A stretch of 64,000 bases of DNA from Halobacteriovorax marinus (lineage in GTDB: Bacteria; Bdellovibrionota; Bacteriovoracia; Bacteriovoracales; Bacteriovoracaceae). The position numbers and the translations under genes are program-made. Location of the stretch: contig MAAO01000007.1 in NCBI GenBank assembly GCA_002163155.1, forward strand, positions 62,001 through 126,000. Direction: 5' to 3'. The stretch's first letter is position 1. Each line of letters begins with the position of its first letter. Positions 1 to 64,000 of this stretch are shown piece by piece. Under the pieces are notes generated by a model. It worked only from the letters and a program-made list of their open reading frames with translations. It was not told where the DNA came from and searched no databases.

Positions 1-738
1 AAATATTTTTGTTGCTCCCAACCTTTCAAAAAATGTGATTGTTTCTTCGAGATCAGTAATATGTCCAGCTGCGAAGACTTTTCCTCCACCATCTCCCCAT
101 ATTTCAGAATCTTTTGAAAGAATTGCTTTTAATGCTTCTCTGTCTCCACTTTTTACATGTTCGTAAAATTTTATAATAATCTCTTCTGCATTTATTGGGG
201 GAGGACTAAAATTCTTCTTTTCTGAACTTATGGCCGCTCTTGCTCTTTGAGCAACTTTCCTACAAGTCGGTACTTCCTTATTTAAGAATTCAGAAATCTC
301 TTTAAAAGAGTAATCAAATACTTCATTTAAGAGATAAACGACTCTCTGTTCGGGAGATAGCTTTTCAATAAGGAGAAGAAAGGATGTTGTGAGACTTTCT
401 GCTAAAACAGTTTGCTCTTCAGGTGATATCTCTCTTGATAAGTTATCCCAAGCTTGCAGACTTTCAGGAACTTCATCAGGAAGCCATATACCGGGGTATA
501 CTTCTCTTCTCTTGTAAGCAGATTTTAAGTAGTTGATGGCCTTATTAGAACAAACCTTTGTGAGCCACGCTTTATGATTAATGATGTCGCTAATAGATGC
601 TTTTTCATACTCTAGGAACGTATCGTGAACGATTTCTTCTGCCTCTGCAAGATTTCCAAGCATCCTGAAGGCTACAGACATCATGTAGGGTTTAAATTGA
701 ATATATAATTTTTCTGAAGAATATTTTTGTTTTTTCAT
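1..738 (-). CDS. ECF41-type RNA polymerase sigma factor (3' end outside window)
   Basis: This is the N-terminal part of an alternative sigma factor that runs off the left edge. Region 2 has the typical AEEIVHDTF stretch near residue 35, and region 4 has LSPEQRVVYLLNE with a following HTH. After region 4 comes WLPDEVPES-like linker sequence (between regions 2 and 4) and then a SnoaL-like C-terminal extension containing DGGGK. The WLPEP-like and DGGGK motifs are hallmarks of the ECF41 group, in which the fused SnoaL-like domain replaces a separate anti-sigma factor. The divergent azoreductase is the likely target: ECF41 genes usually sit beside oxidoreductase or carboxymuconolactone-decarboxylase genes. 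The ATG at 738 has no Shine-Dalgarno and lies only a few bases after the predicted transcription start. Family assignment is secure; the inducing signal is unknown. Confidence 0.9.
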   Translation of the reverse strand, partial: MKKQKYSSEKLYIQFKPYMMSVAFRMLGNLAEAEEIVHDTFLEYEKASISDIINHKAWLTKVCSNKAINYLKSAYKRREVYPGIWLPDEVPESLQAWDNLSREISPEEQTVLAESLTTSFLLLIEKLSPEQRVVYLLNEVFDYSFKEISEFLNKEVPTCRKVAQRARAAISSEKKNFSPPPINAEEIIIKFYEHVKSGDREALKAILSKDSEIWGDGGGKVFAAGHITDLEETITFFERLGATKIF

Positions 739-750
739 AAGTATAGCTAA

Positions 751-777
751 GACAATTTAGACTGTTAAAACGTGACA
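751..777 (-). promoter_or_regulatory. ECF41-type promoter of the sigma gene
   Basis: Read on the minus strand this is TGTCACG, 16 nt, TGTC. The ECF41 consensus is TGTCACA-N16-CGTC. It points into the sigma gene and mirrors the promoter of the divergent azoreductase, so the sigma factor probably activates its own gene. The start codon at 738 follows within about a dozen bases, so the mRNA leader would be nearly absent. Confidence 0.65.
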
Positions 778-809
778 ACCTAAATAGATATTCATTAATT
801 AGGAAGTCA

Positions 810-836
810 TGTCACAAACTTTACTCCTATTTTGTC
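810..836 (+). promoter_or_regulatory. ECF41-type promoter of the azoreductase gene
   Basis: TGTCACA, 16 nt, then TGTC: a full match to the ECF41 -35 element and three of four bases of its CGTC -10 element. The predicted start lies about 30 bases before the azoreductase ATG, leaving room for its AGGAG ribosome site. The same arrangement occurs on the opposite strand 33 bases away. Confidence 0.7.
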
Positions 837-875
837 TCATTGTAACAACTGACCTTTTCATTAGGAGAATTTATC

Positions 876-1487
876 ATGAAAAACATTTTATATATCAAAT
901 CTAGTCCACGAGGAGATGAATCATTTAGCACTAAACTTGCAGACGAATTATTTAAGAAGCTTCTTTCAAAGCACGGTAAGTTAAATATCACAAAACTAGA
1001 CTTTGCTGAGAATCCTCCAAGCCATTTATCTGGACAACATCTAGGAGCAATGTTTACTCCAATTGAACATCAATCACTTGAGCAAAAACTTTGTATGGAA
1101 GAATCTAACAGCTATGTGGAGCAGCTTAAAAACAATGACATTATCATTATTAGTTATCCAGTGTGGAACTTCTTAGTTCCTTCATGTTTAAAGGCCTGGA
1201 TTGATCAGATTGTCAGAGCAGGTGTGACATTCCAGTATAATGGACATACTCCAGAGGGACTTATCACCGATAAATTGGTCTACCTTGTACTTGCCCGAGG
1301 AGGAATGTACCCCGATTATTTTGATAATAAAGTTGAATCACTCTATGATTTTTCAATTGATTACATGAAAACTGTCTTAAATTATATTGGAATGAAAGAT
1401 GTGACAGTTATTAAAGCTGAAGGTCTGGCCATCCCTGATATTAAAGATCAGGCCATGGAGAAAGCTATTGAGTCTATTCAACTTTAA
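876..1487 (+). CDS. azoR: FMN-dependent NADH:quinone oxidoreductase / azoreductase
   Basis: A 203-residue flavodoxin-fold protein of normal AzoR (AcpD) length. Such enzymes use NADH and bound FMN for two-electron reduction of quinones, azo dyes and other electrophiles in the cytoplasm. The N-terminal FMN phosphate loop reads SSPRGDESFS, and the family stretch PVWNFLVPSCLKAWIDQIVR lies near residues 95-115, followed by GVTFQY. A good TAGGAGAA ribosome site precedes the ATG. It is divergent from the ECF41 sigma gene and has a matching ECF41 promoter, so it is probably the direct target in a response to quinone or electrophile stress. The family call is strong; the physiological substrate is unknown. 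Confidence 0.92.
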   Translation: MKNILYIKSSPRGDESFSTKLADELFKKLLSKHGKLNITKLDFAENPPSHLSGQHLGAMFTPIEHQSLEQKLCMEESNSYVEQLKNNDIIIISYPVWNFLVPSCLKAWIDQIVRAGVTFQYNGHTPEGLITDKLVYLVLARGGMYPDYFDNKVESLYDFSIDYMKTVLNYIGMKDVTVIKAEGLAIPDIKDQAMEKAIESIQL

Positions 1488-1512
1488 TGAGTTGTGGGGC
1501 TTTGATGAAACT

Positions 1513-3288
1513 CTAAAGGTACTTTGCAAGATAAGTAGCAGCTAAGGCCTCTGCTTCTATCTTTTCACTAGGACTTAATTTATTAAAAGACTTTGCTGCA
1601 TACTTTAAGGCCTTCTGATTTTTTCTCTTATTATGTGTTGCAAGCCTATACCAAGCGTAAGCAACTTTATAATCTTTCTTTATTCCTAAACCTTTATAGT
1701 AGAAACTACCCATTCCATAGGCGGCTTCAATAATGCCACTTTCAATGGAGCGTAGGTACCACTCTTTTGAAAGTTTATAGTCTCTATAGGTTTTTGAACC
1801 ATAGGCCAACTCCCATGCGTAGCTATAGGGCATGACTTTATAATTCGCCTCAGCTCCTACCTTTGCCCAATACATTTTCTTCTCTTCATTAGCTAAGCTC
1901 TTGTCACACTTTCCTCTATAGATTTGATAGAGCTTTGAGGCCGAATAGAGTTTGCCCTCTTTAGCTGCAATAGCATGAAGTTTTAAAGCGACCTTACAAT
2001 CTTTTTGAGTTCCTCTGCCGTACTGATAGAAAGAGGCCAGGTTACTAGCGGCACTATAGTTATTGTTAATGGTTGCCCGTTCATAGTATTTAAAAGCTTT
2101 GTGATCATCTCTAAGCGTACCAAGACCTTTATCGTAACAATAGGCCAGTTCAAAAAGAGAGTAGCCATTAGTTGTATTTCTAGCTGCACTGGCCCAAGAG
2201 AAAGCTATGTCATTATTTACTTTAACGCCTCTTCCATGTCTGTAGATTCTTGCAAGAATTCCATAGGCGGTATGATCACCTAATATCGCTGCGTGCAGGG
2301 CATATTCATGATGTAGTTCTGCGTTCTTAAATCCTTCGTCATTGTAGATAAGAGAAATATTTCGATATGATGTGGCCCAGCCTCTCTTGGCGGCTTGCTG
2401 GTAATATTCAAGTGCTTTCACTTTATTTTTCTTTCCAAAAAATCCATTACTATATCTGTAGCCCATGGAATTAAAACAGCGAGGGTTACCTAGCGAGGCA
2501 CATTTTCTAAAGTTCTCAACTTGTTTGTTCTTATTCTCTCCTAAGAGTCCACCTAACTTGTAGGCAAGAGCTATTTCATTAAATCCTTCAGCATTACCAA
2601 GTTTAGCTGCTTTTTGATAGGCGGTTAATGATTTTGTCTTTTTTTGATTTTGATAAAGTACCTTTCCCAGAAGTTCATAAACATGATGATTTTTTGGAAG
2701 TGCTTTAACTAATGCGAGCGCACTGTCTTCTATAGAGTCTAGTGAGTAAGTTAGGTTTGAATTATTTTCGCGGAACTTATTTAATATCAACTTTATTTGA
2801 ACTTCTGCTAAGAGTGCATAGGGTGAGCTCTCATTTTTAAGAAGACCCATAAGCTCTTCACTTGAACTCACTTTCAAGAATTTCTTTTGATAAAGAAATT
2901 TGAGCTTTTCATATCTTTGTTTGGCATCAAAGCCACCTCTTTTTGCACATGACTTTAAAAGGACGAGACTCTTTTTTAAATTAAAAGCAGACTTAGTTAA
3001 TAGGTAGGTAGAGAGATTGTAGAGAAGTTGCCACTGGCCAGCTTTAAGAGCTTTAGCATATTTATTTTTGACTAACTTATCTTTGAAGTGTGGCAGAAGT
3101 TTAGTGGGTAAGATGGAGTTAAGAGTTTTTTTGTTCTGATCCTTATAATCTCTTTGAAAGGAGCTTTGATTGAATTCATTGTTTAATTCATTTTGAACAT
3201 TATCTTGGGATCTCTCATCACTAACTTGAGTGGCATGGGCCGAGATACTTAATAGAAATATAATAATGAGTTTTACCAATTTAATCAT
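1513..3288 (-). CDS. Secreted Sel1-repeat protein
   Basis: A 591-residue protein with a clear signal peptide (MIKLVKLIIIFLLSISAHA), so it is exported to the periplasm. From about residue 195 onward it consists of Sel1-type TPR repeats, seen as recurring A..YY..A...G....LG..Y..G.G segments (for example GFFGKKNKVKALEYYQQAA, and GLGIKKDYKVAYAWYRLA near the C-terminus). Sel1 repeats are alpha/alpha solenoids that scaffold protein-protein contacts. It stands alone, convergent with azoR and upstream of a solute-binding protein gene that also reads leftward. No catalytic domain is visible and the partner is unknown. Confidence 0.88.
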   Translation of the reverse strand: MIKLVKLIIIFLLSISAHATQVSDERSQDNVQNELNNEFNQSSFQRDYKDQNKKTLNSILPTKLLPHFKDKLVKNKYAKALKAGQWQLLYNLSTYLLTKSAFNLKKSLVLLKSCAKRGGFDAKQRYEKLKFLYQKKFLKVSSSEELMGLLKNESSPYALLAEVQIKLILNKFRENNSNLTYSLDSIEDSALALVKALPKNHHVYELLGKVLYQNQKKTKSLTAYQKAAKLGNAEGFNEIALAYKLGGLLGENKNKQVENFRKCASLGNPRCFNSMGYRYSNGFFGKKNKVKALEYYQQAAKRGWATSYRNISLIYNDEGFKNAELHHEYALHAAILGDHTAYGILARIYRHGRGVKVNNDIAFSWASAARNTTNGYSLFELAYCYDKGLGTLRDDHKAFKYYERATINNNYSAASNLASFYQYGRGTQKDCKVALKLHAIAAKEGKLYSASKLYQIYRGKCDKSLANEEKKMYWAKVGAEANYKVMPYSYAWELAYGSKTYRDYKLSKEWYLRSIESGIIEAAYGMGSFYYKGLGIKKDYKVAYAWYRLATHNKRKNQKALKYAAKSFNKLSPSEKIEAEALAATYLAKYL

Positions 3289-3456
3289 AGTGAAATCCTT
3301 CGTTTTTTAAGTATAAGCATATAATTGAAACCAGCCTAATCATTAATTGATACTATTTCAGGTAGTTATGAAGAAATTTGAACTGGGGATAAGTTCTCAG
3401 GCTCAGTTGGTAGGATTCTGTAATATAAATGGAAGGAGAACTTTAGTTTACCAAGT

Positions 3457-3481
3457 AATCCAATCTCAGAGGGGTTGGATT
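3457..3481. repeat. 7-bp inverted repeat between two leftward genes
   Basis: AATCCAA, 11 bases, TTGGATT. It lies just after the stop of the solute-binding protein gene at 3491 (leftward transcription), so it may be a weak terminator, but no T-tract follows on that strand. The rest of the 3289-3490 gap holds only a 38-codon open frame at 3368-3484 with a poor ribosome site, which I do not call a gene. Confidence 0.3.
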
Positions 3482-3490
3482 TAAGTTGAG

Positions 3491-4234
3491 CTATAAGAAA
3501 TTATACTTTTTCAGAATGCTCTTATATTTTTCAGATTTAACAAATTCTTTAATGCTATTGTTAAAAGAAGTTATTACCTCTTTATCAATGTTAGATTTTT
3601 TAGAAAAGGCTAAGTAGCAAGGCCCATCGTCAATTTTAGTTCTATGGAATATGATTTCGTTTTGGACTCCAAGCTCTTTAGCCTTCGAGTATATTACGGC
3701 CTTATTTCCTATTGCAATATCTATTCTTTCGGCCAAAAGGACTTTGATAAGTTGTGTTTCATTTTTTACAAAGGTCTTACTAAGAAAAGTTGCATTGTCA
3801 TAAGTTGCTCCATGTGAATATCCCCTGACGTTTGCAAAATTATATTTTTTAAGTTTATTAAGATTACCTTCAAAGAAAATTTCATCTCTTGTTTTTTTAT
3901 AAATGATGGAACTAGATTCGTAAATGTGGGGAATATCGAGATAGTGGGCATACTTCTCTCTTTCCTTAGATTTTATGTAAAGGATTACCATGTCGATTTC
4001 ACCAGAGGAGATATAATTTATTACTCTAGCAAATGGGTAGCGCTTGTAGATTAAGTTGTGACCAAGTTTATTGGCAAGTTGTTCTGCAATCTCAATCGAT
4101 GCTCCGTACATTTTATTATCTTTCTCAAAATAGTATGGATAGTAATCTTTATCACTAATTCCAACATTTATTTCCATTGAATAAGAAGATAGGCAGAAGT
4201 TTATAAATATAAGAAAAATTAGTGAAGTTTTCAT
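3491..4234 (-). CDS. Periplasmic solute-binding protein, family 3 (amino-acid type)
   Basis: A 247-residue protein with a signal peptide ending near SSYSM. Typical family 3 features follow: an opening strand INVGISDKDYYPYYF, then GASIEIAEQLANKLGHNL, RYPFARVINYISSGEIDMVI, and a closing IKEFVKSEKYKSILKKY. Such proteins capture polar amino acids or related small ligands and hand them to an ABC permease or a sensor. No permease or ATPase gene is adjacent. Orphan family 3 proteins of this size are common in Bdellovibrio-like bacteria, where their role is largely unassigned. A second, divergent copy lies at 6297. The ligand cannot be predicted. Confidence 0.88.
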   Translation of the reverse strand: MKTSLIFLIFINFCLSSYSMEINVGISDKDYYPYYFEKDNKMYGASIEIAEQLANKLGHNLIYKRYPFARVINYISSGEIDMVILYIKSKEREKYAHYLDIPHIYESSSIIYKKTRDEIFFEGNLNKLKKYNFANVRGYSHGATYDNATFLSKTFVKNETQLIKVLLAERIDIAIGNKAVIYSKAKELGVQNEIIFHRTKIDDGPCYLAFSKKSNIDKEVITSFNNSIKEFVKSEKYKSILKKYNFL

Positions 4235-4537
4235 TTGATCCTTGTGTATAAAAATATTATATCATTTATTTTATGACATCCTATTATTTGAATATTGTGC
4301 AAGTTGAGACGAAACTTGTTTGGTTTGTTTTATCAATTCAATCATAAGCATCCACTTGTAAAATTGAAGGCTTGCGTCTTACTTTTCTTATCTCAATGCA
4401 GGTAATAGGGGAGTAAAGTAATATAGTGAGTATTTAATGGGTCATCTTTTTACGAAAAGTACCTAGTTCTTTCCAATTTTCTTATCTTTAGCAATTTAGG
4501 AAAGGCTTAAGAAAATATCCCATGTTACCTTATTGTT
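4235..4537. other. Intergenic region upstream of two divergent genes
   Basis: About 300 bases of AT-rich sequence between the divergent binding-protein and AraC-type genes. It must hold both promoters, but I see no convincing -35/-10 pair, no RNA gene and no open frame worth reporting. A CGTCTT at 4374 lacks the -35 partner seen in the ECF promoters further on. Confidence 0.4.
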
Positions 4538-5425
4538 ATGAAATCAATAACGAAACAAAACGATCACAGACAACAAATCAACAAGGCCTTTGAGTTTTTT
4601 AGAAACCATCTTTCAGAGAAAGTTTCTCTGGAAGAACTTGCTAGAAATTGTGGAGCTTCTCAGTATCACTTTATAAGAATTTTTAATGCTTATACGGGTG
4701 AGACTCCTTTCAATTATCTAAGGCGAGAAAGAGTTGTCCAGGCGATGATTCTTCTTACTGAAACCGAAATGTCTGTGACAGATATTGCTTTAAGTGTGGG
4801 CTTTGATGCTTCAACTTCATTAAATAAAGCATTTAAGAAAATATCAAATTACAACCCTTCAGAATTTAGAAATTTAGAAAAAGATCAAAGAAAAGAGCTC
4901 ATCTATAAATTTAGTATGACCCCAAAAACTAAGGAAATTATTATGACTTTTAATATGGATTTAGAACCAGAATTTATTACAAGAAATGAAACATTTATTT
5001 ATTCTACGAGAGCTGTCGGCGGAGAGTTTAGAGATGTGGCTCCAATCGCTTGGGGAAAATTATTAGAAGTATTACCTAAGATAAAAATAGACTTAAGTGA
5101 GTCTAGTTTTATGGGGGTAGGGAGTATGTACGCTGAAGACACAAAGAAAGTTTGTGACTATCAAGCAGCAATTTCAGTATCAGAAAGTGTTGAACTCTCT
5201 ATTGAAGGGCTTTCAAGGGAAGTTATACCCAAGGGGAAGTACGCAAAATTTATCCTTAAAGGATCTTACGATAATATATGGATCGCTTTTGATAAGGCCT
5301 ATGAAGTTATTGGCAATCTTGGTTTAGAGCTCGCAGACATTCCTTGTCTTGAAAATTATCTAAACGACCCTCAAGTAACTCCAGAGAAAGACCTAGTAAC
5401 TGAAATTCTAATTCCTCTTAAATAA
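4538..5425 (+). CDS. AraC-family regulator with GyrI-like effector domain
   Basis: A 295-residue regulator. Residues 10-110 form the two-HTH AraC/XylS DNA-binding domain (LSEKVSLEELARNCGASQYH, then VTDIALSVGFDASTSLNKAFKK). Residues ~140-295 form a GyrI-like/effector-binding domain with the RAVGG and FILKGSYDNIWIAFDKAYE elements. This N-HTH plus C-GyrI order matches the Rob/SoxS-related group, which senses small hydrophobic or cationic compounds. The gene is 16 bp upstream of the MBL-fold gene at 5442 and probably cotranscribed. No good ribosome site precedes the ATG at 4538, but no better start exists. Confidence 0.9.
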   Translation: MKSITKQNDHRQQINKAFEFFRNHLSEKVSLEELARNCGASQYHFIRIFNAYTGETPFNYLRRERVVQAMILLTETEMSVTDIALSVGFDASTSLNKAFKKISNYNPSEFRNLEKDQRKELIYKFSMTPKTKEIIMTFNMDLEPEFITRNETFIYSTRAVGGEFRDVAPIAWGKLLEVLPKIKIDLSESSFMGVGSMYAEDTKKVCDYQAAISVSESVELSIEGLSREVIPKGKYAKFILKGSYDNIWIAFDKAYEVIGNLGLELADIPCLENYLNDPQVTPEKDLVTEILIPLK

Positions 5426-5441
5426 GTATTGGAGATTACCA

Positions 5442-6161
5442 ATGAGTTACCCTGACGTTCTTCCCCACGACTTACCTAATCTTATAGCAGAAGATTTATT
5501 TGTCGTTCATGGTTGTGTAAAGCCTAATGCTGCCATTCGTTTTTCTAGAAATATGACCATTGTTCGTGATCAGGGAAAGCTGACGCTGATTAACCCTGTG
5601 CGAATGAATGAGGAAGGACTTTTGGCCTTAGAAGAACTTGGAGAAATCGCTCATGTTCTACGGCTAGGTTCTATGCACGGGATGGATGATCAATTCTATG
5701 TGGATCGATATAAGACGAGCTTTTGGTCATTTGAAGGAGGAGTTACTTATACCACTCCTTCCATTACCCATGTACTTACTGAAGGTGGAGAACTTCCATT
5801 TTCTGGGGGCAAGCTCATTGCCTTTGACCATTTAAATGAGCCTGAGGGTGCGATTCTTTTGGAGCGCTCCAAGGGAATACTTCTCACCTGCGATGCCATT
5901 CAAAGTTATTCAACATTTCCACATCAGCCTCAAACTAATTGGTTAGCAAAACGCATGTTACCGCTGATTGGCTTTCCCTGTGAAACTGTCATCAGTAAAA
6001 TGTGGTTGAAGCTTGCGGTTAACGACAAATCTGGCATAAAGGGTGAATTTGAAAGATTATTAAAACTCGACTTTGATCAGCTGATTAGCGCTCATGGTAC
6101 ATTTGTCCCTAAGAATGCACATGCTGAAGTTGAGCAAGCTTTTAAAAATAAATTCGCTTAA
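5442..6161 (+). CDS. Metallo-beta-lactamase-fold-like protein
   Basis: A 239-residue cytoplasmic protein without a signal peptide. It shows the layout of an MBL-fold hydrolase-like domain: an opening pair of strands with RNMTIVRDQGKLTLINPVR, then LRLGSMHGMDDQFYVDRY where the metal motif would lie, LLTCDAIQSY in the place of the late Asp metal ligand, and a final LISAHGTFV with a His. The classical HxHxDH motif is not intact, so metal binding and activity are uncertain; it resembles the DUF4336-like branch. It follows the AraC/GyrI regulator by 16 bp with a GGAG ribosome site, so the regulator may control its own operon. Confidence 0.65.
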   Translation: MSYPDVLPHDLPNLIAEDLFVVHGCVKPNAAIRFSRNMTIVRDQGKLTLINPVRMNEEGLLALEELGEIAHVLRLGSMHGMDDQFYVDRYKTSFWSFEGGVTYTTPSITHVLTEGGELPFSGGKLIAFDHLNEPEGAILLERSKGILLTCDAIQSYSTFPHQPQTNWLAKRMLPLIGFPCETVISKMWLKLAVNDKSGIKGEFERLLKLDFDQLISAHGTFVPKNAHAEVEQAFKNKFA

Positions 6162-6296
6162 TTATTATAAGGTAATAAGGGGAGAATCTTAACTCTAGAT
6201 TAACAAGAATGTTGAGAGTAAATTAAGATTTAAGAAGAAAATAAGCTTCAATAATGTGAGACAATAAACCATTTAAATCTAAGTGGAATATGAAAG

Positions 6297-7055
6297 ATGA
6301 AAAACATTATTGAAAAATTCTCTCTTTTCCTCGTTGCGATACTCTTAATCTGCAAAGCTAACGCAATTGAAACAGGAAAACTAAAGGCCGCTATTTTTCA
6401 TATAGCTCCTTGGGGTTATGTTAACTCTAACAAAAAAGTTGTAGGTATTGAATACGATATCATTAAGGCCATCTCAAGTGATATTAACGAAGAAATTGAA
6501 GTCGTTCTTGTTCCCTATAAGAGAATGATCAGTATGTTAGAGCATGGAGATGCGGACTTTTCAATATTCTTTAGAAGTGAGAAGTCGGAAAATGTTGGTA
6601 TTCCTCTGGTGAAATGGGGAGAGCTAGATATCATCGTCATAGGTTTGAAGAATAATCATATCAGATCATATAGTGATTTAAGCAATCAGCGCATTGCTGT
6701 TAGGCTTGGTGGTTACTTTGACGATCGTTTTGACCAAGACCAGTCTCTTCGAAAGATAACCTATGCAAATTATGCTGATGGAATTAAGTCTTTAAAGAAA
6801 ATTGAAGTGACTGCCATTGTGGGAACAGCAGCAACTTTATACTACGAATTTAAAAAACAAGGTATTTCTATTTCAGAGCTTGGTCAGCCTTTTCTTTTAA
6901 GTCATAAAGAAGATTGGCTACATTTTTCTAAGTTGTCCAAAAGAGCAAATAAACAAAGAAAAATCAAAAATTCAGTAAAAAAACTCATTGAGAATGGAAC
7001 TTTCAATGAAATATTTTCTACTTACTTACCTAAGGAGTGGGAACATAAGAAATAG
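6297..7055 (+). CDS. Periplasmic solute-binding protein, family 3
   Basis: A 252-residue secreted protein: signal peptide of about 23 residues ending KANA, then LKAAIFHIAPWGYVNSNKKVVGIEYDIIKAIS, VPYKRMISMLEHGDADFSIFF and a central NQRIAVRLGGYFDDRF hinge region typical of family 3 binding proteins. The second lobe contains VTAIVGTAATLYYEFKKQG. Like the protein at 3491 it has no adjacent transporter. Such orphan binding proteins may feed distant permeases or serve as sensors; the ligand is unknown. Confidence 0.85.
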   Translation: MKNIIEKFSLFLVAILLICKANAIETGKLKAAIFHIAPWGYVNSNKKVVGIEYDIIKAISSDINEEIEVVLVPYKRMISMLEHGDADFSIFFRSEKSENVGIPLVKWGELDIIVIGLKNNHIRSYSDLSNQRIAVRLGGYFDDRFDQDQSLRKITYANYADGIKSLKKIEVTAIVGTAATLYYEFKKQGISISELGQPFLLSHKEDWLHFSKLSKRANKQRKIKNSVKKLIENGTFNEIFSTYLPKEWEHKK

Positions 7056-7088
7056 TGTTTCCACCAGATTTGTCTAAAATTAATTAAA

Positions 7089-7119
7089 TTTCGTCTTTTC
7101 TCCATCCATTGCGTCTTAG
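7089..7119 (+). promoter_or_regulatory. Shared direct-repeat ECF-like promoter of arsH
   Basis: TTTCGTCTTTTCT, 10 nt, CGTCTTAG. The same 13-mer, spacing and 8-mer recur at 8498 before the flavoprotein gene. CGTC is a typical ECF -10 core; the upstream copy would be the -35, with the two CGTCTT units exactly 20 bp apart. The SigZ-like factor encoded between the two sites is the natural candidate. Its predicted start leaves about 45 bases to the arsH ATG. Confidence 0.6.
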
Positions 7120-7168
7120 AAGTAGATGCAAGTTAGATTGTTAAATCTAAATAAAAAATGGAGAAAAT

Positions 7169-7828
7169 ATGAATTATTTAGAAAGTGAAACCTTTGAAGT
7201 CATTCCGACACAGACCTTGAAATACGAGCACAGGCCACGGGTCTTAATTCTCTATGGATCATTGAGGGATAGGTCTTTTAGTAGGCTGGCAGCTGAAGAG
7301 TCTGGGCGCATACTTGAAAAAATGGGAGCAGAGGTTAAGTTCTTTAATCCCGATGGACTGCCTATCTATGATGGTTCTCGTTCCGCTGAACATGCCAAGG
7401 TGCTTGAGTTGAGAGAGCTTATTATTTGGTCTGAAGCGCAAGTTTGGTCTTCACCAGAGTTGCACGGAAATATGTCAGGTCTTATGAAGACACAAGTTGA
7501 TTGGATGCCTTTATCTGTTGGTGCCATAAGACCAACCCAGGGAAAAACTCTGGCGGTTATGCAAGTCTCTGGTGGATCGCAAAGTTTTAATGCCGTTAAT
7601 AATATGAGACTTTTAGGGAGATGGATGCGTATGTTAACTATCCCTAATCAATCTTCAATTGCTAAGGCCTATCAGGAATTTCACGAGGATGGAACCATGA
7701 AGGATACTTCTTTTAGGGATCGTATTGTGGATGTGATGGAAGAGCTTATGCGTTTTACTTATCTTACTCGTGAGCAAGGTGAATTTCTGGTAGATCGTTA
7801 TAGTGAGAGAAGGAAAAACAATAAATAA
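7169..7828 (+). CDS. arsH: ArsH-type NADPH-dependent FMN reductase
   Basis: A 219-residue flavodoxin-like reductase of normal ArsH length. Recognisable family stretches are [21 protein letters not shown] (FMN phosphate loop), [20 protein letters not shown], and [21 protein letters not shown]. ArsH proteins oxidise organoarsenicals or reduce metals and quinones and confer resistance to organoarsenic compounds. A TGGAGAA ribosome site precedes the ATG. It is convergent with a SigZ-like sigma gene and shares an upstream motif with the flavoprotein-MFS operon at 8566, which points to one arsenic or metalloid response. Confidence 0.93.
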
Positions 7829-7845
7829 CTTTGTAAGATAAGACT

Positions 7846-8394
7846 CTACTTACAAACATTGCAACTCTTAGGTTTTTCTTCGAAATCGATGATATTGCCA
7901 TCTTTATCAAGAGACATAGTGCAACAGTTCTCGAAAAGGGCCCTGAGTTCCTCACGTCCTTTTTTTACACGAGACTTAAGGGTTGTATATTTTATTCCCT
8001 TTGCTTCTGCGTAAGCCTTTTGCGATTCGCCATCAAGATCTATTGCTGTAAGTAACTCACAAGTCTCTTTAGGTAATTCTCTTATGAAGGGTTCAATACA
8101 TTTTGATAATTCTTTCTGTGCGTCTTCACTCTCTTCTGTGAAGATGAGTTTTTCATCAAGCATTTCATTGGTGTATTTTCCATTTCTTCGGTAGTGATCG
8201 ATAATGGCATTGTTGGCCACTTGAAAGATCCACGACTTGATACTTTCTTGTGAATTAATCTTATGGAGATTTTGAAATGTTTTAATCAAAACTTCCTGGA
8301 GTAGGTCTTCTGCGTCTGTAGGATTAGCTATTTTAGAATGAATAAATCCCTTTAGACCTAATTTGTATTCACCCCAAACTTTTTCAATCTGCAT
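7846..8394 (-). CDS. SigZ-like ECF sigma factor with Cys-rich C-terminus
   Basis: A 182-residue ECF sigma factor. Region 2 is FIHSKIANPTDAEDLLQEVLIKTFQNLHK with SWIFQVANNAIIDHYRR; region 4 is LPKETCELLTAIDLDGESQKAYAEAKGIKYTTLKSRVKKGREEL. The tail after region 4 holds CC near residue 156 and ends CNVCK, five cysteines that could bind a metal or metalloid, as in SigZ-type factors. No anti-sigma gene is adjacent, so the tail may itself be the sensor (inference). Ribosome site AAGGAG lies 6 bases before the ATG. It sits between two transcription units that share a CGTCTT direct-repeat promoter and probably drives both. Confidence 0.88.
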   Translation of the reverse strand: MQIEKVWGEYKLGLKGFIHSKIANPTDAEDLLQEVLIKTFQNLHKINSQESIKSWIFQVANNAIIDHYRRNGKYTNEMLDEKLIFTEESEDAQKELSKCIEPFIRELPKETCELLTAIDLDGESQKAYAEAKGIKYTTLKSRVKKGREELRALFENCCTMSLDKDGNIIDFEEKPKSCNVCK

Positions 8395-8497
8395 GTCATC
8401 TCCTTACCTTTTAAATACTATCATTTTTTCTTATTCAAAGGATGGATAAGTTCTCTAAGTTAAAAATGTTTCAATAATAACGATAAGTTAAACTTTT

Positions 8498-8528
8498 TTT
8501 CGTCTTTTCTAAACATTTTTCGTCTTAG
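8498..8528 (+). promoter_or_regulatory. Shared direct-repeat ECF-like promoter of flavoprotein-MFS operon
   Basis: TTTCGTCTTTTCT, 10 nt, CGTCTTAG: identical in both elements and in spacing to the site at 7089 before arsH, while the 10 bases between differ. Conservation of the ends but not the middle is what a two-part promoter predicts. The predicted start lies about 35 bases before the ATG at 8566. Confidence 0.6.
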
Positions 8529-8565
8529 GTATTGAAAGAAGAATTTTACAAAGAACGGAGTAGTT

Positions 8566-9888
8566 ATGAAAAGAATAAAAAGTAAAAGAGAAATTGTTAT
8601 TGTTGTTGGTGCAGGTCCTGTGGGGATAGCTGCTGCTGCCAATCTTGTGGAGAGAGGTTTAACTCCCATTGTTCTTGAAAGAGGACTGAATGCGGGACAC
8701 GCAATGGAGAAGTGGGGACATATAAAATTATTTACCCCATGGAAGTTCTTAGTAGATAAGTCTGTTCTAAAGTTACTTGCTAAAACTTCTTGGAAGCACC
8801 CCGAGAGAGAACACCTTCCTACGGGAAAAGAAATTGTTGATGAGTACTTAAAACCTGCCGCCCTTGATACTCAGTTGAGTGAGCATATTATCTATGATGC
8901 TAAGGTGATTTCCATTTCAAAGAAGAATTTGAGTAAGTCATCTTCACTTAATAGAGATGAAGCTGAGTACTCGGTTAAGTTTAGAGACTCCCATGGAGTT
9001 ATTCATACAAGTTACGCAGCTGCTGTGATCGATGCCACAGGAACTTGGTTTTCTCCTAATCCCATAGGAGTTGATGGACTACCTGTTGCCGGTGAAATCG
9101 AAAATAGTGATCTCATCCATTACGGAATTCCTGATGCCTCTGGAAGAGATCAGGAAAGTTTTCTAGGAAAGAGAACTTTGGTCCTAGGGGGAGGTCACTC
9201 TGCCATAAATATCACGCTAGATATTTTAAAACTAAGAGAAACTAGTTCTGATACAAAACTCATTTGGGGACTTAGAAAAAACAATATCGATAAACTTCTT
9301 GGAGGTGGAATTAACGACAAGCTACCTGCTAGGGGAGCTCTCGGCATGGCCGCAAAGAAGGCCATTGATGAAGGGGATCTAGAACTCTTTGCTCCTTTTG
9401 TCATAGAGAAACTAGTCAGAGTTGAAAATACTCTTGAAGTTCATGCGGTAGTGGATAGTCTAAAAAGAGTTTTCACTGTTGATAATATAGTTGTGACAAC
9501 TGGCTTTAGACCCAACTTGGAAATGTTGAGAGAGTTGCGCTTAGATGTAGATCATATTGTTGAAGCTCCTACTAAGCTCGCTCCGCTCATTGATCCCAAT
9601 CTACACTCTTGTGGTTCAGTGAGACCACATGGCGTAAATGAGCTCACTCACTACGATAAGAACTTCTTTATCGTGGGAATGAAGGCCTATGGTAGGGCGC
9701 CGACATTTCTAATGTTAACGGGTTATGAGCAAGTGAGATCAATAACAGCATTTCTCGCAGGAGACTTTGAGTCGGCAAATACAGTTGAGCTCACTCTTCC
9801 TTCTACTGGTGTCTGTAGTACTAAGAAAGTTAAGAAAGAAACGAGTTCTTGTTGTGCTCCAAAAGCTAGTTCCCCTGGATGTTGTTAG
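8566..9888 (+). CDS. FAD/NAD(P)-binding oxidoreductase with Cys-rich tail (arsenic-type cluster)
   Basis: A 440-residue two-dinucleotide-fold flavoprotein. The FAD-binding GAGPVG is at residues 15-20 followed by an acidic strand end (VLERG), and the NAD(P)-binding GGGHSA is near residue 208. DATGTW near residue 160 matches the second FAD contact of flavin monooxygenase-like enzymes. The protein ends SSCCAPKASSPGCC; paired cysteines at the tail suggest a redox or metalloid-binding role. It begins an operon with the MFS exporter, whose ATG follows its stop directly. Similar flavoprotein-MFS pairs occur in arsenic clusters, but the substrate here is inferred from arsH and the shared promoter, not shown. 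Confidence 0.85.
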   Translation: MKRIKSKREIVIVVGAGPVGIAAAANLVERGLTPIVLERGLNAGHAMEKWGHIKLFTPWKFLVDKSVLKLLAKTSWKHPEREHLPTGKEIVDEYLKPAALDTQLSEHIIYDAKVISISKKNLSKSSSLNRDEAEYSVKFRDSHGVIHTSYAAAVIDATGTWFSPNPIGVDGLPVAGEIENSDLIHYGIPDASGRDQESFLGKRTLVLGGGHSAINITLDILKLRETSSDTKLIWGLRKNNIDKLLGGGINDKLPARGALGMAAKKAIDEGDLELFAPFVIEKLVRVENTLEVHAVVDSLKRVFTVDNIVVTTGFRPNLEMLRELRLDVDHIVEAPTKLAPLIDPNLHSCGSVRPHGVNELTHYDKNFFIVGMKAYGRAPTFLMLTGYEQVRSITAFLAGDFESANTVELTLPSTGVCSTKKVKKETSSCCAPKASSPGCC

Positions 9889-11100
9889 ATGCTCAAGCTT
9901 AGAAAGATTTCATCTACAATGTTTTTAGGCATTGGCCAAATTTGTTCATGGGGAAGCTTGTACTATAGCTTCCCGCAAATGGCAGAGGCGATGATTGCTG
10001 AATTTTCTTGGGACAAGGCAAGTGTCTACGGGGCGCTAACTTTCGCTCTCGCTTTTTCAGCAATTGCGGCCATCCCCATAGGGATTTTAATAGATAAAGG
10101 ATTTGGCAGAAGAGTTATGAGTTTAGGAGCGCTTTTTGCGGGCCTCTTACTTATGGGCTGGTCTCAAATTAGTTCTGTCTACGGGTTATACTTTATCTTG
10201 AGTGGAATAGGGCTAGTGCAAGCGGCGACATTATATAGCGCCTCTTTTGCTGTGATCGCAAATCTAGATATGATTAAAGACAAGAAGAAAACTATAGCAA
10301 CTCTCACTCTCTGGGGTGGCTTTGCGAGTACGGTTTTTATTCCTTTAATAGAAGTTCTAAATAGTAGTGTTGGATGGCGATCCTCGTTGCAAGTCTTGGG
10401 GGCGATAAACTTCTTTGTGGGAATATTTATTTATTCACAAATTCCTATTTATAGAATTAAATCAGTCAAAAAAACTAAAGTCAGCAGTAAAATAGGGGCG
10501 AAGTGGGCGTTTACTCAACCGTTTTTTTGGGCACTTCTCATTGCCTTCTTATTACATGCTAGTGTCACCTCAGCTTTTAAATTTCATCTCTATCCCATGT
10601 TGCAAGAGACAGAGATCGAAGCGAAGCTCGTGGTGACTTTCTTAGCTCTTATGGGACCAGCGCAAGTTCTTGGAAGGTTTGTGATTATGCACATTTCAAC
10701 GAGTAGAAATATGTCAAAAATTCTTCTCATAACGACGCTAGCTTTTCCCATGGTGTTTGCTGGTTTTTGGCTAATACCTATGAGTAAATTTGTCTTACCT
10801 ATCTTAATTATCATCTTTGGTGCAGCGGGTGGTGTGATGACTATTGTAAAAGGGGTGGCCATTCCAGAATTTCTAACCACTGAGGCCTATGGTGAAATTA
10901 ATGGGGCGATGAGTACGCCGATAACCATTGCAAAGGCATTGTCGCCATCAATTGCTGCGATGATTTGGACCATGTCCGGAAATTACCATTCTCTATTTTT
11001 TATTTTGTTTCTAGCTAGTCTTTTGGTTGTTTTGTGTTTTGGAGTCGTTTCATTTCTTCACCGAAGTAGAGGACGAGAGGTTCAATATCAAAAAATATAA
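9889..11100 (+). CDS. MFS transporter, probable exporter
   Basis: A 403-residue integral membrane protein with about 12 hydrophobic segments. The loop between helices 2 and 3 reads GILIDKGFGRRVMSLG, a form of the MFS motif A (G.L.D..GRR). It begins immediately after the stop of the Cys-tailed flavoprotein, so the two are translationally linked; the pair suggests the flavoprotein modifies a compound that this protein exports. Its 3' end overlaps the convergent outer-membrane protein gene by 13 bp. The substrate is unknown; metalloid or organoarsenic export is the context-based guess. Confidence 0.88.
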   Translation: MLKLRKISSTMFLGIGQICSWGSLYYSFPQMAEAMIAEFSWDKASVYGALTFALAFSAIAAIPIGILIDKGFGRRVMSLGALFAGLLLMGWSQISSVYGLYFILSGIGLVQAATLYSASFAVIANLDMIKDKKKTIATLTLWGGFASTVFIPLIEVLNSSVGWRSSLQVLGAINFFVGIFIYSQIPIYRIKSVKKTKVSSKIGAKWAFTQPFFWALLIAFLLHASVTSAFKFHLYPMLQETEIEAKLVVTFLALMGPAQVLGRFVIMHISTSRNMSKILLITTLAFPMVFAGFWLIPMSKFVLPILIIIFGAAGGVMTIVKGVAIPEFLTTEAYGEINGAMSTPITIAKALSPSIAAMIWTMSGNYHSLFFILFLASLLVVLCFGVVSFLHRSRGREVQYQKI

Positions 11101-12158
11101 CCAATCCGCCCATAGACACGCCCTATATCTTCTCTAGCGCCAACTCCGCCTGAGAAGAGACTAAGCTCCGTCGTAAAGGCCCTTCTGGAGACAGAGCCTC
11201 CCAGAGTAGCGTAGAGACCGTCTTTTACTTTTCCTTTGAGATACCAGTTGTACCAGAGATTTAGAATGCCTGAGGCGTAGTAGAGGTCTTTATTGTTTTC
11301 AAGCTTGAAGTCTTGATCAACTACGTTTCCTACATTGTTGTCTACTCCCCAGCGTGCATTGAAAATAAAATTAAAACCAGGAGAGGTGATGTCATTGGAT
11401 TCAATTGTAAATTCAGCGCCATTTGATTCATACTTGGTATCGTATACAACCTGTAGGCTGTCGGAAACAGTAATCCAAGTCTTGTCGTAATCAGAGGGTC
11501 TGAACCATTTCACTTTGTAATATCCAAAACGAATATCAATTCCAGAAAATAACTCAAACGGTAGTGCCATAGTAATAGAAGTGTCTTTGAATTCGGTATT
11601 AAAACTCAGAGTTTCTCCCGCACTAAATCTCTCAAGACTTGAAAAGGTGACAGTTCCATCACCGTTGTCAGTGACCGTTGAGTTTTTAGAGACATAGGCA
11701 AAGGCCTTCTTAGCTTTTGCTTTTCCAAAGAAAATTTCTTTTGAGTTTACGTATCTAGTGGAGAGTAACATTTTTAAAAATGGATTCTTAACCTTGTAAA
11801 TCTTAATGAGTACCGATGGACTTAAACCAAAGGAGAGTTTCTCCATTCCGGGGTTCGCGTTGGCATTTCTTTCAATAATTGATTGTTGTTCAGGATTCGT
11901 TTTAAAAGGGCGCTCATATTGAAAGAAGAGTAGATTATTTTTTAAATAACTTGTTCCAACTCCAATGTTGTAACTCTGTAGGCCTTCAGTATCTACTTCC
12001 ATTAATTCTTGACCAAAGTAGGGAGTCCAAAATGCTTGGTGATAACCTGCGCTTAAATCTAGATCAAAATCTTTAAATTTAAACTTTGTAATATCTACTA
12101 CGGCTCCTGCACTAGTTGATAGGAGTAAGTAGAGCATGAAAAGACTAATTTTTCTCAT
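11088..12158 (-). CDS. Predicted outer-membrane beta-barrel protein
   Basis: A 356-residue exported protein. I prefer the ATG at 12158 (signal peptide MRKISLFMLYLLLSTSAGA, with GGGA 7 bases upstream) over an in-frame GTG at 12170. The mature part has alternating amphipathic strands (for example DLDLSAGYHQAFW, LYYASGILNLWYNWYLKG) and ends GRVYGRIGYIF, a C-terminal aromatic residue typical of BAM-inserted barrels. No family is recognised. The gene is convergent with the MFS gene and downstream of the large lipoprotein gene in the same direction, separated by about 400 bases with hairpins. Confidence 0.75.
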   Translation of the reverse strand: MRKISLFMLYLLLSTSAGAVVDITKFKFKDFDLDLSAGYHQAFWTPYFGQELMEVDTEGLQSYNIGVGTSYLKNNLLFFQYERPFKTNPEQQSIIERNANANPGMEKLSFGLSPSVLIKIYKVKNPFLKMLLSTRYVNSKEIFFGKAKAKKAFAYVSKNSTVTDNGDGTVTFSSLERFSAGETLSFNTEFKDTSITMALPFELFSGIDIRFGYYKVKWFRPSDYDKTWITVSDSLQVVYDTKYESNGAEFTIESNDITSPGFNFIFNARWGVDNNVGNVVDQDFKLENNKDLYYASGILNLWYNWYLKGKVKDGLYATLGGSVSRRAFTTELSLFSGGVGAREDIGRVYGRIGYIF

Positions 12159-12349
12159 CGAGAATCCCACGTAATGTATTTTTACGGGATAAGCATAACA
12201 CCTTTGAGGGTATGGATTAACTTCTCTTTACCTTAAGGTACGCGGTTACTTTTCGTGGTTCTGGTTACTTATTCATTTCATTAAAGTAATCTGAAATGTT
12301 TCAATGGTAAATTGGAGGTACCAATTTGGCACATCCAATAAAGAGAAGT

Positions 12350-12376
12350 TTTGAGGTTCCATAATGGAACCTCAAA
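12350..12376. repeat. Perfect 12-bp inverted repeat
   Basis: TTTGAGGTTCCA, loop TAA, TGGAACCTCAAA. It lies upstream of the outer-membrane protein gene and downstream of the lipoprotein gene, both read leftward. A smaller repeat, AATTGG-N5-CCAATT, lies at 12310-12326. Either a terminator stem or an operator; the AT-rich ends without a clear T-run do not decide. Confidence 0.5.
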
Positions 12377-12475
12377 TAAGAAAGGAAGTATCTGAGTTGG
12401 ATACTAAGTTGTAGTACCCGTAATCTTCTTATAGATGTCTAAGAAATGAGAGAGTGAAAACTTTTGGTACATGAA

Positions 12476-12503
12476 CCTTTGTTATACAATGGTATAACAA
12501 AGG
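12476..12503. terminator. Perfect 12-bp hairpin downstream of the lipoprotein gene
   Basis: CCTTTGTTATAC, loop AATG, GTATAACAAAGG. It lies about 60 bases past the stop of the leftward lipoprotein gene and is the best terminator candidate there, although the following T-run on that strand is weak. The 12171-12560 gap holds three inverted repeats and one 17-codon open frame at 12511 with an AAGGA site, too short to call. Confidence 0.4.
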
Positions 12504-12560
12504 AATACATATGCTTTCTTTAAAGAATCCCCGGGTCTACTGGCACGCAAGGGGAGATGA

Positions 12561-14951
12561 TTAATCTAGATCTTCTAAAAAGATCCCTTCATTAACTTTC
12601 AACTGAGCCGTTGCTGGAAGAGCACCAATCACGCCTGGAAAGCCAAAGGTAGGTACTCCTGCGGTAGTCAAAGATGTATCTACACTAGCTGAACAACCAG
12701 TCTTTACAATATCTAAGAGTCGCATACCTCTTCTAGGTTTGATCTTATAGGCCACGGCTCCGTTATCGCCAGTTATGACCGTTCCTGCTGGAAAGTTCAC
12801 AATCTTTGATTTCTGTTCTGGTGAAAGACCCACTTCCGAATCATTCTTACGCGAGTCGTGAAGCAGTTGCCATACGTTGGTGTATCCAAAAAGATATCCA
12901 TCAAAAGAAAGCCCGTGAACATCGACATTATTTCCAGCCAAATCTTTACCTATCACTTTATCAAAACGAAGTGAGGGATCTAGAATGACCGTTTCACCTA
13001 TGGATTTATTCACAGGAGGATTCGAATCATAAGTTAAGAAAGTCATCTTGGCAAAATTCCCATACTCGTAACTATACTTTGACTTGTCCGTCGTATTAAC
13101 TAGGTCCCAAATGTGACGATCAAGTAAGGCCTGGGTAGTGCTATTTTTTAAGGCAGCCTCAGTTGCATCCCAAACAAAGCGAGTAGCGTCTTTACAACTA
13201 CCATTCCAGCTTGCTTCACAGAAACTTCCGGCGACGGCAACTCCTGGTTTGATAATGGTTTGAATTTCTTGAGTTAAAGTTAGGTTCGCTCCGCCGCCAG
13301 TAACTGTGGCGATATAAGACGTTCCGGTCTTTGACCAAAAGTGCTGAAAGTCTCCATCACTCCAAGAGTAGGCCGCTTCTCCTGTGAAGGTGGGCTCATA
13401 GGGATTGGTAGAGAAGTCAGCACCCGTCTTTTCTTTCCATGCGGCACCGTCGTAATAAACAAAGAGTGGTTGTGAAATATAGACGTTGTAAAGCTTAGCA
13501 GTCTCGAGGCCTGCGACGTCAATATTTTGCCAAGAGTTATCACCAAACTCAGTCATCTGCACTCGCTTGCCACCAGAGCCATCAATTGATCCTCCGGCGA
13601 CTATGGCACCTAACGTGTCACCACAAGACTTATTCATCCAATCGATTTCATTCTGCGCACATCTGCGCCAATCGACTCCATCATACTTCATGACAAACCA
13701 ATCGCCAGAACCTGCTTGTCCTTCAAGAACCTGTCCAGTAATTGTACTTAAGTCGGTCACAACTTCTTTAGTCTTCTGTACCAGTATTCCATCTGTTCTT
13801 TTAGATATGGCGTATGAGCTATCATTTCCATACTCACCATGACTTAGGATTGTTCCAAGTGCTAGGGGGTTCTCACTATCTTCACCGTGTAAGTGTTGAC
13901 GTCCGTTCCATCCGCCGTAGTAATAGTATTGTTCTTTACCATCCACAGTGATCTTTAGCGGAAAGCTATAGGTTTTAGATCTTTTAATATTGCTGCCACT
14001 GGCATCAAAGATTTCGTAATCCATGAAGATGTCACTATAGCTATTTCTATCTTTACACTTAAGAGCATTACTCCCTTTTTGATACTGCATATGATTTGCA
14101 TCGTAGGCATACTTAGCGGTGACTGAGTCCGGGGTACAGTTATAACTCTGACAACTACTCCAATCAGGATATTGCACAACTCCTTTTCCTATAGAGTTCT
14201 TAAGTTGTAAGAGACCTTTCATTTCGTATTCACCGGTTTGATTTACTCCCAGCTGAACTGTGCCATCACTTTTAAATGTGGACTCCGCCACAAAACTTCC
14301 CTGAGACACGCCGTTGATTGGATTGATAAATTGCACATCAATACGCCAAACTCCGTATTTGTTGGCGGTAGTAGGTGCCGCCTTAACGTCCATAATTCCT
14401 TTGACGATGAGATCTCCTTCATCAATCCAAAAACGCACGCGGTTCACATCACTGCCGTTAACAATGATCATCTTTGAATTTAAGTACCAAGTCTCAACAG
14501 AAGTTCCTCCTTCATCTTCTTCCCACTTAACAAGCGCCTTGTAAGGGCCCTTGTTCACGACGCGCGGATCAGCGTACGAGGTTTGCGCAAACGCTTTTAA
14601 AATCATTTCGATGATGCTGAATTGATCGAGTGCTGGTTCTGAAATTTTTAATTCGATGTCGCCCATCTTGTCATAGTCAGTAGTCTCTAAGTATTCAATA
14701 GCGCCTTGTGGCAGGACAGCTGCAGTGGTTACACTGACGGCTTCGGTACTTTCTGTAGGGAGAGTATTGACCTGAGAGGGGACGCTAATTCCTACGGTGT
14801 TTGAGGAGAGAACTTCTTCAGGGACAGTGGGGGAGCTAGATACTGGTGGTGCTACTTCTGATTTTGAATCAGAGACACAAGAGCCCAGTAGTAGGGTTGA
14901 ACTTAGTAGCGATAATGTTAAGAGGTTTATGTGATTTTTCTTGTTCTTCAT
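12561..14951 (-). CDS. Large surface or periplasmic lipoprotein, unknown function
   Basis: A 796-residue lipoprotein. The signal peptide ends in the lipobox LLGSC with Cys25 as the lipidation site, followed by a Ser/Pro/Thr-rich linker (SSSPTVPEEVLSS). The rest is long, beta-rich and without recognised domains; it carries several Cys pairs (near residues 266-271 and in CEASWNGSCKD), compatible with an oxidising compartment, and many Trp/Tyr-rich YDG..W repeats such as VMKYDGVDWRRC and VYYDGAAWKEK. AAGGAG lies 6 bases before the ATG. GC content is visibly higher than in the islands that follow. A role in surface binding or carbohydrate recognition is only a guess. Confidence 0.8.
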   Translation of the reverse strand: MKNKKNHINLLTLSLLSSTLLLGSCVSDSKSEVAPPVSSSPTVPEEVLSSNTVGISVPSQVNTLPTESTEAVSVTTAAVLPQGAIEYLETTDYDKMGDIELKISEPALDQFSIIEMILKAFAQTSYADPRVVNKGPYKALVKWEEDEGGTSVETWYLNSKMIIVNGSDVNRVRFWIDEGDLIVKGIMDVKAAPTTANKYGVWRIDVQFINPINGVSQGSFVAESTFKSDGTVQLGVNQTGEYEMKGLLQLKNSIGKGVVQYPDWSSCQSYNCTPDSVTAKYAYDANHMQYQKGSNALKCKDRNSYSDIFMDYEIFDASGSNIKRSKTYSFPLKITVDGKEQYYYYGGWNGRQHLHGEDSENPLALGTILSHGEYGNDSSYAISKRTDGILVQKTKEVVTDLSTITGQVLEGQAGSGDWFVMKYDGVDWRRCAQNEIDWMNKSCGDTLGAIVAGGSIDGSGGKRVQMTEFGDNSWQNIDVAGLETAKLYNVYISQPLFVYYDGAAWKEKTGADFSTNPYEPTFTGEAAYSWSDGDFQHFWSKTGTSYIATVTGGGANLTLTQEIQTIIKPGVAVAGSFCEASWNGSCKDATRFVWDATEAALKNSTTQALLDRHIWDLVNTTDKSKYSYEYGNFAKMTFLTYDSNPPVNKSIGETVILDPSLRFDKVIGKDLAGNNVDVHGLSFDGYLFGYTNVWQLLHDSRKNDSEVGLSPEQKSKIVNFPAGTVITGDNGAVAYKIKPRRGMRLLDIVKTGCSASVDTSLTTAGVPTFGFPGVIGALPATAQLKVNEGIFLEDLD

Positions 14952-15165
14952 GAACGTCTCCTTGTTGCACTCATTAGTCCTTAATGAGTGGTGATCGCCT
15001 TTAATTTAGCAGCTAAGGGTCTTAAGGAATTCTTACACGGGAAGTATTACAGGGCCGTTTATAATTTAGACAGAGCGAAAGCAATAAAACTAGCATCCCT
15101 CAACATATGTAAATGAAATGATTACACCTCCTACGTATACTCGCTGTATAACTTAAGGAGAAATT

Positions 15166-15915
15166 ATGAAAAAACTAATTACGATTACGCTATTTCTATT
15201 CACACTACTAAATTCATTTAACTCACTGGCAGTGGCAAAACCCAAAGTTCTCATCGTGCTTACAAGTCACACTAAGCTTGGAGACACTGATCAGAGGACT
15301 GGTTTCTGGCTACCTGAACTCACGCATCCTTACTATGAATTGATCAACGCTGGCTTTGCTGTCGATATCGCTAGCCCACAAGGAGGCATGGCCCCAGTGG
15401 ATCAAATGAGTTTTCTAGAAAAGGATGATTTCAATCAGCGCTTTTTAAATGATGCAGTATTGATGGCAAAAGTGATGAGGAGTATTCCACTCTCGAGTAT
15501 TAGATCCAAGGATTACCAGGGCATCATCTTTAGTGGAGGTTCCGGCGCTATGTGGGATTTTCCTAATAATAAGGACGTAAATAGAATTTCTAAGGAAATC
15601 TATGAAAGTGGAGGAGTCGTCTCTGCCATCTGTCATGGAACAGCAGCGCTGAGTGATATTAAACTCTCAAATGGAAAGTACTTAATTGAGGGAAAGAGAT
15701 TCTCTGCTTTCACTAGTGAAGAAGAGAAGATGATTAAACAACTTGATATTATACCCTTTCTACTTGAAGACAAGTTAACTCAAAGAGGTGGTAAGCATAT
15801 TTACGGAAAAGCGTGGGCGGTGAATGTCATAGTCGATGGAAGACTAGTGACTGGTCAAAATCCCGCCTCTGCTAGAAAGGCGACGCAGATGCTAATCAAG
15901 ATCATAAATAAGTAA
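15166..15915 (+). CDS. Exported DJ-1/PfpI (Hsp31-like) family protein
   Basis: A 249-residue class I glutamine amidotransferase-like protein with a signal peptide of about 24 residues. The nucleophile elbow is SAICHGTAAL with Cys156 and adjacent His157, and an acidic residue in PELTHPYYELINAG is placed as in Hsp31-type proteins. The family includes glyoxalase III, chaperone and deglycase activities. Export is unusual because most family members are cytoplasmic, although exported relatives exist. It ends 8 bp before the convergent LysR gene. Ribosome site TAAGGAG. Activity cannot be chosen from sequence. Confidence 0.88.
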   Translation: MKKLITITLFLFTLLNSFNSLAVAKPKVLIVLTSHTKLGDTDQRTGFWLPELTHPYYELINAGFAVDIASPQGGMAPVDQMSFLEKDDFNQRFLNDAVLMAKVMRSIPLSSIRSKDYQGIIFSGGSGAMWDFPNNKDVNRISKEIYESGGVVSAICHGTAALSDIKLSNGKYLIEGKRFSAFTSEEEKMIKQLDIIPFLLEDKLTQRGGKHIYGKAWAVNVIVDGRLVTGQNPASARKATQMLIKIINK

Positions 15916-15922
15916 GAAGCCA

Positions 15923-16792
15923 TCAAGAAATGGTTTCACCACTGAGCGCCTCGGCAAAGAACTTCATGGCTATTTTTATTCTCTCCACCTTGCGAAGATC
16001 AGGGTGGGTTAGGATCCACAGCTTATTTCCCTTTGAAGGTTTAAAGCTAAATAGGCGCTCAATTTTAGCATGCTTTAGATCATCGGGTAGGATCGCAAGA
16101 CCCAGGTCAGCGCCAGCAAGATGCGACATTGTGACTAGATCATCACTGCGTACAATTATATTGTCCTCGTGTTTCTTATCCATCCAAGTAAATGTTGGAA
16201 TATTTTTTAAATTAGTCGAGGCGCCAATTAACTTATGTTCTGATAAGTCTTTAAGATCTTTCGGGCGACCATTCTTAGTTAAGTACTTCTTACTAGCGTA
16301 AACGGACCAAGTGATCTCTTTAACCATGCGACCTACAAGATGTTCAGAAGGAGAGGAGCTCACGCGTATGGCCATATCCGCCTTACGGTTTGTCATATTC
16401 ACTTCTTGATCAGAGACGAGTAATTCAATTTGAATGTCAGGGTAGAGTTTATGAAAACTCTTTAGGTACTTTGGTAAGTAATTGTAGGCAAAACTGGTGG
16501 GGGCCGTAATTCTAACTGTTCCATGGGGTTTCATATCTTTGCCAATGATATGCCTTTCAATGTCATCAAAGGAAAGGGCGACAGGTTTAGCCAGCTTTTG
16601 TAACTCATCGCCTAGTTCCGTCAGTTCATACTTGCCTTCAATGCGCTCAAATAAGCGACCACCAACTTTCTCTTCAAAATCATTGAGGCGGCGAAAGACT
16701 GTTGAATGACTAAGCTCTAGTGTTTTAGAGGCGGACATAAGGTTTCCATTTTCAGCGATGGCCAAAAATATCTTCATTGAGTTCCAATCCAT
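15923..16792 (-). CDS. LysR-family transcriptional regulator
   Basis: A 289-residue regulator starting at the ATG at 16792 (MDWNSMKIFLAIAENGNL), with AGGAAAA upstream; a longer frame to 16918 would overlap the divergent gene and has no ribosome site. Residues 5-65 are the LysR winged HTH (LMSASKTLELSHSTVFRRLNDFEEKVGGRLFER), and the rest is the periplasmic-binding-like effector domain beginning GTVRITAPTSFAYNYLPKYL. Gene order predicts control of the divergent VOC-GST operon, and a palindrome overlaps that operon's promoter. The effector is probably an aldehyde or electrophile, by inference from the target genes. Confidence 0.92.
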   Translation of the reverse strand: MDWNSMKIFLAIAENGNLMSASKTLELSHSTVFRRLNDFEEKVGGRLFERIEGKYELTELGDELQKLAKPVALSFDDIERHIIGKDMKPHGTVRITAPTSFAYNYLPKYLKSFHKLYPDIQIELLVSDQEVNMTNRKADMAIRVSSSPSEHLVGRMVKEITWSVYASKKYLTKNGRPKDLKDLSEHKLIGASTNLKNIPTFTWMDKKHEDNIIVRSDDLVTMSHLAGADLGLAILPDDLKHAKIERLFSFKPSKGNKLWILTHPDLRKVERIKIAMKFFAEALSGETIS

Positions 16793-16840
16793 TGATTTTC
16801 CTGTTGTTATATTTGCAAGCTTGGTTGTTATTATTGACGA

Positions 16841-16869
16841 TTGATTGCGTTTTTGCAATCGGCTATTAT
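16841..16869 (+). promoter_or_regulatory. Sigma70-type promoter with overlapping LysR operator
   Basis: TTGATT (16841), 17 nt, TATTAT (16864) is a good housekeeping promoter for the VOC gene. A perfect palindrome GATTGC-N6-GCAATC (16843-16860) overlaps the -35 and spacer, which suits binding of the divergent LysR protein. Occupying the spacer would usually repress. Confidence 0.6.
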
Positions 16870-16902
16870 GGGTAAAACTTAACAACAACTGAGGAGTTAA
16901 AA

Positions 16903-17277
16903 ATGATTGGATATACAACAGTAGGTACAGACAAGCTTGAGCCGTCAGCTAAATTCTACGATGAACTACTAAAGCTAGTAGGGGCGAAACGTATTATGGA
17001 AGCTGATGACTTTGTAGCGTGGGGGAACTCAAGCGAGGGCGCTATGTTCTCAATTCATCTACCGGCAGATGGAAAGCCTTTTAGTGTTGGAAATGGAGTT
17101 ATGATCGCGCTTAAGGTTAAGGATCAAGAGCAAGTCAAAGAGCTGCACACTAGAGCGCTTGAACTGGGTGGAACTGATGAGGGGAAGCCAGGTTTTCGCG
17201 CGGAAGGATTTTACGCAGCTTACTTTCGCGATGTAGATGGAAATAAGTTAAATGCCCACTGCATGGTTGAAGCTTAA
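16903..17277 (+). CDS. VOC (glyoxalase/bleomycin-resistance) family protein
   Basis: A 124-residue single VOC domain with the paired beta-alpha-beta-beta-beta modules: an opening MIGYTTVGTDKLEPSAKFYDELLKL-type module and a closing GFYAAYFRDVDGNKLNAHCM, where FRDVDGNKL carries the family's metal-facing end. Such proteins are metal-dependent lyases, dioxygenases or drug-binding proteins. AGGAG precedes the ATG. It is followed 21 bp later by a glutathione transferase gene and faces a LysR regulator, so a glutathione-linked detoxification operon is likely. Confidence 0.88.
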   Translation: MIGYTTVGTDKLEPSAKFYDELLKLVGAKRIMEADDFVAWGNSSEGAMFSIHLPADGKPFSVGNGVMIALKVKDQEQVKELHTRALELGGTDEGKPGFRAEGFYAAYFRDVDGNKLNAHCMVEA

Positions 17278-17298
17278 ATTTAGGGCCAGAGGGATATC

Positions 17299-18003
17299 AT
17301 GGAAAATCAATTTCAAATCGTGGGGCATAAATTATGTCCCTATGTTCAAAGAGTGGTTATTCTCGCTATGGAAAAAGAGATACCATTTTCGAGAGTAGAC
17401 ATTGAATTACATGATAAGCCCCCATGGCTACTTAAGCTCTCTCCAGCGGGAAAAGTTCCCATCTTGATTGTGGATGATGAGAAAGTTTTATTTGAATCAA
17501 ATGTCATTTGTGAGTACTTGGACATTATGTCCAATGACTCTAATGACTCCATTGACTCGAAACCCTCTCTTCACCCTAAGGGGACTTTTGCTAAAGCTCG
17601 TCTCCTTGCTTGGGGAGAGTTTGGAACAGATATCTTAAACTCCATTGCTAAAATCATCTACCAAGATCTAACTCGTGAATCTTTTGAAGAAACTATTATT
17701 GCCATAAGAAATAGACTCAAAATTGTAGAGCAGGAACACTCTGGAGCTAAGTACTTTGCTGGAGAGAGCTTTCATTTAATTGATATTATCTACGCAACAC
17801 TATTTCGCTACTTTGAGGTTCTAGAGCTGGTGACTAAAGAGAATATTCTAGCGGATCTTCCTAGGTTGAGTAGATGGAGTAGGGAGTTAGCTGAGCGTCG
17901 CTCGGTTCAAAGAGCTGTTCCTGAGAATTATCATGAGCTGTTGAGGGAGTTTATTGGGGATAAGGAGAGTTATCTTTCTAGCGCTTTTTGTCGTGTTTTG
18001 TAG
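17299..18003 (+). CDS. Glutathione S-transferase family protein
   Basis: A 234-residue GST with an N-terminal thioredoxin-like domain (HKLCPYVQRVVILAMEKEIPF, then SPAGKVPILIVDDEKVLFESNVICEYLD, where VPIL and ES bind glutathione) and an all-helical C-terminal domain with LIDIIYATLFRYFE. The CPYVQR active-site motif is that of omega/Lambda-like GSTs, which use Cys rather than Ser or Tyr. AGAGGG precedes the ATG. It lies in an operon with the VOC gene under the divergent LysR regulator. Substrate unknown. Confidence 0.9.
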   Translation: MENQFQIVGHKLCPYVQRVVILAMEKEIPFSRVDIELHDKPPWLLKLSPAGKVPILIVDDEKVLFESNVICEYLDIMSNDSNDSIDSKPSLHPKGTFAKARLLAWGEFGTDILNSIAKIIYQDLTRESFEETIIAIRNRLKIVEQEHSGAKYFAGESFHLIDIIYATLFRYFEVLELVTKENILADLPRLSRWSRELAERRSVQRAVPENYHELLREFIGDKESYLSSAFCRVL

Positions 18004-18093
18004 TTTTAGTTGCTTACGTATATACATAAAATATTTACCACTATAAGTAACTTTTTTATTGATAAAAGTAATAAAGTTACTGATACTAGTAGT

Positions 18094-18429
18094 ATGCTAG
18101 ATAAACTATTTGGAAATAAAACATTGGCCATGATCTTCTTAAACCTCTTTCACTATGGAGAGGTTTACTCAGGTCTTATAGAGAAGAATACTGGAAAAGG
18201 TAGTCGTGCAGTTTTAAATCAGCTGAGTAAAATGGAAGAGGCGGGAATATTTGTCTCAAGAGAAGTTGGTAGAACTAGGCTATATCAATTCAATCGGAAG
18301 AGTTCTTTTATTAAGCCACTTAAAGAAATCATCAATATAACTTACTCAAATATGAGTATTAAGATGAAAGAGGAAATGTTTAAAGAGAGAATGAGACCTC
18401 GAGCTAAGGGCAAGGAAGTAATTAAGTGA
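18094..18429 (+). CDS. Winged-helix (ArsR-like) transcriptional regulator
   Basis: A 111-residue protein from the ATG at 18094. The sequence from MLDKLFGNKTLAMIFLNLFHYGEVY through the recognition helix (SRAVLNQLSKMEEAGIFVSREVG) to RLYQFNRKSSFIKPLKEII is a winged HTH of the kind found in small ArsR-like regulators that often partner nucleotidyltransferases. An in-frame TTG at 18010 would add 28 residues but has no ribosome site either, so the start is uncertain. It follows the GST gene in the same direction; its target is unknown. Confidence 0.7.
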   Translation: MLDKLFGNKTLAMIFLNLFHYGEVYSGLIEKNTGKGSRAVLNQLSKMEEAGIFVSREVGRTRLYQFNRKSSFIKPLKEIINITYSNMSIKMKEEMFKERMRPRAKGKEVIK

Positions 18430-18552
18430 AAATTGATTTACAGACTTGTACGGAAGAAGAGCTTTGGAGTTTGTAGCTGTACTGCTGAAGTTACAATACC
18501 TAAGAGTCGTATACTTCTTCTAAGTGTTTACTAAATCGTCTGATTTTCATGC

Positions 18553-18900
18553 TCACCTCTGTTTTATATCCCAAAGCTCTTCTCCAAGTAATTGCTCCAT
18601 AATTTTTACGATGCGATATTGTCGCTCTATTTCGAACATATCTTCTTCTATCACCGTGTATTCACGCCTTATTTTTTCTTGCTTTTCTATCTGTGCGTTA
18701 ACTTCATCTATTGTTTCAGATGAGCTCATTCTATCAATCTTTAGAGTTCCACGTTCTAGTGCATCGTGAATTCTTTTAATATTACCTAATAGCTCTTCAC
18801 AGGAGTAACACCTCTCCAATTCCTTATTGATATTGCTCAGTTTGATGAGTTTGTCGATTAAGACTTCCGTTAGAAGCTTGTCTGTGAATCTGTATTGCAT
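18553..18900 (-). CDS. Helical coiled-coil protein in the ECF regulon, unknown function
   Basis: A 115-residue, highly charged, almost wholly helical protein with no signal peptide or membrane segment. I chose the ATG at 18900, with GGCGAGGT upstream; the GTG two codons earlier overlaps that site. It has no recognised family. The strongest information is its promoter: an exact nGAATT-N15-CGTCTAT site lies 30 bases upstream, matching those of the sigma operon 15 kb away. It is therefore probably a cytoplasmic member of the same stress regulon. Confidence 0.7.
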   Translation of the reverse strand: MQYRFTDKLLTEVLIDKLIKLSNINKELERCYSCEELLGNIKRIHDALERGTLKIDRMSSSETIDEVNAQIEKQEKIRREYTVIEEDMFEIERQYRIVKIMEQLLGEELWDIKQR

Positions 18901-18930
18901 GTGCACCTCGCCTTTAGGTTTAGATAGTTG

Positions 18931-18958
18931 ATAGACGAGGGGATTTTATAAAAATTCT
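18931..18958 (-). promoter_or_regulatory. ECF promoter (regulon site 1)
   Basis: On the minus strand: AGAATT (18958-18953), 15 nt, CGTC (18937-18934) followed by TAT. The same hexamer, spacing and -10 occur at 31834-31861 and, with small changes, at six other places. Transcription would start about 25 bases before the ATG at 18900. Confidence 0.75.
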
Positions 18959-19014
18959 CTTAGATTAGAGTTTTATGAGAAATTACTAAGTATCTTTAAT
19001 TTCTATGGCCTTAG

Positions 19015-19512
19015 CTAGGCCGACTTAGCGTTTAGCATTTTTGGTTGACCAGGAATATAGAACTCTATCTCAGGAAACTTCTTAGACAGTAATTTCAAGA
19101 AAAATATTGGCTCTATATTGTAACACCACATATGTTGAACTGTTTCATTTCCAGGTTCGGAAGGATTAAGTTTGGAAAATGATATAACAGGGATCTCTTT
19201 TATTCTTTTTTGCATGATTTTATTTTTGGCAAAAGAAATAACCTCAGTAAATAACTCCTTACTAAGTCTGTACTCTGGATTCGCTTGAGAAATAAGGCAG
19301 CCTTCTTCTTTTTTATGAATAATTAAGAGTATATTTCTCTTGGGCTGAGTTTTCTTTGCACGAGTTGCATAGGGCGAACTATAAGAGCTATTTTCTTCAT
19401 ATGAATAGTGATCACTATAATAAGAAGGGTCTTCCTTTATATACTCTGTGAACTCATCAACAATATCATCGATTATATTCATCCATGCAAGAATGTTGTC
19501 TTGATTACTCAT
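19015..19512 (-). CDS. Hypothetical protein, partner of the HEPN-motif protein
   Basis: A 165-residue cytoplasmic protein with no recognised domain. It starts acidic (DDIVDEFTEYIKEDPSYYSDHYSYEE) and becomes mixed alpha/beta with ILLIIHKKEEGCLI and PEIEFYIPG. GAGG precedes the ATG. It lies 13 bp downstream of the HEPN-motif gene and is probably cotranscribed. By analogy with HEPN pairs it could be a modulator or antitoxin, but nothing in the sequence shows this. Confidence 0.65.
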   Translation of the reverse strand: MSNQDNILAWMNIIDDIVDEFTEYIKEDPSYYSDHYSYEENSSYSSPYATRAKKTQPKRNILLIIHKKEEGCLISQANPEYRLSKELFTEVISFAKNKIMQKRIKEIPVISFSKLNPSEPGNETVQHMWCYNIEPIFFLKLLSKKFPEIEFYIPGQPKMLNAKSA

Positions 19513-19525
19513 CTTTACCTCAAGT

Positions 19526-20887
19526 TTATGCAGCTTTTGAAATAGATTTCTCTTGTCTCATATGCATATAGAACTTCATTAAAATATGAAAACAGCCAAG
19601 TCCGGAATTTTGATCGTTTACTCTTTCAAGAGTACTTAGTCCCCAGAAGCGATCTCTGAAAGATTTAATTTTTTCTAATGTGTAGTCCCTTTCAATATTT
19701 CCACCAGAGGTAGGATGAGCATCAAAATTTCTAAATTTCTTAAGTTCATCAATGAAGTTGTATATTTTCTTATCTCTTTGATGCTTAAAGATAGACTCAC
19801 TAAGCTCATTTCTTATTAATGTAATTGTTTTAGAACTACTGGGAGAATAACCTCCTGCAATTTCTTTAAAAAAGGCCGGAATGTTATCGGTATTTCTTCT
19901 TCTTTCGGAATCGGAGCAATAACTATCATATAAATTAGTTACATTACTTTCTTTATAATTTAATAGAGATTCAATAATCTGATAGTAACGCAAGGCCAGT
20001 TTTGAATTCTTTATATTTGTATCAAGATGCTGAGAGTGTTCTAGAAATATTTTCTGATAAACTTCCTCTGCTTCAATAATGTATTTCTGAGAGAGAGGTG
20101 GAAATTTCGACCACATCTCCTGATCAATTAAATTCATAACAATACTATTTCTAGTCTGTTCATAATTTTTTTCTTTAGATTCGAGAAGGTCATAGAAATG
20201 AGCCTTCTTTTCATTTGCTATATAATTTTCATCAAAGTTGTGTCCATCATCCAGTGAAAAGAATTCATCTTCAATTAAAAGTGGATAAGAAGTATTTCCT
20301 TCATAGGGGGAATATGTTCTTTCTTTTTCACTTCCTACTTGGTATTTCAACCCTGTTAATAGTGAATCCCGGCTCATTTGAAAAATATCAGTGATTTCAA
20401 AAAAGACTTCAACGCCTCTTCCTTCTTCTTTTCTCAAGTCGCTATAGTACTTGGGCATATTCTTATATTCTTTTCTGTCAGCAGTTACATTATTATTGAA
20501 AATAATATTTTTAATTGGGCATATATATACATTTGTAAAATCTGTAATGACTAGTTTAGATAACTTATTAACACCATTTTTCATTTGTAATTTTTCTTTC
20601 CACTCATCTACTAATTTTTCAGTAATGTTAATTGTCGACTTTTTAGTTTCATTAACAATTTTTCCCCAGTAAATGGAACTTGATTTATTTTTATTCTTTT
20701 CTTTAAGGCATTCGATGTGGGCCTTAATGATATCTATATCCTTTAATATATTAGGGTGATAAACCGTCAATATATGAAAAGCCGATGAGTCATCTAAACT
20801 TTTTAAAGGTTTCTCAGATTTCGGTTTAAAGTCGACAGTTATGACGTTTGTCATTTTCTTATTTTTTTTACTTTTTTTCTTTGTCAT
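19526..20887 (-). CDS. Large protein with a C-terminal HEPN-type R-x4-H motif
   Basis: A 453-residue protein with a Lys-rich start (MTKKKSKKNKK). Most of it is unrecognised. Near residues 385-390, in a helical region, it has FRNFDAHP, an RN-x3-H form of the R-x4-6-H signature of HEPN domains. HEPN domains are RNases in many toxin and antiviral systems and simple nucleotide- or RNA-binding modules in others. The surrounding helices (ELKKFRNFDAHPTSGGNIERDYTLEKI) fit a HEPN helix pair. CTGGAGAAGG lies before the ATG. It forms a two-gene unit with the 165-residue protein downstream. Function as an RNase is inference from one motif. Confidence 0.6.
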   Translation of the reverse strand: MTKKKSKKNKKMTNVITVDFKPKSEKPLKSLDDSSAFHILTVYHPNILKDIDIIKAHIECLKEKNKNKSSSIYWGKIVNETKKSTINITEKLVDEWKEKLQMKNGVNKLSKLVITDFTNVYICPIKNIIFNNNVTADRKEYKNMPKYYSDLRKEEGRGVEVFFEITDIFQMSRDSLLTGLKYQVGSEKERTYSPYEGNTSYPLLIEDEFFSLDDGHNFDENYIANEKKAHFYDLLESKEKNYEQTRNSIVMNLIDQEMWSKFPPLSQKYIIEAEEVYQKIFLEHSQHLDTNIKNSKLALRYYQIIESLLNYKESNVTNLYDSYCSDSERRRNTDNIPAFFKEIAGGYSPSSSKTITLIRNELSESIFKHQRDKKIYNFIDELKKFRNFDAHPTSGGNIERDYTLEKIKSFRDRFWGLSTLERVNDQNSGLGCFHILMKFYMHMRQEKSISKAA

Positions 20888-21101
20888 AACCTTCTCCAGT
20901 TGAAGGTCTATATTATGCTGAAAAATGATATTTCTAATTAAACTCGAAAGTAATATTTATAAGTGATGGTAATAATGGATTTAGAAAGTTTAGGTGTTAA
21001 ATATAACGTGTAGAGGATGCTTAAATACTGCAAATATTTTGTGGTCTTGTCACTGTAGGTATAAGAAATTGCGGTTATCGTGAATTAAATTGAAAATGAA
21101 G

Positions 21102-21128
21102 TGAACTTTCTATTCCTTGAAGCGTCTT
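21102..21128 (+). promoter_or_regulatory. ECF promoter (regulon site 2), upstream of dynamin operon
   Basis: TGAACT, 15 nt, CGTCTT. It fits the regulon pattern but lies 164 bases before a second such site, at the far end of the dynamin leader. The 20888-21265 stretch otherwise holds only short frames; a 21-codon frame at 21152 lacks a ribosome site. This promoter would give a long leader or a small RNA. Confidence 0.5.
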
Positions 21129-21265
21129 GTAGGCAGCAAGACTAAGACCCAATGAAATATAATTATTATTACCAACCTTGGCCTTCATTAACTAAATTTC
21201 CATTGCTTTTGACGTGATATCAGACCTTTATATGAATAGCCGATCATTTTAATTTAATAAATAGT

Positions 21266-21293
21266 TGAACATTTCCGACAAGTTATCGTCTTA
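21266..21293 (+). promoter_or_regulatory. ECF promoter (regulon site 3) of the dynamin operon
   Basis: TGAACA (21266-21271), 15 nt, CGTC (21287-21290) then TTA. The predicted start is near 21297, 18 bases before the ATG at 21315, just upstream of the TAGGAG ribosome site. This fit supports both the promoter and the choice of start codon. Confidence 0.7.
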
Positions 21294-21314
21294 TTGATTA
21301 AGCTAGGAGCAGTA

Positions 21315-22409
21315 ATGCCATTTGTATTTGCAGTTATAGGTTTCTTTGTATTCCCTCCCTTTGGAGCAATTATTGGTTTCTTTATAGGTTGTGCTTTTAG
21401 TGATGAAGGCTCAGGTTCTTCTTCTTCTTCTTCATCAAGTGGAAGTTATAATTCTGGATATAGAGAACATACTCAACGGTCAAATAATATTCAGTCTTCT
21501 TCATCTGGTAGTAATGTATCTGCTCCCGTCAGAAAGGATCTAAATAAAGAGATAGAACCTCTTTACTTAGAAAAAGACTATAGGAAGTTAATTTCTATTA
21601 TTAATAACGATAGGGACTTTATATCTCTTTATTCTTATTCAAAAGAATACTTTCTTCATGCTCTCTTCGTACAAGAAAAATATACTGAGTTTGAAAGGTA
21701 TTGTTATCAAAGTAAAGAGTCATTTGAGGACTTTTATGATGTTACAAAGGGAATGTTCTTCTTTTGTATTTATAATAATCGAAGAGATGAAGGATTAAAG
21801 ATTGAAGGGGTCCCTGATTACATCAGTGCATGGGAAAAGTTTAAAAAGATAGATCAGCCAAAATTAAAAGATATAAAAATTCTTAATATAGAAGACTATG
21901 AAACGAAGTCGAAATTATTCATTAGAAATATCTACGATAGCATTTGTGTAGAAATAAAAGACATGGAAGATTCACTAAAGAATCTCCTGCAATCAAACGG
22001 GGTGATTTTAACTTCGAAAGAAAAGCCTAATGGTTTGGTTATGCCTAGTACATCAGCTTTACAGTCCCATGAAATAAGTATCATCGAAGAAGTAGATTTT
22101 ATCATTGTGAACAAAATTGATTTTGATGAAATAGATGACTTAAAGGAAAATTTAGCAACAAGTATTCCCCTGGAAAATATCTACTTTGTTGAGACTGAAA
22201 AAAGCGTACTTGAAACACTTACTAAGGAAGAACTTAGATTTGTAAAAAGTGAAAAAAAGCGTCTTGTAGACAATATTAAAGCAGACCAGAAATTATGTTT
22301 TAATAACTTGGATACTTCGAAAATTGAACTAGATTTTATTGAATCGATTAGAGAAGAAATGCTCGATGATTTAGAGTTTACAATGAATGAAAAGGAGCTT
22401 GCAGCTTAA
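21315..22409 (+). CDS. Membrane-anchored protein with degenerate GTPase-like domain (dynamin operon gene 1)
   Basis: A 364-residue protein from the ATG at 21315 (GGAG 6 bases upstream); an in-frame TTG at 21294 lies within the promoter and is rejected. The N-terminus is one hydrophobic, Gly-rich segment (VFAVIGFFVFPPFGAIIGFF) followed by a Ser-rich linker. The C-terminal half contains FIIVNKIDFDEIDDL (nt ~22095-22140), which looks like the G4 strand and motif (NKxD) of a GTPase without a P-loop. The same stretch, in recognisably similar form, occurs in the last gene of the operon. Its stop abuts the start of the first dynamin. Probably the membrane anchor or adaptor of the dynamin pair; this is inference. 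Confidence 0.75.
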   Translation: MPFVFAVIGFFVFPPFGAIIGFFIGCAFSDEGSGSSSSSSSSGSYNSGYREHTQRSNNIQSSSSGSNVSAPVRKDLNKEIEPLYLEKDYRKLISIINNDRDFISLYSYSKEYFLHALFVQEKYTEFERYCYQSKESFEDFYDVTKGMFFFCIYNNRRDEGLKIEGVPDYISAWEKFKKIDQPKLKDIKILNIEDYETKSKLFIRNIYDSICVEIKDMEDSLKNLLQSNGVILTSKEKPNGLVMPSTSALQSHEISIIEEVDFIIVNKIDFDEIDDLKENLATSIPLENIYFVETEKSVLETLTKEELRFVKSEKKRLVDNIKADQKLCFNNLDTSKIELDFIESIREEMLDDLEFTMNEKELAA

Positions 22410-25400
22410 ATGTATAAGAAATTTAATCCTGAAGACTACATTGATCCATTAGAAATAGAATATTTTCCATTTCTAGAACAAGAACAGAACTTAAAAAACT
22501 TAAGATATGGTGCTATTGGACAATTTCATAGTCCTGTAGCAAATGTAGGAAAGAATACTGTAAAAAATGTAGGAAGAGTATTAAGAGGTACTTACTATGG
22601 TGCACTCTTTTTCTTTAATCCAATGATTGTTCTTCTTACTCAATCTAGGCATATTTTAGAGTTAGGTCGATTTGTCGCAAGAAATGATAAAGAGGCCATA
22701 CTTTTAAAATTCAAGTCAAGCCACATCGTTCCTAAAGAGATTAACTATGCAATTGATCTTTTTAACAATGGTGATGTTGATAGGGCCATTTCCAAACTAG
22801 ATGATCTAGATAATGAGTTAGAAAAATTAAATGAAATTGATGATAGAATAAATCTTCTAACCGTCAGGGCCCAGTTTGAAGCTAGAGAGGGGAGGTTCCT
22901 TGTTGCTGCAATAGATATGATTTCAGCAGCAACACTCGTTGAATCAAGTGTAACCGTTTCTGAGCATGGGGAAGAGAATACTCTTGCTCATATAAGTGCA
23001 AAGGGTAAGTACTACTTTTGTGCAGTAATGTTTTTAAGAAAGTATGCTTTTATTCACGGCGTGAATGAAGATCTAAAATCTGCATTCAAAAGGTTTGGGA
23101 AAAAAGCAGAAGAGTTTTTTAATTATGAAGCTGACTATAGAGAGAAAAATGGCATTCATAATACAGGTTTCTACGATTTAAAGATTTTCAAACTTCCAAA
23201 GATCTCTTTTGGGAAAGATACTGAGTCCGCAACATTAAATAGAATTCTTGCCTCTAATGTTAAAAAGTTACAATACCAAATTGAGGCACTCAATGATTCA
23301 TCAATTCTTTTAGAGTCTATAAAGAACGAAATATATAAATCTTCTTCGGATACAATGTTCTTGATAGATATTCTTGAAAGTATTGATATATTAATTAATC
23401 AAAAGCTTTCTTTATCTGAAGATGATTTAGGCGCTATTAAAAAGTTTTACTCATATTGTGAGAAGAAAATAGCAAAAGACATGAAATCTCATCTTGTGCT
23501 GTCTGAATGCCGCTTTAAAGTATTTATCGGAGAGAAGGTAGGTGCACTTGCTGATTGTATGACAGCACTTGATTTTTGTGATGAAGAAGAAGTAGATGAT
23601 GTCATTTATCTCTTTGAAAGAATGAGAGAACAGTTTTCACAAGATGAACAAAAGGAAATAGTCTCCTATCTATTGAATCATGAGAAATCAAACTTTATAA
23701 ATATTAAAGTTAGGTCTTACTACTTGCAAATGACAGGGAGTGAAACTGCTCAGGATGATTATTTAGCGAAAGCGTTTTACCCTAAAGATGTAGAAGAGTT
23801 TGCCGGTTCAATAAATAAAATTGAATATTGCCAGCACTACATTAGATCGGGTGAAGAAATTATAGAAATTGATACGCCATCACTAAGGGCCATACTTGGT
23901 GCTAAATTTATAAAAAAGCATGGAGAGGTTAATGAACCCGGTTTAAAGAGGTTAAATTTTAAGGTTCTAAAAAATGGTAAGTACCATGAGCATCTTCCTA
24001 CTAGAGATTTAGATGGAGGGGCAATTGAGAAGAAAGCTTCATTGTCTGAAACTATTAACGATGTTTGTGATTTCTTCTACGAAATAAAAGGTTTAGAAAG
24101 CGTAAGAAGAAGACTTGATAATGAAAGAATTAAAGTTGGAGTTTTTGGTGTCATTAGTACGGGGAAAAGTACATTCATAAACTCCCTTGTTGGAATGGAG
24201 CTTTTAGGTACTGACAAAAGAATTGCAACAAATATAAAAACATCAATTATTTCAGGAGATAGAGACTGTGCAGAAGTTCTATTTTTAAATGGTGATAAAT
24301 TAGTCGTTAAATTGGATGAGGTTTCAGGATATACAACAGAGCAAGAAAATTCATACAATAATAAAGAAGTTGAACGAGTCATAATTTATTTGAAAAATTT
24401 AGATATTCCTCCTGACATTGAAATTGTAGATATTCCAGGAATGGGTGCTTATGAAGAAGGGCATGAATTTCATGTTAGAAGTGTAGAGTCTGAGCTCGAT
24501 GAGGTTGATTGCGTCTTGATGTTAGTCTTACCAGATGATGCTTTAGATCTACATGCTACAAACTTTATAAAGAAAGCCGTTAATGAGAAAAAAGTTCCCT
24601 TTCTTCTACTCGTCAACAAATCTGAGGATATAGGCTTAGATGATAGGGAAGATTTAGAAGAAAATATCATCGAAAAGTTATCTAGGCATGAAATTGATAT
24701 AGATAGCTTAGGTTTTTACTTTGTTTCATCTACAATGGCACTTGGAGGAAAACTTAAGTGTAATGATACAATGGATTATTTTGCAATGACCTCTGAAGAT
24801 TGTATTGGTGAATCAGGTATACCTGAAGTTGAAAATAAATTATACAAAGAGCTCTCTCCTTTAATAAAGAAAAAGAAACAGTTATCGATCCTAAGTAGAA
24901 CTTTATTTGAGTTAACAAGTAGTAAGAAACTTGATGAGTGTACCTTAAAGGATTCTGTGAGCTCTCTTGAGGGCGAAGGTAGTGAACTTAGAGAAGAGCT
25001 TAATCGTCTTGAAAAGTTATCTCATCAAATTTCTTCTCCCATTATGTTTTCTACATTATCTAATGACTTGGTTCAAAGGTTCTCTTTAATCGATTCGAGA
25101 GCATTAATTCACAAAACAAATTTCGATAAAGATAGTATTTCGGCATTATCTTCAAATTCAGAGGTGTACGAAACTCTGTATGGACCAATTTATAATACCT
25201 ACTTAGTTAAACGAGCAGAATATATCGATACTTTCTATGAAGAAATTAAGAATATGATAAGTATAGAAATTGATCGAATAAAATTAAAATCTCGCTCTTT
25301 TTTAGATGAGGACTACAGTCATATTGAAGAATTAAACGAAAATGCAATAACTCGAGGATCATCAGCTAAAGCAGGTAACTTTTTTACTCGTACTTTTAGA

Positions 25401-25673
25401 AAGGATCGAGTGATTGAACAAACATCTAAAGTCATAATAGAAGAAATTATTGAAAAAGATAAAAAGAGCTATATTCGTTTGATCGATGAAGAAATTAGTA
25501 ATTACGCAAAACTCTTTCATCTTCTAGAAGATAGAGTTGATTCTATCAAGAAAACACAAGGTATGAACGAAAGTGAATTAGAGTCTTTAATAGAAGAAAT
25601 GAATCTATCAATAAATAAGAAAAATCAGACTATAAGAATATTAATGGAGATAAGAGATGAGCTGTGTATTTAA
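22410..25673 (+). CDS. Dynamin-like GTPase A (large)
   Basis: A 1087-residue protein. The GTPase domain starts near residue 570: G1 GVFGVISTGKST (P-loop), G3 DIPGMG near 674, G4 NKSE near 736, and a long helical stalk afterwards. The 560 residues before it hold a hydrophobic segment near 65-75 (YGALFFFNPMIVLL) and helical, TPR-like sequence. Bacterial dynamin-like proteins bind and remodel membranes; tandem pairs such as Campylobacter Cj-DLP1/2 assemble as hetero-oligomers. A 1087-residue form with a 560-residue N-terminal extension is unusual. Its stop overlaps the next gene by 17 bp, so the two GTPases are translationally coupled. Confidence 0.85.
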   Translation: MYKKFNPEDYIDPLEIEYFPFLEQEQNLKNLRYGAIGQFHSPVANVGKNTVKNVGRVLRGTYYGALFFFNPMIVLLTQSRHILELGRFVARNDKEAILLKFKSSHIVPKEINYAIDLFNNGDVDRAISKLDDLDNELEKLNEIDDRINLLTVRAQFEAREGRFLVAAIDMISAATLVESSVTVSEHGEENTLAHISAKGKYYFCAVMFLRKYAFIHGVNEDLKSAFKRFGKKAEEFFNYEADYREKNGIHNTGFYDLKIFKLPKISFGKDTESATLNRILASNVKKLQYQIEALNDSSILLESIKNEIYKSSSDTMFLIDILESIDILINQKLSLSEDDLGAIKKFYSYCEKKIAKDMKSHLVLSECRFKVFIGEKVGALADCMTALDFCDEEEVDDVIYLFERMREQFSQDEQKEIVSYLLNHEKSNFINIKVRSYYLQMTGSETAQDDYLAKAFYPKDVEEFAGSINKIEYCQHYIRSGEEIIEIDTPSLRAILGAKFIKKHGEVNEPGLKRLNFKVLKNGKYHEHLPTRDLDGGAIEKKASLSETINDVCDFFYEIKGLESVRRRLDNERIKVGVFGVISTGKSTFINSLVGMELLGTDKRIATNIKTSIISGDRDCAEVLFLNGDKLVVKLDEVSGYTTEQENSYNNKEVERVIIYLKNLDIPPDIEIVDIPGMGAYEEGHEFHVRSVESELDEVDCVLMLVLPDDALDLHATNFIKKAVNEKKVPFLLLVNKSEDIGLDDREDLEENIIEKLSRHEIDIDSLGFYFVSSTMALGGKLKCNDTMDYFAMTSEDCIGESGIPEVENKLYKELSPLIKKKKQLSILSRTLFELTSSKKLDECTLKDSVSSLEGEGSELREELNRLEKLSHQISSPIMFSTLSNDLVQRFSLIDSRALIHKTNFDKDSISALSSNSEVYETLYGPIYNTYLVKRAEYIDTFYEEIKNMISIEIDRIKLKSRSFLDEDYSHIEELNENAITRGSSAKAGNFFTRTFRKDRVIEQTSKVIIEEIIEKDKKSYIRLIDEEISNYAKLFHLLEDRVDSIKKTQGMNESELESLIEEMNLSINKKNQTIRILMEIRDELCI

Positions 25674-27756
25674 TAAGATTACAGATGTCTTAAATGAAAT
25701 AGGCATTACTGAGTACATTAGTGTTGTTGAAGAATGTAAGGACATTTACGACTCACCAGAGATAAGAATAGGTCTGTGGGGAGATTTTAGTAGCGGGAAA
25801 TCATCATTTCTAAATGCTATGTTGGGTCGAGAAATATTTCCTGTGAATATTACTGAGATGACAGCAATGGTAACAGAGTTACGATATGGTGAACGATTGG
25901 AACTTGTCGCGGTGAAAGACGGCAAGGAGTACTGCTATCCCTATACTAAGGAGCTCGCTCATATACTATTGACTAGAGTTTTCAAATTCGATGACTTAAA
26001 GCCGTCTGCAAGAAAGAAACTTGATACAGATATATTTGAGAAAGCGATTTCAAAAATAAGAGAAGATGGTTTACATGGTGAAGGAGCTGAATTTGATGAT
26101 TTCTTAGATAAAGTCATCGTAAAGTGCAATTTTGATGTTCTTAAAAGTGGTATTGTTTTCGTAGATCTTCCTGGCCTTAAGGGAAGCTCTTCGCATTCAG
26201 CATTGACTGCGCAAGAAATAAAAAATTGCTCTATGGTAATATACTTTAAATCAAGTGATAGACCTCTTTCAAAATATGATAAAGAAGTTCTTGATGACTT
26301 GAAGGATGCCAACGAGAAGATGGTTCTTTTTGGTATTTATAATAAGTGTGATCTTGAGCTTAAGTCTCATCATAAGGAACTTGGAAATAAAGAATTTGTC
26401 ATTAAAGCGAGAAAAGAGTTACTTGATACTTTTATCAATGATGTAGAGAAGTTTGCAAAACTTGATGAATACTTCACGATAAGTCCATTGATGATGCATT
26501 ACTATAAAATGATAGAAGGTAATGAATCAGAGGCGCTGAAAGCTTTAAAAAATGATCATCCAAGTAAATTTAGATTTTTAAAAGAAGATCACCACTATGA
26601 TTTAATTGCAGGGATATCAGATTTTGATGAAAGATTTTTTAAAACAATTAATGAATTGAGAGAGTACGCTAAGAAACGAGTAATAGAAGGCAAGTTTGTT
26701 AGAGTGATAAAGGAAATTGACGGCTCTATTCTAAAGCGAGAAGAGGCCATAAAATCAACAGTAGAGCTATCGGTAGATGAATATGAAGATGCTATGGAAA
26801 ATCTTGCACTTCAAGAGAAAAAGCATCTTCAATTGAAGAGCTTTGGACCTAAAGTACAAATGGCAATAAGGTCTGAACTTACAAGATTTGTAAGTGAGAA
26901 TGTGCAAAAAATTGCTGAAAAAACATTGGGTGCATTAAGCAACCGAATGTTTAATAACCAAGGTGAATTTAATCATGAGCTTACTAGAAATATGAGTAAG
27001 GAAGTTTCTAGCTTCCTAATGAATGAAGGGAAAACAGATTTCTGCAAAGTTGTTGATAAGGGACTAAAATCGATTGAAAATGATATAGGATTGATTCTAG
27101 AAGATATCTCTGAAGTTACAGGAATGGTTTTAGATACAAACAAGAAAGTAGATCTAGGTCATGTCGTCGATAGCACTAAGTTAGAGATTGTTGAGTTTGA
27201 AGCAGGTATTAGTGTCGATAACCAACTTACAGGTGGGGCTGCTGCTCTAGATGTAGGAATGATGCTTGCAGATGTGGGGACATTTGGTATGGCAACGATG
27301 GCTAGACTTGCTTTTGCTGGTATGAAGAGTATGGATGAAGGTCGAGGATTTCTAGCTGGAGTTGGAGATGTCATTGATGGAATATTTTCTCTCTTCGACT
27401 CAACAGAAGAAAAAGAAAGAAAGGCGATGGCAAACTTTAGGGAAAACCTTAAAGATTCTACTTTTAGAAGAAATACAGTAAATTCAATTTCATCTCAAAT
27501 GGAACCTGCATATATTGATTATTTAAGTAATATAGTTGTTCAGATACTTCAGGAGAATGAAAGAGTCGCTGAGGAAATCAATGCAATTCTACCCAAGGTA
27601 GAGGAAGCTAGGAGAATTGTTCAAGACACATTAGATAATAAACAATTGTCAGAGGAAGAGAAGCGTACTGAGCTCTTGAAGACTCAGCAGGGACGAGAGG
27701 TACTAAATAATTCCTTGAATGAGTTTTTTAATAACTTAGAAAAACTCGCAGCATAA
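25657..27756 (+). CDS. Dynamin-like GTPase B
   Basis: A 699-residue dynamin-family protein with the GTPase domain at the N-terminus: G1 GLWGDFSSGKSS near residue 39, G2 Thr in ITEMTAM, G3 DLPGLKG near 170 and G4 NKCD near 229. A long helical stalk follows, interrupted near residues 527-560 by the hydrophobic ALDVGMMLADVGTFGMATMA, a plausible membrane paddle like that of BDLP and LeoA. Its start lies inside the 3' end of the first dynamin gene. The two probably form a complex on the membrane, with this one as the membrane-inserting partner. Confidence 0.88.
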   Translation: MSCVFNKITDVLNEIGITEYISVVEECKDIYDSPEIRIGLWGDFSSGKSSFLNAMLGREIFPVNITEMTAMVTELRYGERLELVAVKDGKEYCYPYTKELAHILLTRVFKFDDLKPSARKKLDTDIFEKAISKIREDGLHGEGAEFDDFLDKVIVKCNFDVLKSGIVFVDLPGLKGSSSHSALTAQEIKNCSMVIYFKSSDRPLSKYDKEVLDDLKDANEKMVLFGIYNKCDLELKSHHKELGNKEFVIKARKELLDTFINDVEKFAKLDEYFTISPLMMHYYKMIEGNESEALKALKNDHPSKFRFLKEDHHYDLIAGISDFDERFFKTINELREYAKKRVIEGKFVRVIKEIDGSILKREEAIKSTVELSVDEYEDAMENLALQEKKHLQLKSFGPKVQMAIRSELTRFVSENVQKIAEKTLGALSNRMFNNQGEFNHELTRNMSKEVSSFLMNEGKTDFCKVVDKGLKSIENDIGLILEDISEVTGMVLDTNKKVDLGHVVDSTKLEIVEFEAGISVDNQLTGGAAALDVGMMLADVGTFGMATMARLAFAGMKSMDEGRGFLAGVGDVIDGIFSLFDSTEEKERKAMANFRENLKDSTFRRNTVNSISSQMEPAYIDYLSNIVVQILQENERVAEEINAILPKVEEARRIVQDTLDNKQLSEEEKRTELLKTQQGREVLNNSLNEFFNNLEKLAA

Positions 27757-27768
27757 GAAGGAGTTGTA

Positions 27769-28677
27769 TTGAAAGTTGTAGATTTAGCAAATAAATTGAA
27801 TATTGTTACTGACCAATTAGTATTTGACTTAAAAACTAAGGGGATTCCTATAGAAGGGTATATGTGTCATATATCAGATACTCAAATCCTTGAATATCTA
27901 ACTATTAAAAAGATTTCAGTACCTGCATGCTTAAATTATTTGAATAAAGAAAAGCCAAGAGAAGCCAAAGTAAAGCATGTTGGATTCTATTGTGATGGTG
28001 TCCGCAATGTCGATAGACTCTTAAAGTACATAAATAACAAGGGCCACGAATTAAAAGAATATTCTTTAGAAAATGATGCTGAGGTTTCATGTGATATTTT
28101 GATTTCATCAAGCTTGAGTGCTCTCACTGAAAAAGAGCGAGAAGTATTAAAAAATAATGATGTGTCTGTCGTTATATTTGCAAACACAGACTTTGATGCT
28201 GTAGAAGATTTGATTGAAGATTTAGATGAGTCAGTTTATGAGAAATCTTTTTTTGTTCCAGAGTTTGATGTTCTTTTGAATGAAGAAGGAGGTTTGCAGT
28301 TAGAAGGTTATAATACATTTGAAAAATTATTATTTGGAAAGGGCCTTACTTTTCTTGTTAATCAAGTGAAGGGTTTACTTAATGAGAAGATGCTTAAAGA
28401 AGAAAATATTGAAAATTTGAAAAATATTATGCACAAAATTCTTGGCGACAATGTTGAGGGAAGATACACACCTATGGAAGATACTTTCTTAATACAAACG
28501 GTAGATGTTACCTATGATGAAGAAGAAAATATTGTTCCAACACTTGCTCGATGGGAACCTGAACCATGGGGCAACATGACTCAAAGAGAGCAGGAAATAG
28601 CCAGCCAAGCACTCCAAGATGGTGTAAATTGCATGAATACTATCTTTAAAGTGCAAGCTAAGAAATTCAAAACTTAA
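27769..28677 (+). CDS. Dynamin operon gene 4: IF2-N-like start plus degenerate GTPase-like domain
   Basis: A 302-residue protein that starts at TTG (27769) with a strong AAGAAGGAG 5 bases upstream. The first ~50 residues (KVVDLANKLNIVTDQLVFDLKTKGI) resemble the small N-terminal module of translation factor IF2. Residues ~65-165 resemble a GTPase core without a working P-loop: KHVGFYCDG, CDILISSSLSALTEKEREVL and VVIFANTDFDAVEDL, where NTD occupies the G4 position. The segment SALTEKE...DFDAVEDL aligns with SALQSHE...DFDEIDDL in gene 1. It may be a regulator or scaffold of the dynamin pair. Length and architecture match no family I know. Confidence 0.72.
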   Translation: MKVVDLANKLNIVTDQLVFDLKTKGIPIEGYMCHISDTQILEYLTIKKISVPACLNYLNKEKPREAKVKHVGFYCDGVRNVDRLLKYINNKGHELKEYSLENDAEVSCDILISSSLSALTEKEREVLKNNDVSVVIFANTDFDAVEDLIEDLDESVYEKSFFVPEFDVLLNEEGGLQLEGYNTFEKLLFGKGLTFLVNQVKGLLNEKMLKEENIENLKNIMHKILGDNVEGRYTPMEDTFLIQTVDVTYDEEENIVPTLARWEPEPWGNMTQREQEIASQALQDGVNCMNTIFKVQAKKFKT

Positions 28678-28715
28678 CTCATATTTAATAGTTCCATTTC
28701 GAACATGTTCCTCTC

Positions 28716-29111
28716 TTATAATTCACTTAGTCCACGACTAGGGATAAAGACCAGACCGATTAGCATTAATTGCCAAATAACAGGAATGAAAGAGCAGATA
28801 AATAAACCTACAGCAGTAGGCACACCAACTTCGTCACAGTCCCTTATATCTCTCACTCGCTTTAATCCACTATTAAATAAAAGAAATGAAAAACCAAGAA
28901 ATAAAATTAGACCAACTGGAGGAAAGAGAGGAACTAAAATAGCGGAAATTCCTAATACTAAAAAATGTAGGGTTACGATAATGATGAAGAAGTTTAGACG
29001 TCCAAGGCGACCTTGCATGCAAAATACTTCATCAAAAAACCAATCGCTGAAGCCTTTATAAGTTCTTCTGTTATAGTTCTCTGGGTTTATAGCTGTACCG
29101 ATTCTCTTCAT
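28716..29111 (-). CDS. DUF805-family membrane protein
   Basis: A 131-residue membrane protein with three to four hydrophobic segments after the signature start of DUF805: CMQGRLGRLNFFIII (the family pattern is G R x G R x x F W). A membrane role is clear, but the biochemical function of the family is unknown. A -10-like TATAAT lies 20 bases upstream of the ATG and a GGAGATAGG ribosome site follows, so it appears to use an ordinary promoter, unlike its neighbours. It converges with the dynamin operon. Confidence 0.85.
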   Translation of the reverse strand: MKRIGTAINPENYNRRTYKGFSDWFFDEVFCMQGRLGRLNFFIIIVTLHFLVLGISAILVPLFPPVGLILFLGFSFLLFNSGLKRVRDIRDCDEVGVPTAVGLFICSFIPVIWQLMLIGLVFIPSRGLSEL

Positions 29112-29183
29112 CCTATCTCCACATTATAGTCACTTATCGTTTTCTTTGTACTTAACTTTAATCTGATCTTAACCTGTCTAGTG

Positions 29184-29750
29184 CTACTCCATTGATAATA
29201 GAAGATGAAACTTATAGGTTAGAAAAATAGGAGTGATAAAATCCTCCCATTCTTTATACTCAATGTCTTTCATGTCTTTGATTAGCCTCGAATCTATTAT
29301 ATCTAATATACTAATCACTTCAATTTTAAGTTGCTCCAATTTCGTTTCATAATCAAAATTACTCATGTTATTTTTAATCATCTCCTGATCACTGTCATAC
29401 CAAAGACCTACCATATGGTAGAACTGATGTTTTAATATTAATTCCATTCCAGAAGGACTTTCATCAAACTCTTTACACAGCAGTTGTTGATAACGAATTC
29501 TCCCAATACACCTCGCATAGTTTAAGTCATTTGTGCTCATGTCCACTATTTCGGGCTCCTCAGTGGGATATCTACCTTCGTAGACATAGAGATCTGCATA
29601 GATGTTCATTTGCTCTAGAGTTTGTAACAAGAAGAGGTGAGCGTTATTTTTCGTTAGATTGGTAATGTTTTCATCAAATTCTTTAGCTATAGAGTTTAGT
29701 TTCTTTTGAGTGATTTTCTTACTTTTTGCTATTTCACGTATATTCATCAT
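29184..29750 (-). CDS. Hypothetical helical protein, end of the envelope operon
   Basis: A 188-residue, soluble, helix-rich protein with no signal peptide and no recognised domain. Its start (MMNIREIAKSKKITQKKLN) overlaps the stop of the preceding gene by 4 bp (ATGA arrangement), so it is translationally coupled. It is the last gene of the leftward operon that starts from the ECF promoter at 31834. Confidence 0.65.
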   Translation of the reverse strand: MMNIREIAKSKKITQKKLNSIAKEFDENITNLTKNNAHLFLLQTLEQMNIYADLYVYEGRYPTEEPEIVDMSTNDLNYARCIGRIRYQQLLCKEFDESPSGMELILKHQFYHMVGLWYDSDQEMIKNNMSNFDYETKLEQLKIEVISILDIIDSRLIKDMKDIEYKEWEDFITPIFLTYKFHLLLSME

Positions 29751-30463
29751 TCAGTTCCTAGGTTAAGTTTTATTTCACTTAATTTTTTCAAGGCCTTGTT
29801 CTTTGTCTCTAAACAATCTTCTAGTTGGGCACTTTTAATTAATAGATCAACTCCACTTTTGAAATTTCCTGCATGGGAGATTGCAATGGCTTCTTTATAA
29901 ACATCTCGATGACTTTCTTTTAACTCCTTTATTTTTCCAGCTATTTCAAATGGTTTAAAAAATATTTTAATGATGAGGCCTGTACTAATTAATATTACGA
30001 TCAATGCTATGATGAGAAAATTCTCATCTAAGAAGTTACTGCTACTAGATCTCTTCCATATGACTTCTCCAGAGGCAATTGAAGTTAGCTTAACCACCAC
30101 TTCTTTATTATACGAACCAATAAGATTCTTCTGCGTTACTAGGTAACCTGGAACAATTATTTCTCCAATGGGAATAACGGTATTGGTAGGTAAGGTAGAT
30201 TGTCTCATCAGTTCATTTAAAACTTTGCCTTCATTATCTCTATCAACGAGTCTGATGTTCTTAGACTTTAACTTACTAAAACATTTATTAAACAGGCCTG
30301 ACTCTGACCTGATCACTTGCGGGAAGTCTGACCTTGGAAAGGTCTTGAAAATATGACATTTTTCTACTGTATAAACTTCTGCTATTTGACTAAACTTCTC
30401 GCTAGACATGAAACATGCTGTAAAGGTGATAGATAAAATAATCTTTAATAAGAAATTTCTCAT
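29747..30463 (-). CDS. Putative lipoprotein with a single transmembrane segment
   Basis: A 238-residue protein with an N-terminal signal ending TFTAC, a usable lipobox (Cys17), and an internal hydrophobic helix near residue 145 (FLIIALIVILISTGLIIKIF). The part after it is short, Lys/Glu-rich and helical. AGGA lies upstream of the ATG, and the coding end overlaps the next gene. No family recognised. Either the N-terminal segment is a true lipoprotein signal with a second inner-membrane anchor, or it is a two-pass protein. Confidence 0.65.
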   Translation of the reverse strand: MRNFLLKIILSITFTACFMSSEKFSQIAEVYTVEKCHIFKTFPRSDFPQVIRSESGLFNKCFSKLKSKNIRLVDRDNEGKVLNELMRQSTLPTNTVIPIGEIIVPGYLVTQKNLIGSYNKEVVVKLTSIASGEVIWKRSSSSNFLDENFLIIALIVILISTGLIIKIFFKPFEIAGKIKELKESHRDVYKEAIAISHAGNFKSGVDLLIKSAQLEDCLETKNKALKKLSEIKLNLGTE

Positions 30464-30472
30464 ACTACTGTC

Positions 30473-31219
30473 CTATTTAGTTAAGATGTAGAGGTTCTTT
30501 TTCTCAATAATGTTCTTGCTATGTTCTGCCATGACTAATGCTATTGCATCAGTTTCGTTAAGAATGATATTTGAGTTATCTATCTTGATAGGTCTCATTA
30601 ACTTAATCGCTTTTCCGCTAAAGTGATCAACATCTTTAACAAATCTTGCAGACTTTCCAATGAATGAATTAAAAGCAAAGATCTTTTTAGTAGGGGACTT
30701 AAGCTCATAGAAATGAGACTTCTTATAATTATATTCCCTAAGATCAATAACAATGATTTCATCTTTTTCTTTTAAACTATTATGACCATTGGTGAATTCT
30801 AAAACTTTAGTCTCCACACCCATTTTTCCTTTCTTAGGAACACTCAATGTCACTTCTGCCCAAGGGGATCCATCAGACAAGAATGAGACTGATTCCTTTT
30901 GAATTTCAACGTTCTTAAGTGTTGCTTGCACAATGGTTTTAACTTGCCCATCAGAAATAAGATCTCCCGATTGAGTGGTTTGTGCTCCAATGATCACTCC
31001 CTCTAGTCTCTCGGCCATTTTCTCATAGGCAATGATCCTGGCATTTCTTAGGGATAGGGACCTTGCATGGGCCAAGTTGAGTGTTTTAGTAGTGTCTGCT
31101 GCACCACCAGCAATGATGCAGATATTTTCTTCTCTAAAGCTATCTGATTCACATTGATTAGCGTAAGTCGTTTGTAAAAGTATAAAAAAGATAAATAAGT
31201 AATTGGTCATAGATTTCAT
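30473..31219 (-). CDS. Exported LPP20-like domain protein
   Basis: A 248-residue protein from the ATG at 31219 with GGGAGA upstream (a longer frame to 31303 overlaps the previous gene and lacks a site). The signal peptide is MKSMTNYLFIFFILLQTTYA. Residues ~45-125 have the LPP20/FlgT-like pattern: repeated A..LSLRNARIIAYEKMAERLEGV, then V.TIVQATLKNVEI and PWAEVTLSVP. Such domains occur in small envelope lipoproteins. The C-terminal half is unique. It lies inside the operon driven by the ECF site at 31834. Confidence 0.7.
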   Translation of the reverse strand: MKSMTNYLFIFFILLQTTYANQCESDSFREENICIIAGGAADTTKTLNLAHARSLSLRNARIIAYEKMAERLEGVIIGAQTTQSGDLISDGQVKTIVQATLKNVEIQKESVSFLSDGSPWAEVTLSVPKKGKMGVETKVLEFTNGHNSLKEKDEIIVIDLREYNYKKSHFYELKSPTKKIFAFNSFIGKSARFVKDVDHFSGKAIKLMRPIKIDNSNIILNETDAIALVMAEHSKNIIEKKNLYILTK

Positions 31220-31232
31220 AATATTCTCCCTA

Positions 31233-31808
31233 TTAAGCAATCTCTTTAAATATTGACGAATTAAATTCCAAATTATTCTTAGAAAAGAATTTCTTTGCTG
31301 CATTTTTTAATAAATGTAATGTCTTCTTTCTTGATTCCTTACAGTCCGTGCCTTTAATTTGTTCAATATAAAAGTCCATAGACTGTGGAATATTTCCCTT
31401 GGACGACGAGAAGTTTGCCAATAGGCCATTTATTGCTGGGCAACTTGTTGTTTCAGTATAAAAGTCTAAGAGATTCGTTGTGACAGGGTCGCTTTCTACT
31501 GCATTAATTGCATAACAAAATTTCCCTAATTCACTATCTGGATTTTCGCTAAACGCCTGTTCTAAGAATTGAACTGCTTTTTGATGATTTCTTTCTTTAT
31601 ACATTGCGACTAAGGCAACTCCAATGGACTCTGCCTCACTATGATATGCGATATAATGAGTAGCACGTGCGAATAGCCATTTATCTCGATCATTGAAGCC
31701 ATTGAACTTATTATTTATAACTCCAAGAGAATCAGAAATGGCATTTTTTAAATGCATAGAATGTGAAAATTTATGAATTGCTGCTAGTGTGTAATTTAAA
31801 TCAATCAT
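31233..31808 (-). CDS. First gene of the second leftward ECF operon, hypothetical
   Basis: A 191-residue protein without signal peptide or membrane segment, helical, with TPR-like spacing (FLEQAFSENPDSELGKFCYAI). It is first after the ECF promoter at 31834, with an unusually short leader that overlaps the end of the previous gene. No ribosome site is convincing other than GGGAGCG 6-7 bases upstream. No family is recognised. Confidence 0.7.
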   Translation of the reverse strand: MIDLNYTLAAIHKFSHSMHLKNAISDSLGVINNKFNGFNDRDKWLFARATHYIAYHSEAESIGVALVAMYKERNHQKAVQFLEQAFSENPDSELGKFCYAINAVESDPVTTNLLDFYTETTSCPAINGLLANFSSSKGNIPQSMDFYIEQIKGTDCKESRKKTLHLLKNAAKKFFSKNNLEFNSSIFKEIA

Positions 31809-31833
31809 ATTTCGCTCCCATCATGTTTTTCTA

Positions 31834-31861
31834 ATAGACGAAGATGGGAGAGAAAAATTCT
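31834..31861 (-). promoter_or_regulatory. ECF promoter (regulon site 4)
   Basis: On the minus strand AGAATT, 15 nt, CGTCTAT. Its -35 overlaps the stop codon of the upstream lipoprotein gene, so the promoter was placed inside the tail of the preceding operon. It drives the 191-residue gene and the three that follow. Confidence 0.75.
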
Positions 31862-32303
31862 ATTTTTTTAAATTATTTATTTTCTCTATGGAATTTATGA
31901 GAGAAGAGCCTGGTACGTTATCATTGGCCCCAAATTCATAGGGAGAGTTGGACTTTAGGATCTCCAAAGTAGACATTAGATAAGCGTAGTTAGCCAGAGC
32001 TGAACCTCTTTCAATGTCTTTATAGGGAATGACTACATTTTGTACCTCTACCTCTGGCAGAAGCGAAATTAGGCACGCTGAAGCCTCTGCTTTGGTAATG
32101 AATTCCTGCATATTTTGTTCTCTGCCAAAAACTCCTTGGCACACTCTTTCTTTTAAAGCGTTTGAGCTATTGTTCTTTAAGTAAGTTACAAACTCAATTT
32201 TTTGTAACTTTTGGATATCTCTAATATCAGATTCGTTTCTATAGTAGTTTTGGCCAGAGCAGCCCACGATTAAACTAAGAGTCAGTAGTTGTAAAATTCT
32301 CAT
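31860..32303 (-). CDS. Small lipoprotein
   Basis: A 147-residue lipoprotein: MRILQLLTLSLIVGC provides the signal and lipobox (IVGC, Cys15), followed by a helical, mature domain ending in ELKKLKK-type charge. Its start lies within the 3' end of the NlpC/P60 gene (29-bp overlap), with GGAGAAG upstream. It is the third gene of the first leftward ECF operon. No family recognised. Confidence 0.75.
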   Translation of the reverse strand: MRILQLLTLSLIVGCSGQNYYRNESDIRDIQKLQKIEFVTYLKNNSSNALKERVCQGVFGREQNMQEFITKAEASACLISLLPEVEVQNVVIPYKDIERGSALANYAYLMSTLEILKSNSPYEFGANDNVPGSSLINSIEKINNLKK

Positions 32304-32859
32304 ATTTCTTCTCCAGGTTAAATTCTTTTAATCTCTTTGCTTTATAAAATAAGCGTCTCCATAGGCCTGAATTATTAAATTCAGATATATAGACTCCGCC
32401 TTCATTTTTAGATGAATGCACCATTTTTCCATCACCCAAGTAGATCGCCACATGACTTATCTTAGAGTAACGAGACTTTTTAAAAAATAGTAAATCAAAT
32501 GGTTGTAATTCATCATCGGCATCCATCAACCTATGATCATCAAATTGTTGTGCAGAGGTTCTGGGTAAAAAAATGCCTAGATTTTTAAATATAGTTCTCG
32601 TAAAGGAAGAGCAATCAATACCACTTTGTGTCGTTCCGCCATATACGTAGGGGATTCCTATATAAGGAGAGCTCAGGTCTTTTAAATAAGAGCTAAGATC
32701 CTTATCAGTATCTGTGACTTGTTCTAGTCTCTCAAATATCGCAGCTTCAAAGAACTCTTCATTCACTACATTGATTTCAATGCAAGGGGCACTAGATTCA
32801 CAAGCATTGGCCTTTGAATTTAGTACCAATATCAAGATCAAAACGATTATATGTCTCAT
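32275..32859 (-). CDS. Exported NlpC/P60 peptidoglycan endopeptidase
   Basis: A 194-residue secreted protein with a signal peptide ending SKANA. The NlpC/P60 catalytic core is complete: Cys83 in GIDCSSF, His136 in SHVAIYLGDGKMVHSS, with a third polar residue (His148) downstream. These enzymes cleave gamma-D-glutamyl-diaminopimelate or similar bonds of peptidoglycan stem peptides. The gene is cotranscribed with the coiled-coil protein upstream and the lipoprotein downstream, under the ECF promoter at 33183. Control of a cell-wall hydrolase by the sigma factor suggests an envelope remodelling response. Confidence 0.9.
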   Translation of the reverse strand: MRHIIVLILILVLNSKANACESSAPCIEINVVNEEFFEAAIFERLEQVTDTDKDLSSYLKDLSSPYIGIPYVYGGTTQSGIDCSSFTRTIFKNLGIFLPRTSAQQFDDHRLMDADDELQPFDLLFFKKSRYSKISHVAIYLGDGKMVHSSKNEGGVYISEFNNSGLWRRLFYKAKRLKEFNLEKKYENFTTTDS

Positions 32860-32860
32860 C

Positions 32861-33163
32861 TTATATTGTCCTTAGATAAGATTGCGCCTCATCACTAATA
32901 GTGTTCTCTTGTAATTCCTCTTCATAGTGAGCTTTTATATCTTGTAGCTTTCGAAGTAGCTCAAGCTCTTTATCTTTAATCATTTTTTCTTTCTCTTTAA
33001 TGACTTTCTTATATTGCTCCTCGATTTCCTTAACGCTTAGACCTTGATTGCGGTAATACTTTATTGCTTTTAGACTTAGGAAGGAAATACTCATAGTAAG
33101 TCCTCCAGTGAAAGCTAGCTCCATTAAATTGTCTGGCATCATTTCTCTAAATAAACTGCTCAT
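32861..33163 (-). CDS. Membrane-anchored coiled-coil protein
   Basis: A 100-residue protein from the ATG at 33163 with AAGGAGC 5 bases upstream. After a short amphipathic start it has one hydrophobic stretch (LAFTGGLTMSISFLSL) and then a long charged coiled coil (KEKEKMIKDKELELLRKL). It is first in the operon with NlpC/P60, and its promoter is fully overlapped with the divergent sigma operon promoter. A scaffold or adaptor for the wall hydrolase is possible. Confidence 0.75.
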   Translation of the reverse strand: MSSLFREMMPDNLMELAFTGGLTMSISFLSLKAIKYYRNQGLSVKEIEEQYKKVIKEKEKMIKDKELELLRKLQDIKAHYEEELQENTISDEAQSYLRTI

Positions 33164-33182
33164 AATTAAGCTCCTTTGCACC

Positions 33183-33210
33183 ATAGACGAATAATATCTA
33201 GAAAAATTCG
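33183..33210 (-). promoter_or_regulatory. ECF promoter (regulon site 5), leftward
   Basis: On the minus strand CGAATT (33210-33205), 15 nt, CGTC (33189-33186) then TAT. It is read into the coiled-coil/NlpC operon. The bases that form its -35 are also the -10 of the rightward promoter, so the two promoters cannot both be occupied at once. Confidence 0.75.
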
Positions 33211-33215
33211 TCTAT
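33188..33215 (+). promoter_or_regulatory. ECF promoter (regulon site 6), rightward
   Basis: CGAATA (33188-33193), 15 nt, CGTC (33209-33212) then TAT. The transcription start should fall near 33219-33221, which is the ATG of the first gene of the sigma operon, so this mRNA may be leaderless. It reads from the same DNA as the leftward promoter. Confidence 0.75.
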
Positions 33216-33220
33216 ATTTT

Positions 33221-33985
33221 ATGAGATACATAATGACAATATTTAGCTTATTCATTTCAACAACTTGTTTTGCTCTAACCATTACAGGCAGTGGTGCTTC
33301 CAAGCTTGCGGCGCTTGAAGATGCTTACTTGTTGGTGGGACTTAAAGAGGGTGTGGTGAGTGGAATCTTTCACCTTAAGAATGATATGGAGCTTGGAGGG
33401 GGAATCTCTATCTCTAATGGTCCATTAATCTCAAACATCGAAATAATAAACTGTAAGCAAGAGCAAAGGTTATTTACCTGTGTGTTCAATTTTAAAATCA
33501 TCAATAAAGAGATGGATTTAAGTCTCTTCATCGCAGACATTCCTAGTATTGCCTGTGATGAAGCAGACAGCACAATGGATCTCTATGAATGTTATGAAAT
33601 CGAAGAAAAATCAACTTTTGAAGGCCCTCAACTCACCGTAATTAAAGGAATCGTTACTATTAACATAATCAGACAGGGAAGTTTTCTGAAAATAACTCGT
33701 CATAAGAAAAGACACATTATTCAAGGAATAGGCAGAACATATCAAGAGGCCAGGAAGTCCTTAACTAAACAAGGGGAATACCAGATGAAGAAGAATAGGA
33801 AATCTAAGAATAGAATTCAAAAACTTTATAAAGAATCATTAATGGAGATGTATGTGAGGGCCTATGACGAAGGGGATTTAAAAGAGTTTATCAAGGAAGG
33901 GATGTATCCAACAGAGATCATCTCACAGGGAAGAAATGTTGTTTATTTCGTAAGGAAATTAGGTGGTAAGCGCCTGTTAGACTAA
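33221..33985 (+). CDS. Exported protein, first gene of the sigma operon
   Basis: A 254-residue protein from the ATG at 33221: signal peptide MRYIMTIFSLFISTTCFA, then TITGSGASKLAALEDAYLLVGLKEGVV, an A..A..DAY pattern reminiscent of LPP20-like domains. A longer frame from 33176 is ruled out because the promoter lies inside it. No Shine-Dalgarno is visible; the start coincides with the predicted 5' end of the mRNA, or translation uses the ATG at 33233. C-terminal half is Lys/Arg-rich. Being next to the sigma gene it could be its envelope sensor, but no anti-sigma fold is recognised. Confidence 0.72.
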   Translation: MRYIMTIFSLFISTTCFALTITGSGASKLAALEDAYLLVGLKEGVVSGIFHLKNDMELGGGISISNGPLISNIEIINCKQEQRLFTCVFNFKIINKEMDLSLFIADIPSIACDEADSTMDLYECYEIEEKSTFEGPQLTVIKGIVTINIIRQGSFLKITRHKKRHIIQGIGRTYQEARKSLTKQGEYQMKKNRKSKNRIQKLYKESLMEMYVRAYDEGDLKEFIKEGMYPTEIISQGRNVVYFVRKLGGKRLLD

Positions 33986-34016
33986 TTTTATTGGTGATTT
34001 TACCGATAGGAGAACT

Positions 34017-34649
34017 ATGAGTTTAAATACAAAACAACTGAAAATTAGAGAAGAAAGAGATCTCGTAAAGCGTGCGCTTGCAGGTGAAGAACTTGCGTGG
34101 AAACAAATTATTCTTCGTCATAAGAAAGCAATTTTAAAGGCAGTTAAATCTCACCTTTATAAATTTCACACAGCTTATGATGAATTTAAAGCGGAAGATG
34201 TTTATCAAGAAGTCTTATTAAAATTACATAGAACAGCACTAACTCAATTTTATGCAAAAGAATCTGGTGCTGCACTTAATTCATTTATATACACGGTGGC
34301 CTTAAATACTGCCAAAGACTACTCTAAGTCTAAACTTGGGCAAGCTAGTCTTAATGAAATTAATCCTCAAATTAAAACAGCAGAAGGTTCGGAAGAAAGC
34401 CTGGATACATTCGTCTTTGTAGAAGAGCAGTGTGCTCATAGCTTGTATGAGAAAATGGAAGAGAAGAAAATTATAAGAGATGAGCTTATCGAATTAGAAT
34501 TTACCAACAGACGTGTGATTGAAATGTATCTTGTTGGTGAGAAAAATAAAGAGATTGCAGCTAAGACAAAAATAACAGAAGCGAAGATTAATAAAATTGT
34601 TTTTAACTTTAAAAAGAAATTAGAAAAAAAATATAAGATGGTAGGTTAG
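34017..34649 (+). CDS. ECF-type RNA polymerase sigma factor of the island
   Basis: A 210-residue sigma factor. Region 2 contains EDVYQEVLLKLHR and NSFIYTVALNTAKDYSKSK; region 4 contains NRRVIEMYLVGEKNKEIAAKTKITEAKINKIVFNFKKKLEKK. A longer linker between them (about 45 residues) is somewhat acidic. AGGAG precedes the ATG. It is cotranscribed with the exported protein ahead of it from the promoter at 33188, and the same promoter pattern occurs eight times between 18.9 and 37.5 kb, so it is the likely controller of this island and of itself. No anti-sigma gene is evident in the operon. Confidence 0.88.
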   Translation: MSLNTKQLKIREERDLVKRALAGEELAWKQIILRHKKAILKAVKSHLYKFHTAYDEFKAEDVYQEVLLKLHRTALTQFYAKESGAALNSFIYTVALNTAKDYSKSKLGQASLNEINPQIKTAEGSEESLDTFVFVEEQCAHSLYEKMEEKKIIRDELIELEFTNRRVIEMYLVGEKNKEIAAKTKITEAKINKIVFNFKKKLEKKYKMVG

Positions 34650-34651
34650 AT

Positions 34652-34945
34652 ATGAGCATTATAGATAAAGCGAATAAGCTTAGACATTCAGAAAAAAGAA
34701 GTATGGAGAGATATAAAGCGCTGACTCTGATTGAACCAGCAAACCCTGAATATTGGTATAAGTTTGCACTATGTCTCTTTGCCAACGGTAATAATAAAGA
34801 TGCTTGGGAAACGCTTACCAATGCCAAGAAATTGGGAAGTGTAGATGCACTTGCTTTAATAGATAAGATTTTAGAAAAATATAAAGAAGAATCACCTGAG
34901 CAAGCTAGTCTTGCTCAGCGAGCTCTCTTAGGGGCGGAGGTATAA
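34652..34945 (+). CDS. Small TPR-like protein in the sigma operon
   Basis: A 97-residue cytoplasmic protein with two helical hairpins resembling a TPR unit (PANPEYWYKFALCLFANGNNKDAWETL, then LGSVDALALIDKILEKY). It starts 2 bp after the sigma gene's stop, so the two are translationally coupled. Being small and TPR-like, it might be the protein that holds the sigma factor inactive, but this is only an inference from position. Confidence 0.7.
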   Translation: MSIIDKANKLRHSEKRSMERYKALTLIEPANPEYWYKFALCLFANGNNKDAWETLTNAKKLGSVDALALIDKILEKYKEESPEQASLAQRALLGAEV

Positions 34946-34946
34946 G

Positions 34947-35612
34947 ATGTTAGACCTATTTGATTTTTTATTTGAAGGTAGTGAAGAAATAGAATTTGAA
35001 ACCATTGAAGGTGGTATTGAGGTTGATTCTGGAATTCACGATGTTTTAGGTGAATCTAATGAAGATCAAGTTCTCTTTGCGCTTAATCGTATGACAAACG
35101 ATGTGGATGAGTCGACTTTAGAAGAGGCCGCAGAGTATTTTAAAAATGCGAGCTATTCACAAGATTCTTTTAATGGAATTATTTCTAATTTAAAAGGAAT
35201 TCACGGTGAAGTGCAGGTCTTAGAAGAATTAGAAATGAGACCTGACTTTGAGGCGAATTATGTGATTCCAACTTCTACCTCTCATGAAGCTGTAGATATT
35301 TACGGTGTTGATGAGCACGGGACAATTTTAGAAAAGTATCAAGTTAAAATGAGCTTAGATAAGAGTTATATTCAAAGAACATTAGATGAGCTGCCTGAGG
35401 ATGTGAAAATCATTTGTCCTAGTGAGATCGCTGATGAATTTGATGATGATAGAATTGTTGATGTAGGAGTTAAACTCTCTCATGTTGAAGCGAATATTGA
35501 TGACCTATGTGAAGTTTTAGCGACTTCAGAGCCTTGGGAAGCAGAACTTGGTCCAAAGTTTGATCACTGGATTGATGAAGATTTTGAATTTGACTTTGGG
35601 ATGATTGGATAA
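34947..35612 (+). CDS. Acidic protein with Mrr-like nuclease-fold signature
   Basis: A 221-residue, very acidic protein. The centre reads GIHGEVQVLEELEM, then a strand VIPTSTSHEAVDIYG and a strand KYQVKM. GEv...L, avDIyg and YQVK in this order and spacing resemble the PD-(D/E)xK fold of Mrr-like nucleases, where Gln can replace the last acidic residue. The Asp/Glu content elsewhere is unusual for a DNA-binding enzyme, and helicase-type partners are absent. A ribosome site GGAGGTATAAG is clear. It overlaps the next gene by one base. Nuclease activity is inference. Confidence 0.65.
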   Translation: MLDLFDFLFEGSEEIEFETIEGGIEVDSGIHDVLGESNEDQVLFALNRMTNDVDESTLEEAAEYFKNASYSQDSFNGIISNLKGIHGEVQVLEELEMRPDFEANYVIPTSTSHEAVDIYGVDEHGTILEKYQVKMSLDKSYIQRTLDELPEDVKIICPSEIADEFDDDRIVDVGVKLSHVEANIDDLCEVLATSEPWEAELGPKFDHWIDEDFEFDFGMIG

Positions 35613-36535
35613 TGAAGAAGAAAGGTAGCTTACTTGGTATTTTAAATCAATCATTGCAACTCGGTGGAGCTGTTTTTGAAAAGTTTTTCAATTTAACTAT
35701 TGATGGTGTTCAAGATTTATTAGTTTCTGTTATTGATTATGGAGCTGACTTATCAAAGGTTGATAGATCAAAAATAATTGATTTCTTACAAGTCATAAAT
35801 ACGAAAAGAACTCTCGCTTGTGCAGTTTATCCAATTGCTGAGATTGAAAAGAAAATTGCAGAAGAACCAGATAAATACCAATTTAAAATCGACTACGTAG
35901 AACAATTGGAAAGACAATCTGTTCTTGTGATGAAACTTATGGAGTGGATGGCCTTTTCTCCCATTGAGAGAAAAGCAGTTGAAAGAATGTTTAAAAATGT
36001 TCAAGAAGTAAGGGATGAAGTTGGTTTAAGTCAGCTGCATTACGATGAAATAAAATTCATACTGGCCTCAATTACAAAGAAGTTAGATATTGCCTTGAAT
36101 AAAAGAGATGAAGACGAGTTTAAGTATATTTTAGTGGATTATCTAAGGTGCCAAATAATATTGGGTGAATCCGATAATATAAACGAGTATCTAGAGATCT
36201 TGGAGAGCTTTGATAAGAGCAATTTCAATATGTTAAAAGGAAGGTACCTTTTTAGTAAGGGAGATGCTGAAAATGCGTATACTTATCTAAGAATAGCGCA
36301 TGATAACAAAGTTGAGTATTCAGAGGACCTCTTGGCTCAATGTCTAGATCAGCTTACTAAAGAATCAAAAGATAAAGAAAAATGGATCAAGATAAAGAGA
36401 GAACTCTTTGGTGGTCTATTTTCGGATTCAAATAAAGAAATTTTAAAATCATTACCGTTTACGTTTTTACAAATTAAGTGGCAAGAAATTCACAAAGTTT
36501 ATAATAATTTGAAGGGGAAAAAGAATGCTTCATAA
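35612..36535 (+). CDS. Helical protein of the sigma operon, unknown function
   Basis: A 307-residue, soluble, all-helical protein. A slightly hydrophobic start (SLLGILNQSLQLGGAVF) may bind membrane peripherally. The C-terminal half (ILGESDNINEYLEILESFDKSNFNMLKGRYLFSKGDAENAYTYLRIA) has TPR-like spacing. It begins with a TAATG overlap on the previous gene and overlaps the DUF697-like gene by 11 bp, so the three are tightly coupled. No family recognised. Confidence 0.7.
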   Translation: MKKKGSLLGILNQSLQLGGAVFEKFFNLTIDGVQDLLVSVIDYGADLSKVDRSKIIDFLQVINTKRTLACAVYPIAEIEKKIAEEPDKYQFKIDYVEQLERQSVLVMKLMEWMAFSPIERKAVERMFKNVQEVRDEVGLSQLHYDEIKFILASITKKLDIALNKRDEDEFKYILVDYLRCQIILGESDNINEYLEILESFDKSNFNMLKGRYLFSKGDAENAYTYLRIAHDNKVEYSEDLLAQCLDQLTKESKDKEKWIKIKRELFGGLFSDSNKEILKSLPFTFLQIKWQEIHKVYNNLKGKKNAS

Positions 36536-37112
36536 AATTGAAACTTTTATAAAAAATCTTAGCGAACATATTGAAAATGATGACCAGTCATCAAACGATG
36601 ATCCAGTTAAGAAAATGATTTCTAAGTACGCTGCCATTTGTGCTGTGTTTGCTATGCTTCCCAATTCTCTTATTCCTGGAAGTGACTTTGTTGGTCTCAC
36701 ATTAATTCAATGTGTGATGGCGAGAAATATTGCGAAACACTATGGTAAGAACCCTTCTTTTGATGAATTAAAGGAGCTTATTAAAAATATTGGGATGACT
36801 ATGGGGCTAGCTTTTGGTGCTCAACAGCTGGTTCTGTCGCTTTATAGAACAATTGTACCTTATTGGGGAGGAGTCACTACCTTTGCAATGGTTTTCTCAG
36901 CAACTTACGCTGTTGGTTATGTCATTGATTGCATTTATAAGTCAGAGGCAGAAGGAGTTGATTTTTGTCCTGATAATATGAAGACCATAATTGGCGACTT
37001 AAAAGAAGAGGGGAAGAAGCTATCGAAAGACTTTAATCCTAAGAAGTTATTTAGTCATGCCAAACAAGCATGGAGCGATACAAGTAAAACTAATAATGAT
37101 AAAGCAGCATAA
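36525..37112 (+). CDS. DUF697-like membrane protein
   Basis: A 195-residue protein. Residues ~25-150 resemble DUF697: KYAAICAVFAMLPNSLIPGSDFVGLTLIQCVMARNIAKHYGK, followed by a second hydrophobic helix pair ending TYAVGYVIDCIYK. The P..L.P..D..GLT..Q..M...IA..YG pattern is the usual family signature. DUF697 proteins are often paired with GTPases, including dynamin-like ones, and such a pair is encoded 10 kb away under the same promoter type. A strong AGGGG ribosome site lies inside the previous gene. Confidence 0.75.
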   Translation: MLHKIETFIKNLSEHIENDDQSSNDDPVKKMISKYAAICAVFAMLPNSLIPGSDFVGLTLIQCVMARNIAKHYGKNPSFDELKELIKNIGMTMGLAFGAQQLVLSLYRTIVPYWGGVTTFAMVFSATYAVGYVIDCIYKSEAEGVDFCPDNMKTIIGDLKEEGKKLSKDFNPKKLFSHAKQAWSDTSKTNNDKAA

Positions 37113-37117
37113 TATCT

Positions 37118-37145
37118 AGAACTTTTTCAAATTATTCTCGTCTCA
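37118..37145 (+). promoter_or_regulatory. ECF promoter (regulon site 7)
   Basis: AGAACT (37118), 15 nt, CGTCTCAT. The -35 starts 6 bases past the stop of the DUF697-like gene, which separates the next gene from the sigma operon. Transcription would start near 37150, 20 bases before the ATG at 37172. Confidence 0.75.
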
Positions 37146-37171
37146 TCAACTCCACATCTAAAGGAGTTGAT

Positions 37172-37429
37172 ATGAATGAGAAGTCTCAGAAAATTATCAG
37201 TTTAATGTTAGAAGAAATTAAGAAGAATTATCTCCAAGCTGGCTTTGAAGATGATGAAGAATTGCAAGAGGCGATGGGAATGGCCCATATATTTCTATCT
37301 GGAATTATCTCAAATTTTAGAAAACAAGATAATAGTGTTCTCAAAATGGTCACTTTCGCCAAATCATTGACTCTATATTTTGATCAACTCTCTATCGTTG
37401 AACAATCTTTGAATAAGAAAGTGCAATAA
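37172..37429 (+). CDS. Small helical protein under ECF control
   Basis: An 85-residue, soluble, helical protein (MNEKSQKIISLMLEEIKKNY...) without signal peptide or recognised family. AAGGAG precedes the ATG. It has its own ECF promoter directly upstream and its own downstream neighbour with another, so it is a single-gene unit. A protein this small under a dedicated stress promoter could be a modulator of the envelope system. Confidence 0.75.
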   Translation: MNEKSQKIISLMLEEIKKNYLQAGFEDDEELQEAMGMAHIFLSGIISNFRKQDNSVLKMVTFAKSLTLYFDQLSIVEQSLNKKVQ

Positions 37430-37438
37430 GATAGATAT

Positions 37439-37466
37439 GGAATTTTTATAATTATCTCTCGTCTAT
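37439..37466 (+). promoter_or_regulatory. ECF promoter (regulon site 8)
   Basis: GGAATT, 15 nt, CGTCTAT. It lies between two small genes, about 25 bases before the second one's ribosome site. Together with site 7 it shows that the small genes are separate units. Confidence 0.75.
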
Positions 37467-37491
37467 AGATTATAACTAACGGGAGATAGAT

Positions 37492-37683
37492 ATGAACATT
37501 CAAGCTTTAGAAAGTAATCTTAAAATAGGTTTATCACTACAAGGAGAGGCCAGAGAGGATTATCTCTATGGCGTTCAGAGAATTGTAGAAAGAACCCTTT
37601 CTGAAACTTGTAAGAATTCAGCACCTGATAAATATATTTATCTCAGTTATCTACTGGCGCAGGTGATTGATCTCAATATGTAA
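37492..37683 (+). CDS. Very small protein under ECF control
   Basis: A 63-residue protein (MNIQALESNLKIGLSLQGEAREDYLYGV...), helical, with no family. CGGGAGATAGAT gives a good ribosome site. Its promoter is the closest match among rightward sites to the consensus (GGAATT-N15-CGTCTAT). It converges with the cupin gene, with only 18 bases between them. Confidence 0.72.
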   Translation: MNIQALESNLKIGLSLQGEAREDYLYGVQRIVERTLSETCKNSAPDKYIYLSYLLAQVIDLNM

Positions 37684-37701
37684 TGTGTATTTATATCTAC
37701 C

Positions 37702-38361
37702 TCAAGTAGCCAAATGACCCGTCTTCACAAGAATAACCGTCTCTTCATCCACCCAAGGTAAGTGAGAGGAGAGATGTTTACTTCTAATCCAAGTGCCTGC
37801 TGGATATTCTCCGTGTTCGTCTTTAAAGGTTCCAGAGAGTACGAGAATCTCTTCGCCGCCAAAGTGGGAGTGAGCAACAAACTTCTCTCCCTTAGGCCAT
37901 TTCACAAGGGCGGTGCCCTCTGCTTCAAAACTGGCGAGTGGCATGACTTGTAAGTTTCCATAACCCTGAACCCACTCAGCACTTCCAGTATCTTTAACAA
38001 CTCGCTCCCTATCACCAGACTTAAACTGATTGAGCTTAACAAAGATGACACATCCATCCTTACTAAAGGGAGCATGCACGTAGCCAGGGGGATTTCTTAG
38101 GTAAGTTCCCGCAGGGTAGTCTCCAAATTCATCAGAGAAGACTCCTTCTAGGACAAAGATCTCTTCTCCTTTAGGATGGGGATGAGCTTTAAAACTAGTT
38201 CCAGCTTCGTACTTAACGATGGAAGTGGTGCGACCAGATTCTAGCTCTTCTCGCTCTAGGGGGATTCTGAAGATTCCAGCTGCTGGAGAGGGGAGCAGCT
38301 CCTGCTCCCGTGTTCTAATCACAACGTCCTTAGTAAAATCCATATTGAAGTTCTTAAGCAT
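37702..38361 (-). CDS. Double-cupin (ChrR-like) protein
   Basis: A 219-residue protein consisting of two similar cupin domains: HPHPKGEEIFVLEGVFSDEFGDYPAGTYLRNPPG near residues 60-95, and HSHFGGEEILVLSGTFKDEHGEYPAGTWIRS near 165-195. Each has the HxHxxxE metal-binding pattern of ChrR-type anti-sigma cupins, but no sigma-binding N-terminus is present. GGGAGAAA precedes the ATG. It is translationally linked to the short-chain dehydrogenase gene upstream. Metal-dependent dioxygenase or storage roles are possible. Confidence 0.88.
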   Translation of the reverse strand: MLKNFNMDFTKDVVIRTREQELLPSPAAGIFRIPLEREELESGRTTSIVKYEAGTSFKAHPHPKGEEIFVLEGVFSDEFGDYPAGTYLRNPPGYVHAPFSKDGCVIFVKLNQFKSGDRERVVKDTGSAEWVQGYGNLQVMPLASFEAEGTALVKWPKGEKFVAHSHFGGEEILVLSGTFKDEHGEYPAGTWIRSKHLSSHLPWVDEETVILVKTGHLAT

Positions 38362-39125
38362 TAGTTTCTCCCGGCCATGACACCACCATCAACATTTAAA
38401 ATCTCTCCCGTTATCCAACTAGCTTTTTCTGAGAGAAGAAATTCAACTGAATCGGCCACGTCTTTTGTTCTGCCAACTCTTCCAATGGGGTGAAAAGAAT
38501 TAAAGTCTTGTAGGCTCTCTTCTATCTTATCCTCTTCTATGAAGGATTTATATATTGAAGTGACAACCACTGCTGGGGCGACTGCATTGACTCTAATACC
38601 ATAGTCAGCTAATTCCATCGCTAAGTGTTGCGTCAGTGAGTGTAGACCCGCTTTTTGCATTGAGTAGGCTGAAGAGGGTGTGGCCTTAACTGATTGATGG
38701 GCCCACATGGAACCAATATTTACTATGGAGCCTGCGCCATGTTCTTTCATATTAACCACTGCTGCCTGAGTGATGAAGAAGAAAGACTTATTGAGATCAA
38801 TTTGTTGATCGTAATCCTGTTCTTTATGCTCAAGAAAACTCACAGGTTTAAAATATCCAGCGGCGTTTACCAGGTACTTTATATGGCGTCCTTCTTCGCT
38901 AATTTTTAAAAGGAACTTACTCACTTCTTCCGGCTCATAGAGACTGACAATATAAGTCTCTACACTGCCACCGTCTTCTTTAATGAGAGCAGCAGCTCTT
39001 TTAAGCTTCTCTTCATCTCGTCCTGTAATGAGTACAGTACTGCCATTCTTAGCAAGTCTTCTTGCTGTCTCTAAACCAATTCCACTTGATCCACCGACTA
39101 TTAATGCTAGGTTTTGTTCACTCAT
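38361..39125 (-). CDS. Short-chain dehydrogenase/reductase
   Basis: A 254-residue classical SDR. It has the cofactor motif GGSSGIGLETA near residue 12, the NAAGYF strand near 86, and the catalytic Ser138, Tyr153, Lys157 set visible in NIGSMWAHQSVKATPSSAYSMQKAGL. A TGxxxGxG-like start and an Asp/Arg pattern (GRDEEKL) suggest preference for NADP. It is divergent from an HxlR regulator gene, with a 116-base gap holding operator-like palindromes. Substrate unknown. Confidence 0.93.
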   Translation of the reverse strand: MSEQNLALIVGGSSGIGLETARRLAKNGSTVLITGRDEEKLKRAAALIKEDGGSVETYIVSLYEPEEVSKFLLKISEEGRHIKYLVNAAGYFKPVSFLEHKEQDYDQQIDLNKSFFFITQAAVVNMKEHGAGSIVNIGSMWAHQSVKATPSSAYSMQKAGLHSLTQHLAMELADYGIRVNAVAPAVVVTSIYKSFIEEDKIEESLQDFNSFHPIGRVGRTKDVADSVEFLLSEKASWITGEILNVDGGVMAGRN

Positions 39126-39191
39126 ATTTGCTCCTTAGTTTGCAAAATTGTTCTGTTGTTTTATAATCTAGTGGAGAATTGAGTTAAAAAA

Positions 39192-39230
39192 AAGTACGTA
39201 CTTCCTGGTGGGGTAGGTACCAACTGGTAC
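39192..39230. promoter_or_regulatory. Putative HxlR operator region
   Basis: A 12-bp palindrome AAGTACGTACTT (39192-39203) is followed by two GGTAC units (39216-39220 and 39226-39230). Short GTAC-containing palindromes between an HxlR gene and its divergent SDR-cupin operon are the pattern of HxlR autoregulatory operators. Confidence 0.45.
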
Positions 39231-39241
39231 ATGTTGTTGAT

Positions 39242-39586
39242 ATGACTGAAAATAAAAATGAAAAAAAAGTAATCAGAAAACTTCCCCCTAAAAAGGCCGC
39301 CACAATGGTTGAAACCTTCTTTGGCTGTAAGTGGTCACTAACTGTCTACTCTATGATTAGAGATGGAGTGGTGAGACCTGGAGAGATGGTCAGAAGTGTT
39401 GAGGGGTTATCGACTAAGGTTTTAAATAGCTGTTTAAAGAGAAACCTAGAGTCTGGGATTTTAGAGAAGGAAGTGTTTCAAGAGTTACCGCTAAAGGTCG
39501 AATATTCGATTACTCCCTTTGGAGAGAATTTTATTAAGATTCTCGATGATATTGAAGAGCTGAATAAGAAAATAACAAAGAACTAA
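39242..39586 (+). CDS. HxlR-family transcriptional regulator
   Basis: A 114-residue single-domain winged HTH protein. The family pattern is intact: FFGCKWSLTVYSMIRDGVVRPGEMVRSVEGLSTKVLNSCLKRNLESGILEKEVF, then the wing VEYSITPFGENFI. Before it comes a short Lys-rich start. The usual HxlR cysteine (C near residue 29) is present, which in many members senses electrophiles. It is divergent from the SDR-cupin operon and upstream of an aquaporin gene by 32 bp, so both may be controlled by it. Confidence 0.92.
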   Translation: MTENKNEKKVIRKLPPKKAATMVETFFGCKWSLTVYSMIRDGVVRPGEMVRSVEGLSTKVLNSCLKRNLESGILEKEVFQELPLKVEYSITPFGENFIKILDDIEELNKKITKN

Positions 39587-39618
39587 TCTAAACCTAAAAA
39601 CATAAATACGGATTTACC

Positions 39619-40332
39619 ATGAGCAAACAAAAACACGTTCTTTCCCAATATATTTCAGAAGTTATTGGAACCTTTCTACTGGTCTTCTTTGGTTGTGGAG
39701 CAGCGATCCTCTCACAAAAACTTGCAGGAGCTTTTAGTCCAATACTGATACCATTTATTTTTGGTGGCATTGTTTCAGTGATGATCTACGCCGTAGGGCA
39801 TATCTCGGGTGCTCACTTTAATCCTGCAGTGACTATTGCATTCTACTGTGTGAAGAGATTCCCAGGTTTTAGAGTACCGGGTTATATTCTGTCTCAATGT
39901 ATTGGGGCCATTTTAGCGAGTCTGTTACATCTTATGATCTTTAGTGATGGTGGACATAACTTTGGTTTAACGACTCTTATTTCTACGGAGGCGTTAACGC
40001 TTAGTTATGCTTCAGGTTTTCTAGTTGAAGCACTATTATCTTTTGCGCTTATGTTTGTGATTATAAGTGTGGCGACTGATTCAAGGGCAGTGGGAGAGTT
40101 GGCAGGAATTGCTATTGGGACGACGGTGGCGATTGATGCGGCACTGGGTGGAGTTTTAACTGGTGCTAGTATGAATCCTGCTAGAAGTCTTGCTCCTGCA
40201 ATTTTAGAGAATGATTATAGTTATATTAGTTTGTATTTGTTTGCTCCTGTGGTTGGGACTGTTTTGGCGGCGGTGGTTTATGAGTGGATTAGGTGTCATA
40301 GGGATGAGGCGGAGGAGCATGGGTGTTGTTAA
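39619..40332 (+). CDS. Aquaporin / MIP-family channel
   Basis: A 237-residue MIP channel with six hydrophobic helices and both NPA boxes: SGAHFNPAVTIAF near residue 70 and GASMNPARSLAPA near 190. The residue after the second box is Arg, as in water and glycerol channels. The C-terminus ends HRDEAEEHGCC, a double Cys that is rare in the family. Since arsenite passes through some MIP channels, and the window encodes arsH, a metalloid role is possible but not shown. The acetyltransferase gene starts immediately after its stop. Confidence 0.92.
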   Translation: MSKQKHVLSQYISEVIGTFLLVFFGCGAAILSQKLAGAFSPILIPFIFGGIVSVMIYAVGHISGAHFNPAVTIAFYCVKRFPGFRVPGYILSQCIGAILASLLHLMIFSDGGHNFGLTTLISTEALTLSYASGFLVEALLSFALMFVIISVATDSRAVGELAGIAIGTTVAIDAALGGVLTGASMNPARSLAPAILENDYSYISLYLFAPVVGTVLAAVVYEWIRCHRDEAEEHGCC

Positions 40333-40902
40333 ATGAAAGTAGATGAGCCATTTGATAACAGTGTTAAAAGTTTTGACCTATCAAAAGAGCTCACTTTTAG
40401 CTTAGCCGTGACTGAAGATGTAGAATCAGTGTTCGAACTCATGAGTGAGAGAAATCCCAAAATGGATAAGAAGTCATTAAGGGTTAATGTAGAGAGAGAA
40501 ATTCAAGAATACTGTGATGGAAAAGTGTATGGAGTCTTTGTTGCAAAACTCAAAGGGAGAGTTGTAGGTTTCTGTAGGTACTATCATAGTGAAAGTGTTC
40601 CCAAAGAAAAGATAAAATTTGAATCACCATCTGGTTATTACGGAATGGGGATAGTTGTCTCTAGTGATATGAGAAGACATGGTATTGCGAAGTTCTTATC
40701 TAAAAAGAGATTTGAGTGGCTTAGAGATTTAGGAGCTACTTGTCTTTATTCTTGTGTGGCGATGGGGAATGAGACTTCTCAGAGGATGCATGAGGGGCTT
40801 GGGTTTGTGAGGTTAGGAGAGATTGATGGAGCTTTGACAGTTGTTTTTGATGAGATGGGTGGGGTTTTGTTTTATAGGGACTTGAGTAAAGTAGGAGCGT
40901 AA
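40333..40902 (+). CDS. GNAT-family acetyltransferase
   Basis: A 189-residue GNAT protein. The acetyl-CoA region reads YYGMGIVVSSDMRRHGIAKFLSKK (motif A with the R-R-x-G-I-A form of Q/RxxGxG/A) and C-terminal SQRMHEGLGFVRLGEIDG closes the fold (motif B). The start codon follows the aquaporin stop with no gap, so the two are cotranscribed. A terminator overlaps its stop. Substrate unknown. Confidence 0.85.
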   Translation: MKVDEPFDNSVKSFDLSKELTFSLAVTEDVESVFELMSERNPKMDKKSLRVNVEREIQEYCDGKVYGVFVAKLKGRVVGFCRYYHSESVPKEKIKFESPSGYYGMGIVVSSDMRRHGIAKFLSKKRFEWLRDLGATCLYSCVAMGNETSQRMHEGLGFVRLGEIDGALTVVFDEMGGVLFYRDLSKVGA

Positions 40903-40915
40903 TGTTTTACGCTCC
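40894..40915 (+). terminator. Rho-independent terminator of the aquaporin-GNAT operon
   Basis: GGAGCGTAA, loop TGTT, TTACGCTCC: a perfect 9-bp stem that overlaps the stop codon of the acetyltransferase gene, followed by a T-rich stretch (TTCTTTTTA). The GC-rich base and T-run fit an intrinsic terminator. Confidence 0.75.
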
Positions 40916-41049
40916 ATACATTCTTTTTATCGTCCCATGAATGTCTTTTTAGGAGCTTTGCAAAGATAAAAAAGAACTTAGGTATGTTTTTTTTGTTTAC
41001 CAAATGTGTGATTTTCTTAACCTTTTCTTTTTTGATAACTCTTGATAGA

Positions 41050-41136
41050 TTATATATGCTTCTTTTGATAATTTTTTGACTTTAATTTATCTTCATCACT
41101 AAACTCTTCTAAAATTTTTAATGCTAAATGACTCAT
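41050..41136 (-). other. Short open frame (28 codons), downstream of another
   Basis: ATG at 41136 overlaps the TGA of the frame at 41133-41255 (ATGA). It encodes MSHLALKILEEFSDED... and ends KKHI. Such overlap is typical of coupled genes, but the length and absence of a ribosome site make it doubtful. It may be a remnant. Confidence 0.25.
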
Positions 41137-41255
41137 TGATTCTCCAGAAGTTTATTCGGCTTATAATAAATTTCATCGGGTAAATATAATTCGTTCTTGA
41201 GTCTTGAGTTTATATTGAACCCATTTTTAATTATGTTAAAAATATTTGGTCTCAT
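41133..41255 (-). other. Short open frame (40 codons) in the AT-rich gap
   Basis: A 40-codon frame encoding MRPNIFNIIKNGFNINSR..., with no ribosome site. It is the only notable content of the 40916-41528 gap, which is very AT-rich and otherwise featureless. The gap lies at the left edge of the restriction-modification gene and may be debris from its insertion. Confidence 0.25.
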
Positions 41256-41528
41256 TTTGAGGCACGTGTGTGAGTAAATGAATTTATTACAGAAGTTTAC
41301 TTACTTGGTATCTTCGCTGTTTGTAATCAAGAAATCTTGATAAAATAAATGATTTTGTTGAATGTAAGCTAGATATAAAAAATTGAAAAAATATAGAAAA
41401 CGGTTATATCATTTGCAGTAAGAATTCTTTTTGTTTGACTCTTTGCGTCGGAGATGCTGAGTCAACACCAAATTTCCATACCTCTTTTGCCTCGTAGATT
41501 TCTATTATTTTTATTTTAAAATAAACAT

Positions 41529-44500
41529 ATGAAAAAAGTATTTATAACTGAAATTAACGATATTACTAGAGAATTTCTAAAGACTCAAGAAAGTGGTAAA
41601 GATGAGAATAATTATACTGCTAATGTTCTTTTACCATTCCTTAAAAATAAATATAACTTTTTCGAGTTAGATTTTGATCAGACAAATGACAATGGAAAAA
41701 AACCTGATCTTGTATGTTACGTTGAACATGAAGGTGTTAAGGAAGCAAGGGTCGTATTCGAATGTAAATTGCCGAAAGAGTTTAAAAACCTTCAAGGTGA
41801 GCAAATTGTAAATAAGTATTTAGATGAAAAAATAGTTGAATATATTTTAAACCACGAAGTCACTATAAATCACTTAGTTTTATTCTCATTTACGAAGGCC
41901 ATTTTAATAGAGGTAAGTGATGAGCTTCTTATATCTATTAAAAAATATCATATTGGGGAAATTTCTCAAGATAAAATAGTTGCTATAATTACAAATAGCT
42001 CAATGTTTATAAATTTTGAACAAAAATTAAAGAAAGATAGAGTAGTCGAAATAAACAAATTTATAAATGCAATGGATATAAAATTTAATAATTTTAAAAA
42101 AAGTAGGTGTGGAAAAAAATATATTATTAAAGATAAAGCATCTTTATCTAAATTTTGCAATGACTTATCATCTACAATTTTAAGTACAGAAGAAAGTTAC
42201 AAGTATGGTCTGTACGAAAGAACAAAAGATTATGTTGAAACTGAACTAATGAAGCAAGCTTCAAAAGTAAAGGTTGCCTATCGTTTGTTCTTGTCCACTC
42301 GCTTTCCAGATGATGAGGCTAGTTCAATAGACTTAAGAGATGAGCCAACTGAAAGAGAACTGTTTGTTCTATCGACTATTTACAATTATATTGCAAAATT
42401 CTTTGTACAAAAATATGTTGAAGATTTATATTCAGGAGAAGCTGGATTGATCTCTTCTTCTAGTTGTTTTATATCAAACTTTAACTACCAAGAGGAAGAT
42501 GTCTCTATCTATTTAGAAGAAGGTTTTAAAGTTATTGCGAACGAGACAACACCTGCTTATAAGAAAATTCTTAAAAAAAATAGTTATTTTAATTGGATAT
42601 ATGATTCAGAAATTATGGAAACTGAATCATTCAGAAATTTTATTTTGATATTCTCAAAACTTGATCTTAAAGCCTCTCTCTTAGATGGTAAATATGATGG
42701 TGATATTTTAGGTGGATTTTTTGAACAATTTTCTGAAAAGTTTAACAGTGGTGTCAAAAAGGTATTTGGGCAATATTATACACCAAGTATTTTGGTTAAG
42801 TTTATGTGGAAAAGAGTAATAGAGGTTTTAAATAAACAGGATATAGATATCTCTTCGTTGAAACTGCTGGACCCGGCATGTGGATCTGGAGCATTTGTAG
42901 TTGAAGGTATTAATCAACTATCAAGCTTAACAAATGAAAATCTTTCTAAAAAGATTGTAGCTTTTGATATAAGTCCAATGGCTGCTAGCTTAGCAGAAAT
43001 AAATATATATGTTGCTCTGTTAAACAACCTTAAGAAGAGTAGTGTTTGCAAGTTAGATACTGTCGATGTTTTTAATACAGACTCTTTGAACATTTCAGAA
43101 AGTGAATATTGGGAGTCCTGTCTACTCTTCGAAGATAATGCGGAAAGGGCAGATCTTGTTAATGTTGAAAAGATTATTACTAATAAATATAAAAAAGCTA
43201 AGGAGTATACATTAGTTGTGACTAACCCTCCATATAATGGAAATAGTTCGAGAACTTTGGAAAGTCTTAAAGGTAAATTTACTCTATTAGACTATTTATC
43301 AGATAAAAAGACTAAAGACGACAGAATTAGAGATGATTATGTATGGTTTATGGGAGCTATAGACAGATATATAAATGAATTAGGGGTTGTTTCACTAATT
43401 ACGAGTGATTCATATTTGGCAAAGAAGTCATTTATACATTTAAGAAAATATTTATATGAAAACTATCAAATCCATGAAATTCACCACTTCGGTGGTGGAA
43501 TGTTTGACGGAGTTAAGTCTGCAACATGTATAATTACTATGTCTAAATTAGATAATGTTAAAGTCATTTATAATGATAACTCAGGCATTGATTATTATGA
43601 TTTAAGAGAGTCGAAAGGCAATAACAACAGATCTTTAGATGAACGCTATCATTACTTAGCTGGAGAAAAAGATATAGCCGTTAAAAAACTTTACCCAAAA
43701 AAAGATAATAATTATTCATTTGTGGTTGGCGAAAAAATTACGACGATAAACAATTGCTTACCTTTTTACAAGCCAAAAGCGAAAGAGTCAATTGTCAAAA
43801 AGAAGTATACGGGCTTAGTTACTGGCTATAAAGAACTGTTCACAGATGAGGATCCATCTCACTTAGTTGAAAAGCTTAAAGAACTCTTTGTCTTAGCAAA
43901 AGAAGTTAAAAGAGTTTCAAAGAAGTCTATCTTACCGATATGTACAGATAGGTTTGTGAAAGACTTTGCTTTAGAGGTTTTTGAGGGTGGCAAGAAGTAC
44001 GATAAAATTAATAATAGGGTTCGGGAGTACATTGAAAGATTCTCATTAGTTCCGGTTAGAAATAAAGAGAATGCTGAGCTGTATATAAGTATGTTGATCT
44101 CCTCCATAATTTATAAAGGAATGGTTTTCGACGAATCTAATGTCAGAAATAGTTTGAAGCTACAAGAAAGTGATAAGTATTCTGTGGCATCATCAAGTTA
44201 TAGTTTTATCTATTTTGATGATAGATTTACCATTCCTCGTTACAACAAAAAGAAGACAGTTAGCGATGGAGGAGGAGTATGCTCTTGGAGTTCTAATCAT
44301 GATGTTCAAGATAAAGTCATTTATTCTTCGATGAAAGACTCAAAAGGATTTACCAGTATGCAGGTTGGACTTCCAGGATTTACTAATTCTTATGTATTAA
44401 AAGATATTGCCAAAGGAGGGAAAGCTCACTTCTTTCGTAGTTCCGAGCTTGATCTTATGCCAGTCTTTTCAACGAATGGATTAAAACGAATTGATGTTGT

Positions 44501-45521
44501 CTACTTAGTTCAGTCAATAGTTAATTCATCCTGGATAAAGGAAAATTCTGATTATGTTACTGCTAATTATGTCCCGATACCTATTCCACATTTGTCAAAT
44601 CTAACACTTATGAAGAGAATTATAAAAGAGGCAAGGTACTGCAACTGTCTGTCTCAACTTCTTATTTTTAGAGAATTAGGCAATAAGATATTAAAAGTTC
44701 AAAAGAATGTGTTGCTAGAGATTCTCGGAAAGAATGAATTAGAGAGAGTTTTGTCTAAGGATTTTGAAGGGATAAAAAAAATAATACAGAGAAAGGAAAA
44801 GCTGTTAGATTTGAATGTTACCCAACTTATTAATATTAATAACTCTATCGAAAAAGATATTACGGCTTCAGTTGAGAGTCGGATAGTACCTTTATCCTCA
44901 AAAGGGAGATTTGGAGAGAGCCTTGAAAAACAATTTTCTGTAGGACTATTCATACTTAATGAGCTTCAGGGAGATTTAACACTTGGACTAACAAAATTTC
45001 AAAAAGTTTATTATATGATAGATAGTATACTAGATGAAGAGTTAGATACCTCATATACGAGAGATGCGGCTGGTCCAGTAAATTATAAATTTTTATATGA
45101 TAAAACTAACTCATTTATTAAACTTGGAGAAAAGGTTCGTGCCTTTAGTGCAGTAAAAAATGACAATCAAACAATATTTAGTAATGTTAAATGTTTACCG
45201 CATTATGAAACAATCTCTAAAAATCTAATACGCGGTCATGAACAAGAAGTTTATGGCATATTAAGGCTATTTAAAAATATGAACCTTGAGAAAGCAGAGG
45301 TCATCGCAACTCTCTATGCTATTTGGAATGACTTTCTCATAAGAAAGGTTGAATTCGACGATAACAGTATTTTGCATGAGTTCTATAATAATTGGCATAA
45401 AGAAAAAAATATAAAGTTTGATAAAAAAAAGATTTTTGTAAAAAGAACTTTAAAGTACATGAAAGACAATGATTTAATCCCTAGAGGACTGAAGAATAGA
45501 ACTAAAAAGAAAGCTTCATAA
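41529..45521 (+). CDS. Type IIG-like restriction-modification enzyme (nuclease-methylase fusion)
   Basis: A 1330-residue single-chain enzyme. The N-terminal nuclease domain has PDLV near residue 58 and VFECKLP near 77, a PD-(D/E)xK pattern. The N6-adenine methylase domain starts near residue 410: motif I DPACGSGAF near 448 and motif IV NPPYNG near 566. The C-terminal third is the likely target-recognition domain. No helicase domain is present, which argues against type ISP/LlaBIII. Restriction and methylation in one chain protects the host by marking its own sites. The gene is much more AT-rich than the neighbours, has no clear ribosome site, and stands alone, consistent with horizontal transfer. 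Confidence 0.88.
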   Translation: MKKVFITEINDITREFLKTQESGKDENNYTANVLLPFLKNKYNFFELDFDQTNDNGKKPDLVCYVEHEGVKEARVVFECKLPKEFKNLQGEQIVNKYLDEKIVEYILNHEVTINHLVLFSFTKAILIEVSDELLISIKKYHIGEISQDKIVAIITNSSMFINFEQKLKKDRVVEINKFINAMDIKFNNFKKSRCGKKYIIKDKASLSKFCNDLSSTILSTEESYKYGLYERTKDYVETELMKQASKVKVAYRLFLSTRFPDDEASSIDLRDEPTERELFVLSTIYNYIAKFFVQKYVEDLYSGEAGLISSSSCFISNFNYQEEDVSIYLEEGFKVIANETTPAYKKILKKNSYFNWIYDSEIMETESFRNFILIFSKLDLKASLLDGKYDGDILGGFFEQFSEKFNSGVKKVFGQYYTPSILVKFMWKRVIEVLNKQDIDISSLKLLDPACGSGAFVVEGINQLSSLTNENLSKKIVAFDISPMAASLAEINIYVALLNNLKKSSVCKLDTVDVFNTDSLNISESEYWESCLLFEDNAERADLVNVEKIITNKYKKAKEYTLVVTNPPYNGNSSRTLESLKGKFTLLDYLSDKKTKDDRIRDDYVWFMGAIDRYINELGVVSLITSDSYLAKKSFIHLRKYLYENYQIHEIHHFGGGMFDGVKSATCIITMSKLDNVKVIYNDNSGIDYYDLRESKGNNNRSLDERYHYLAGEKDIAVKKLYPKKDNNYSFVVGEKITTINNCLPFYKPKAKESIVKKKYTGLVTGYKELFTDEDPSHLVEKLKELFVLAKEVKRVSKKSILPICTDRFVKDFALEVFEGGKKYDKINNRVREYIERFSLVPVRNKENAELYISMLISSIIYKGMVFDESNVRNSLKLQESDKYSVASSSYSFIYFDDRFTIPRYNKKKTVSDGGGVCSWSSNHDVQDKVIYSSMKDSKGFTSMQVGLPGFTNSYVLKDIAKGGKAHFFRSSELDLMPVFSTNGLKRIDVVYLVQSIVNSSWIKENSDYVTANYVPIPIPHLSNLTLMKRIIKEARYCNCLSQLLIFRELGNKILKVQKNVLLEILGKNELERVLSKDFEGIKKIIQRKEKLLDLNVTQLININNSIEKDITASVESRIVPLSSKGRFGESLEKQFSVGLFILNELQGDLTLGLTKFQKVYYMIDSILDEELDTSYTRDAAGPVNYKFLYDKTNSFIKLGEKVRAFSAVKNDNQTIFSNVKCLPHYETISKNLIRGHEQEVYGILRLFKNMNLEKAEVIATLYAIWNDFLIRKVEFDDNSILHEFYNNWHKEKNIKFDKKKIFVKRTLKYMKDNDLIPRGLKNRTKKKAS

Positions 45522-45665
45522 ATTATTTGAGGATAAAGTCTCCAAGGAAAAATAGCTTTCTTTTCTTTGTTCATAGACTACGTTAATTATTTTATAATCT
45601 ACTTTCGTTAGTAATTGTTCTAGTTCTTCTCTTTGGTCGTGTGTGTCACCGATAAAGTCGTACAT
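45516..45665 (-). pseudogene. Truncated calcineurin-like metallophosphoesterase
   Basis: A 49-codon frame starting at 45665 with a good AGAGGA ribosome site. The start, MYDFIGDTHDQREELEQLL, matches the opening of GDxHG metallophosphoesterases (ApaH/PrpE-like: YD.IGDIHG...EL..LL..LGY), with D7 and H9 of the metal site present. These proteins normally have 200-300 residues; this frame ends at a TGA inside the 3' end of the methylase gene, so the catalytic rest is gone. It is best read as a gene cut by insertion of the restriction-modification gene. Confidence 0.6.
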
Positions 45666-45692
45666 AAATTTCCTCTTAATAGTTTTATAGCT

Positions 45693-46418
45693 CTATAAAG
45701 AACTTACCCCTATAACTTTTTCTTTTGTTATTTTAACAGAGTTAAAAATAGTGGCACAATATTCTTTATACTTCCCATCTGTCGCATCATATATTTTTAA
45801 CATAGGTAGGCCATCAATAAACCAGATATTTATTATCGCAAGTTTCCTAGCAAGATGTCTTCCATCAAAGTCTAATGTCATATCTTTAATATTCGCGGTA
45901 ACCCAGTGCTTCTTCCGTATAGCGAGAAGAATGTCTATAATATTATTCTTGGGATAGGTAACTGCCTTAGGTTTTTCTGAAAGGGTCTTGTATGATTTTA
46001 AAGAATACTTAAGTTCTTTTTTTACAATGGAAGGAACTTTGTCTAATAAATTTGCTTCAGTATTACGTAGTAATTTTATAAGAGGTCCTGTTGATGTATT
46101 TTTCAAATTTTTTAAGGAGTATAGAATAATCTGTATTTGAGATGGAGATAGATCTACTTTATAGTCAGCTTCGTAAAATGAGTCGATCCAGTATCTTACA
46201 GGTTTATCGCCGACGCTAAGTAATTTATATTCATTAGACATCCCGTTAATATTTCTTGCCACTGTCCTTCGTGTCCCAGCGAATTCGTATATCGAAACAA
46301 GCTTATTAAATATACTTGTCACTGTCAGAGCACTTGTCTCATCAACGGATTTTAAAATTTCAGCAATATATAACTGAAGATAAATATTCTTTGATTCATA
46401 TTTTCTATTGGACACCAT
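45693..46418 (-). CDS. WYL-like regulator (divergent from nucleotidase operon)
   Basis: A protein of about 241 residues from the ATG at 46418. The N-terminal part is a helix-turn-helix of the WYL kind (LQLYIAEILKSV...SALTVTSIFNKLVSIYEFAGTRRTVARNINGM), and the C-terminal part (HWVTANIKDMTLDFDGRHLARKLAIINIWFIDGLPMLKIYDATDGKYKEYCATIFNSVKI) resembles a WYL effector fold with altered signature residues. The start is uncertain: ATGs at 46418, 46433 and 46580 all lack good sites. It probably controls the divergent operon at 46464, via the palindrome and repeats in the 45-bp gap. Confidence 0.6.
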   Translation of the reverse strand: MVSNRKYESKNIYLQLYIAEILKSVDETSALTVTSIFNKLVSIYEFAGTRRTVARNINGMSNEYKLLSVGDKPVRYWIDSFYEADYKVDLSPSQIQIILYSLKNLKNTSTGPLIKLLRNTEANLLDKVPSIVKKELKYSLKSYKTLSEKPKAVTYPKNNIIDILLAIRKKHWVTANIKDMTLDFDGRHLARKLAIINIWFIDGLPMLKIYDATDGKYKEYCATIFNSVKITKEKVIGVSSL

Positions 46419-46452
46419 GTGTCCATTGTACATGAGATGATCTATTTGTACA
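46410..46452. promoter_or_regulatory. Operator-like palindrome and repeats between divergent genes
   Basis: GGACAC-CAT-GTGTCC (46410-46424) is a perfect palindrome covering the start codon of the leftward regulator gene. TTGTACA occurs twice (46426-46432 and 46446-46452), 20 bp apart, i.e. two helical turns on one DNA face. The second copy ends just before the AAGGAGG of the rightward gene. Binding would control both directions. Confidence 0.5.
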
Positions 46453-46463
46453 AAGGAGGGAAA

Positions 46464-46658
46464 ATGAGTGAAATATTTAAGTTTATCGACATTGATGGAG
46501 GGATAGCTCGCTTTGTTGAAGAAGCAGATGGGTATTACCTGATTGGCGGAATACCCGAGCAGAGAAAATTCTTGTCTCAATGTAGGGAGGAGGCGTTAAC
46601 GCTATATGGAGATTTTCTTTCAGATTATGTAATGAGCTATATAGGGGAGGAGATATGA
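46464..46658 (+). CDS. Small protein, paralogue of the protein at 47345
   Basis: A 64-residue protein from ATG 46464 with AAGGAGG 4 bases upstream (a longer frame from 46419 is rejected). MSEIFKFIDIDGG...EEADGYYLIGG aligns with the start of the 117-residue protein encoded two genes later (NEILKYTDIDES...EENGSYFIEG). No known family. It overlaps the nucleotidase gene by 4 bp. Confidence 0.7.
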   Translation: MSEIFKFIDIDGGIARFVEEADGYYLIGGIPEQRKFLSQCREEALTLYGDFLSDYVMSYIGEEI

Positions 46659-47335
46659 TTGTTTATTTAGATATGGATGGTGTTTTAGCTAACATTCACC
46701 AAAAGATTGGTTTTGATACACCAATAGATGCAACACCACCTGAAATATTAAAGCACGGCTTCTTTCAGAGCTTAGAGGTGATGAATGGCGCAGCTGAGTT
46801 TGTGAACTGGGCGCTAGACCATCGTGAGCTTGAACTGTGGATAGCAACTAAGATTCCAAGCGATAATCCCTACGCTGCAACAGAGAAGTTGTTGTGGGTG
46901 AGGGAGAATTTCTTCTACCTTAGAAATCGAGTCTTCATTGTTCCTGATAAGACAAACTTAAATGGTGAGTTCTTAATTGATGATGATTTGAAATGGGGGA
47001 AGTTTGTGGGAGAGTTTATTCACTTTAACCCTAGAAATCCTCTTACTTGTTTTAAGAAGTGCAAAATGATGATTGAGAGGAAGTTAAAGAACTCCCGAGA
47101 ATTGTCTCTGTCGTATAACTATTCTGAGGGCGTAAAGGTCGTTAACAAAACAAATATGGATATTAAGAAAATTGTGATGGCGAAGGATGGGAGAGTGTTT
47201 GAAAATATTAAAGCTCATGAAGGCGTTGTTTTGTTTGATCCGCAGGTTCCTGAGAAGGATTGGTGTGTGGATATTGAGTATGTTGAATGGATGGATGGTG
47301 AGATTCGAAAAAAGGTTCGTTTAGAGAGCCACTAG
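46655..47335 (+). CDS. HAD-type 5'(3')-deoxyribonucleotidase-like protein
   Basis: A 226-residue protein. Residues 1-130 match the deoxyribonucleotidase branch of the HAD superfamily: nucleophile motif DMDGVLA (Asp6, Asp8), WIATKIPS in the motif II position, and a late FLIDDDLKWG providing motif IV acidic residues. Such enzymes hydrolyse deoxynucleoside monophosphates. About 80 extra C-terminal residues (from ~150) form a separate beta-rich segment that the family usually lacks. A GGGGAGGAG ribosome site precedes the ATG. Between two paralogous small genes under a WYL-like regulator, it could be part of a nucleotide-depletion defence; that is inference. Confidence 0.8.
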   Translation: MIVYLDMDGVLANIHQKIGFDTPIDATPPEILKHGFFQSLEVMNGAAEFVNWALDHRELELWIATKIPSDNPYAATEKLLWVRENFFYLRNRVFIVPDKTNLNGEFLIDDDLKWGKFVGEFIHFNPRNPLTCFKKCKMMIERKLKNSRELSLSYNYSEGVKVVNKTNMDIKKIVMAKDGRVFENIKAHEGVVLFDPQVPEKDWCVDIEYVEWMDGEIRKKVRLESH

Positions 47336-47344
47336 GAGGAAGGC

Positions 47345-47698
47345 ATGAAGAATGAAATTTTAAAGTACACAGATATCGATGAAAGTTCTCTAATTGTTTC
47401 TGAGGAAAATGGAAGTTATTTCATAGAGGGCTCAATTTTAGAGTATAAAATAGAAAAAGAGAATGCCATTACAAGTCGAAAAGAAGCTTTTCTTGTGTTT
47501 CATCATATTTTGTCTAGATTTGTACTACGTAGTGCTTATATATCTGGTTACCTGTCACCAATTGACAAGCTAGAGAGGGCAAACGAAAGATTAAGAGTTA
47601 GCTGTGCGATGTTATATGACTGTGGGCTGGTTAAGAGGATTAGTGAAGAGGAGCTAGAAAAACGTCTGGCGGAGCTTGATGAGGATGATGATTGTTAG
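47345..47698 (+). CDS. Small protein, paralogue of the protein at 46464
   Basis: A 117-residue protein with AGGAGG 6 bases before the ATG. Its first ~60 residues match the 64-residue protein at 46464 (EIxK..DID, GSYFI.G, SR.EA, LS.FV). The extra C-terminal half is acidic and helical (SEEELEKRLAELDEDDD). The two paralogues flank the nucleotidase gene. No known family. Confidence 0.7.
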   Translation: MKNEILKYTDIDESSLIVSEENGSYFIEGSILEYKIEKENAITSRKEAFLVFHHILSRFVLRSAYISGYLSPIDKLERANERLRVSCAMLYDCGLVKRISEEELEKRLAELDEDDDC

Positions 47699-47800
47699 GG
47701 GGAAAATATACAGAAAATTTGTAAACTAAGATTTAAATTCCTATATGACGATAAGTTTGAAGAGTTTGAGTCGAAAAAAATGTTAGAGAAAGGAAAGATA

Positions 47801-48133
47801 ATGCCAGAAATTAAAGGATTAAGTGAACTTTATATAATGTATAGAAAAGCAGTGGCTCAAAATCAATCTTACTTAGACCCCCAAAATGATCCAGACAAAA
47901 AACCAAATGATATGGGAACCTTTATCTATACTTTAAACTCTAATAAGTTCATGGTTGCTGGAGATACGACTCGTGTTGCAATGGAAAGATTTTGTGAGTT
48001 TTACGAAGAAAAGAGTGCGAAAAATGGGAAGGTATGTGATCTATATGATCCAGATGTCTTGGCGTGCGTAGATGGTAGTCTTCGTCTTCCCGGTGTAACT
48101 GAGGCTAAGGGGCTCTATTTTCATAAAAGATAA
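47801..48133 (+). CDS. Hypothetical protein
   Basis: A 110-residue protein from the ATG at 47801, preceded by AAAGGAAAG; an ATG 21 bases earlier lacks a site. The body (LYIMYRKAVAQNQSYLDPQNDPDKKPNDMGTFIYT) has no recognised domain and no membrane segment. It follows the nucleotidase group by about 100 bases and ends at a bidirectional terminator. Confidence 0.6.
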   Translation: MPEIKGLSELYIMYRKAVAQNQSYLDPQNDPDKKPNDMGTFIYTLNSNKFMVAGDTTRVAMERFCEFYEEKSAKNGKVCDLYDPDVLACVDGSLRLPGVTEAKGLYFHKR

Positions 48134-48142
48134 GTAGATGGT

Positions 48143-48166
48143 GCGGCTTAAGATAGTTTAAGCTGC
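48143..48166. terminator. Bidirectional terminator between convergent genes
   Basis: GCGGCTTAA, 6 nt, TTAAGCTGC (one G-T pair), followed by a T-rich run on the plus strand (ATTTCTTTCTT). It serves the 47801 gene rightward and overlaps the end of the EcsC gene leftward. Confidence 0.6.
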
Positions 48167-49108
48167 AAGTATTTCTTTCTTATCTTTAATTTCTAAGTCG
48201 TTATAGATATCTTCAATAATGTTTTTTCCATACTTCTCTTCAAGATAAATAATTCCAAAGTGATATTTAGAGGCCTTCCCGTAATAATCTGTAAAAGCAA
48301 CATTAAGTGCTGCACCACTGACTGCACCAACAACGGGAATCATTTCAGCTAACATTTTTTCAGTCACAACGAGTTCAAATTGTGCCGCTACTCTTGTTAT
48401 GAAAGTCAATATTGGAGAGGCTGTTCCTTTTTGTGCGTTTTCAAGAACTACTTTTGCTGAATTTGCGGCTATGAATTGACTTCCATCTCTCATTACTTGA
48501 GACATGGCCATTCTGCTTGAATAGTAGGTGCTATCAAGAGCGTCATCTTCTGATGATTTACTTGAACCTAGAGTGAAAACCTCTAAACATTGAAGTGAAA
48601 AGTCGGGACTAGATCTAAGGCCTTCGTATTGGCTTCCTACTTCTACAATATTTCTCATTATTAGAGTTGTCGTAATGGGGAGTTCTACGATTAGTCCGGC
48701 TTCTCCAAAGAAACCTCCTAGTACTCCAGTAGTTGCTGTAAGGCAGTTGTGAAGTATTCTCTTGCTACTTGTTCCTTTGATTGCTTCATCGAAAGTTTTT
48801 CCGCTAGAATCTTCTTTAGATGTTTTCATCGCAATACTTAGTGCACCGGTAAGAGACTTATGAATGTATTTTGTAATATTCGTTTCCAGATTCTCAGGTA
48901 GTACTTGATGTAGAAGCTCTAAAGGTTTACCTAGAATATTTGATATTTTTATAAGAACAGATTCTTCTTCTAAAAATACCTTGGCCTTAAGTAAGAAATC
49001 TAGTTCTTCATTTGTTATTTTCTTAGTCATATTATTCCACCTTTCATAATCATCAACAAAAATCTTTTCGGCAGGTAATAAAGGAAATTTATAGTAATTT
49101 TTCTTCAT
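48158..49108 (-). CDS. EcsC-family protein
   Basis: A 316-residue protein of the EcsC family: GGFFGEAGLIVELPITTTLIMRNIVEVGSQYEGL (family core) and FELVVTEKMLAEMIPVVGAVSGAALNVAFTDYY near the end. EcsC-family proteins are peripherally membrane-linked and often encoded near ABC or defence genes; their activity is unknown. Several Ala/Gly-rich segments could insert into membrane. The start could be 49108 or the ATG at 49030, which has a better AGGTGG site. It is divergent from mcrB. Confidence 0.85.
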   Translation of the reverse strand: MKKNYYKFPLLPAEKIFVDDYERWNNMTKKITNEELDFLLKAKVFLEEESVLIKISNILGKPLELLHQVLPENLETNITKYIHKSLTGALSIAMKTSKEDSSGKTFDEAIKGTSSKRILHNCLTATTGVLGGFFGEAGLIVELPITTTLIMRNIVEVGSQYEGLRSSPDFSLQCLEVFTLGSSKSSEDDALDSTYYSSRMAMSQVMRDGSQFIAANSAKVVLENAQKGTASPILTFITRVAAQFELVVTEKMLAEMIPVVGAVSGAALNVAFTDYYGKASKYHFGIIYLEEKYGKNIIEDIYNDLEIKDKKEILAA

Positions 49109-49139
49109 CTAAAGAAATTAGGCTAAATCAGTCCTTAAG

Positions 49140-49156
49140 TGGAGTGTTTAACTCCA
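49140..49156. repeat. 17-bp palindrome between EcsC and mcrB
   Basis: TGGAGT-GTTTA-ACTCCA. It lies in the gap between the divergent EcsC gene and mcrB, where an operator for either would be expected. The 6-5-6 layout resembles that of the palindromes at 53-57 kb, but the arms differ. Confidence 0.4.
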
Positions 49157-49238
49157 GTGTTGAAGGAAGTTATTTTTATTTAATATCAGCATAAGAATAC
49201 CCGATAACTCCTTATAAACATTATTGTGAAGGATAGAA

Positions 49239-51635
49239 ATGACTGAAGAATTCTACGGACTCTTTATAGAGAAAGTACCTGAGTTAGAGGGAAGAGGCTT
49301 TTTTAAAGAGAGAAGAGAGCAATTGATTTTTTGTGATCTCATGAAGAATTTAATCATCGACACTTGTAAGAAACCATTTAATGAGAAGACTATCTCTGCC
49401 TTTATTCAAATCGCGAATCATAGTTCATTGGATGAAAACATATCTAAATATATTGGTTATTTAAAATTGGAAAATGAAGAGTTTTATAGAGAGAAGATTC
49501 TCGAAAAGCCTAAAGGCCTTCGAGGAATAACGGGAGCTGGGAAATCTTCAATTAAGGTTCACCAAGTTGAAGGATTAGAAAATTTTGAAGAAGTTCGAAA
49601 ATTTCTTATATCTGTAAATCTTGCATCGACGAGAGAAGAAGTAAAACAAGCGGTAGAAGAATTCGATGCTTTGAAAATTAATCATGTCACTGATGGTGTC
49701 TATTCTCCTTGGCTTACTTACTTGAAGCCTGAATTTTGTCCCATTGCAAATAATTCAATGAAAGGGTTCTATAAGACTATTGGCTGGGATGGGATAAGCT
49801 ATTCCTCCTTAATGGACTTTACTTTAGAGCTCTTAGATTACTTTCCAGAAAAAAATTACTTCCTATTAGATTCTGCTACTAGGAGAGTCTCTCTTGAATA
49901 CATTTACGAGGAGAAGATTGATCTAGTTTTTCCTTACCCAAAAATTGCGAAAATGTTCCAAGCTAGCCTTCACTATCTCTTTAACCAGAAGTTAATGACA
50001 GAAGAGCACGTAAGAAATTTAGAGGATGCAATTTATTGTAATGACACTTTTAATTCATTAAAAAAGAAGAGAAGTACAAAGTTCCCTTTACTGTTGAAGG
50101 TCGACAAAAGTATTGATCACGTTGAGCAAAGAAAATTCGATACAAAACAAGCACGTTTTTATCATCCTAAGAATGTTCTCTATCACTTTAATGGTGATGA
50201 GTACTTTTTATGTACTGAAACTATTAAAGAACAGATTGTAGACTTAGAGAGCTGGCTCGATAAGAACTTTAGTCTAAGTTTTGAAGATATAGCAAATAGT
50301 GAAAATGAAGCCCCAGGTGGAGAAATAATGGATCCAAAAGTAAAACATGACTTAAATATGATCTTCTTTGGTCCCCCTGGGACAGGAAAGACCTATGAAG
50401 TGAGAAGAGAGGCCCTTAAAATTATTATGGGAGATGACGCTCCTACAGATTATAAGGAAGTCATTAAGAAATTTAATGAGTTTAGAGAGTCTAAGCAAGT
50501 TGATTTTGTCACCTTTCATCCGAACTTTGGATACGAAAACTTTGTTGAGGGTATTTTTCCCGACGTTGAATCATCTGACAAATTAACCTATCAAAAGAAG
50601 ACTGGAGTCTTTAAGAATATTAGTGAAGAGGCCCTTCGAAACTACAACTCTACAAATGCTGGAGAATTCAATATTGATGAAGAATTTGATAAGCGTTATA
50701 AATTATTCACTGATGAAATAGAGGAAAGTTTAGAGTATATTGAATTCAAGTCTCTCGATGAAGGTGTTCCCTTTACTGTTAGCGTCACTAAGACGAATGC
50801 CATTTATACTGAAAGAAGAAATGGTAATGGACATCATATTGCAGAGAAAAGATTTAGAAAAATATTCAAAGACTTATTCATTAAAAATAAAAGAAATCCG
50901 GTAATTGCAGACATACTAGCTTCATCTCTAAAAACGTATATCACTCCCATAATGAGAAAATTATTCTCCTACAACGTTTCTAGCACAGCGCAGTCAAGTA
51001 AGGTGAAAAATTACGTTCTAGTGATTGATGAAATAAATAGGGGAAATATTCCCGCTATTTTTGGTGAACTAATTACTCTAATTGAGCCCTCCAAGCGCAT
51101 TGGAAATAATGAGGCATTAAAATTAACTCTACCCCTTAGTGATGAGGATGAAGATGACTTTGGAGTACCAAAGAACCTCTATATCATTGGAACCATGAAC
51201 ACTGCAGATAGATCAGTTGAAGCATTGGATATTGCACTAAGACGTAGGTTCTCATTTAAAGCAAAATACCCAAATGAGAATCACAAGTTACTTAAGTCAG
51301 TGGGTGATATAAATATTAAAACAATGTTGAAGAAGATAAATGAGAGAATTCGAGTTTTAAAAGGAGCGGATTACCAAATAGGTCATTCGTACTTTATGAA
51401 TCTAGAAACAGAGGAATGTATTAGAAATGCTTTTGAAAAGAAGGTCTTACCTCTTCTCAATGAGTACTTCTATGAAGACTTAGAGAAAATTCAAATGATT
51501 CTTGGGAAATCCTTTGTAGAGACGGTTCCAGTTAGGAAAGAGATTTTTGCAGCAAATAGTCCTGATTTCGATGAATTTGACTCATACACTATTAAAGATA
51601 GGTCATCTTGGAAATTTAAGAAAATATATGAATAA
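49239..51635 (+). CDS. mcrB: McrB-type GTP-dependent restriction AAA+ protein
   Basis: A 798-residue AAA+ protein. The motor has Walker A GPPGTGKTYE near residue 378, Walker B and the McrB-specific INRGNIPAIFGELITLIEP near residue 595, then GTMNTADRSVEALDIALRRRF with sensor and arginine residues. McrB hydrolyses GTP to translocate DNA and, with McrC, cuts DNA that carries modified cytosines. The N-terminal 340 residues lack a recognised McrB DNA-binding domain, so the target may differ. It overlaps mcrC by 8 bp. Confidence 0.92.
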   Translation: MTEEFYGLFIEKVPELEGRGFFKERREQLIFCDLMKNLIIDTCKKPFNEKTISAFIQIANHSSLDENISKYIGYLKLENEEFYREKILEKPKGLRGITGAGKSSIKVHQVEGLENFEEVRKFLISVNLASTREEVKQAVEEFDALKINHVTDGVYSPWLTYLKPEFCPIANNSMKGFYKTIGWDGISYSSLMDFTLELLDYFPEKNYFLLDSATRRVSLEYIYEEKIDLVFPYPKIAKMFQASLHYLFNQKLMTEEHVRNLEDAIYCNDTFNSLKKKRSTKFPLLLKVDKSIDHVEQRKFDTKQARFYHPKNVLYHFNGDEYFLCTETIKEQIVDLESWLDKNFSLSFEDIANSENEAPGGEIMDPKVKHDLNMIFFGPPGTGKTYEVRREALKIIMGDDAPTDYKEVIKKFNEFRESKQVDFVTFHPNFGYENFVEGIFPDVESSDKLTYQKKTGVFKNISEEALRNYNSTNAGEFNIDEEFDKRYKLFTDEIEESLEYIEFKSLDEGVPFTVSVTKTNAIYTERRNGNGHHIAEKRFRKIFKDLFIKNKRNPVIADILASSLKTYITPIMRKLFSYNVSSTAQSSKVKNYVLVIDEINRGNIPAIFGELITLIEPSKRIGNNEALKLTLPLSDEDEDDFGVPKNLYIIGTMNTADRSVEALDIALRRRFSFKAKYPNENHKLLKSVGDINIKTMLKKINERIRVLKGADYQIGHSYFMNLETEECIRNAFEKKVLPLLNEYFYEDLEKIQMILGKSFVETVPVRKEIFAANSPDFDEFDSYTIKDRSSWKFKKIYE

Positions 51636-52863
51636 TATACTTCAAGTCTTTGAATACGATACCATCAGGGTTGCTGATGAAGACGCCTTATTTGAAAATG
51701 GCATACGAGTAGCTATATCAGAGTCTGAGTTCAAACAACTCACGAAGTATCATAAAGAGTTTTCTCAGTACTATTCTTTAAGTTATCGAAGTATCAAATT
51801 TTCTTTTTACGTAGGTATTATCCAGGTGGGAAAGTTAATTATTGAAGTTCTTCCAAAAGTAGAGAGAAACTCCAATAAGTCTGACTGGTCAAAGGCCCTT
51901 TATAAAATGATCAAAATCTCTAAGGACTTTAGGTCCAAAAGAGGAACTCATACAAATTTACATGTAAAAAGTGGCTCAATCTTAGATTTATACTTTAATG
52001 AATATTTAACAGAAGTAGAGAATATCCTTCACGTAAGCTTAAGAAAGAAATATCGATTTACAGCTACAAACAGAAACTCTGTCAAAGGAAAGATATTATT
52101 TTCAAAAGATATAATTACTAATCACAGCAATAAGGCAAAGGCCTATTGTTATTACCAGACTTATGATGTGAATCATGAAATGAATAAGATTTTGAAGTAT
52201 GCTCTAGAGTTAACAGAGAGCTTAACTACTTCAAAAAAAATTAAGTCTCGTTCAAGAGCGCTTCTTTTAAACTTCTCGGACCATATTTCAGATAAACCAA
52301 ACCTCTCTTCACTTGATAATGTGAAGACAGATAGAAACACAGATTATTATGAAACAGGTTTAAGTCTTGCGAAAATGATTATTAATAATCATGCACCAAC
52401 ACTTAAGGCGAATAATACTAATATTATAAGCTTTATGTTTGATATGAATCATCTCTTTGAAGAGTTCGTCTATAAAGCACTCAAGAGAACTCTTGTTAAT
52501 TATAGAGTCGAGCGAAGAATGATTTCCTACTGGAATGGGAAGAGATTAATTCCTGATATACTCTTAACAAATAGAAATAATGAAGACGATATTATTGTCT
52601 TAGATACGAAGTGGAAAATTCCAAAAGATAATAGACCTAACGATCAAGATTTAAGACAAATTTTTACCTATAATGAATACTTTAAATCTAAGAAGGGGGC
52701 ATTGCTTTACCCTCGTACGGAAGATTTTAAAATGATCTCTGAGATGTTTGAGGAAAAGGATCACAATTGTAGTATGATTGGACTTCAGTTCTTTAATGAA
52801 CACAGAGAGCTTGATTTAAGTTGCTTAGCAGAGTCTTTAAAGAAAGATTTAGATATTGATTAG
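51628..52863 (+). CDS. mcrC: McrC-type nuclease subunit
   Basis: A 411-residue protein from ATG 51628 (a longer frame from 51547 overlaps mcrB). The C-terminal PD-(D/E)xK nuclease is visible: VERRMISYWNGKRLIPDILL then IIVLDTKWKIP near residue 330, with Asp and D-x-K residues of the active site. The N-terminal part forms the McrB-contacting domain (FYVGIIQVGKLIIEVLPKV). Together with McrB it forms the complete modification-dependent restriction system. Confidence 0.92.
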   Translation: MNNILQVFEYDTIRVADEDALFENGIRVAISESEFKQLTKYHKEFSQYYSLSYRSIKFSFYVGIIQVGKLIIEVLPKVERNSNKSDWSKALYKMIKISKDFRSKRGTHTNLHVKSGSILDLYFNEYLTEVENILHVSLRKKYRFTATNRNSVKGKILFSKDIITNHSNKAKAYCYYQTYDVNHEMNKILKYALELTESLTTSKKIKSRSRALLLNFSDHISDKPNLSSLDNVKTDRNTDYYETGLSLAKMIINNHAPTLKANNTNIISFMFDMNHLFEEFVYKALKRTLVNYRVERRMISYWNGKRLIPDILLTNRNNEDDIIVLDTKWKIPKDNRPNDQDLRQIFTYNEYFKSKKGALLYPRTEDFKMISEMFEEKDHNCSMIGLQFFNEHRELDLSCLAESLKKDLDID

Positions 52864-53066
52864 TCTTTTTTATCTTCATCAATTTGTCTTTGTATTTCAA
52901 TTAGTAAACCTTCAATCTGTTCTTCTAGCTGTTCTCTTGTAAAGCTCTCATTCTGTTCAAACATGATATTTATTAATGAGGAAATTCTCATGGCCACTAT
53001 CAAATTTCCTCCTCCCTTTGAAGCAACTTTACCGTAGTGCATAAGTATATTAGTTAATGATTTCAT
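52860..53066 (-). CDS. Small helical protein
   Basis: A 68-residue protein with GGGAGAAAG directly upstream of the ATG. The sequence is two helices with an acidic tail (EQLEEQIEGLLIEIQRQIDEDKKD), suggesting a coiled coil. It is divergent from the 53217 gene, with the 17-bp palindrome between them. Its end overlaps mcrC by 4 bp. No family. Confidence 0.65.
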   Translation of the reverse strand: MKSLTNILMHYGKVASKGGGNLIVAMRISSLINIMFEQNESFTREQLEEQIEGLLIEIQRQIDEDKKD

Positions 53067-53123
53067 CTTTCTCCCACTTTTCTCTTAGTCTTAACCTTAA
53101 TGATTTCTTTATATCAAAGAGAA

Positions 53124-53140
53124 ATCTCAAAATATGAGAC
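53124..53140. promoter_or_regulatory. 17-bp palindromic operator (copy 1)
   Basis: ATCTCA-AAATA-TGAGAC, in the gap between two divergent small genes. It has the same 6-5-6 layout as copies at 53888 and 56980, with only one arm base different from the full palindrome. Confidence 0.6.
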
Positions 53141-53216
53141 TTTCCTCTGATAACTTTTATTCGGGATTTGAAAAAAAGTAGGCATATTCTTTTTGATGAA
53201 AGAAGAAGGAGTAGAA

Positions 53217-53507
53217 GTGAGCACGTTGGTACACGCAATAAATAGATTTAAAAAGCGTTTAGGTCTTCAGTTAAGTGAAACTGATTTCAATGATATTAAC
53301 AAAATGATTATTGAAGGTGGCTTAGATGTAGAGTTAATGAAATGGCGAAAAGGTAATGATATTTGTGTCTATAAAGTTAAGTGGAATGGGTTAGAATTCT
53401 ATGCGATTTTTCATCTAGTGAAAAAAGAAGTGATTACATTTAAGACTCTAGATAGTGAAATCTTTGAGCATTATGGAGAGTATTGGCTTGGAGAGCAAGA
53501 TTCGTAA
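53217..53507 (+). CDS. Small protein, possible toxin-like beta-rich fold
   Basis: A 96-residue protein. I chose the GTG at 53217, 5 bases after AAGAAGGAG; upstream TTG and ATG starts lie over that site. HAINRFKKRLGLQLSETDFNDINKMI, then VYKVKWNGLEFYAIFHLVKKEVITFKTL, gives an N-terminal helix pair and a beta sheet. The layout is similar to RelE-like or phage DUF folds, but no catalytic set is visible. Function unknown. Confidence 0.6.
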   Translation: MSTLVHAINRFKKRLGLQLSETDFNDINKMIIEGGLDVELMKWRKGNDICVYKVKWNGLEFYAIFHLVKKEVITFKTLDSEIFEHYGEYWLGEQDS

Positions 53508-53514
53508 ATATTAT

Positions 53515-53853
53515 TCAAAAATTACTTTTATCAATCTTTAAAGGCGATTTTAATTTCTCTAAAGTTATGTCTTTTATGACTTTAAACATCTCGTAACAAA
53601 AATACAGAAGAGAGAGACAGATATCTACTTTCGTCTGAAAGGGTCTTGGACTAATAGGCTCTTCTTCAATCGTAAGAAAGTCAAAAAGAGGATCCTTTAC
53701 TATCTTAGGAATAGATAAGTTATAAGTGGCATCCAAGAGTTCATCCCAAGATGAAAAACCATACTCCTTTGCCACTTCATATAACTTGTTCAAATCATGT
53801 TCTCTTAGCTCATTTAATTTAAGAACCCCATAAACCGTCATATCTGTTTCCAT
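53515..53853 (-). CDS. Hypothetical helical protein
   Basis: A 112-residue protein from the ATG at 53853 with AGAGGG upstream. DMTVYGVLKLNELREHDLNKLYEVAKEYGFSSWDELLDA at the start is helical and resembles no known DNA-binding fold; the C-terminal half has a hydrophobic helix (CLSLLYFCYEMFKVI). It is divergent from the DnaB-like gene, with operator copy 2 between. Confidence 0.6.
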   Translation of the reverse strand: METDMTVYGVLKLNELREHDLNKLYEVAKEYGFSSWDELLDATYNLSIPKIVKDPLFDFLTIEEEPISPRPFQTKVDICLSLLYFCYEMFKVIKDITLEKLKSPLKIDKSNF

Positions 53854-53887
53854 AAATATCCCTCTAATCGATTTATAACAGCTCACA

Positions 53888-53904
53888 GTCTCAAAAATTA
53901 AGAC
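53888..53904. promoter_or_regulatory. 17-bp palindromic operator (copy 2)
   Basis: GTCTCA-AAAAT-TAAGAC. It lies between the leftward 53853 gene and the rightward DnaB-like gene. TTGCTA follows exactly 6 bases to the right, as in copy 3, which suggests a shared promoter element. Confidence 0.65.
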
Positions 53905-53952
53905 TCAATGTTGCTAGAGTCAGACTTAAGATATGAATTAAGGAGATTTAAG

Positions 53953-54795
53953 GTGGATAAGATAAATAAGTCACTAAAGTCCGTTCTTAAGAGAATGGAA
54001 GACTATAAAGATGTCGATGTATTTGAAACAGGCTTTCCAGATTTGGATGATAGATTAGGGATTGATCCAGAGTCGGGGCAGCTAATAGTTATTGCTTCTA
54101 GACCTGGTATCGGTAAGTCAGCACTCGCTTTAAATATCGCAACTGCTAGAGCCGTGACTTCGAAGAAATCTGTCGCGTACTTTTCTCTTGAAATGCAGAG
54201 TAAAGAGTTGAGTCAGAGGTTAATCATTCAACATTCAAAAGTAGACTCAAGCTATTTTAGAAATTGTGCTTTTACTGATTCTTCCCTAAGAAAAATAGGA
54301 AAGACCATAGCTGAAATCTCGCAATTGCCAATATTTATAAGTGATGAAATTAATTTAACAATGAGTAAGATTAGAGAGAACTGTCTTCAACTTCAGCACG
54401 AAGGGGAGTTAGGGATTATTGTTATTGATTACATACAACTAATAGCAAATACAGTGAGTGGCCCAGGGGAATTAGATGAGTCTATCTGTATTATGAAAGA
54501 GCTTAAAACCCTTGCACGAGAAATGAAATGTCCTATTCTAGTATTATCTCAGGTCTGTCGAGGTGTTGATGACAGAATAAATAAGAGGCCATATTGTTCT
54601 GACTTAAGGCCTTATCCTACTATTGAATCAGATGCAGACGTTATTATCTTTATCTACAGAGATGATTACTATGACCCAGATTCAAGATCTCCAGGAATAG
54701 GAGAAATTATCATTGCTAAGAACCGTACGGGAGAAACTGGTACAGTTCTTGTTAATTGGAACTCTTCCTATGTGAGTTTTCTACCATGTCGCTAG
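53953..54795 (+). CDS. DnaB-like helicase core lacking the N-terminal domain
   Basis: A 280-residue RecA-fold protein from GTG 53953 (AAGGAG 7 bases upstream). Walker A ASRPGIGKSALALN near residue 50, FSLEMQSKELSQRLI, Walker B IIVIDYIQLI near 157, and LVLSQVCRG near 198 match the C-terminal helicase domain of replicative DnaB. The N-terminal collar domain that binds primase is absent. Motif residues appear intact, so ATP-dependent unwinding or translocation is possible. It overlaps the PcfJ-like gene by 10 bp, so the two are tightly coupled. Replicative DnaB is normally over 450 residues; this form looks specialised. Confidence 0.85.
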   Translation: MDKINKSLKSVLKRMEDYKDVDVFETGFPDLDDRLGIDPESGQLIVIASRPGIGKSALALNIATARAVTSKKSVAYFSLEMQSKELSQRLIIQHSKVDSSYFRNCAFTDSSLRKIGKTIAEISQLPIFISDEINLTMSKIRENCLQLQHEGELGIIVIDYIQLIANTVSGPGELDESICIMKELKTLAREMKCPILVLSQVCRGVDDRINKRPYCSDLRPYPTIESDADVIIFIYRDDYYDPDSRSPGIGEIIIAKNRTGETGTVLVNWNSSYVSFLPCR

Positions 54796-55907
54796 AGCCC
54801 ATTAACGAAATAGTAAACCTGAATCTAATTGAGTTATCAATTGATGAAGACCTTATTATTTCGAATTTTAAGGATAATTTATACTCCAAAAAAAGCCTTC
54901 TTAATTGTTATCAGATGGCGAGGAGGAGGAAGTTATCTCGAACAACTAGCTATCTCATGCATAGAGAGCATGTCGCTAAGAACTTTTCGTTTCTAGGGGA
55001 AGTTATATTTGAGCTCATAGAGAGTAGTGGTTTTGAAAAACTAGCAATGCCAGTGGATGCTCTAAAGCACAAAACCTTTAAAAAGGTGCTTATACGCATA
55101 TTTAAAACTCAAGATATTGAAAGATTTGGAAAGAGAGTGGGGCAAGGAGTACGAAAACATGGAACGGTACTTCTTAATAACTTATATATCCTAAGTCTCT
55201 TTTACGATTTAACTAGAGAGATAGATGTCGTTTTAAGTCTTGATCACAGTAGGGAAATACCTTTTAATATCATTGATAATTCTAACATTAGACCTAACAA
55301 TCTGAACTGGTTAATTGATATATATGACGTGAGAAGGGTATTCAAAATTCTCTTAACCTATAATGATCACGACGCGCTAGATTGTATTCGCTTCGTTGAA
55401 ATGATCAGATCTGAGTTTGGCTATGATAATCAGAGAAATATAAAAACACCTATTGGAAAGAAGCCTAAGTCTTTTAAAGAGATACATAATAAATTATATA
55501 AGAAGGCTCTTGAGGTGGAAGCGATTAGAAATGCTCCCAAAGATCTCAATCAAGATATTATCTTTTTAGAAGGTAAGGAAGTTTTTGAATTTATCATTCA
55601 GGTTCCACTACTTAGTACTGATTTGATAAAGACGGGTGAGATATTAAATCACTGTGTAGGAACATACTCTGAATCAGTCATCTCTAAGAGGTGCCAAATT
55701 ATTAATCTCATAGATCTAGTAAGTAGAAAACCTGTCTTCACCATTGAGTTAGTTCTAAGAAGTATTGGGTATGAGATTGATCAATTCAAAGGAGATCTTA
55801 ATGAGGATGAATACGAAGGAGATGAGGGGAGAAAGTATCGCAACAAGATCTTAGACTTAATTAGCGAAGAGATGGAGAGGGATGAGAGTTCAGTAGAAGA
55901 TGAGTAA
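54786..55907 (+). CDS. PcfJ-like protein
   Basis: A 373-residue protein from ATG 54786. Residues ~280-345 carry the PcfJ signature: EILNHCVGTYSESV, KPVFTIELV, and IDQFKGDLN, as in the LxHCVG...PxxTLEI...QxxGxxN pattern. The N-terminal 270 residues are helical and unrecognised. PcfJ is named from a conjugative plasmid, but homologues also occur in phage and integrated elements, with no known activity. Fused-overlap with the DnaB-like gene points to a joint role. The acidic tail ends EDE. Confidence 0.75.
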   Translation: MSLEPINEIVNLNLIELSIDEDLIISNFKDNLYSKKSLLNCYQMARRRKLSRTTSYLMHREHVAKNFSFLGEVIFELIESSGFEKLAMPVDALKHKTFKKVLIRIFKTQDIERFGKRVGQGVRKHGTVLLNNLYILSLFYDLTREIDVVLSLDHSREIPFNIIDNSNIRPNNLNWLIDIYDVRRVFKILLTYNDHDALDCIRFVEMIRSEFGYDNQRNIKTPIGKKPKSFKEIHNKLYKKALEVEAIRNAPKDLNQDIIFLEGKEVFEFIIQVPLLSTDLIKTGEILNHCVGTYSESVISKRCQIINLIDLVSRKPVFTIELVLRSIGYEIDQFKGDLNEDEYEGDEGRKYRNKILDLISEEMERDESSVEDE

Positions 55908-55976
55908 GTAGCTAGAATGATATAGAAAAAACTATAAATATTAACAAGATATATTTAAATAACCGATAGGATTAGT

Positions 55977-56939
55977 ATGAAAAAAGCTGATTTTTTACTT
56001 ACACTCTTAGGCTCACTGTTACAGGAAAAGAAGACTCGTCTATCTATTGATAGGGCAAAGGATCTCTTTCCAAAAGCGAGAAGTAGTTACTTTAGAAATA
56101 TGAAAGAAGTTCTAGAGTTCACTATGCCTGGAGGACAACCTCTCTTTAGAAGGTTTACAGAGGATGAGATCGAATTCATCTCTCTTAATAAATCTTTTAT
56201 AAAGGAATACATTCCAGAGGGAGAGGATAATATATTTAATCTGCAGGCCTTAATGAAGGCAGGAAGATTGATGGATAATAGTCTTATGAAGACTGTGTTA
56301 TCTGATATTAAGGATTTCTATCAAATTAACGGTAAGGCCAAAGAGATTAATGAGAAGTTCTACCTTCTTTCTCATCTTGATTCTCTAAGTGAAGATGAAA
56401 TTTATTCGGATCTCTTAGCATCTCTTTTAAATAATAAGATGATAAACTTTAATTATAGTGAAAAGAGCTACGAGGGTTATAGCCCACTAAGCATTTGTCA
56501 GCATAGAGACGCTCTCTACTTATTGGCCTTTAAGGGAACTTTTTCTAAGGATAATATTAAAACGTTTAAACTCTCAAGATTTGAATCTGTGGAGATCACA
56601 GATTCAGTATTCAAGTATCCAGGAAAGTGGAATGTTGAGAACTACTTTGAAAATTCATCAGGGATAATTTCCGGTGAGAAAAATGTAGCATGCATCAGAG
56701 TCTATAGGGAGAGTCGCAGACTCATTAAGGAGAAATCCTACTTTAATAAAACCCTAATAGAAAATAATGATCTCTATGATGAATATGAATTAGTCTTTTC
56801 TTCAAGTGATGAGTTTCTAGGACAGCTCTTTGTCTACGCTCAGGATATTGAAATCGTATCACCCACAGATCTAAAAGAAGACTTTATCAATAAAGCGAAA
56901 CAGGCCCTTTCAGTTAATGACGATGAAGTCGCTTCGTAA
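55977..56939 (+). CDS. WYL-domain transcriptional regulator
   Basis: A 320-residue protein. Residues 1-60 form a DNA-binding start (RAKDLFPKARSSYFRNMKEVLEF), followed by a WYL domain near 150-230 (KMINFNYSE..., SPLSICQHRDALYLLAFKG..., IKTFKLSRFESVEIT) and a WCX-like C-terminal part. WYL regulators bind nucleic-acid-derived ligands and repress or activate many defence and stress genes. GATAGGA precedes the ATG. It is flanked by the operator copies at 53888 and 56980, so it is the likely binder of these palindromes. Confidence 0.85.
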   Translation: MKKADFLLTLLGSLLQEKKTRLSIDRAKDLFPKARSSYFRNMKEVLEFTMPGGQPLFRRFTEDEIEFISLNKSFIKEYIPEGEDNIFNLQALMKAGRLMDNSLMKTVLSDIKDFYQINGKAKEINEKFYLLSHLDSLSEDEIYSDLLASLLNNKMINFNYSEKSYEGYSPLSICQHRDALYLLAFKGTFSKDNIKTFKLSRFESVEITDSVFKYPGKWNVENYFENSSGIISGEKNVACIRVYRESRRLIKEKSYFNKTLIENNDLYDEYELVFSSSDEFLGQLFVYAQDIEIVSPTDLKEDFINKAKQALSVNDDEVAS

Positions 56940-56979
56940 TTCAAATTATTTTACAGCATAGCGTAATATCTTTTTATTA

Positions 56980-56996
56980 GTCTCAGTTTTTGAGAC
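56980..56996. promoter_or_regulatory. 17-bp palindromic operator (copy 3)
   Basis: GTCTCA-GTTTT-TGAGAC, a perfect palindrome between the WYL gene and the AAA gene. As in copy 2, TTGCTA starts exactly 6 bases beyond its right arm (57003-57008). It lies about 80 bases before the AAA gene's ATG. Confidence 0.7.
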
Positions 56997-57074
56997 CTCA
57001 AATTGCTAAAATTCAATTTAACAACACTAAGTAATTAATTTTGTTAGATAAATATTTAAGCAAAGAGGTTCGAG

Positions 57075-59375
57075 ATGGTTCAAGATTATGCAAGAAATCA
57101 GCTATTAGGCGTCTGTCATAAGTTACTCATTCTAAAGGAAGCGAAGTTAGATACGGACTTCTGTGAAGTTATAGGATTTGTTATTGGAGCTCAGGGCAGA
57201 AGTCATATTGTCAGTAAACTGCTAGAGGACTTGGTAAGACTAAAACGAGGAGAGGCTTCTGTTCATCAAATTTTTTTAGATAGCGATACCAGTGATCGAA
57301 GTGTTCACAGGGCCATACAACATTCAAATTGGATGGGTCTTATTCACGAAACTTCTGAGAGTATGGTCAAAATAGCAAAAGATATTCACAAAGAATTTTT
57401 CAAAAAAAGTGGTAACTTAAATGCAGTTTCAAGAAAGGGTCTCAAGCACTTCATCGGTGAAGAAGACTTTGGATACTTTATTGATTCATTGGTAGATATT
57501 TCAATATTCAACTCTTTTGGTATACGCGAGCTCTTTCTAAGAGAGATAGACCAGTTGGTAAAAGAAGTAGATATAACTCATTATAAGTATCCCAAACAGT
57601 TTGAACGACTCTCAGAGGTCTTCGAATTAAATGAAGTTCAAAAAAATCTTCTCTACTTTTATTATCTCTCAGAAACAATTGAGCCTCTTGAAGACTTTAT
57701 TCGTAGAACTTCTCTAGACTATAGGGAGAGAAAGAAGGCCTCTCTAGCATTTTCTAAAATCTTAAAGATATCCCATTCCAAGATAAAGAAGGAGCTGAGA
57801 TCAAATTCAAAACTCTGTCAGGCAATGCTGCTTGAAATTGATGAGAATGATATTAGTCTCTCTGATCATATCTGTGACTTTCTGCAAAATGATGATGAGG
57901 ATAGTGATATTTTCAGCTTCTTCTTTGAAAAAGCTGACGTATCTAATTCTCTGGCGGTTGAAAATCACAGACTTAAGAAGGAGGAAGTAGATGCCTTTAA
58001 GTTTCTTCTAAAATGTAGCAAGGGATCAAACCATCTTCTCTACGGGGCGCCAGGAACTGGTAAGACCGAGTTTACTAAAAGTATTGGTCGTAAGCTGGGA
58101 GTTGATGTCTACATGATTAAAACCCATGACTCAGACTCAGGCGATATGCTTAAAGAGAAGAGGTCTGCACTTATGGCCGCCAAGAGCATGCTCTCAAAGA
58201 ATTCAATTCTCGTCATTGATGAAGCGGAAGAAATTCTAGGCTCTGGTTCTAGCGCTTTCTATAAAGACAAGAGTGATCATAAGGCATGGTTAAATACTTA
58301 TCTTGAGGATCATTCTATTAATATCGTATGGATTACAAATGATATGACAATGCATCCTTCCACCAAGAGAAGGTTTGATTTAGCTGTGTGTTTTGAGTCT
58401 TTCTCTCGTAAACAACGAGTATCTGCCCTTAAAAATATCCAGGCGAGCGCAAATCTAGAACTCTTTAGTCAGGATGAGCTAGAAGTGATTGCCAAGGATT
58501 ACTCTCTCGACCCAGGAGCCTTGAATCTCTCTTTTCAAAAGATGGGAGCTTTGGCCGATGAACGAGTGAATAAGAAGAATATCATCTACACCCTTTTGAA
58601 TTCTCAAATGAAACTACTAAAGGGGAGAGAAGTGAGCGAGAAACCACTAGAGACATTTTATAATCCAAACTTTGTGAACACTTCGCTAGAGGAGAGTGAA
58701 ATCATTGCAACCGTTAAGCGTTTCTACGAAGAAGGGGATTCCATTAGAAATCTCTGTGTTCTCTTTCAGGGAGTTCCTGGAACTGGGAAAACTGAATACG
58801 CAAAGTACATATCTGAAGCTCTTGAAAAGAATATGAACGTAAAAAGAGCTTCTGACATTCTCTCCAGTATGTGGGGAGGAACGGAGAAACAAATCGCTGA
58901 GATGTTTAGTGCTGCGGAAAGAGATGGAGACATCCTATTTCTAGATGAGTGTGACAGTTTATTTAAACCTCGCGGGAATGCGGAGTATTCATGGATGGTG
59001 AGTGAGACCAATGAGCTTCTGACGCAAATGGAGAGATTCAAGGGAGTTCTTATTTGTGCCACTAACTTTGTGGAGAACATTGATAGGGCCGCCATGAGAA
59101 GGTTTCATTTAAAGATTAAGTTTGATGACTTAAAGGCAAATGCTCTACCTCAGGTTTTTGAGACTTTCTATAATAAGTTTAATGGTGGAGTTATTTCAAA
59201 AGAAGATTTGAGCAGCTTAAAGTTATTGAAAGGTTTAAACCCTGGTGATTTCAAGGCGGTTTACAACGCCATAGTATTCACCAAGGGAATCACGAATAAG
59301 GAGATTATCTCTCGTCTTAAGGATGAAATCTCTTACAAGGTGAAGAGAAGTCCTATGGGGCTTATGGGGGTGTAA
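57075..59375 (+). CDS. Double-AAA+ ATPase
   Basis: A 766-residue protein with two ATPase modules. The first has Walker A YGAPGTGKTE near residue 323 and LVIDEAEEIL near 378; the second has QGVPGTGKTEYAKY near 565 and ILFLDECDSLF near 619, the second being the more canonical. The N-terminal 300 residues are helical and unrecognised. Two-ring AAA proteins of this type unfold or remodel protein or nucleic-acid complexes. An AGAGG site precedes the ATG, and the following gene starts one base after its stop. Position beside WYL and AddAB-like genes suggests a defence or repair machine. Confidence 0.82.
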   Translation: MVQDYARNQLLGVCHKLLILKEAKLDTDFCEVIGFVIGAQGRSHIVSKLLEDLVRLKRGEASVHQIFLDSDTSDRSVHRAIQHSNWMGLIHETSESMVKIAKDIHKEFFKKSGNLNAVSRKGLKHFIGEEDFGYFIDSLVDISIFNSFGIRELFLREIDQLVKEVDITHYKYPKQFERLSEVFELNEVQKNLLYFYYLSETIEPLEDFIRRTSLDYRERKKASLAFSKILKISHSKIKKELRSNSKLCQAMLLEIDENDISLSDHICDFLQNDDEDSDIFSFFFEKADVSNSLAVENHRLKKEEVDAFKFLLKCSKGSNHLLYGAPGTGKTEFTKSIGRKLGVDVYMIKTHDSDSGDMLKEKRSALMAAKSMLSKNSILVIDEAEEILGSGSSAFYKDKSDHKAWLNTYLEDHSINIVWITNDMTMHPSTKRRFDLAVCFESFSRKQRVSALKNIQASANLELFSQDELEVIAKDYSLDPGALNLSFQKMGALADERVNKKNIIYTLLNSQMKLLKGREVSEKPLETFYNPNFVNTSLEESEIIATVKRFYEEGDSIRNLCVLFQGVPGTGKTEYAKYISEALEKNMNVKRASDILSSMWGGTEKQIAEMFSAAERDGDILFLDECDSLFKPRGNAEYSWMVSETNELLTQMERFKGVLICATNFVENIDRAAMRRFHLKIKFDDLKANALPQVFETFYNKFNGGVISKEDLSSLKLLKGLNPGDFKAVYNAIVFTKGITNKEIISRLKDEISYKVKRSPMGLMGV

Positions 59376-60128
59376 ATGAATAGTTTAAAAACACTAGCGA
59401 GGTTTGAATCATTCTATATTGAGACTAAACCTCTAGAAAATTCAATGTATTTTAGAGATGCACTTAATTTTGATAAGAATGAAGAGGTACATGATTTCTT
59501 CCAATGGTTATTTCCCATTGATACAATTTCTGAGTTTAATAAGTCAGTTCCTCTTTTTGATGAAACGATTAAATTCTTTTTAACCACAAACTCTCTGGCT
59601 CGAGCAAATTTTCATGTGGCTCTTGAGAGTTTTAAGTGTTTCTTAGATGGGCACGAACTCTGGCCCTCAGTTATGGACCATAATAACTTACGGGTGACGA
59701 GGGTCTTAAAGTGCTTAAGACTTTTACATAAGTACGATGAACTCTATGATTTCTACCGCTTCATTCTCTGTGAAATTGCTATAAATGAGGACTCCTTCTC
59801 ATTAAATACATTGGATCACTGGAGATCGGCGACTTTTGAAAAGACTATCTTTCTATGTGTCGATGATTTGAAGATGAGAGAAGAAGTGGTCGATTTTCTT
59901 AAATGTCATCTGCCGGACCACTGGGTGATCAATCTTCAAAGAAATGCAGTTTCAAAATTCTTGGCCCTAAATGAGCCAATTTTTACCAATGCGGAGTCAA
60001 ATCAGATCATAAGTGGGGTTGATTGGCAGAATCTTGAATTCTTCAATAGAGGCCGAGTATTTAAGTTAAGTGAATTAATGCGTACGGATAACCCCTACAT
60101 GCTGGATAAGATTCGTCATTGGTACTAG
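59376..60128 (+). CDS. Hypothetical protein coupled to the double-AAA gene
   Basis: A 250-residue, helical cytoplasmic protein (MNSLKTLARFESFYIETKP...). It begins directly after the AAA stop with no gap, so the two are probably produced in a fixed ratio and may interact. No domain recognised. It contains hydrophobic helices with Trp/His residues (ELWPSVMDHNNLRVTRVLKCLRLL), without a membrane segment. It is followed 85 bp later by the AddB-like gene. Confidence 0.7.
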   Translation: MNSLKTLARFESFYIETKPLENSMYFRDALNFDKNEEVHDFFQWLFPIDTISEFNKSVPLFDETIKFFLTTNSLARANFHVALESFKCFLDGHELWPSVMDHNNLRVTRVLKCLRLLHKYDELYDFYRFILCEIAINEDSFSLNTLDHWRSATFEKTIFLCVDDLKMREEVVDFLKCHLPDHWVINLQRNAVSKFLALNEPIFTNAESNQIISGVDWQNLEFFNRGRVFKLSELMRTDNPYMLDKIRHWY

Positions 60129-60213
60129 TTGCAGAGGAAGAAATATCAAGAAAAATTGACTATAAAATTCATTCAATATTCCGATAAGTATTGGAATTCA
60201 TAAAGTGGGTAAC

Positions 60214-62748
60214 ATGATCAAAAGAACTTATATAGTAAGCTCAAGCATTGCGATGTCAAAAAGGTATTGTAGGGAAAATAAGAATATTGGTTTTATTCCA
60301 ACAACCCTAAATCATCTTGTGACAGAACTCTATAACCATCCTGTATTTTTCATGGAAAATGAAAAGACTGCAGTTTTAAATCAACATCAGCAAGATTTAA
60401 ATCTTTGTAAAATTCATCAGAGTTTAAATACTGATAACTACTTCTATGAGGCGATGAAGATTCGCGGTAATCGGGGCTTGGTCTTAAAGGCCTTGCTTGA
60501 ATTAAAGTTAAGTCTAAATGGTGCGGATCTATCTGGTCTTAAATTAACTGATAAGAGAAAGACCAGTTCACTGATAGAACTCTACCAGGCCTATGAAAAA
60601 GAGGGCGCATTTGATTATTCAAAAATGCTCTTCTCAGTTATTGAGAGAGTAAAGACATCAAAGTACGATACCATTTTACAGGATACAGAGTTTCTCTTCA
60701 TTAGTGATGTAGAGATGATTGGTTTTGAAAAGTCTCTCATAGAGCTTCTGAGGGATAAAACATCTGTCACAGCTTTTGAGGTGACTAAGAGTGAGCTTAA
60801 ATTTGATGCTCTCACTTGTTCCTCCGCCATAACAAAAGCAAATTCTCTGATCTCATCTCTTAAGTGGATGAAGGATCATGGTCTGGATAGCTCTAATACT
60901 AAGCTAGTAGCACTAAGTTATGATGACTACGCTCCTGAATTATATAAATTAAGAGAAAAGCTGCCAGTGTATCTTGAACATGGAATCAAGTGTTCTAGTT
61001 TTTCTTTCTTTGAGTCATTTATGACTTTTCTCTCATCTAGATCTCAAACTTATAGGGAGCACGATCTCTTTTTACAGAAGCTTGAGTCCACGGTGAGAAT
61101 GAGAACGGAAGATACGTCTTATACTGAGTTAGAAAGAAAGTTCTACCAAATGACTCTTCTCCATATTAGAGACCTAAAAGGGGCCAATTCCGAGTATGAA
61201 GATATGGGTATTGCCATTGATCCTTATGAACTTCTAGTTATGGAATTAGAGGGGCTGCGCTTTTCAGCAAGTGATCTAGACCTTGAAGAGAGTGGACTCA
61301 CTCTCTCTCGAATTGAAGATGCCTACGCTCTAAACTCTTTGAATGTAGTAATCCTGGGGGCAAGCCACGCCAATTACCCAAAGAAATTAAAAATTGATCC
61401 CATCCTTAAAGAGGATGAAAGAGAGAGTATTAATAAGTCTATTGATGCCAAACTCTCAGTGAAGCCTTTCTATATTGAAGATATGCTGGATAAGCTCATC
61501 TCCAATTCTTCCGGCAAGTCATTTCTGATCTATGAGGGACACAGTACAGAGACGGGAAAACTCACCGTTCCTAGTAGTTTCTATAATAAGGTCCTAAAAG
61601 CTAAAGGTGAGGAAATTACAATTGAGAATATCTATAATCTCTGTGGTGTTAAAGAGCGCTACGTAGATGATCTATCTTCTCAAGGGGAATTTCTAAATGT
61701 CTTTTCAAATGAAGGTTTAAAGAAAAATATAAATATTCAAAATGAGAAACTCTATTCAAAAGAAATTGAAGATATTGATTACGCCATAAATGATAAGTTT
61801 AGAACACGGCTCTCAGCATCCTCTCTAGAGTCGTTCTATAAGTGTCCCTATATGTTTAATCTAAAGTCTAATCTTGGGGTTTACGCAGCTGATCTAGGAC
61901 CTGATGATAGGTCTTCTTGGTTATCTGCCACAGAGAGAGGATCCTTTCTGCATGCGGCTTATGAATTCGCCCTAATGCCTTTTATTAAATCAAAGAAGGT
62001 TTATAAGAGTTACTTAAAAGGGCTCAAAGAGAAGGATCTAGAGGAGTTTATGGAACAAACCATGAATTCTAAAGTTCAAGAAACAGATGAGCTTCTGTTT
62101 AAAGATATATCTCCTGAGATTGCAGAACACATAAAGAAAAGTGAGCTCTTAGAAATGAGAGAGAATCTAGAGAGCTTTATAGAAAAAGAACTAGAGAATC
62201 TTTCTGAGTTCTATCCTATAGAGCTTGAGTATAAATTTGCCTATACCTGGAAAGTTGACGGCACTGAGCTCTCATTCGCTGGATCCATTGACCGCGTTGA
62301 TACAGACGGGAAAGGGAACTTTAAGGTTGTCGATTATAAGACGGGGAAGAACTACTTTAAAACGACTAAAGAATACCTCTTTGATGTGTACGATAAGAAA
62401 TACAAAACTCATAAAGTTTACTTTCAACACGCGCTCTATACCAAGGCGATGCTTGAGTCTGAGTACAAGAGTGATATTAAGAGCATTTCTGCAGGATACT
62501 ACTTCTCATCTGAGCGAGGAGAGTGGGCGACAGTTTTTCATGAGGGTGATACCCCAGAGAAGAAACTAGAAGGAATTCTTAAAACATACGTGAAAGAGGC
62601 AAGTGAGGGTAAGTATTTTAAAAATGCCACTCAGTGTACCTTTTGTGAGTACAAGCAGCTCTGTGCTGGAAAACAATTAAAGCGCAAGCATATCGCTTTT
62701 CCGCAGTTAGTTAACCTTCAAAAAGCTGTGGGAGAGAATGATGCTTAA
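60214..62748 (+). CDS. AddB-like PD-(D/E)xK nuclease with Fe-S cluster motif
   Basis: An 844-residue protein (start ATG 60214, or GTG 60205). The N-terminal half is an inactive-helicase-like region. The C-terminal nuclease has SASSLESFYKCPY near residue 535, GSIDRVD near 690 and VVDYKTGKNYF near 704 (Asp, Lys of the active site), followed by CTFCEYKQLC near 807-816. Four Cys placed this way form the AddB Fe-S staple. AddB works with AddA to resect DNA ends for recombination and to degrade foreign DNA. At 844 residues it is shorter than Bacillus AddB but like Campylobacter forms. It overlaps the AddA-like gene. Confidence 0.85.
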   Translation: MIKRTYIVSSSIAMSKRYCRENKNIGFIPTTLNHLVTELYNHPVFFMENEKTAVLNQHQQDLNLCKIHQSLNTDNYFYEAMKIRGNRGLVLKALLELKLSLNGADLSGLKLTDKRKTSSLIELYQAYEKEGAFDYSKMLFSVIERVKTSKYDTILQDTEFLFISDVEMIGFEKSLIELLRDKTSVTAFEVTKSELKFDALTCSSAITKANSLISSLKWMKDHGLDSSNTKLVALSYDDYAPELYKLREKLPVYLEHGIKCSSFSFFESFMTFLSSRSQTYREHDLFLQKLESTVRMRTEDTSYTELERKFYQMTLLHIRDLKGANSEYEDMGIAIDPYELLVMELEGLRFSASDLDLEESGLTLSRIEDAYALNSLNVVILGASHANYPKKLKIDPILKEDERESINKSIDAKLSVKPFYIEDMLDKLISNSSGKSFLIYEGHSTETGKLTVPSSFYNKVLKAKGEEITIENIYNLCGVKERYVDDLSSQGEFLNVFSNEGLKKNINIQNEKLYSKEIEDIDYAINDKFRTRLSASSLESFYKCPYMFNLKSNLGVYAADLGPDDRSSWLSATERGSFLHAAYEFALMPFIKSKKVYKSYLKGLKEKDLEEFMEQTMNSKVQETDELLFKDISPEIAEHIKKSELLEMRENLESFIEKELENLSEFYPIELEYKFAYTWKVDGTELSFAGSIDRVDTDGKGNFKVVDYKTGKNYFKTTKEYLFDVYDKKYKTHKVYFQHALYTKAMLESEYKSDIKSISAGYYFSSERGEWATVFHEGDTPEKKLEGILKTYVKEASEGKYFKNATQCTFCEYKQLCAGKQLKRKHIAFPQLVNLQKAVGENDA

Positions 62749-64000
62749 AGATAAAAAAGTTAGAGATAAAATTACTGGAAGCCAGAATATTAAGGATCTT
62801 GATGCTGCTCAATTTGTAAAAGCAGGAGCTGGAGCTGGAAAGACAAGTTCTATAAAGGACCGAGTTCTAAATCTCGTATCAAAAGCTGAACTCTCACCTG
62901 AAAGAATGGTGATCATCACTTATACAACAAAAGCTGCCAATGAGCTTATGACCAGGGTGAGAGAAACCCTTGAAGCGAATCTTGAACTTCCAAACGTTGA
63001 AGAGGCACTAGCTAAATTAACAGACGGGAAGATTTCTACTTTTCACTCATTTTGCTATGACTTACTTAGAGAATATCCCATAGAGTTTTGTATCGATCCT
63101 GAGGCCTCTCTAGCTGATGAGCAGACTACTGAGATTATGCTTGAGAATTGTTTCGCTCTGATGGAGAGTGAATCCGAAGATGATCAACTAAGAAAAGAGT
63201 CTACTTACGCCAAAGAAATGGAAAGTTTCTTAGAACTACTAGTAGAGACCTCAGTTGAAAATCTTCAAAAGACCTTCTTAGCTTTCTATCAAAACCGTGA
63301 TCTTAAGCCTATTGAGGTTGATACGAGTGAACTTATAGAAATGAGCATCTTAGAGGAGAGTATTTCTAAGGGAGCTAAGAGATACTTTCACTTAGCGCTT
63401 GAGCTCTATGACGGAATAATTCCAGGCTGTGAAGACGATAAGATGTATGTGCATATGAATGAAGGGTTAAAATACCTGCTTGATTCCATGAGTGAGTCTG
63501 AATTTGTAGAGCACGTTCTTGAGGGTAATGATGGTCTTATCGTTAAAAAAGGTGCCCAGAAGAATTATTCTAATAAAGAAGTACTAAAAGAATTAGCAGA
63601 AGTCGTAAAAGAAGTTAAAACTGCTGCTGCCTACATGAAAAATGCCCAAGATATATTAAATTACAATGCTGCGCTTAAGGTTTATCCATACTTTGAAAGT
63701 ACTGTAGAGGAATATAAAGCTCTCTACGGTTTTATAGACTTCTTTGATTGTCTCTACTTGGTTAAGAAGAAACTTGATTCAGACGCCCATCTACGTTCTT
63801 TAATACAAAAGAGATTTGATGTGATCATTATTGATGAATTTCAAGATTCTGATCCTATGCAATCGGCCATTGCTTTTCACTTAGCAGGCGATGACACCAA
63901 TAAGCTCTTTTTTGTAGGAGATCCTAAGCAGAGTATCTATGGCTTTAGTCGTGCTGATATTTCCATCTACTTAGAAGTGATGGATCGCATGGATGCTATG
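62738..64000 (+). CDS. AddA/UvrD-like helicase (truncated by window end)
   Basis: The first 421 codons of a superfamily 1 helicase. Walker A reads AGAGAGKTSS near residue 30; motif II is DEFQDSDPMQ near residue 365, followed by VGDPKQSIYGFSRAD (motif III). These are AddA/RecB-like. Two adjacent ATGs (62738 and 62741) overlap the end of the AddB-like gene, with GGGAGAG in front. The rest, including a possible second nuclease domain, lies outside the window. With the preceding gene it forms an AddAB-type complex for DNA end processing. Confidence 0.9.
   Translation, partial: MMLKDKKVRDKITGSQNIKDLDAAQFVKAGAGAGKTSSIKDRVLNLVSKAELSPERMVIITYTTKAANELMTRVRETLEANLELPNVEEALAKLTDGKISTFHSFCYDLLREYPIEFCIDPEASLADEQTTEIMLENCFALMESESEDDQLRKESTYAKEMESFLELLVETSVENLQKTFLAFYQNRDLKPIEVDTSELIEMSILEESISKGAKRYFHLALELYDGIIPGCEDDKMYVHMNEGLKYLLDSMSESEFVEHVLEGNDGLIVKKGAQKNYSNKEVLKELAEVVKEVKTAAAYMKNAQDILNYNAALKVYPYFESTVEEYKALYGFIDFFDCLYLVKKKLDSDAHLRSLIQKRFDVIIIDEFQDSDPMQSAIAFHLAGDDTNKLFFVGDPKQSIYGFSRADISIYLEVMDRMDAM

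Follow-up and report, generated by a model that had tools for sequence, protein, structure and literature searches.

A tandem-dynamin operon of Halobacteriovorax marinus with two accessory proteins of its own, best read as defence-associated

Bacterial dynamin genes are mostly paired in operons, and the Cj-DLP1 and Cj-DLP2 proteins of Campylobacter assemble into a 2:2 tetramer (PMC6104087). The LeoABC locus of ETEC encodes a split dynamin (LeoC/LeoB) upstream of LeoA, and disruption of leoAB reduces vesicle-associated secretion (PMC4159319). The DynA protein of Bacillus subtilis clusters at the membrane and delays phage lysis (PMC8844932). Dynamins have been listed as a defence system beside Eleos (PMC11811056). 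In a separate study, predicted dynamins carried by a mobile island showed no activity against the phages used (PMC12595487). The operon described here belongs in this company: tandem dynamins are already known, and what is new is a variant in which the pair is bracketed by two further proteins, not a categorically new system.

The operon lies within a 64,000-nt stretch of the H. marinus contig MAAO01000007.1, which was analysed whole and is called the window below. Its four genes, g1 to g4, run in one direction and, judged by their spacing, form a tight operon: g2 begins on the base right after the g1 stop codon (spacing 0 nt), g2 and g3 overlap by 17 nt, and 12 nt separate g3 from g4. The coordinates and gene order proposed in an initial sequence-only reading were thus correct (Table 1). 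For g1 we took the ATG at 21315, preceded by AGGAG, and set aside a start at 21294 that is just the mechanically longest form of the open reading frame; g4 starts with a TTG preceded by AAGGAG.

Table 1. Features of the dynamin operon and other annotated genes in the same window
Feature	Coordinates	Strand	Description
g1	21315..22409	+	364 aa; N-terminal hydrophobic anchor, Ser/Gly low-complexity linker, helical middle, C-terminal segment common with g4
g2	22410..25673	+	1087 aa; dynamin-like; helical N-terminal extension of ~540 aa, then G domain, then predicted helical trunk
g3	25657..27756	+	699 aa; dynamin-like; G domain and hydrophobic paddle-like region
g4	27769..28677	+	302 aa; IF2-N-like start, alpha/beta middle, C-terminal tail
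Common segment in g1	22035..22192	+	LVMPSTSALQSHE...VDFIIVNKIDFDEIDDLKENL...NIYFVE
Common segment in g4	28090..28270	+	CDILISSSLSALTEKERE...VSVVIFANTDFDAVEDLIEDL...SFFVPE
IF2-N-like domain of g4	27769..27906	+	aa 1-46; profile match
PDC-M72B-like gene	34947-35612		same window
N6-methylase/type IIG-like protein	41529-45521		same window
McrBC-like pair	49239-52863		same window
WYL regulator	55977-56939		same window
IetA-like AAA ATPase	57075-59375		same window

Membership of the dynamin-like proteins was judged by the G1 P-loop, G3 (DxxG) and G4 ([NT]Kx[DE]) motifs, all of which are present in both central genes: GVISTGKS, DIPG and NKSE in g2, and GDFSSGKS, DLPG and NKCD in g3. Both G domains also exceed the Pfam cut-off for Dynamin_N (aa 576-737 of g2, E 2e-17; aa 39-230 of g3, E 2e-22). 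The tandem pair recognized at first sight is borne out by these matches and motifs, which mark both g2 and g3 as true members of the bacterial dynamin-like proteins. Compared with PDB sequences, g3 is closest to BDLP1 of Nostoc (2j68, 2e-10), followed by the GTP-binding protein 5owv (4e-7), and the best match of g2 is mitofusin Fzo1 (3e-8). Two hydrophobic stretches at about aa 528-582 of g3 make up its candidate paddle, predicted from sequence; g2 is hydrophobic near aa 65-83 and nowhere in its predicted trunk, and its N-terminal extension, helical by eye, weakly matches PhoU. The other 'dynamin' matches in the H. marinus genome are, by eye, the housekeeping GTPases Der and Era.

Tandem dynamin-like genes are common to this locus and to LeoABC/Eleos (LeoA plus LeoBC), and the likeness is concentrated in g3, which matches the PADLOC models LeoBC (1e-14, 52 bits) and LeoA (1e-13, 49 bits) along the greater part of the protein, from G3 onward. 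By contrast, g2 is matched by LeoA alone, and weakly (20 bits). Because Eleos is defined by one gene that matches LeoA and another that matches LeoBC, and both strong matches here fall on g3, the operon is not an Eleos member by the model test. Further differences are the length of g2 with its helical N-terminal extension, the lack of a split GTPase gene, and the presence of g1 and g4, which have no Leo counterpart. The Campylobacter Cj-DLP1/Cj-DLP2 locus resembles ours in that two adjacent dynamin genes share an operon with one more gene, but that gene is HcpA-like, and neither an IF2-N protein nor an anchor protein accompanies it. In B. subtilis DynA, two dynamin units act jointly at the membrane and protect against phage; there the units are fused, whereas g2 and g3 are separate. 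Accessory operon genes of DynA, and genes bracketing the Nostoc BDLP1/BDLP2 pair as g1 and g4 bracket this one, are undescribed in the literature searched.

Comparison with 18 fetched loci carrying adjacent dynamin genes revealed neighbours different from g1 and g4, several of these loci having unrelated accessory genes of their own. Two Akkermansia contigs, for instance, combine dynamin pairs with a C39-like peptidase and an Hsp70-like protein. In Photobacterium (L021) and Aeromonas (L060), a small, conserved accessory protein (252-287 aa) comes after the pair; the two proteins are related to each other and unrelated to g1 or g4, and, unlike here, a further dynamin follows the accessory gene.

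The two bracketing proteins have distinct N-termini, both of which had been anticipated. A membrane anchor in g1 is supported by residues 6-24, which are strongly hydrophobic (mean hydropathy 2.2); this protein also contains a DUF456 fragment (E 4e-5, sub-threshold by Pfam's cut-off), and its middle is TPR-like by eye. The start of g4 scores 32.8 bits against a profile of IF-2 N-termini drawn from the same order, as against 9.3 bits for the best of 5,000 shuffles, which strongly confirms its IF2-N-like character; the Pfam IF2_N model (PF04760) reaches E 0.06, below its cut-off. The rest of g4 matched no enzyme family, and the search of PDB sequences gave no g4 match below E 0.29. A literature search returned no text in which a dynamin occurs together with an IF-2 N-terminal domain.

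Beyond their N-termini, g1 and g4 were proposed to share a segment with the patterns S.SAL...E and DFD..[DE]DL, and this segment, present at the expected positions in both, is also their top BLASTP match (35% identity across 46 residues, with E 8e-4 when this one pair is compared). The Smith-Waterman score of 80 was equalled by 5 of 3000 shuffles of g4 and by none of 3000 shuffles of g1. An unrelated protein of the window, glutathione-transferase-like, reaches a comparable z against g4 (5.4-5.8; 5 and 1 of 3000 shuffles as good), so that the match is significant without being overwhelming. This parity, an alignment core of only about 46-60 aa, and the noise-level HMMER scores against dynamins given below are what would be expected if two unrelated acidic proteins shared a short convergent or chance resemblance and no common domain. 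We regard that explanation as rather unlikely, given the BLASTP value, the ranking of g4 as the top match of g1 among the window proteins, and the strand-helix-strand-helix-strand order that low-confidence models of both proteins show across the segment. A true match, modest in strength, thus appears the better description of the pair.

Whether the shared segment is a relic of a GTPase is a separate question. The P-loop had been reported missing, and GxxxxGK[ST] is indeed present in neither g1 nor g4, as is true of the G3 motif DxxG. Of a G4-like strand end claimed for both proteins, the g1 half holds (NKID), whereas g4 lacks NKxD and has ANTD at the aligned place. Against a dynamin G-domain profile made of 66 sequences, g1 and g4 taken singly score 0.3 and 0.6 bits in HMMER, which is noise level (123 of 2465 and 275 of 2548 reported shuffles were as good). 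A two-row profile of g1 and g4 aligned by hhalign to the dynamins scores 21.7, against a column-shuffle null with mean 11.2 and sd 2.4 (2 of 200 shuffles as high), and its aligned register covers strand 4, helix 3 and the G4 strand. When genuine segments taken from unrelated proteins of the window serve as the background, the rank is 1 in 400 for g1 and 15 in 400 for g4, each tested singly. These shuffle and rank figures are suggestive only, and they are flattered because the segment had been chosen beforehand for its G4-like look.

Separate single-sequence AlphaFold models of g1 and g4 are both poor (pLDDT 43.7 and 44.0), too poor to tell one fold from another: the strand-helix pattern that they place over the segment fits half a G domain, and would also fit any Rossmann-like or receiver-like domain. 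A fold search with the poor g4 model (Foldseek/VIA) returned TIM barrels, flavodoxins and septin GTPases side by side, with no significant match among them. Such mixed matches, together with the missing P-loop and DxxG and a G4 motif confined to g1, make it a real, if doubtful, possibility that the segment is a different alpha/beta domain of Rossmann-like or receiver-like type, with no GTPase ancestry; the two-row profile, whose alignment to the dynamins falls precisely on helix 3 and the G4 strand, and the first rank of g1 against real background segments argue the other way. On this point, what stands of the sequence-only reading is the shared segment; its dynamin register is suggestive, neither HMMER nor the fold search recognized a GTPase, and a degenerate GTPase domain is a plausible but weakly supported interpretation of the sequence.

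Searches for relatives covered 1,993 genomes overall, some of them repeatedly, with single-sequence queries that differed between groups. The g4 query retrieved mainly IF-2 N-termini and no confident relative from 129 genomes of the order, g1 gave weak scattered matches only in 125 genomes of the order, and g3 found nothing except itself in 291 genomes of the phylum. For the g2 N-terminal region, no confident relative emerged from 369 genomes of the class and 296 of the order of the Aeromonas locus, or from 247 genomes of the phylum of a Desulfobacteraceae locus, and 296 genomes of the phylum of a Sunxiuqinia locus yielded three weak matches (E 0.003-0.007), none confident; 222 genomes of the phylum of an Acidobacteria locus held no confident relative of g4. 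Relatives of g1, g4 or the g2 N-terminal region did not turn up on plasmids, in viral contigs or in phages (g3 query only), and the plasmid and phage matches to g2 and g3 were confined to the G domain. None of 38 dynamin loci recovered in one scan of genome contigs carried relatives of g1, g4 or the g2 N-terminal region; single-protein contig scans pick poor patterns, and negatives from them are weak. No second copy of the four-gene unit was found in the sampled genomes. The initial impression that this four-gene form is not known elsewhere accords with all of these searches, in which the combination never appeared, and the operon is best read as an orphan within the sampled genomes, an absence bounded by the sampling and by the single-sequence queries.

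G+C content is about 0.29-0.36 at 18 to 37 kb of the window, versus about 0.39-0.45 at 9 to 18 kb. A fetched stretch of another genome of the genus (G046) has counterparts for a few genes rightward of about 53.9 kb; to the left of that point most window proteins have none there, with one weak match at 45.7 kb. The other four genomes of the genus lack the gene at 8566-9888. Most of the window therefore looks variable. The gene block itself looks horizontally acquired and sits in a putative defence island. The proximity of the dynamin operon to the defence genes of Table 1 is an association only.

We interpret the locus as a defence-associated tandem-dynamin operon equipped with its own accessory proteins. 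Specifically, and tentatively, at a little short of even confidence, it would encode a co-transcribed, membrane-tethered heterotypic dynamin pair and two accessory proteins dedicated to it, the whole being cargo of a defence island. By analogy with Cj-DLP1/2, g2 and g3 would form a heterotypic complex, which g1 would tie to the inner membrane. The soluble g4 may serve as an adaptor or sensor, its IF2-N-like part binding either RNA or a translation-apparatus protein, and the alpha/beta segment of g1 and g4 could mediate docking, possibly as the worn-down half of a GTPase, by pairing with the G domains of g2 and g3. If infection set in or the envelope were damaged, this complex would gather on the membrane to remodel or seal it, as DynA does in B. 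subtilis in delaying phage lysis. Domain content and operon structure are read directly from the sequence; complex formation, its location, its trigger and a role in defence are inferred.

The similarity of g3 to LeoBC and LeoA, its best family matches, and the secretion phenotype of leoAB (PMC4159319) would instead suit a pair that maintains the envelope or releases vesicles, a role proposed for LeoABC, with g1 and g4 as localization factors and no part in phage defence. This seems unlikely, as several restriction and defence genes share the window and the operon was not found in the relatives searched, where a housekeeping function would be expected to persist. Less likely still are two proposals that give the accessory proteins the leading part. 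In one, g1 at the membrane and the IF2-N-fused g4 would be pseudo-GTPases docking on the dynamin G domains of an immune machine, coupling the state of translation, or infection, to assembly. In the other, g4 would itself be the trigger or an effector, using its IF2-N domain to act on translation, and the dynamins would serve only to localize it: the IF2-N match is clear and translation is a frequent target of abortive systems, but IF2-N is non-catalytic and the remainder of g4 resembles no enzyme family.

On the favoured reading of a membrane-tethered, defence-associated pair with dedicated helpers, the occurrence of a dynamin pair, an anchor protein and an IF2-N protein in one operon makes recruitment and triggering testable. 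The unrelated helper genes found also at other dynamin pairs suggest that such helpers may be a general, little-noticed part of these systems.

Judged by its gene content, the stretch of the window at 41529-59375 is a dense defence region. The match of the EcsC-like protein to PADLOC's PDC-S29 is weak (E 0.002). The three-gene unit encodes a candidate defence protein resembling PDC-M72B (E 5e-17), and a DUF697 protein (E 9e-8), with a helical protein as its further member. The 453-aa protein beside the dynamin operon, which matched nothing in Pfam or PADLOC, ends C-terminally in RNFDAH, an R-x4-H pattern (compare HEPN ribonucleases).

Among the fetched dynamin loci of other bacteria, the C39-like label comes from a Pfam match tested on the L035 peptidase, the L033 peptidase (65% identical) being named as its homologue. 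The accessory proteins of L021 and L060 share 29% identity (E 4e-13), and conjugation genes flank the dynamin cluster on the Photobacterium plasmid.

Features of the window and of the comparison loci
Feature	Position	Strand	Content
453-aa protein	19526-20887	-	adjoins operon, divergent
Three-gene unit	34947-37112	+	PDC-M72B-like, helical protein and DUF697 genes
Defence region	41529-59375		N6-methylase/type IIG-like protein, McrBC-like pair, WYL regulator, IetA-like AAA ATPase
EcsC-like protein	48158-49108	-	likeness by eye
L033, Akkermansia contig	9006-15140		adjacent dynamin genes between C39-like peptidase and Hsp70-like protein
L035, Akkermansia contig	9081-14894		as L033
L021, Photobacterium plasmid	7920-14693		dynamin genes, then conserved accessory protein and further dynamin
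L060, Aeromonas contig	2074-11962		as L021
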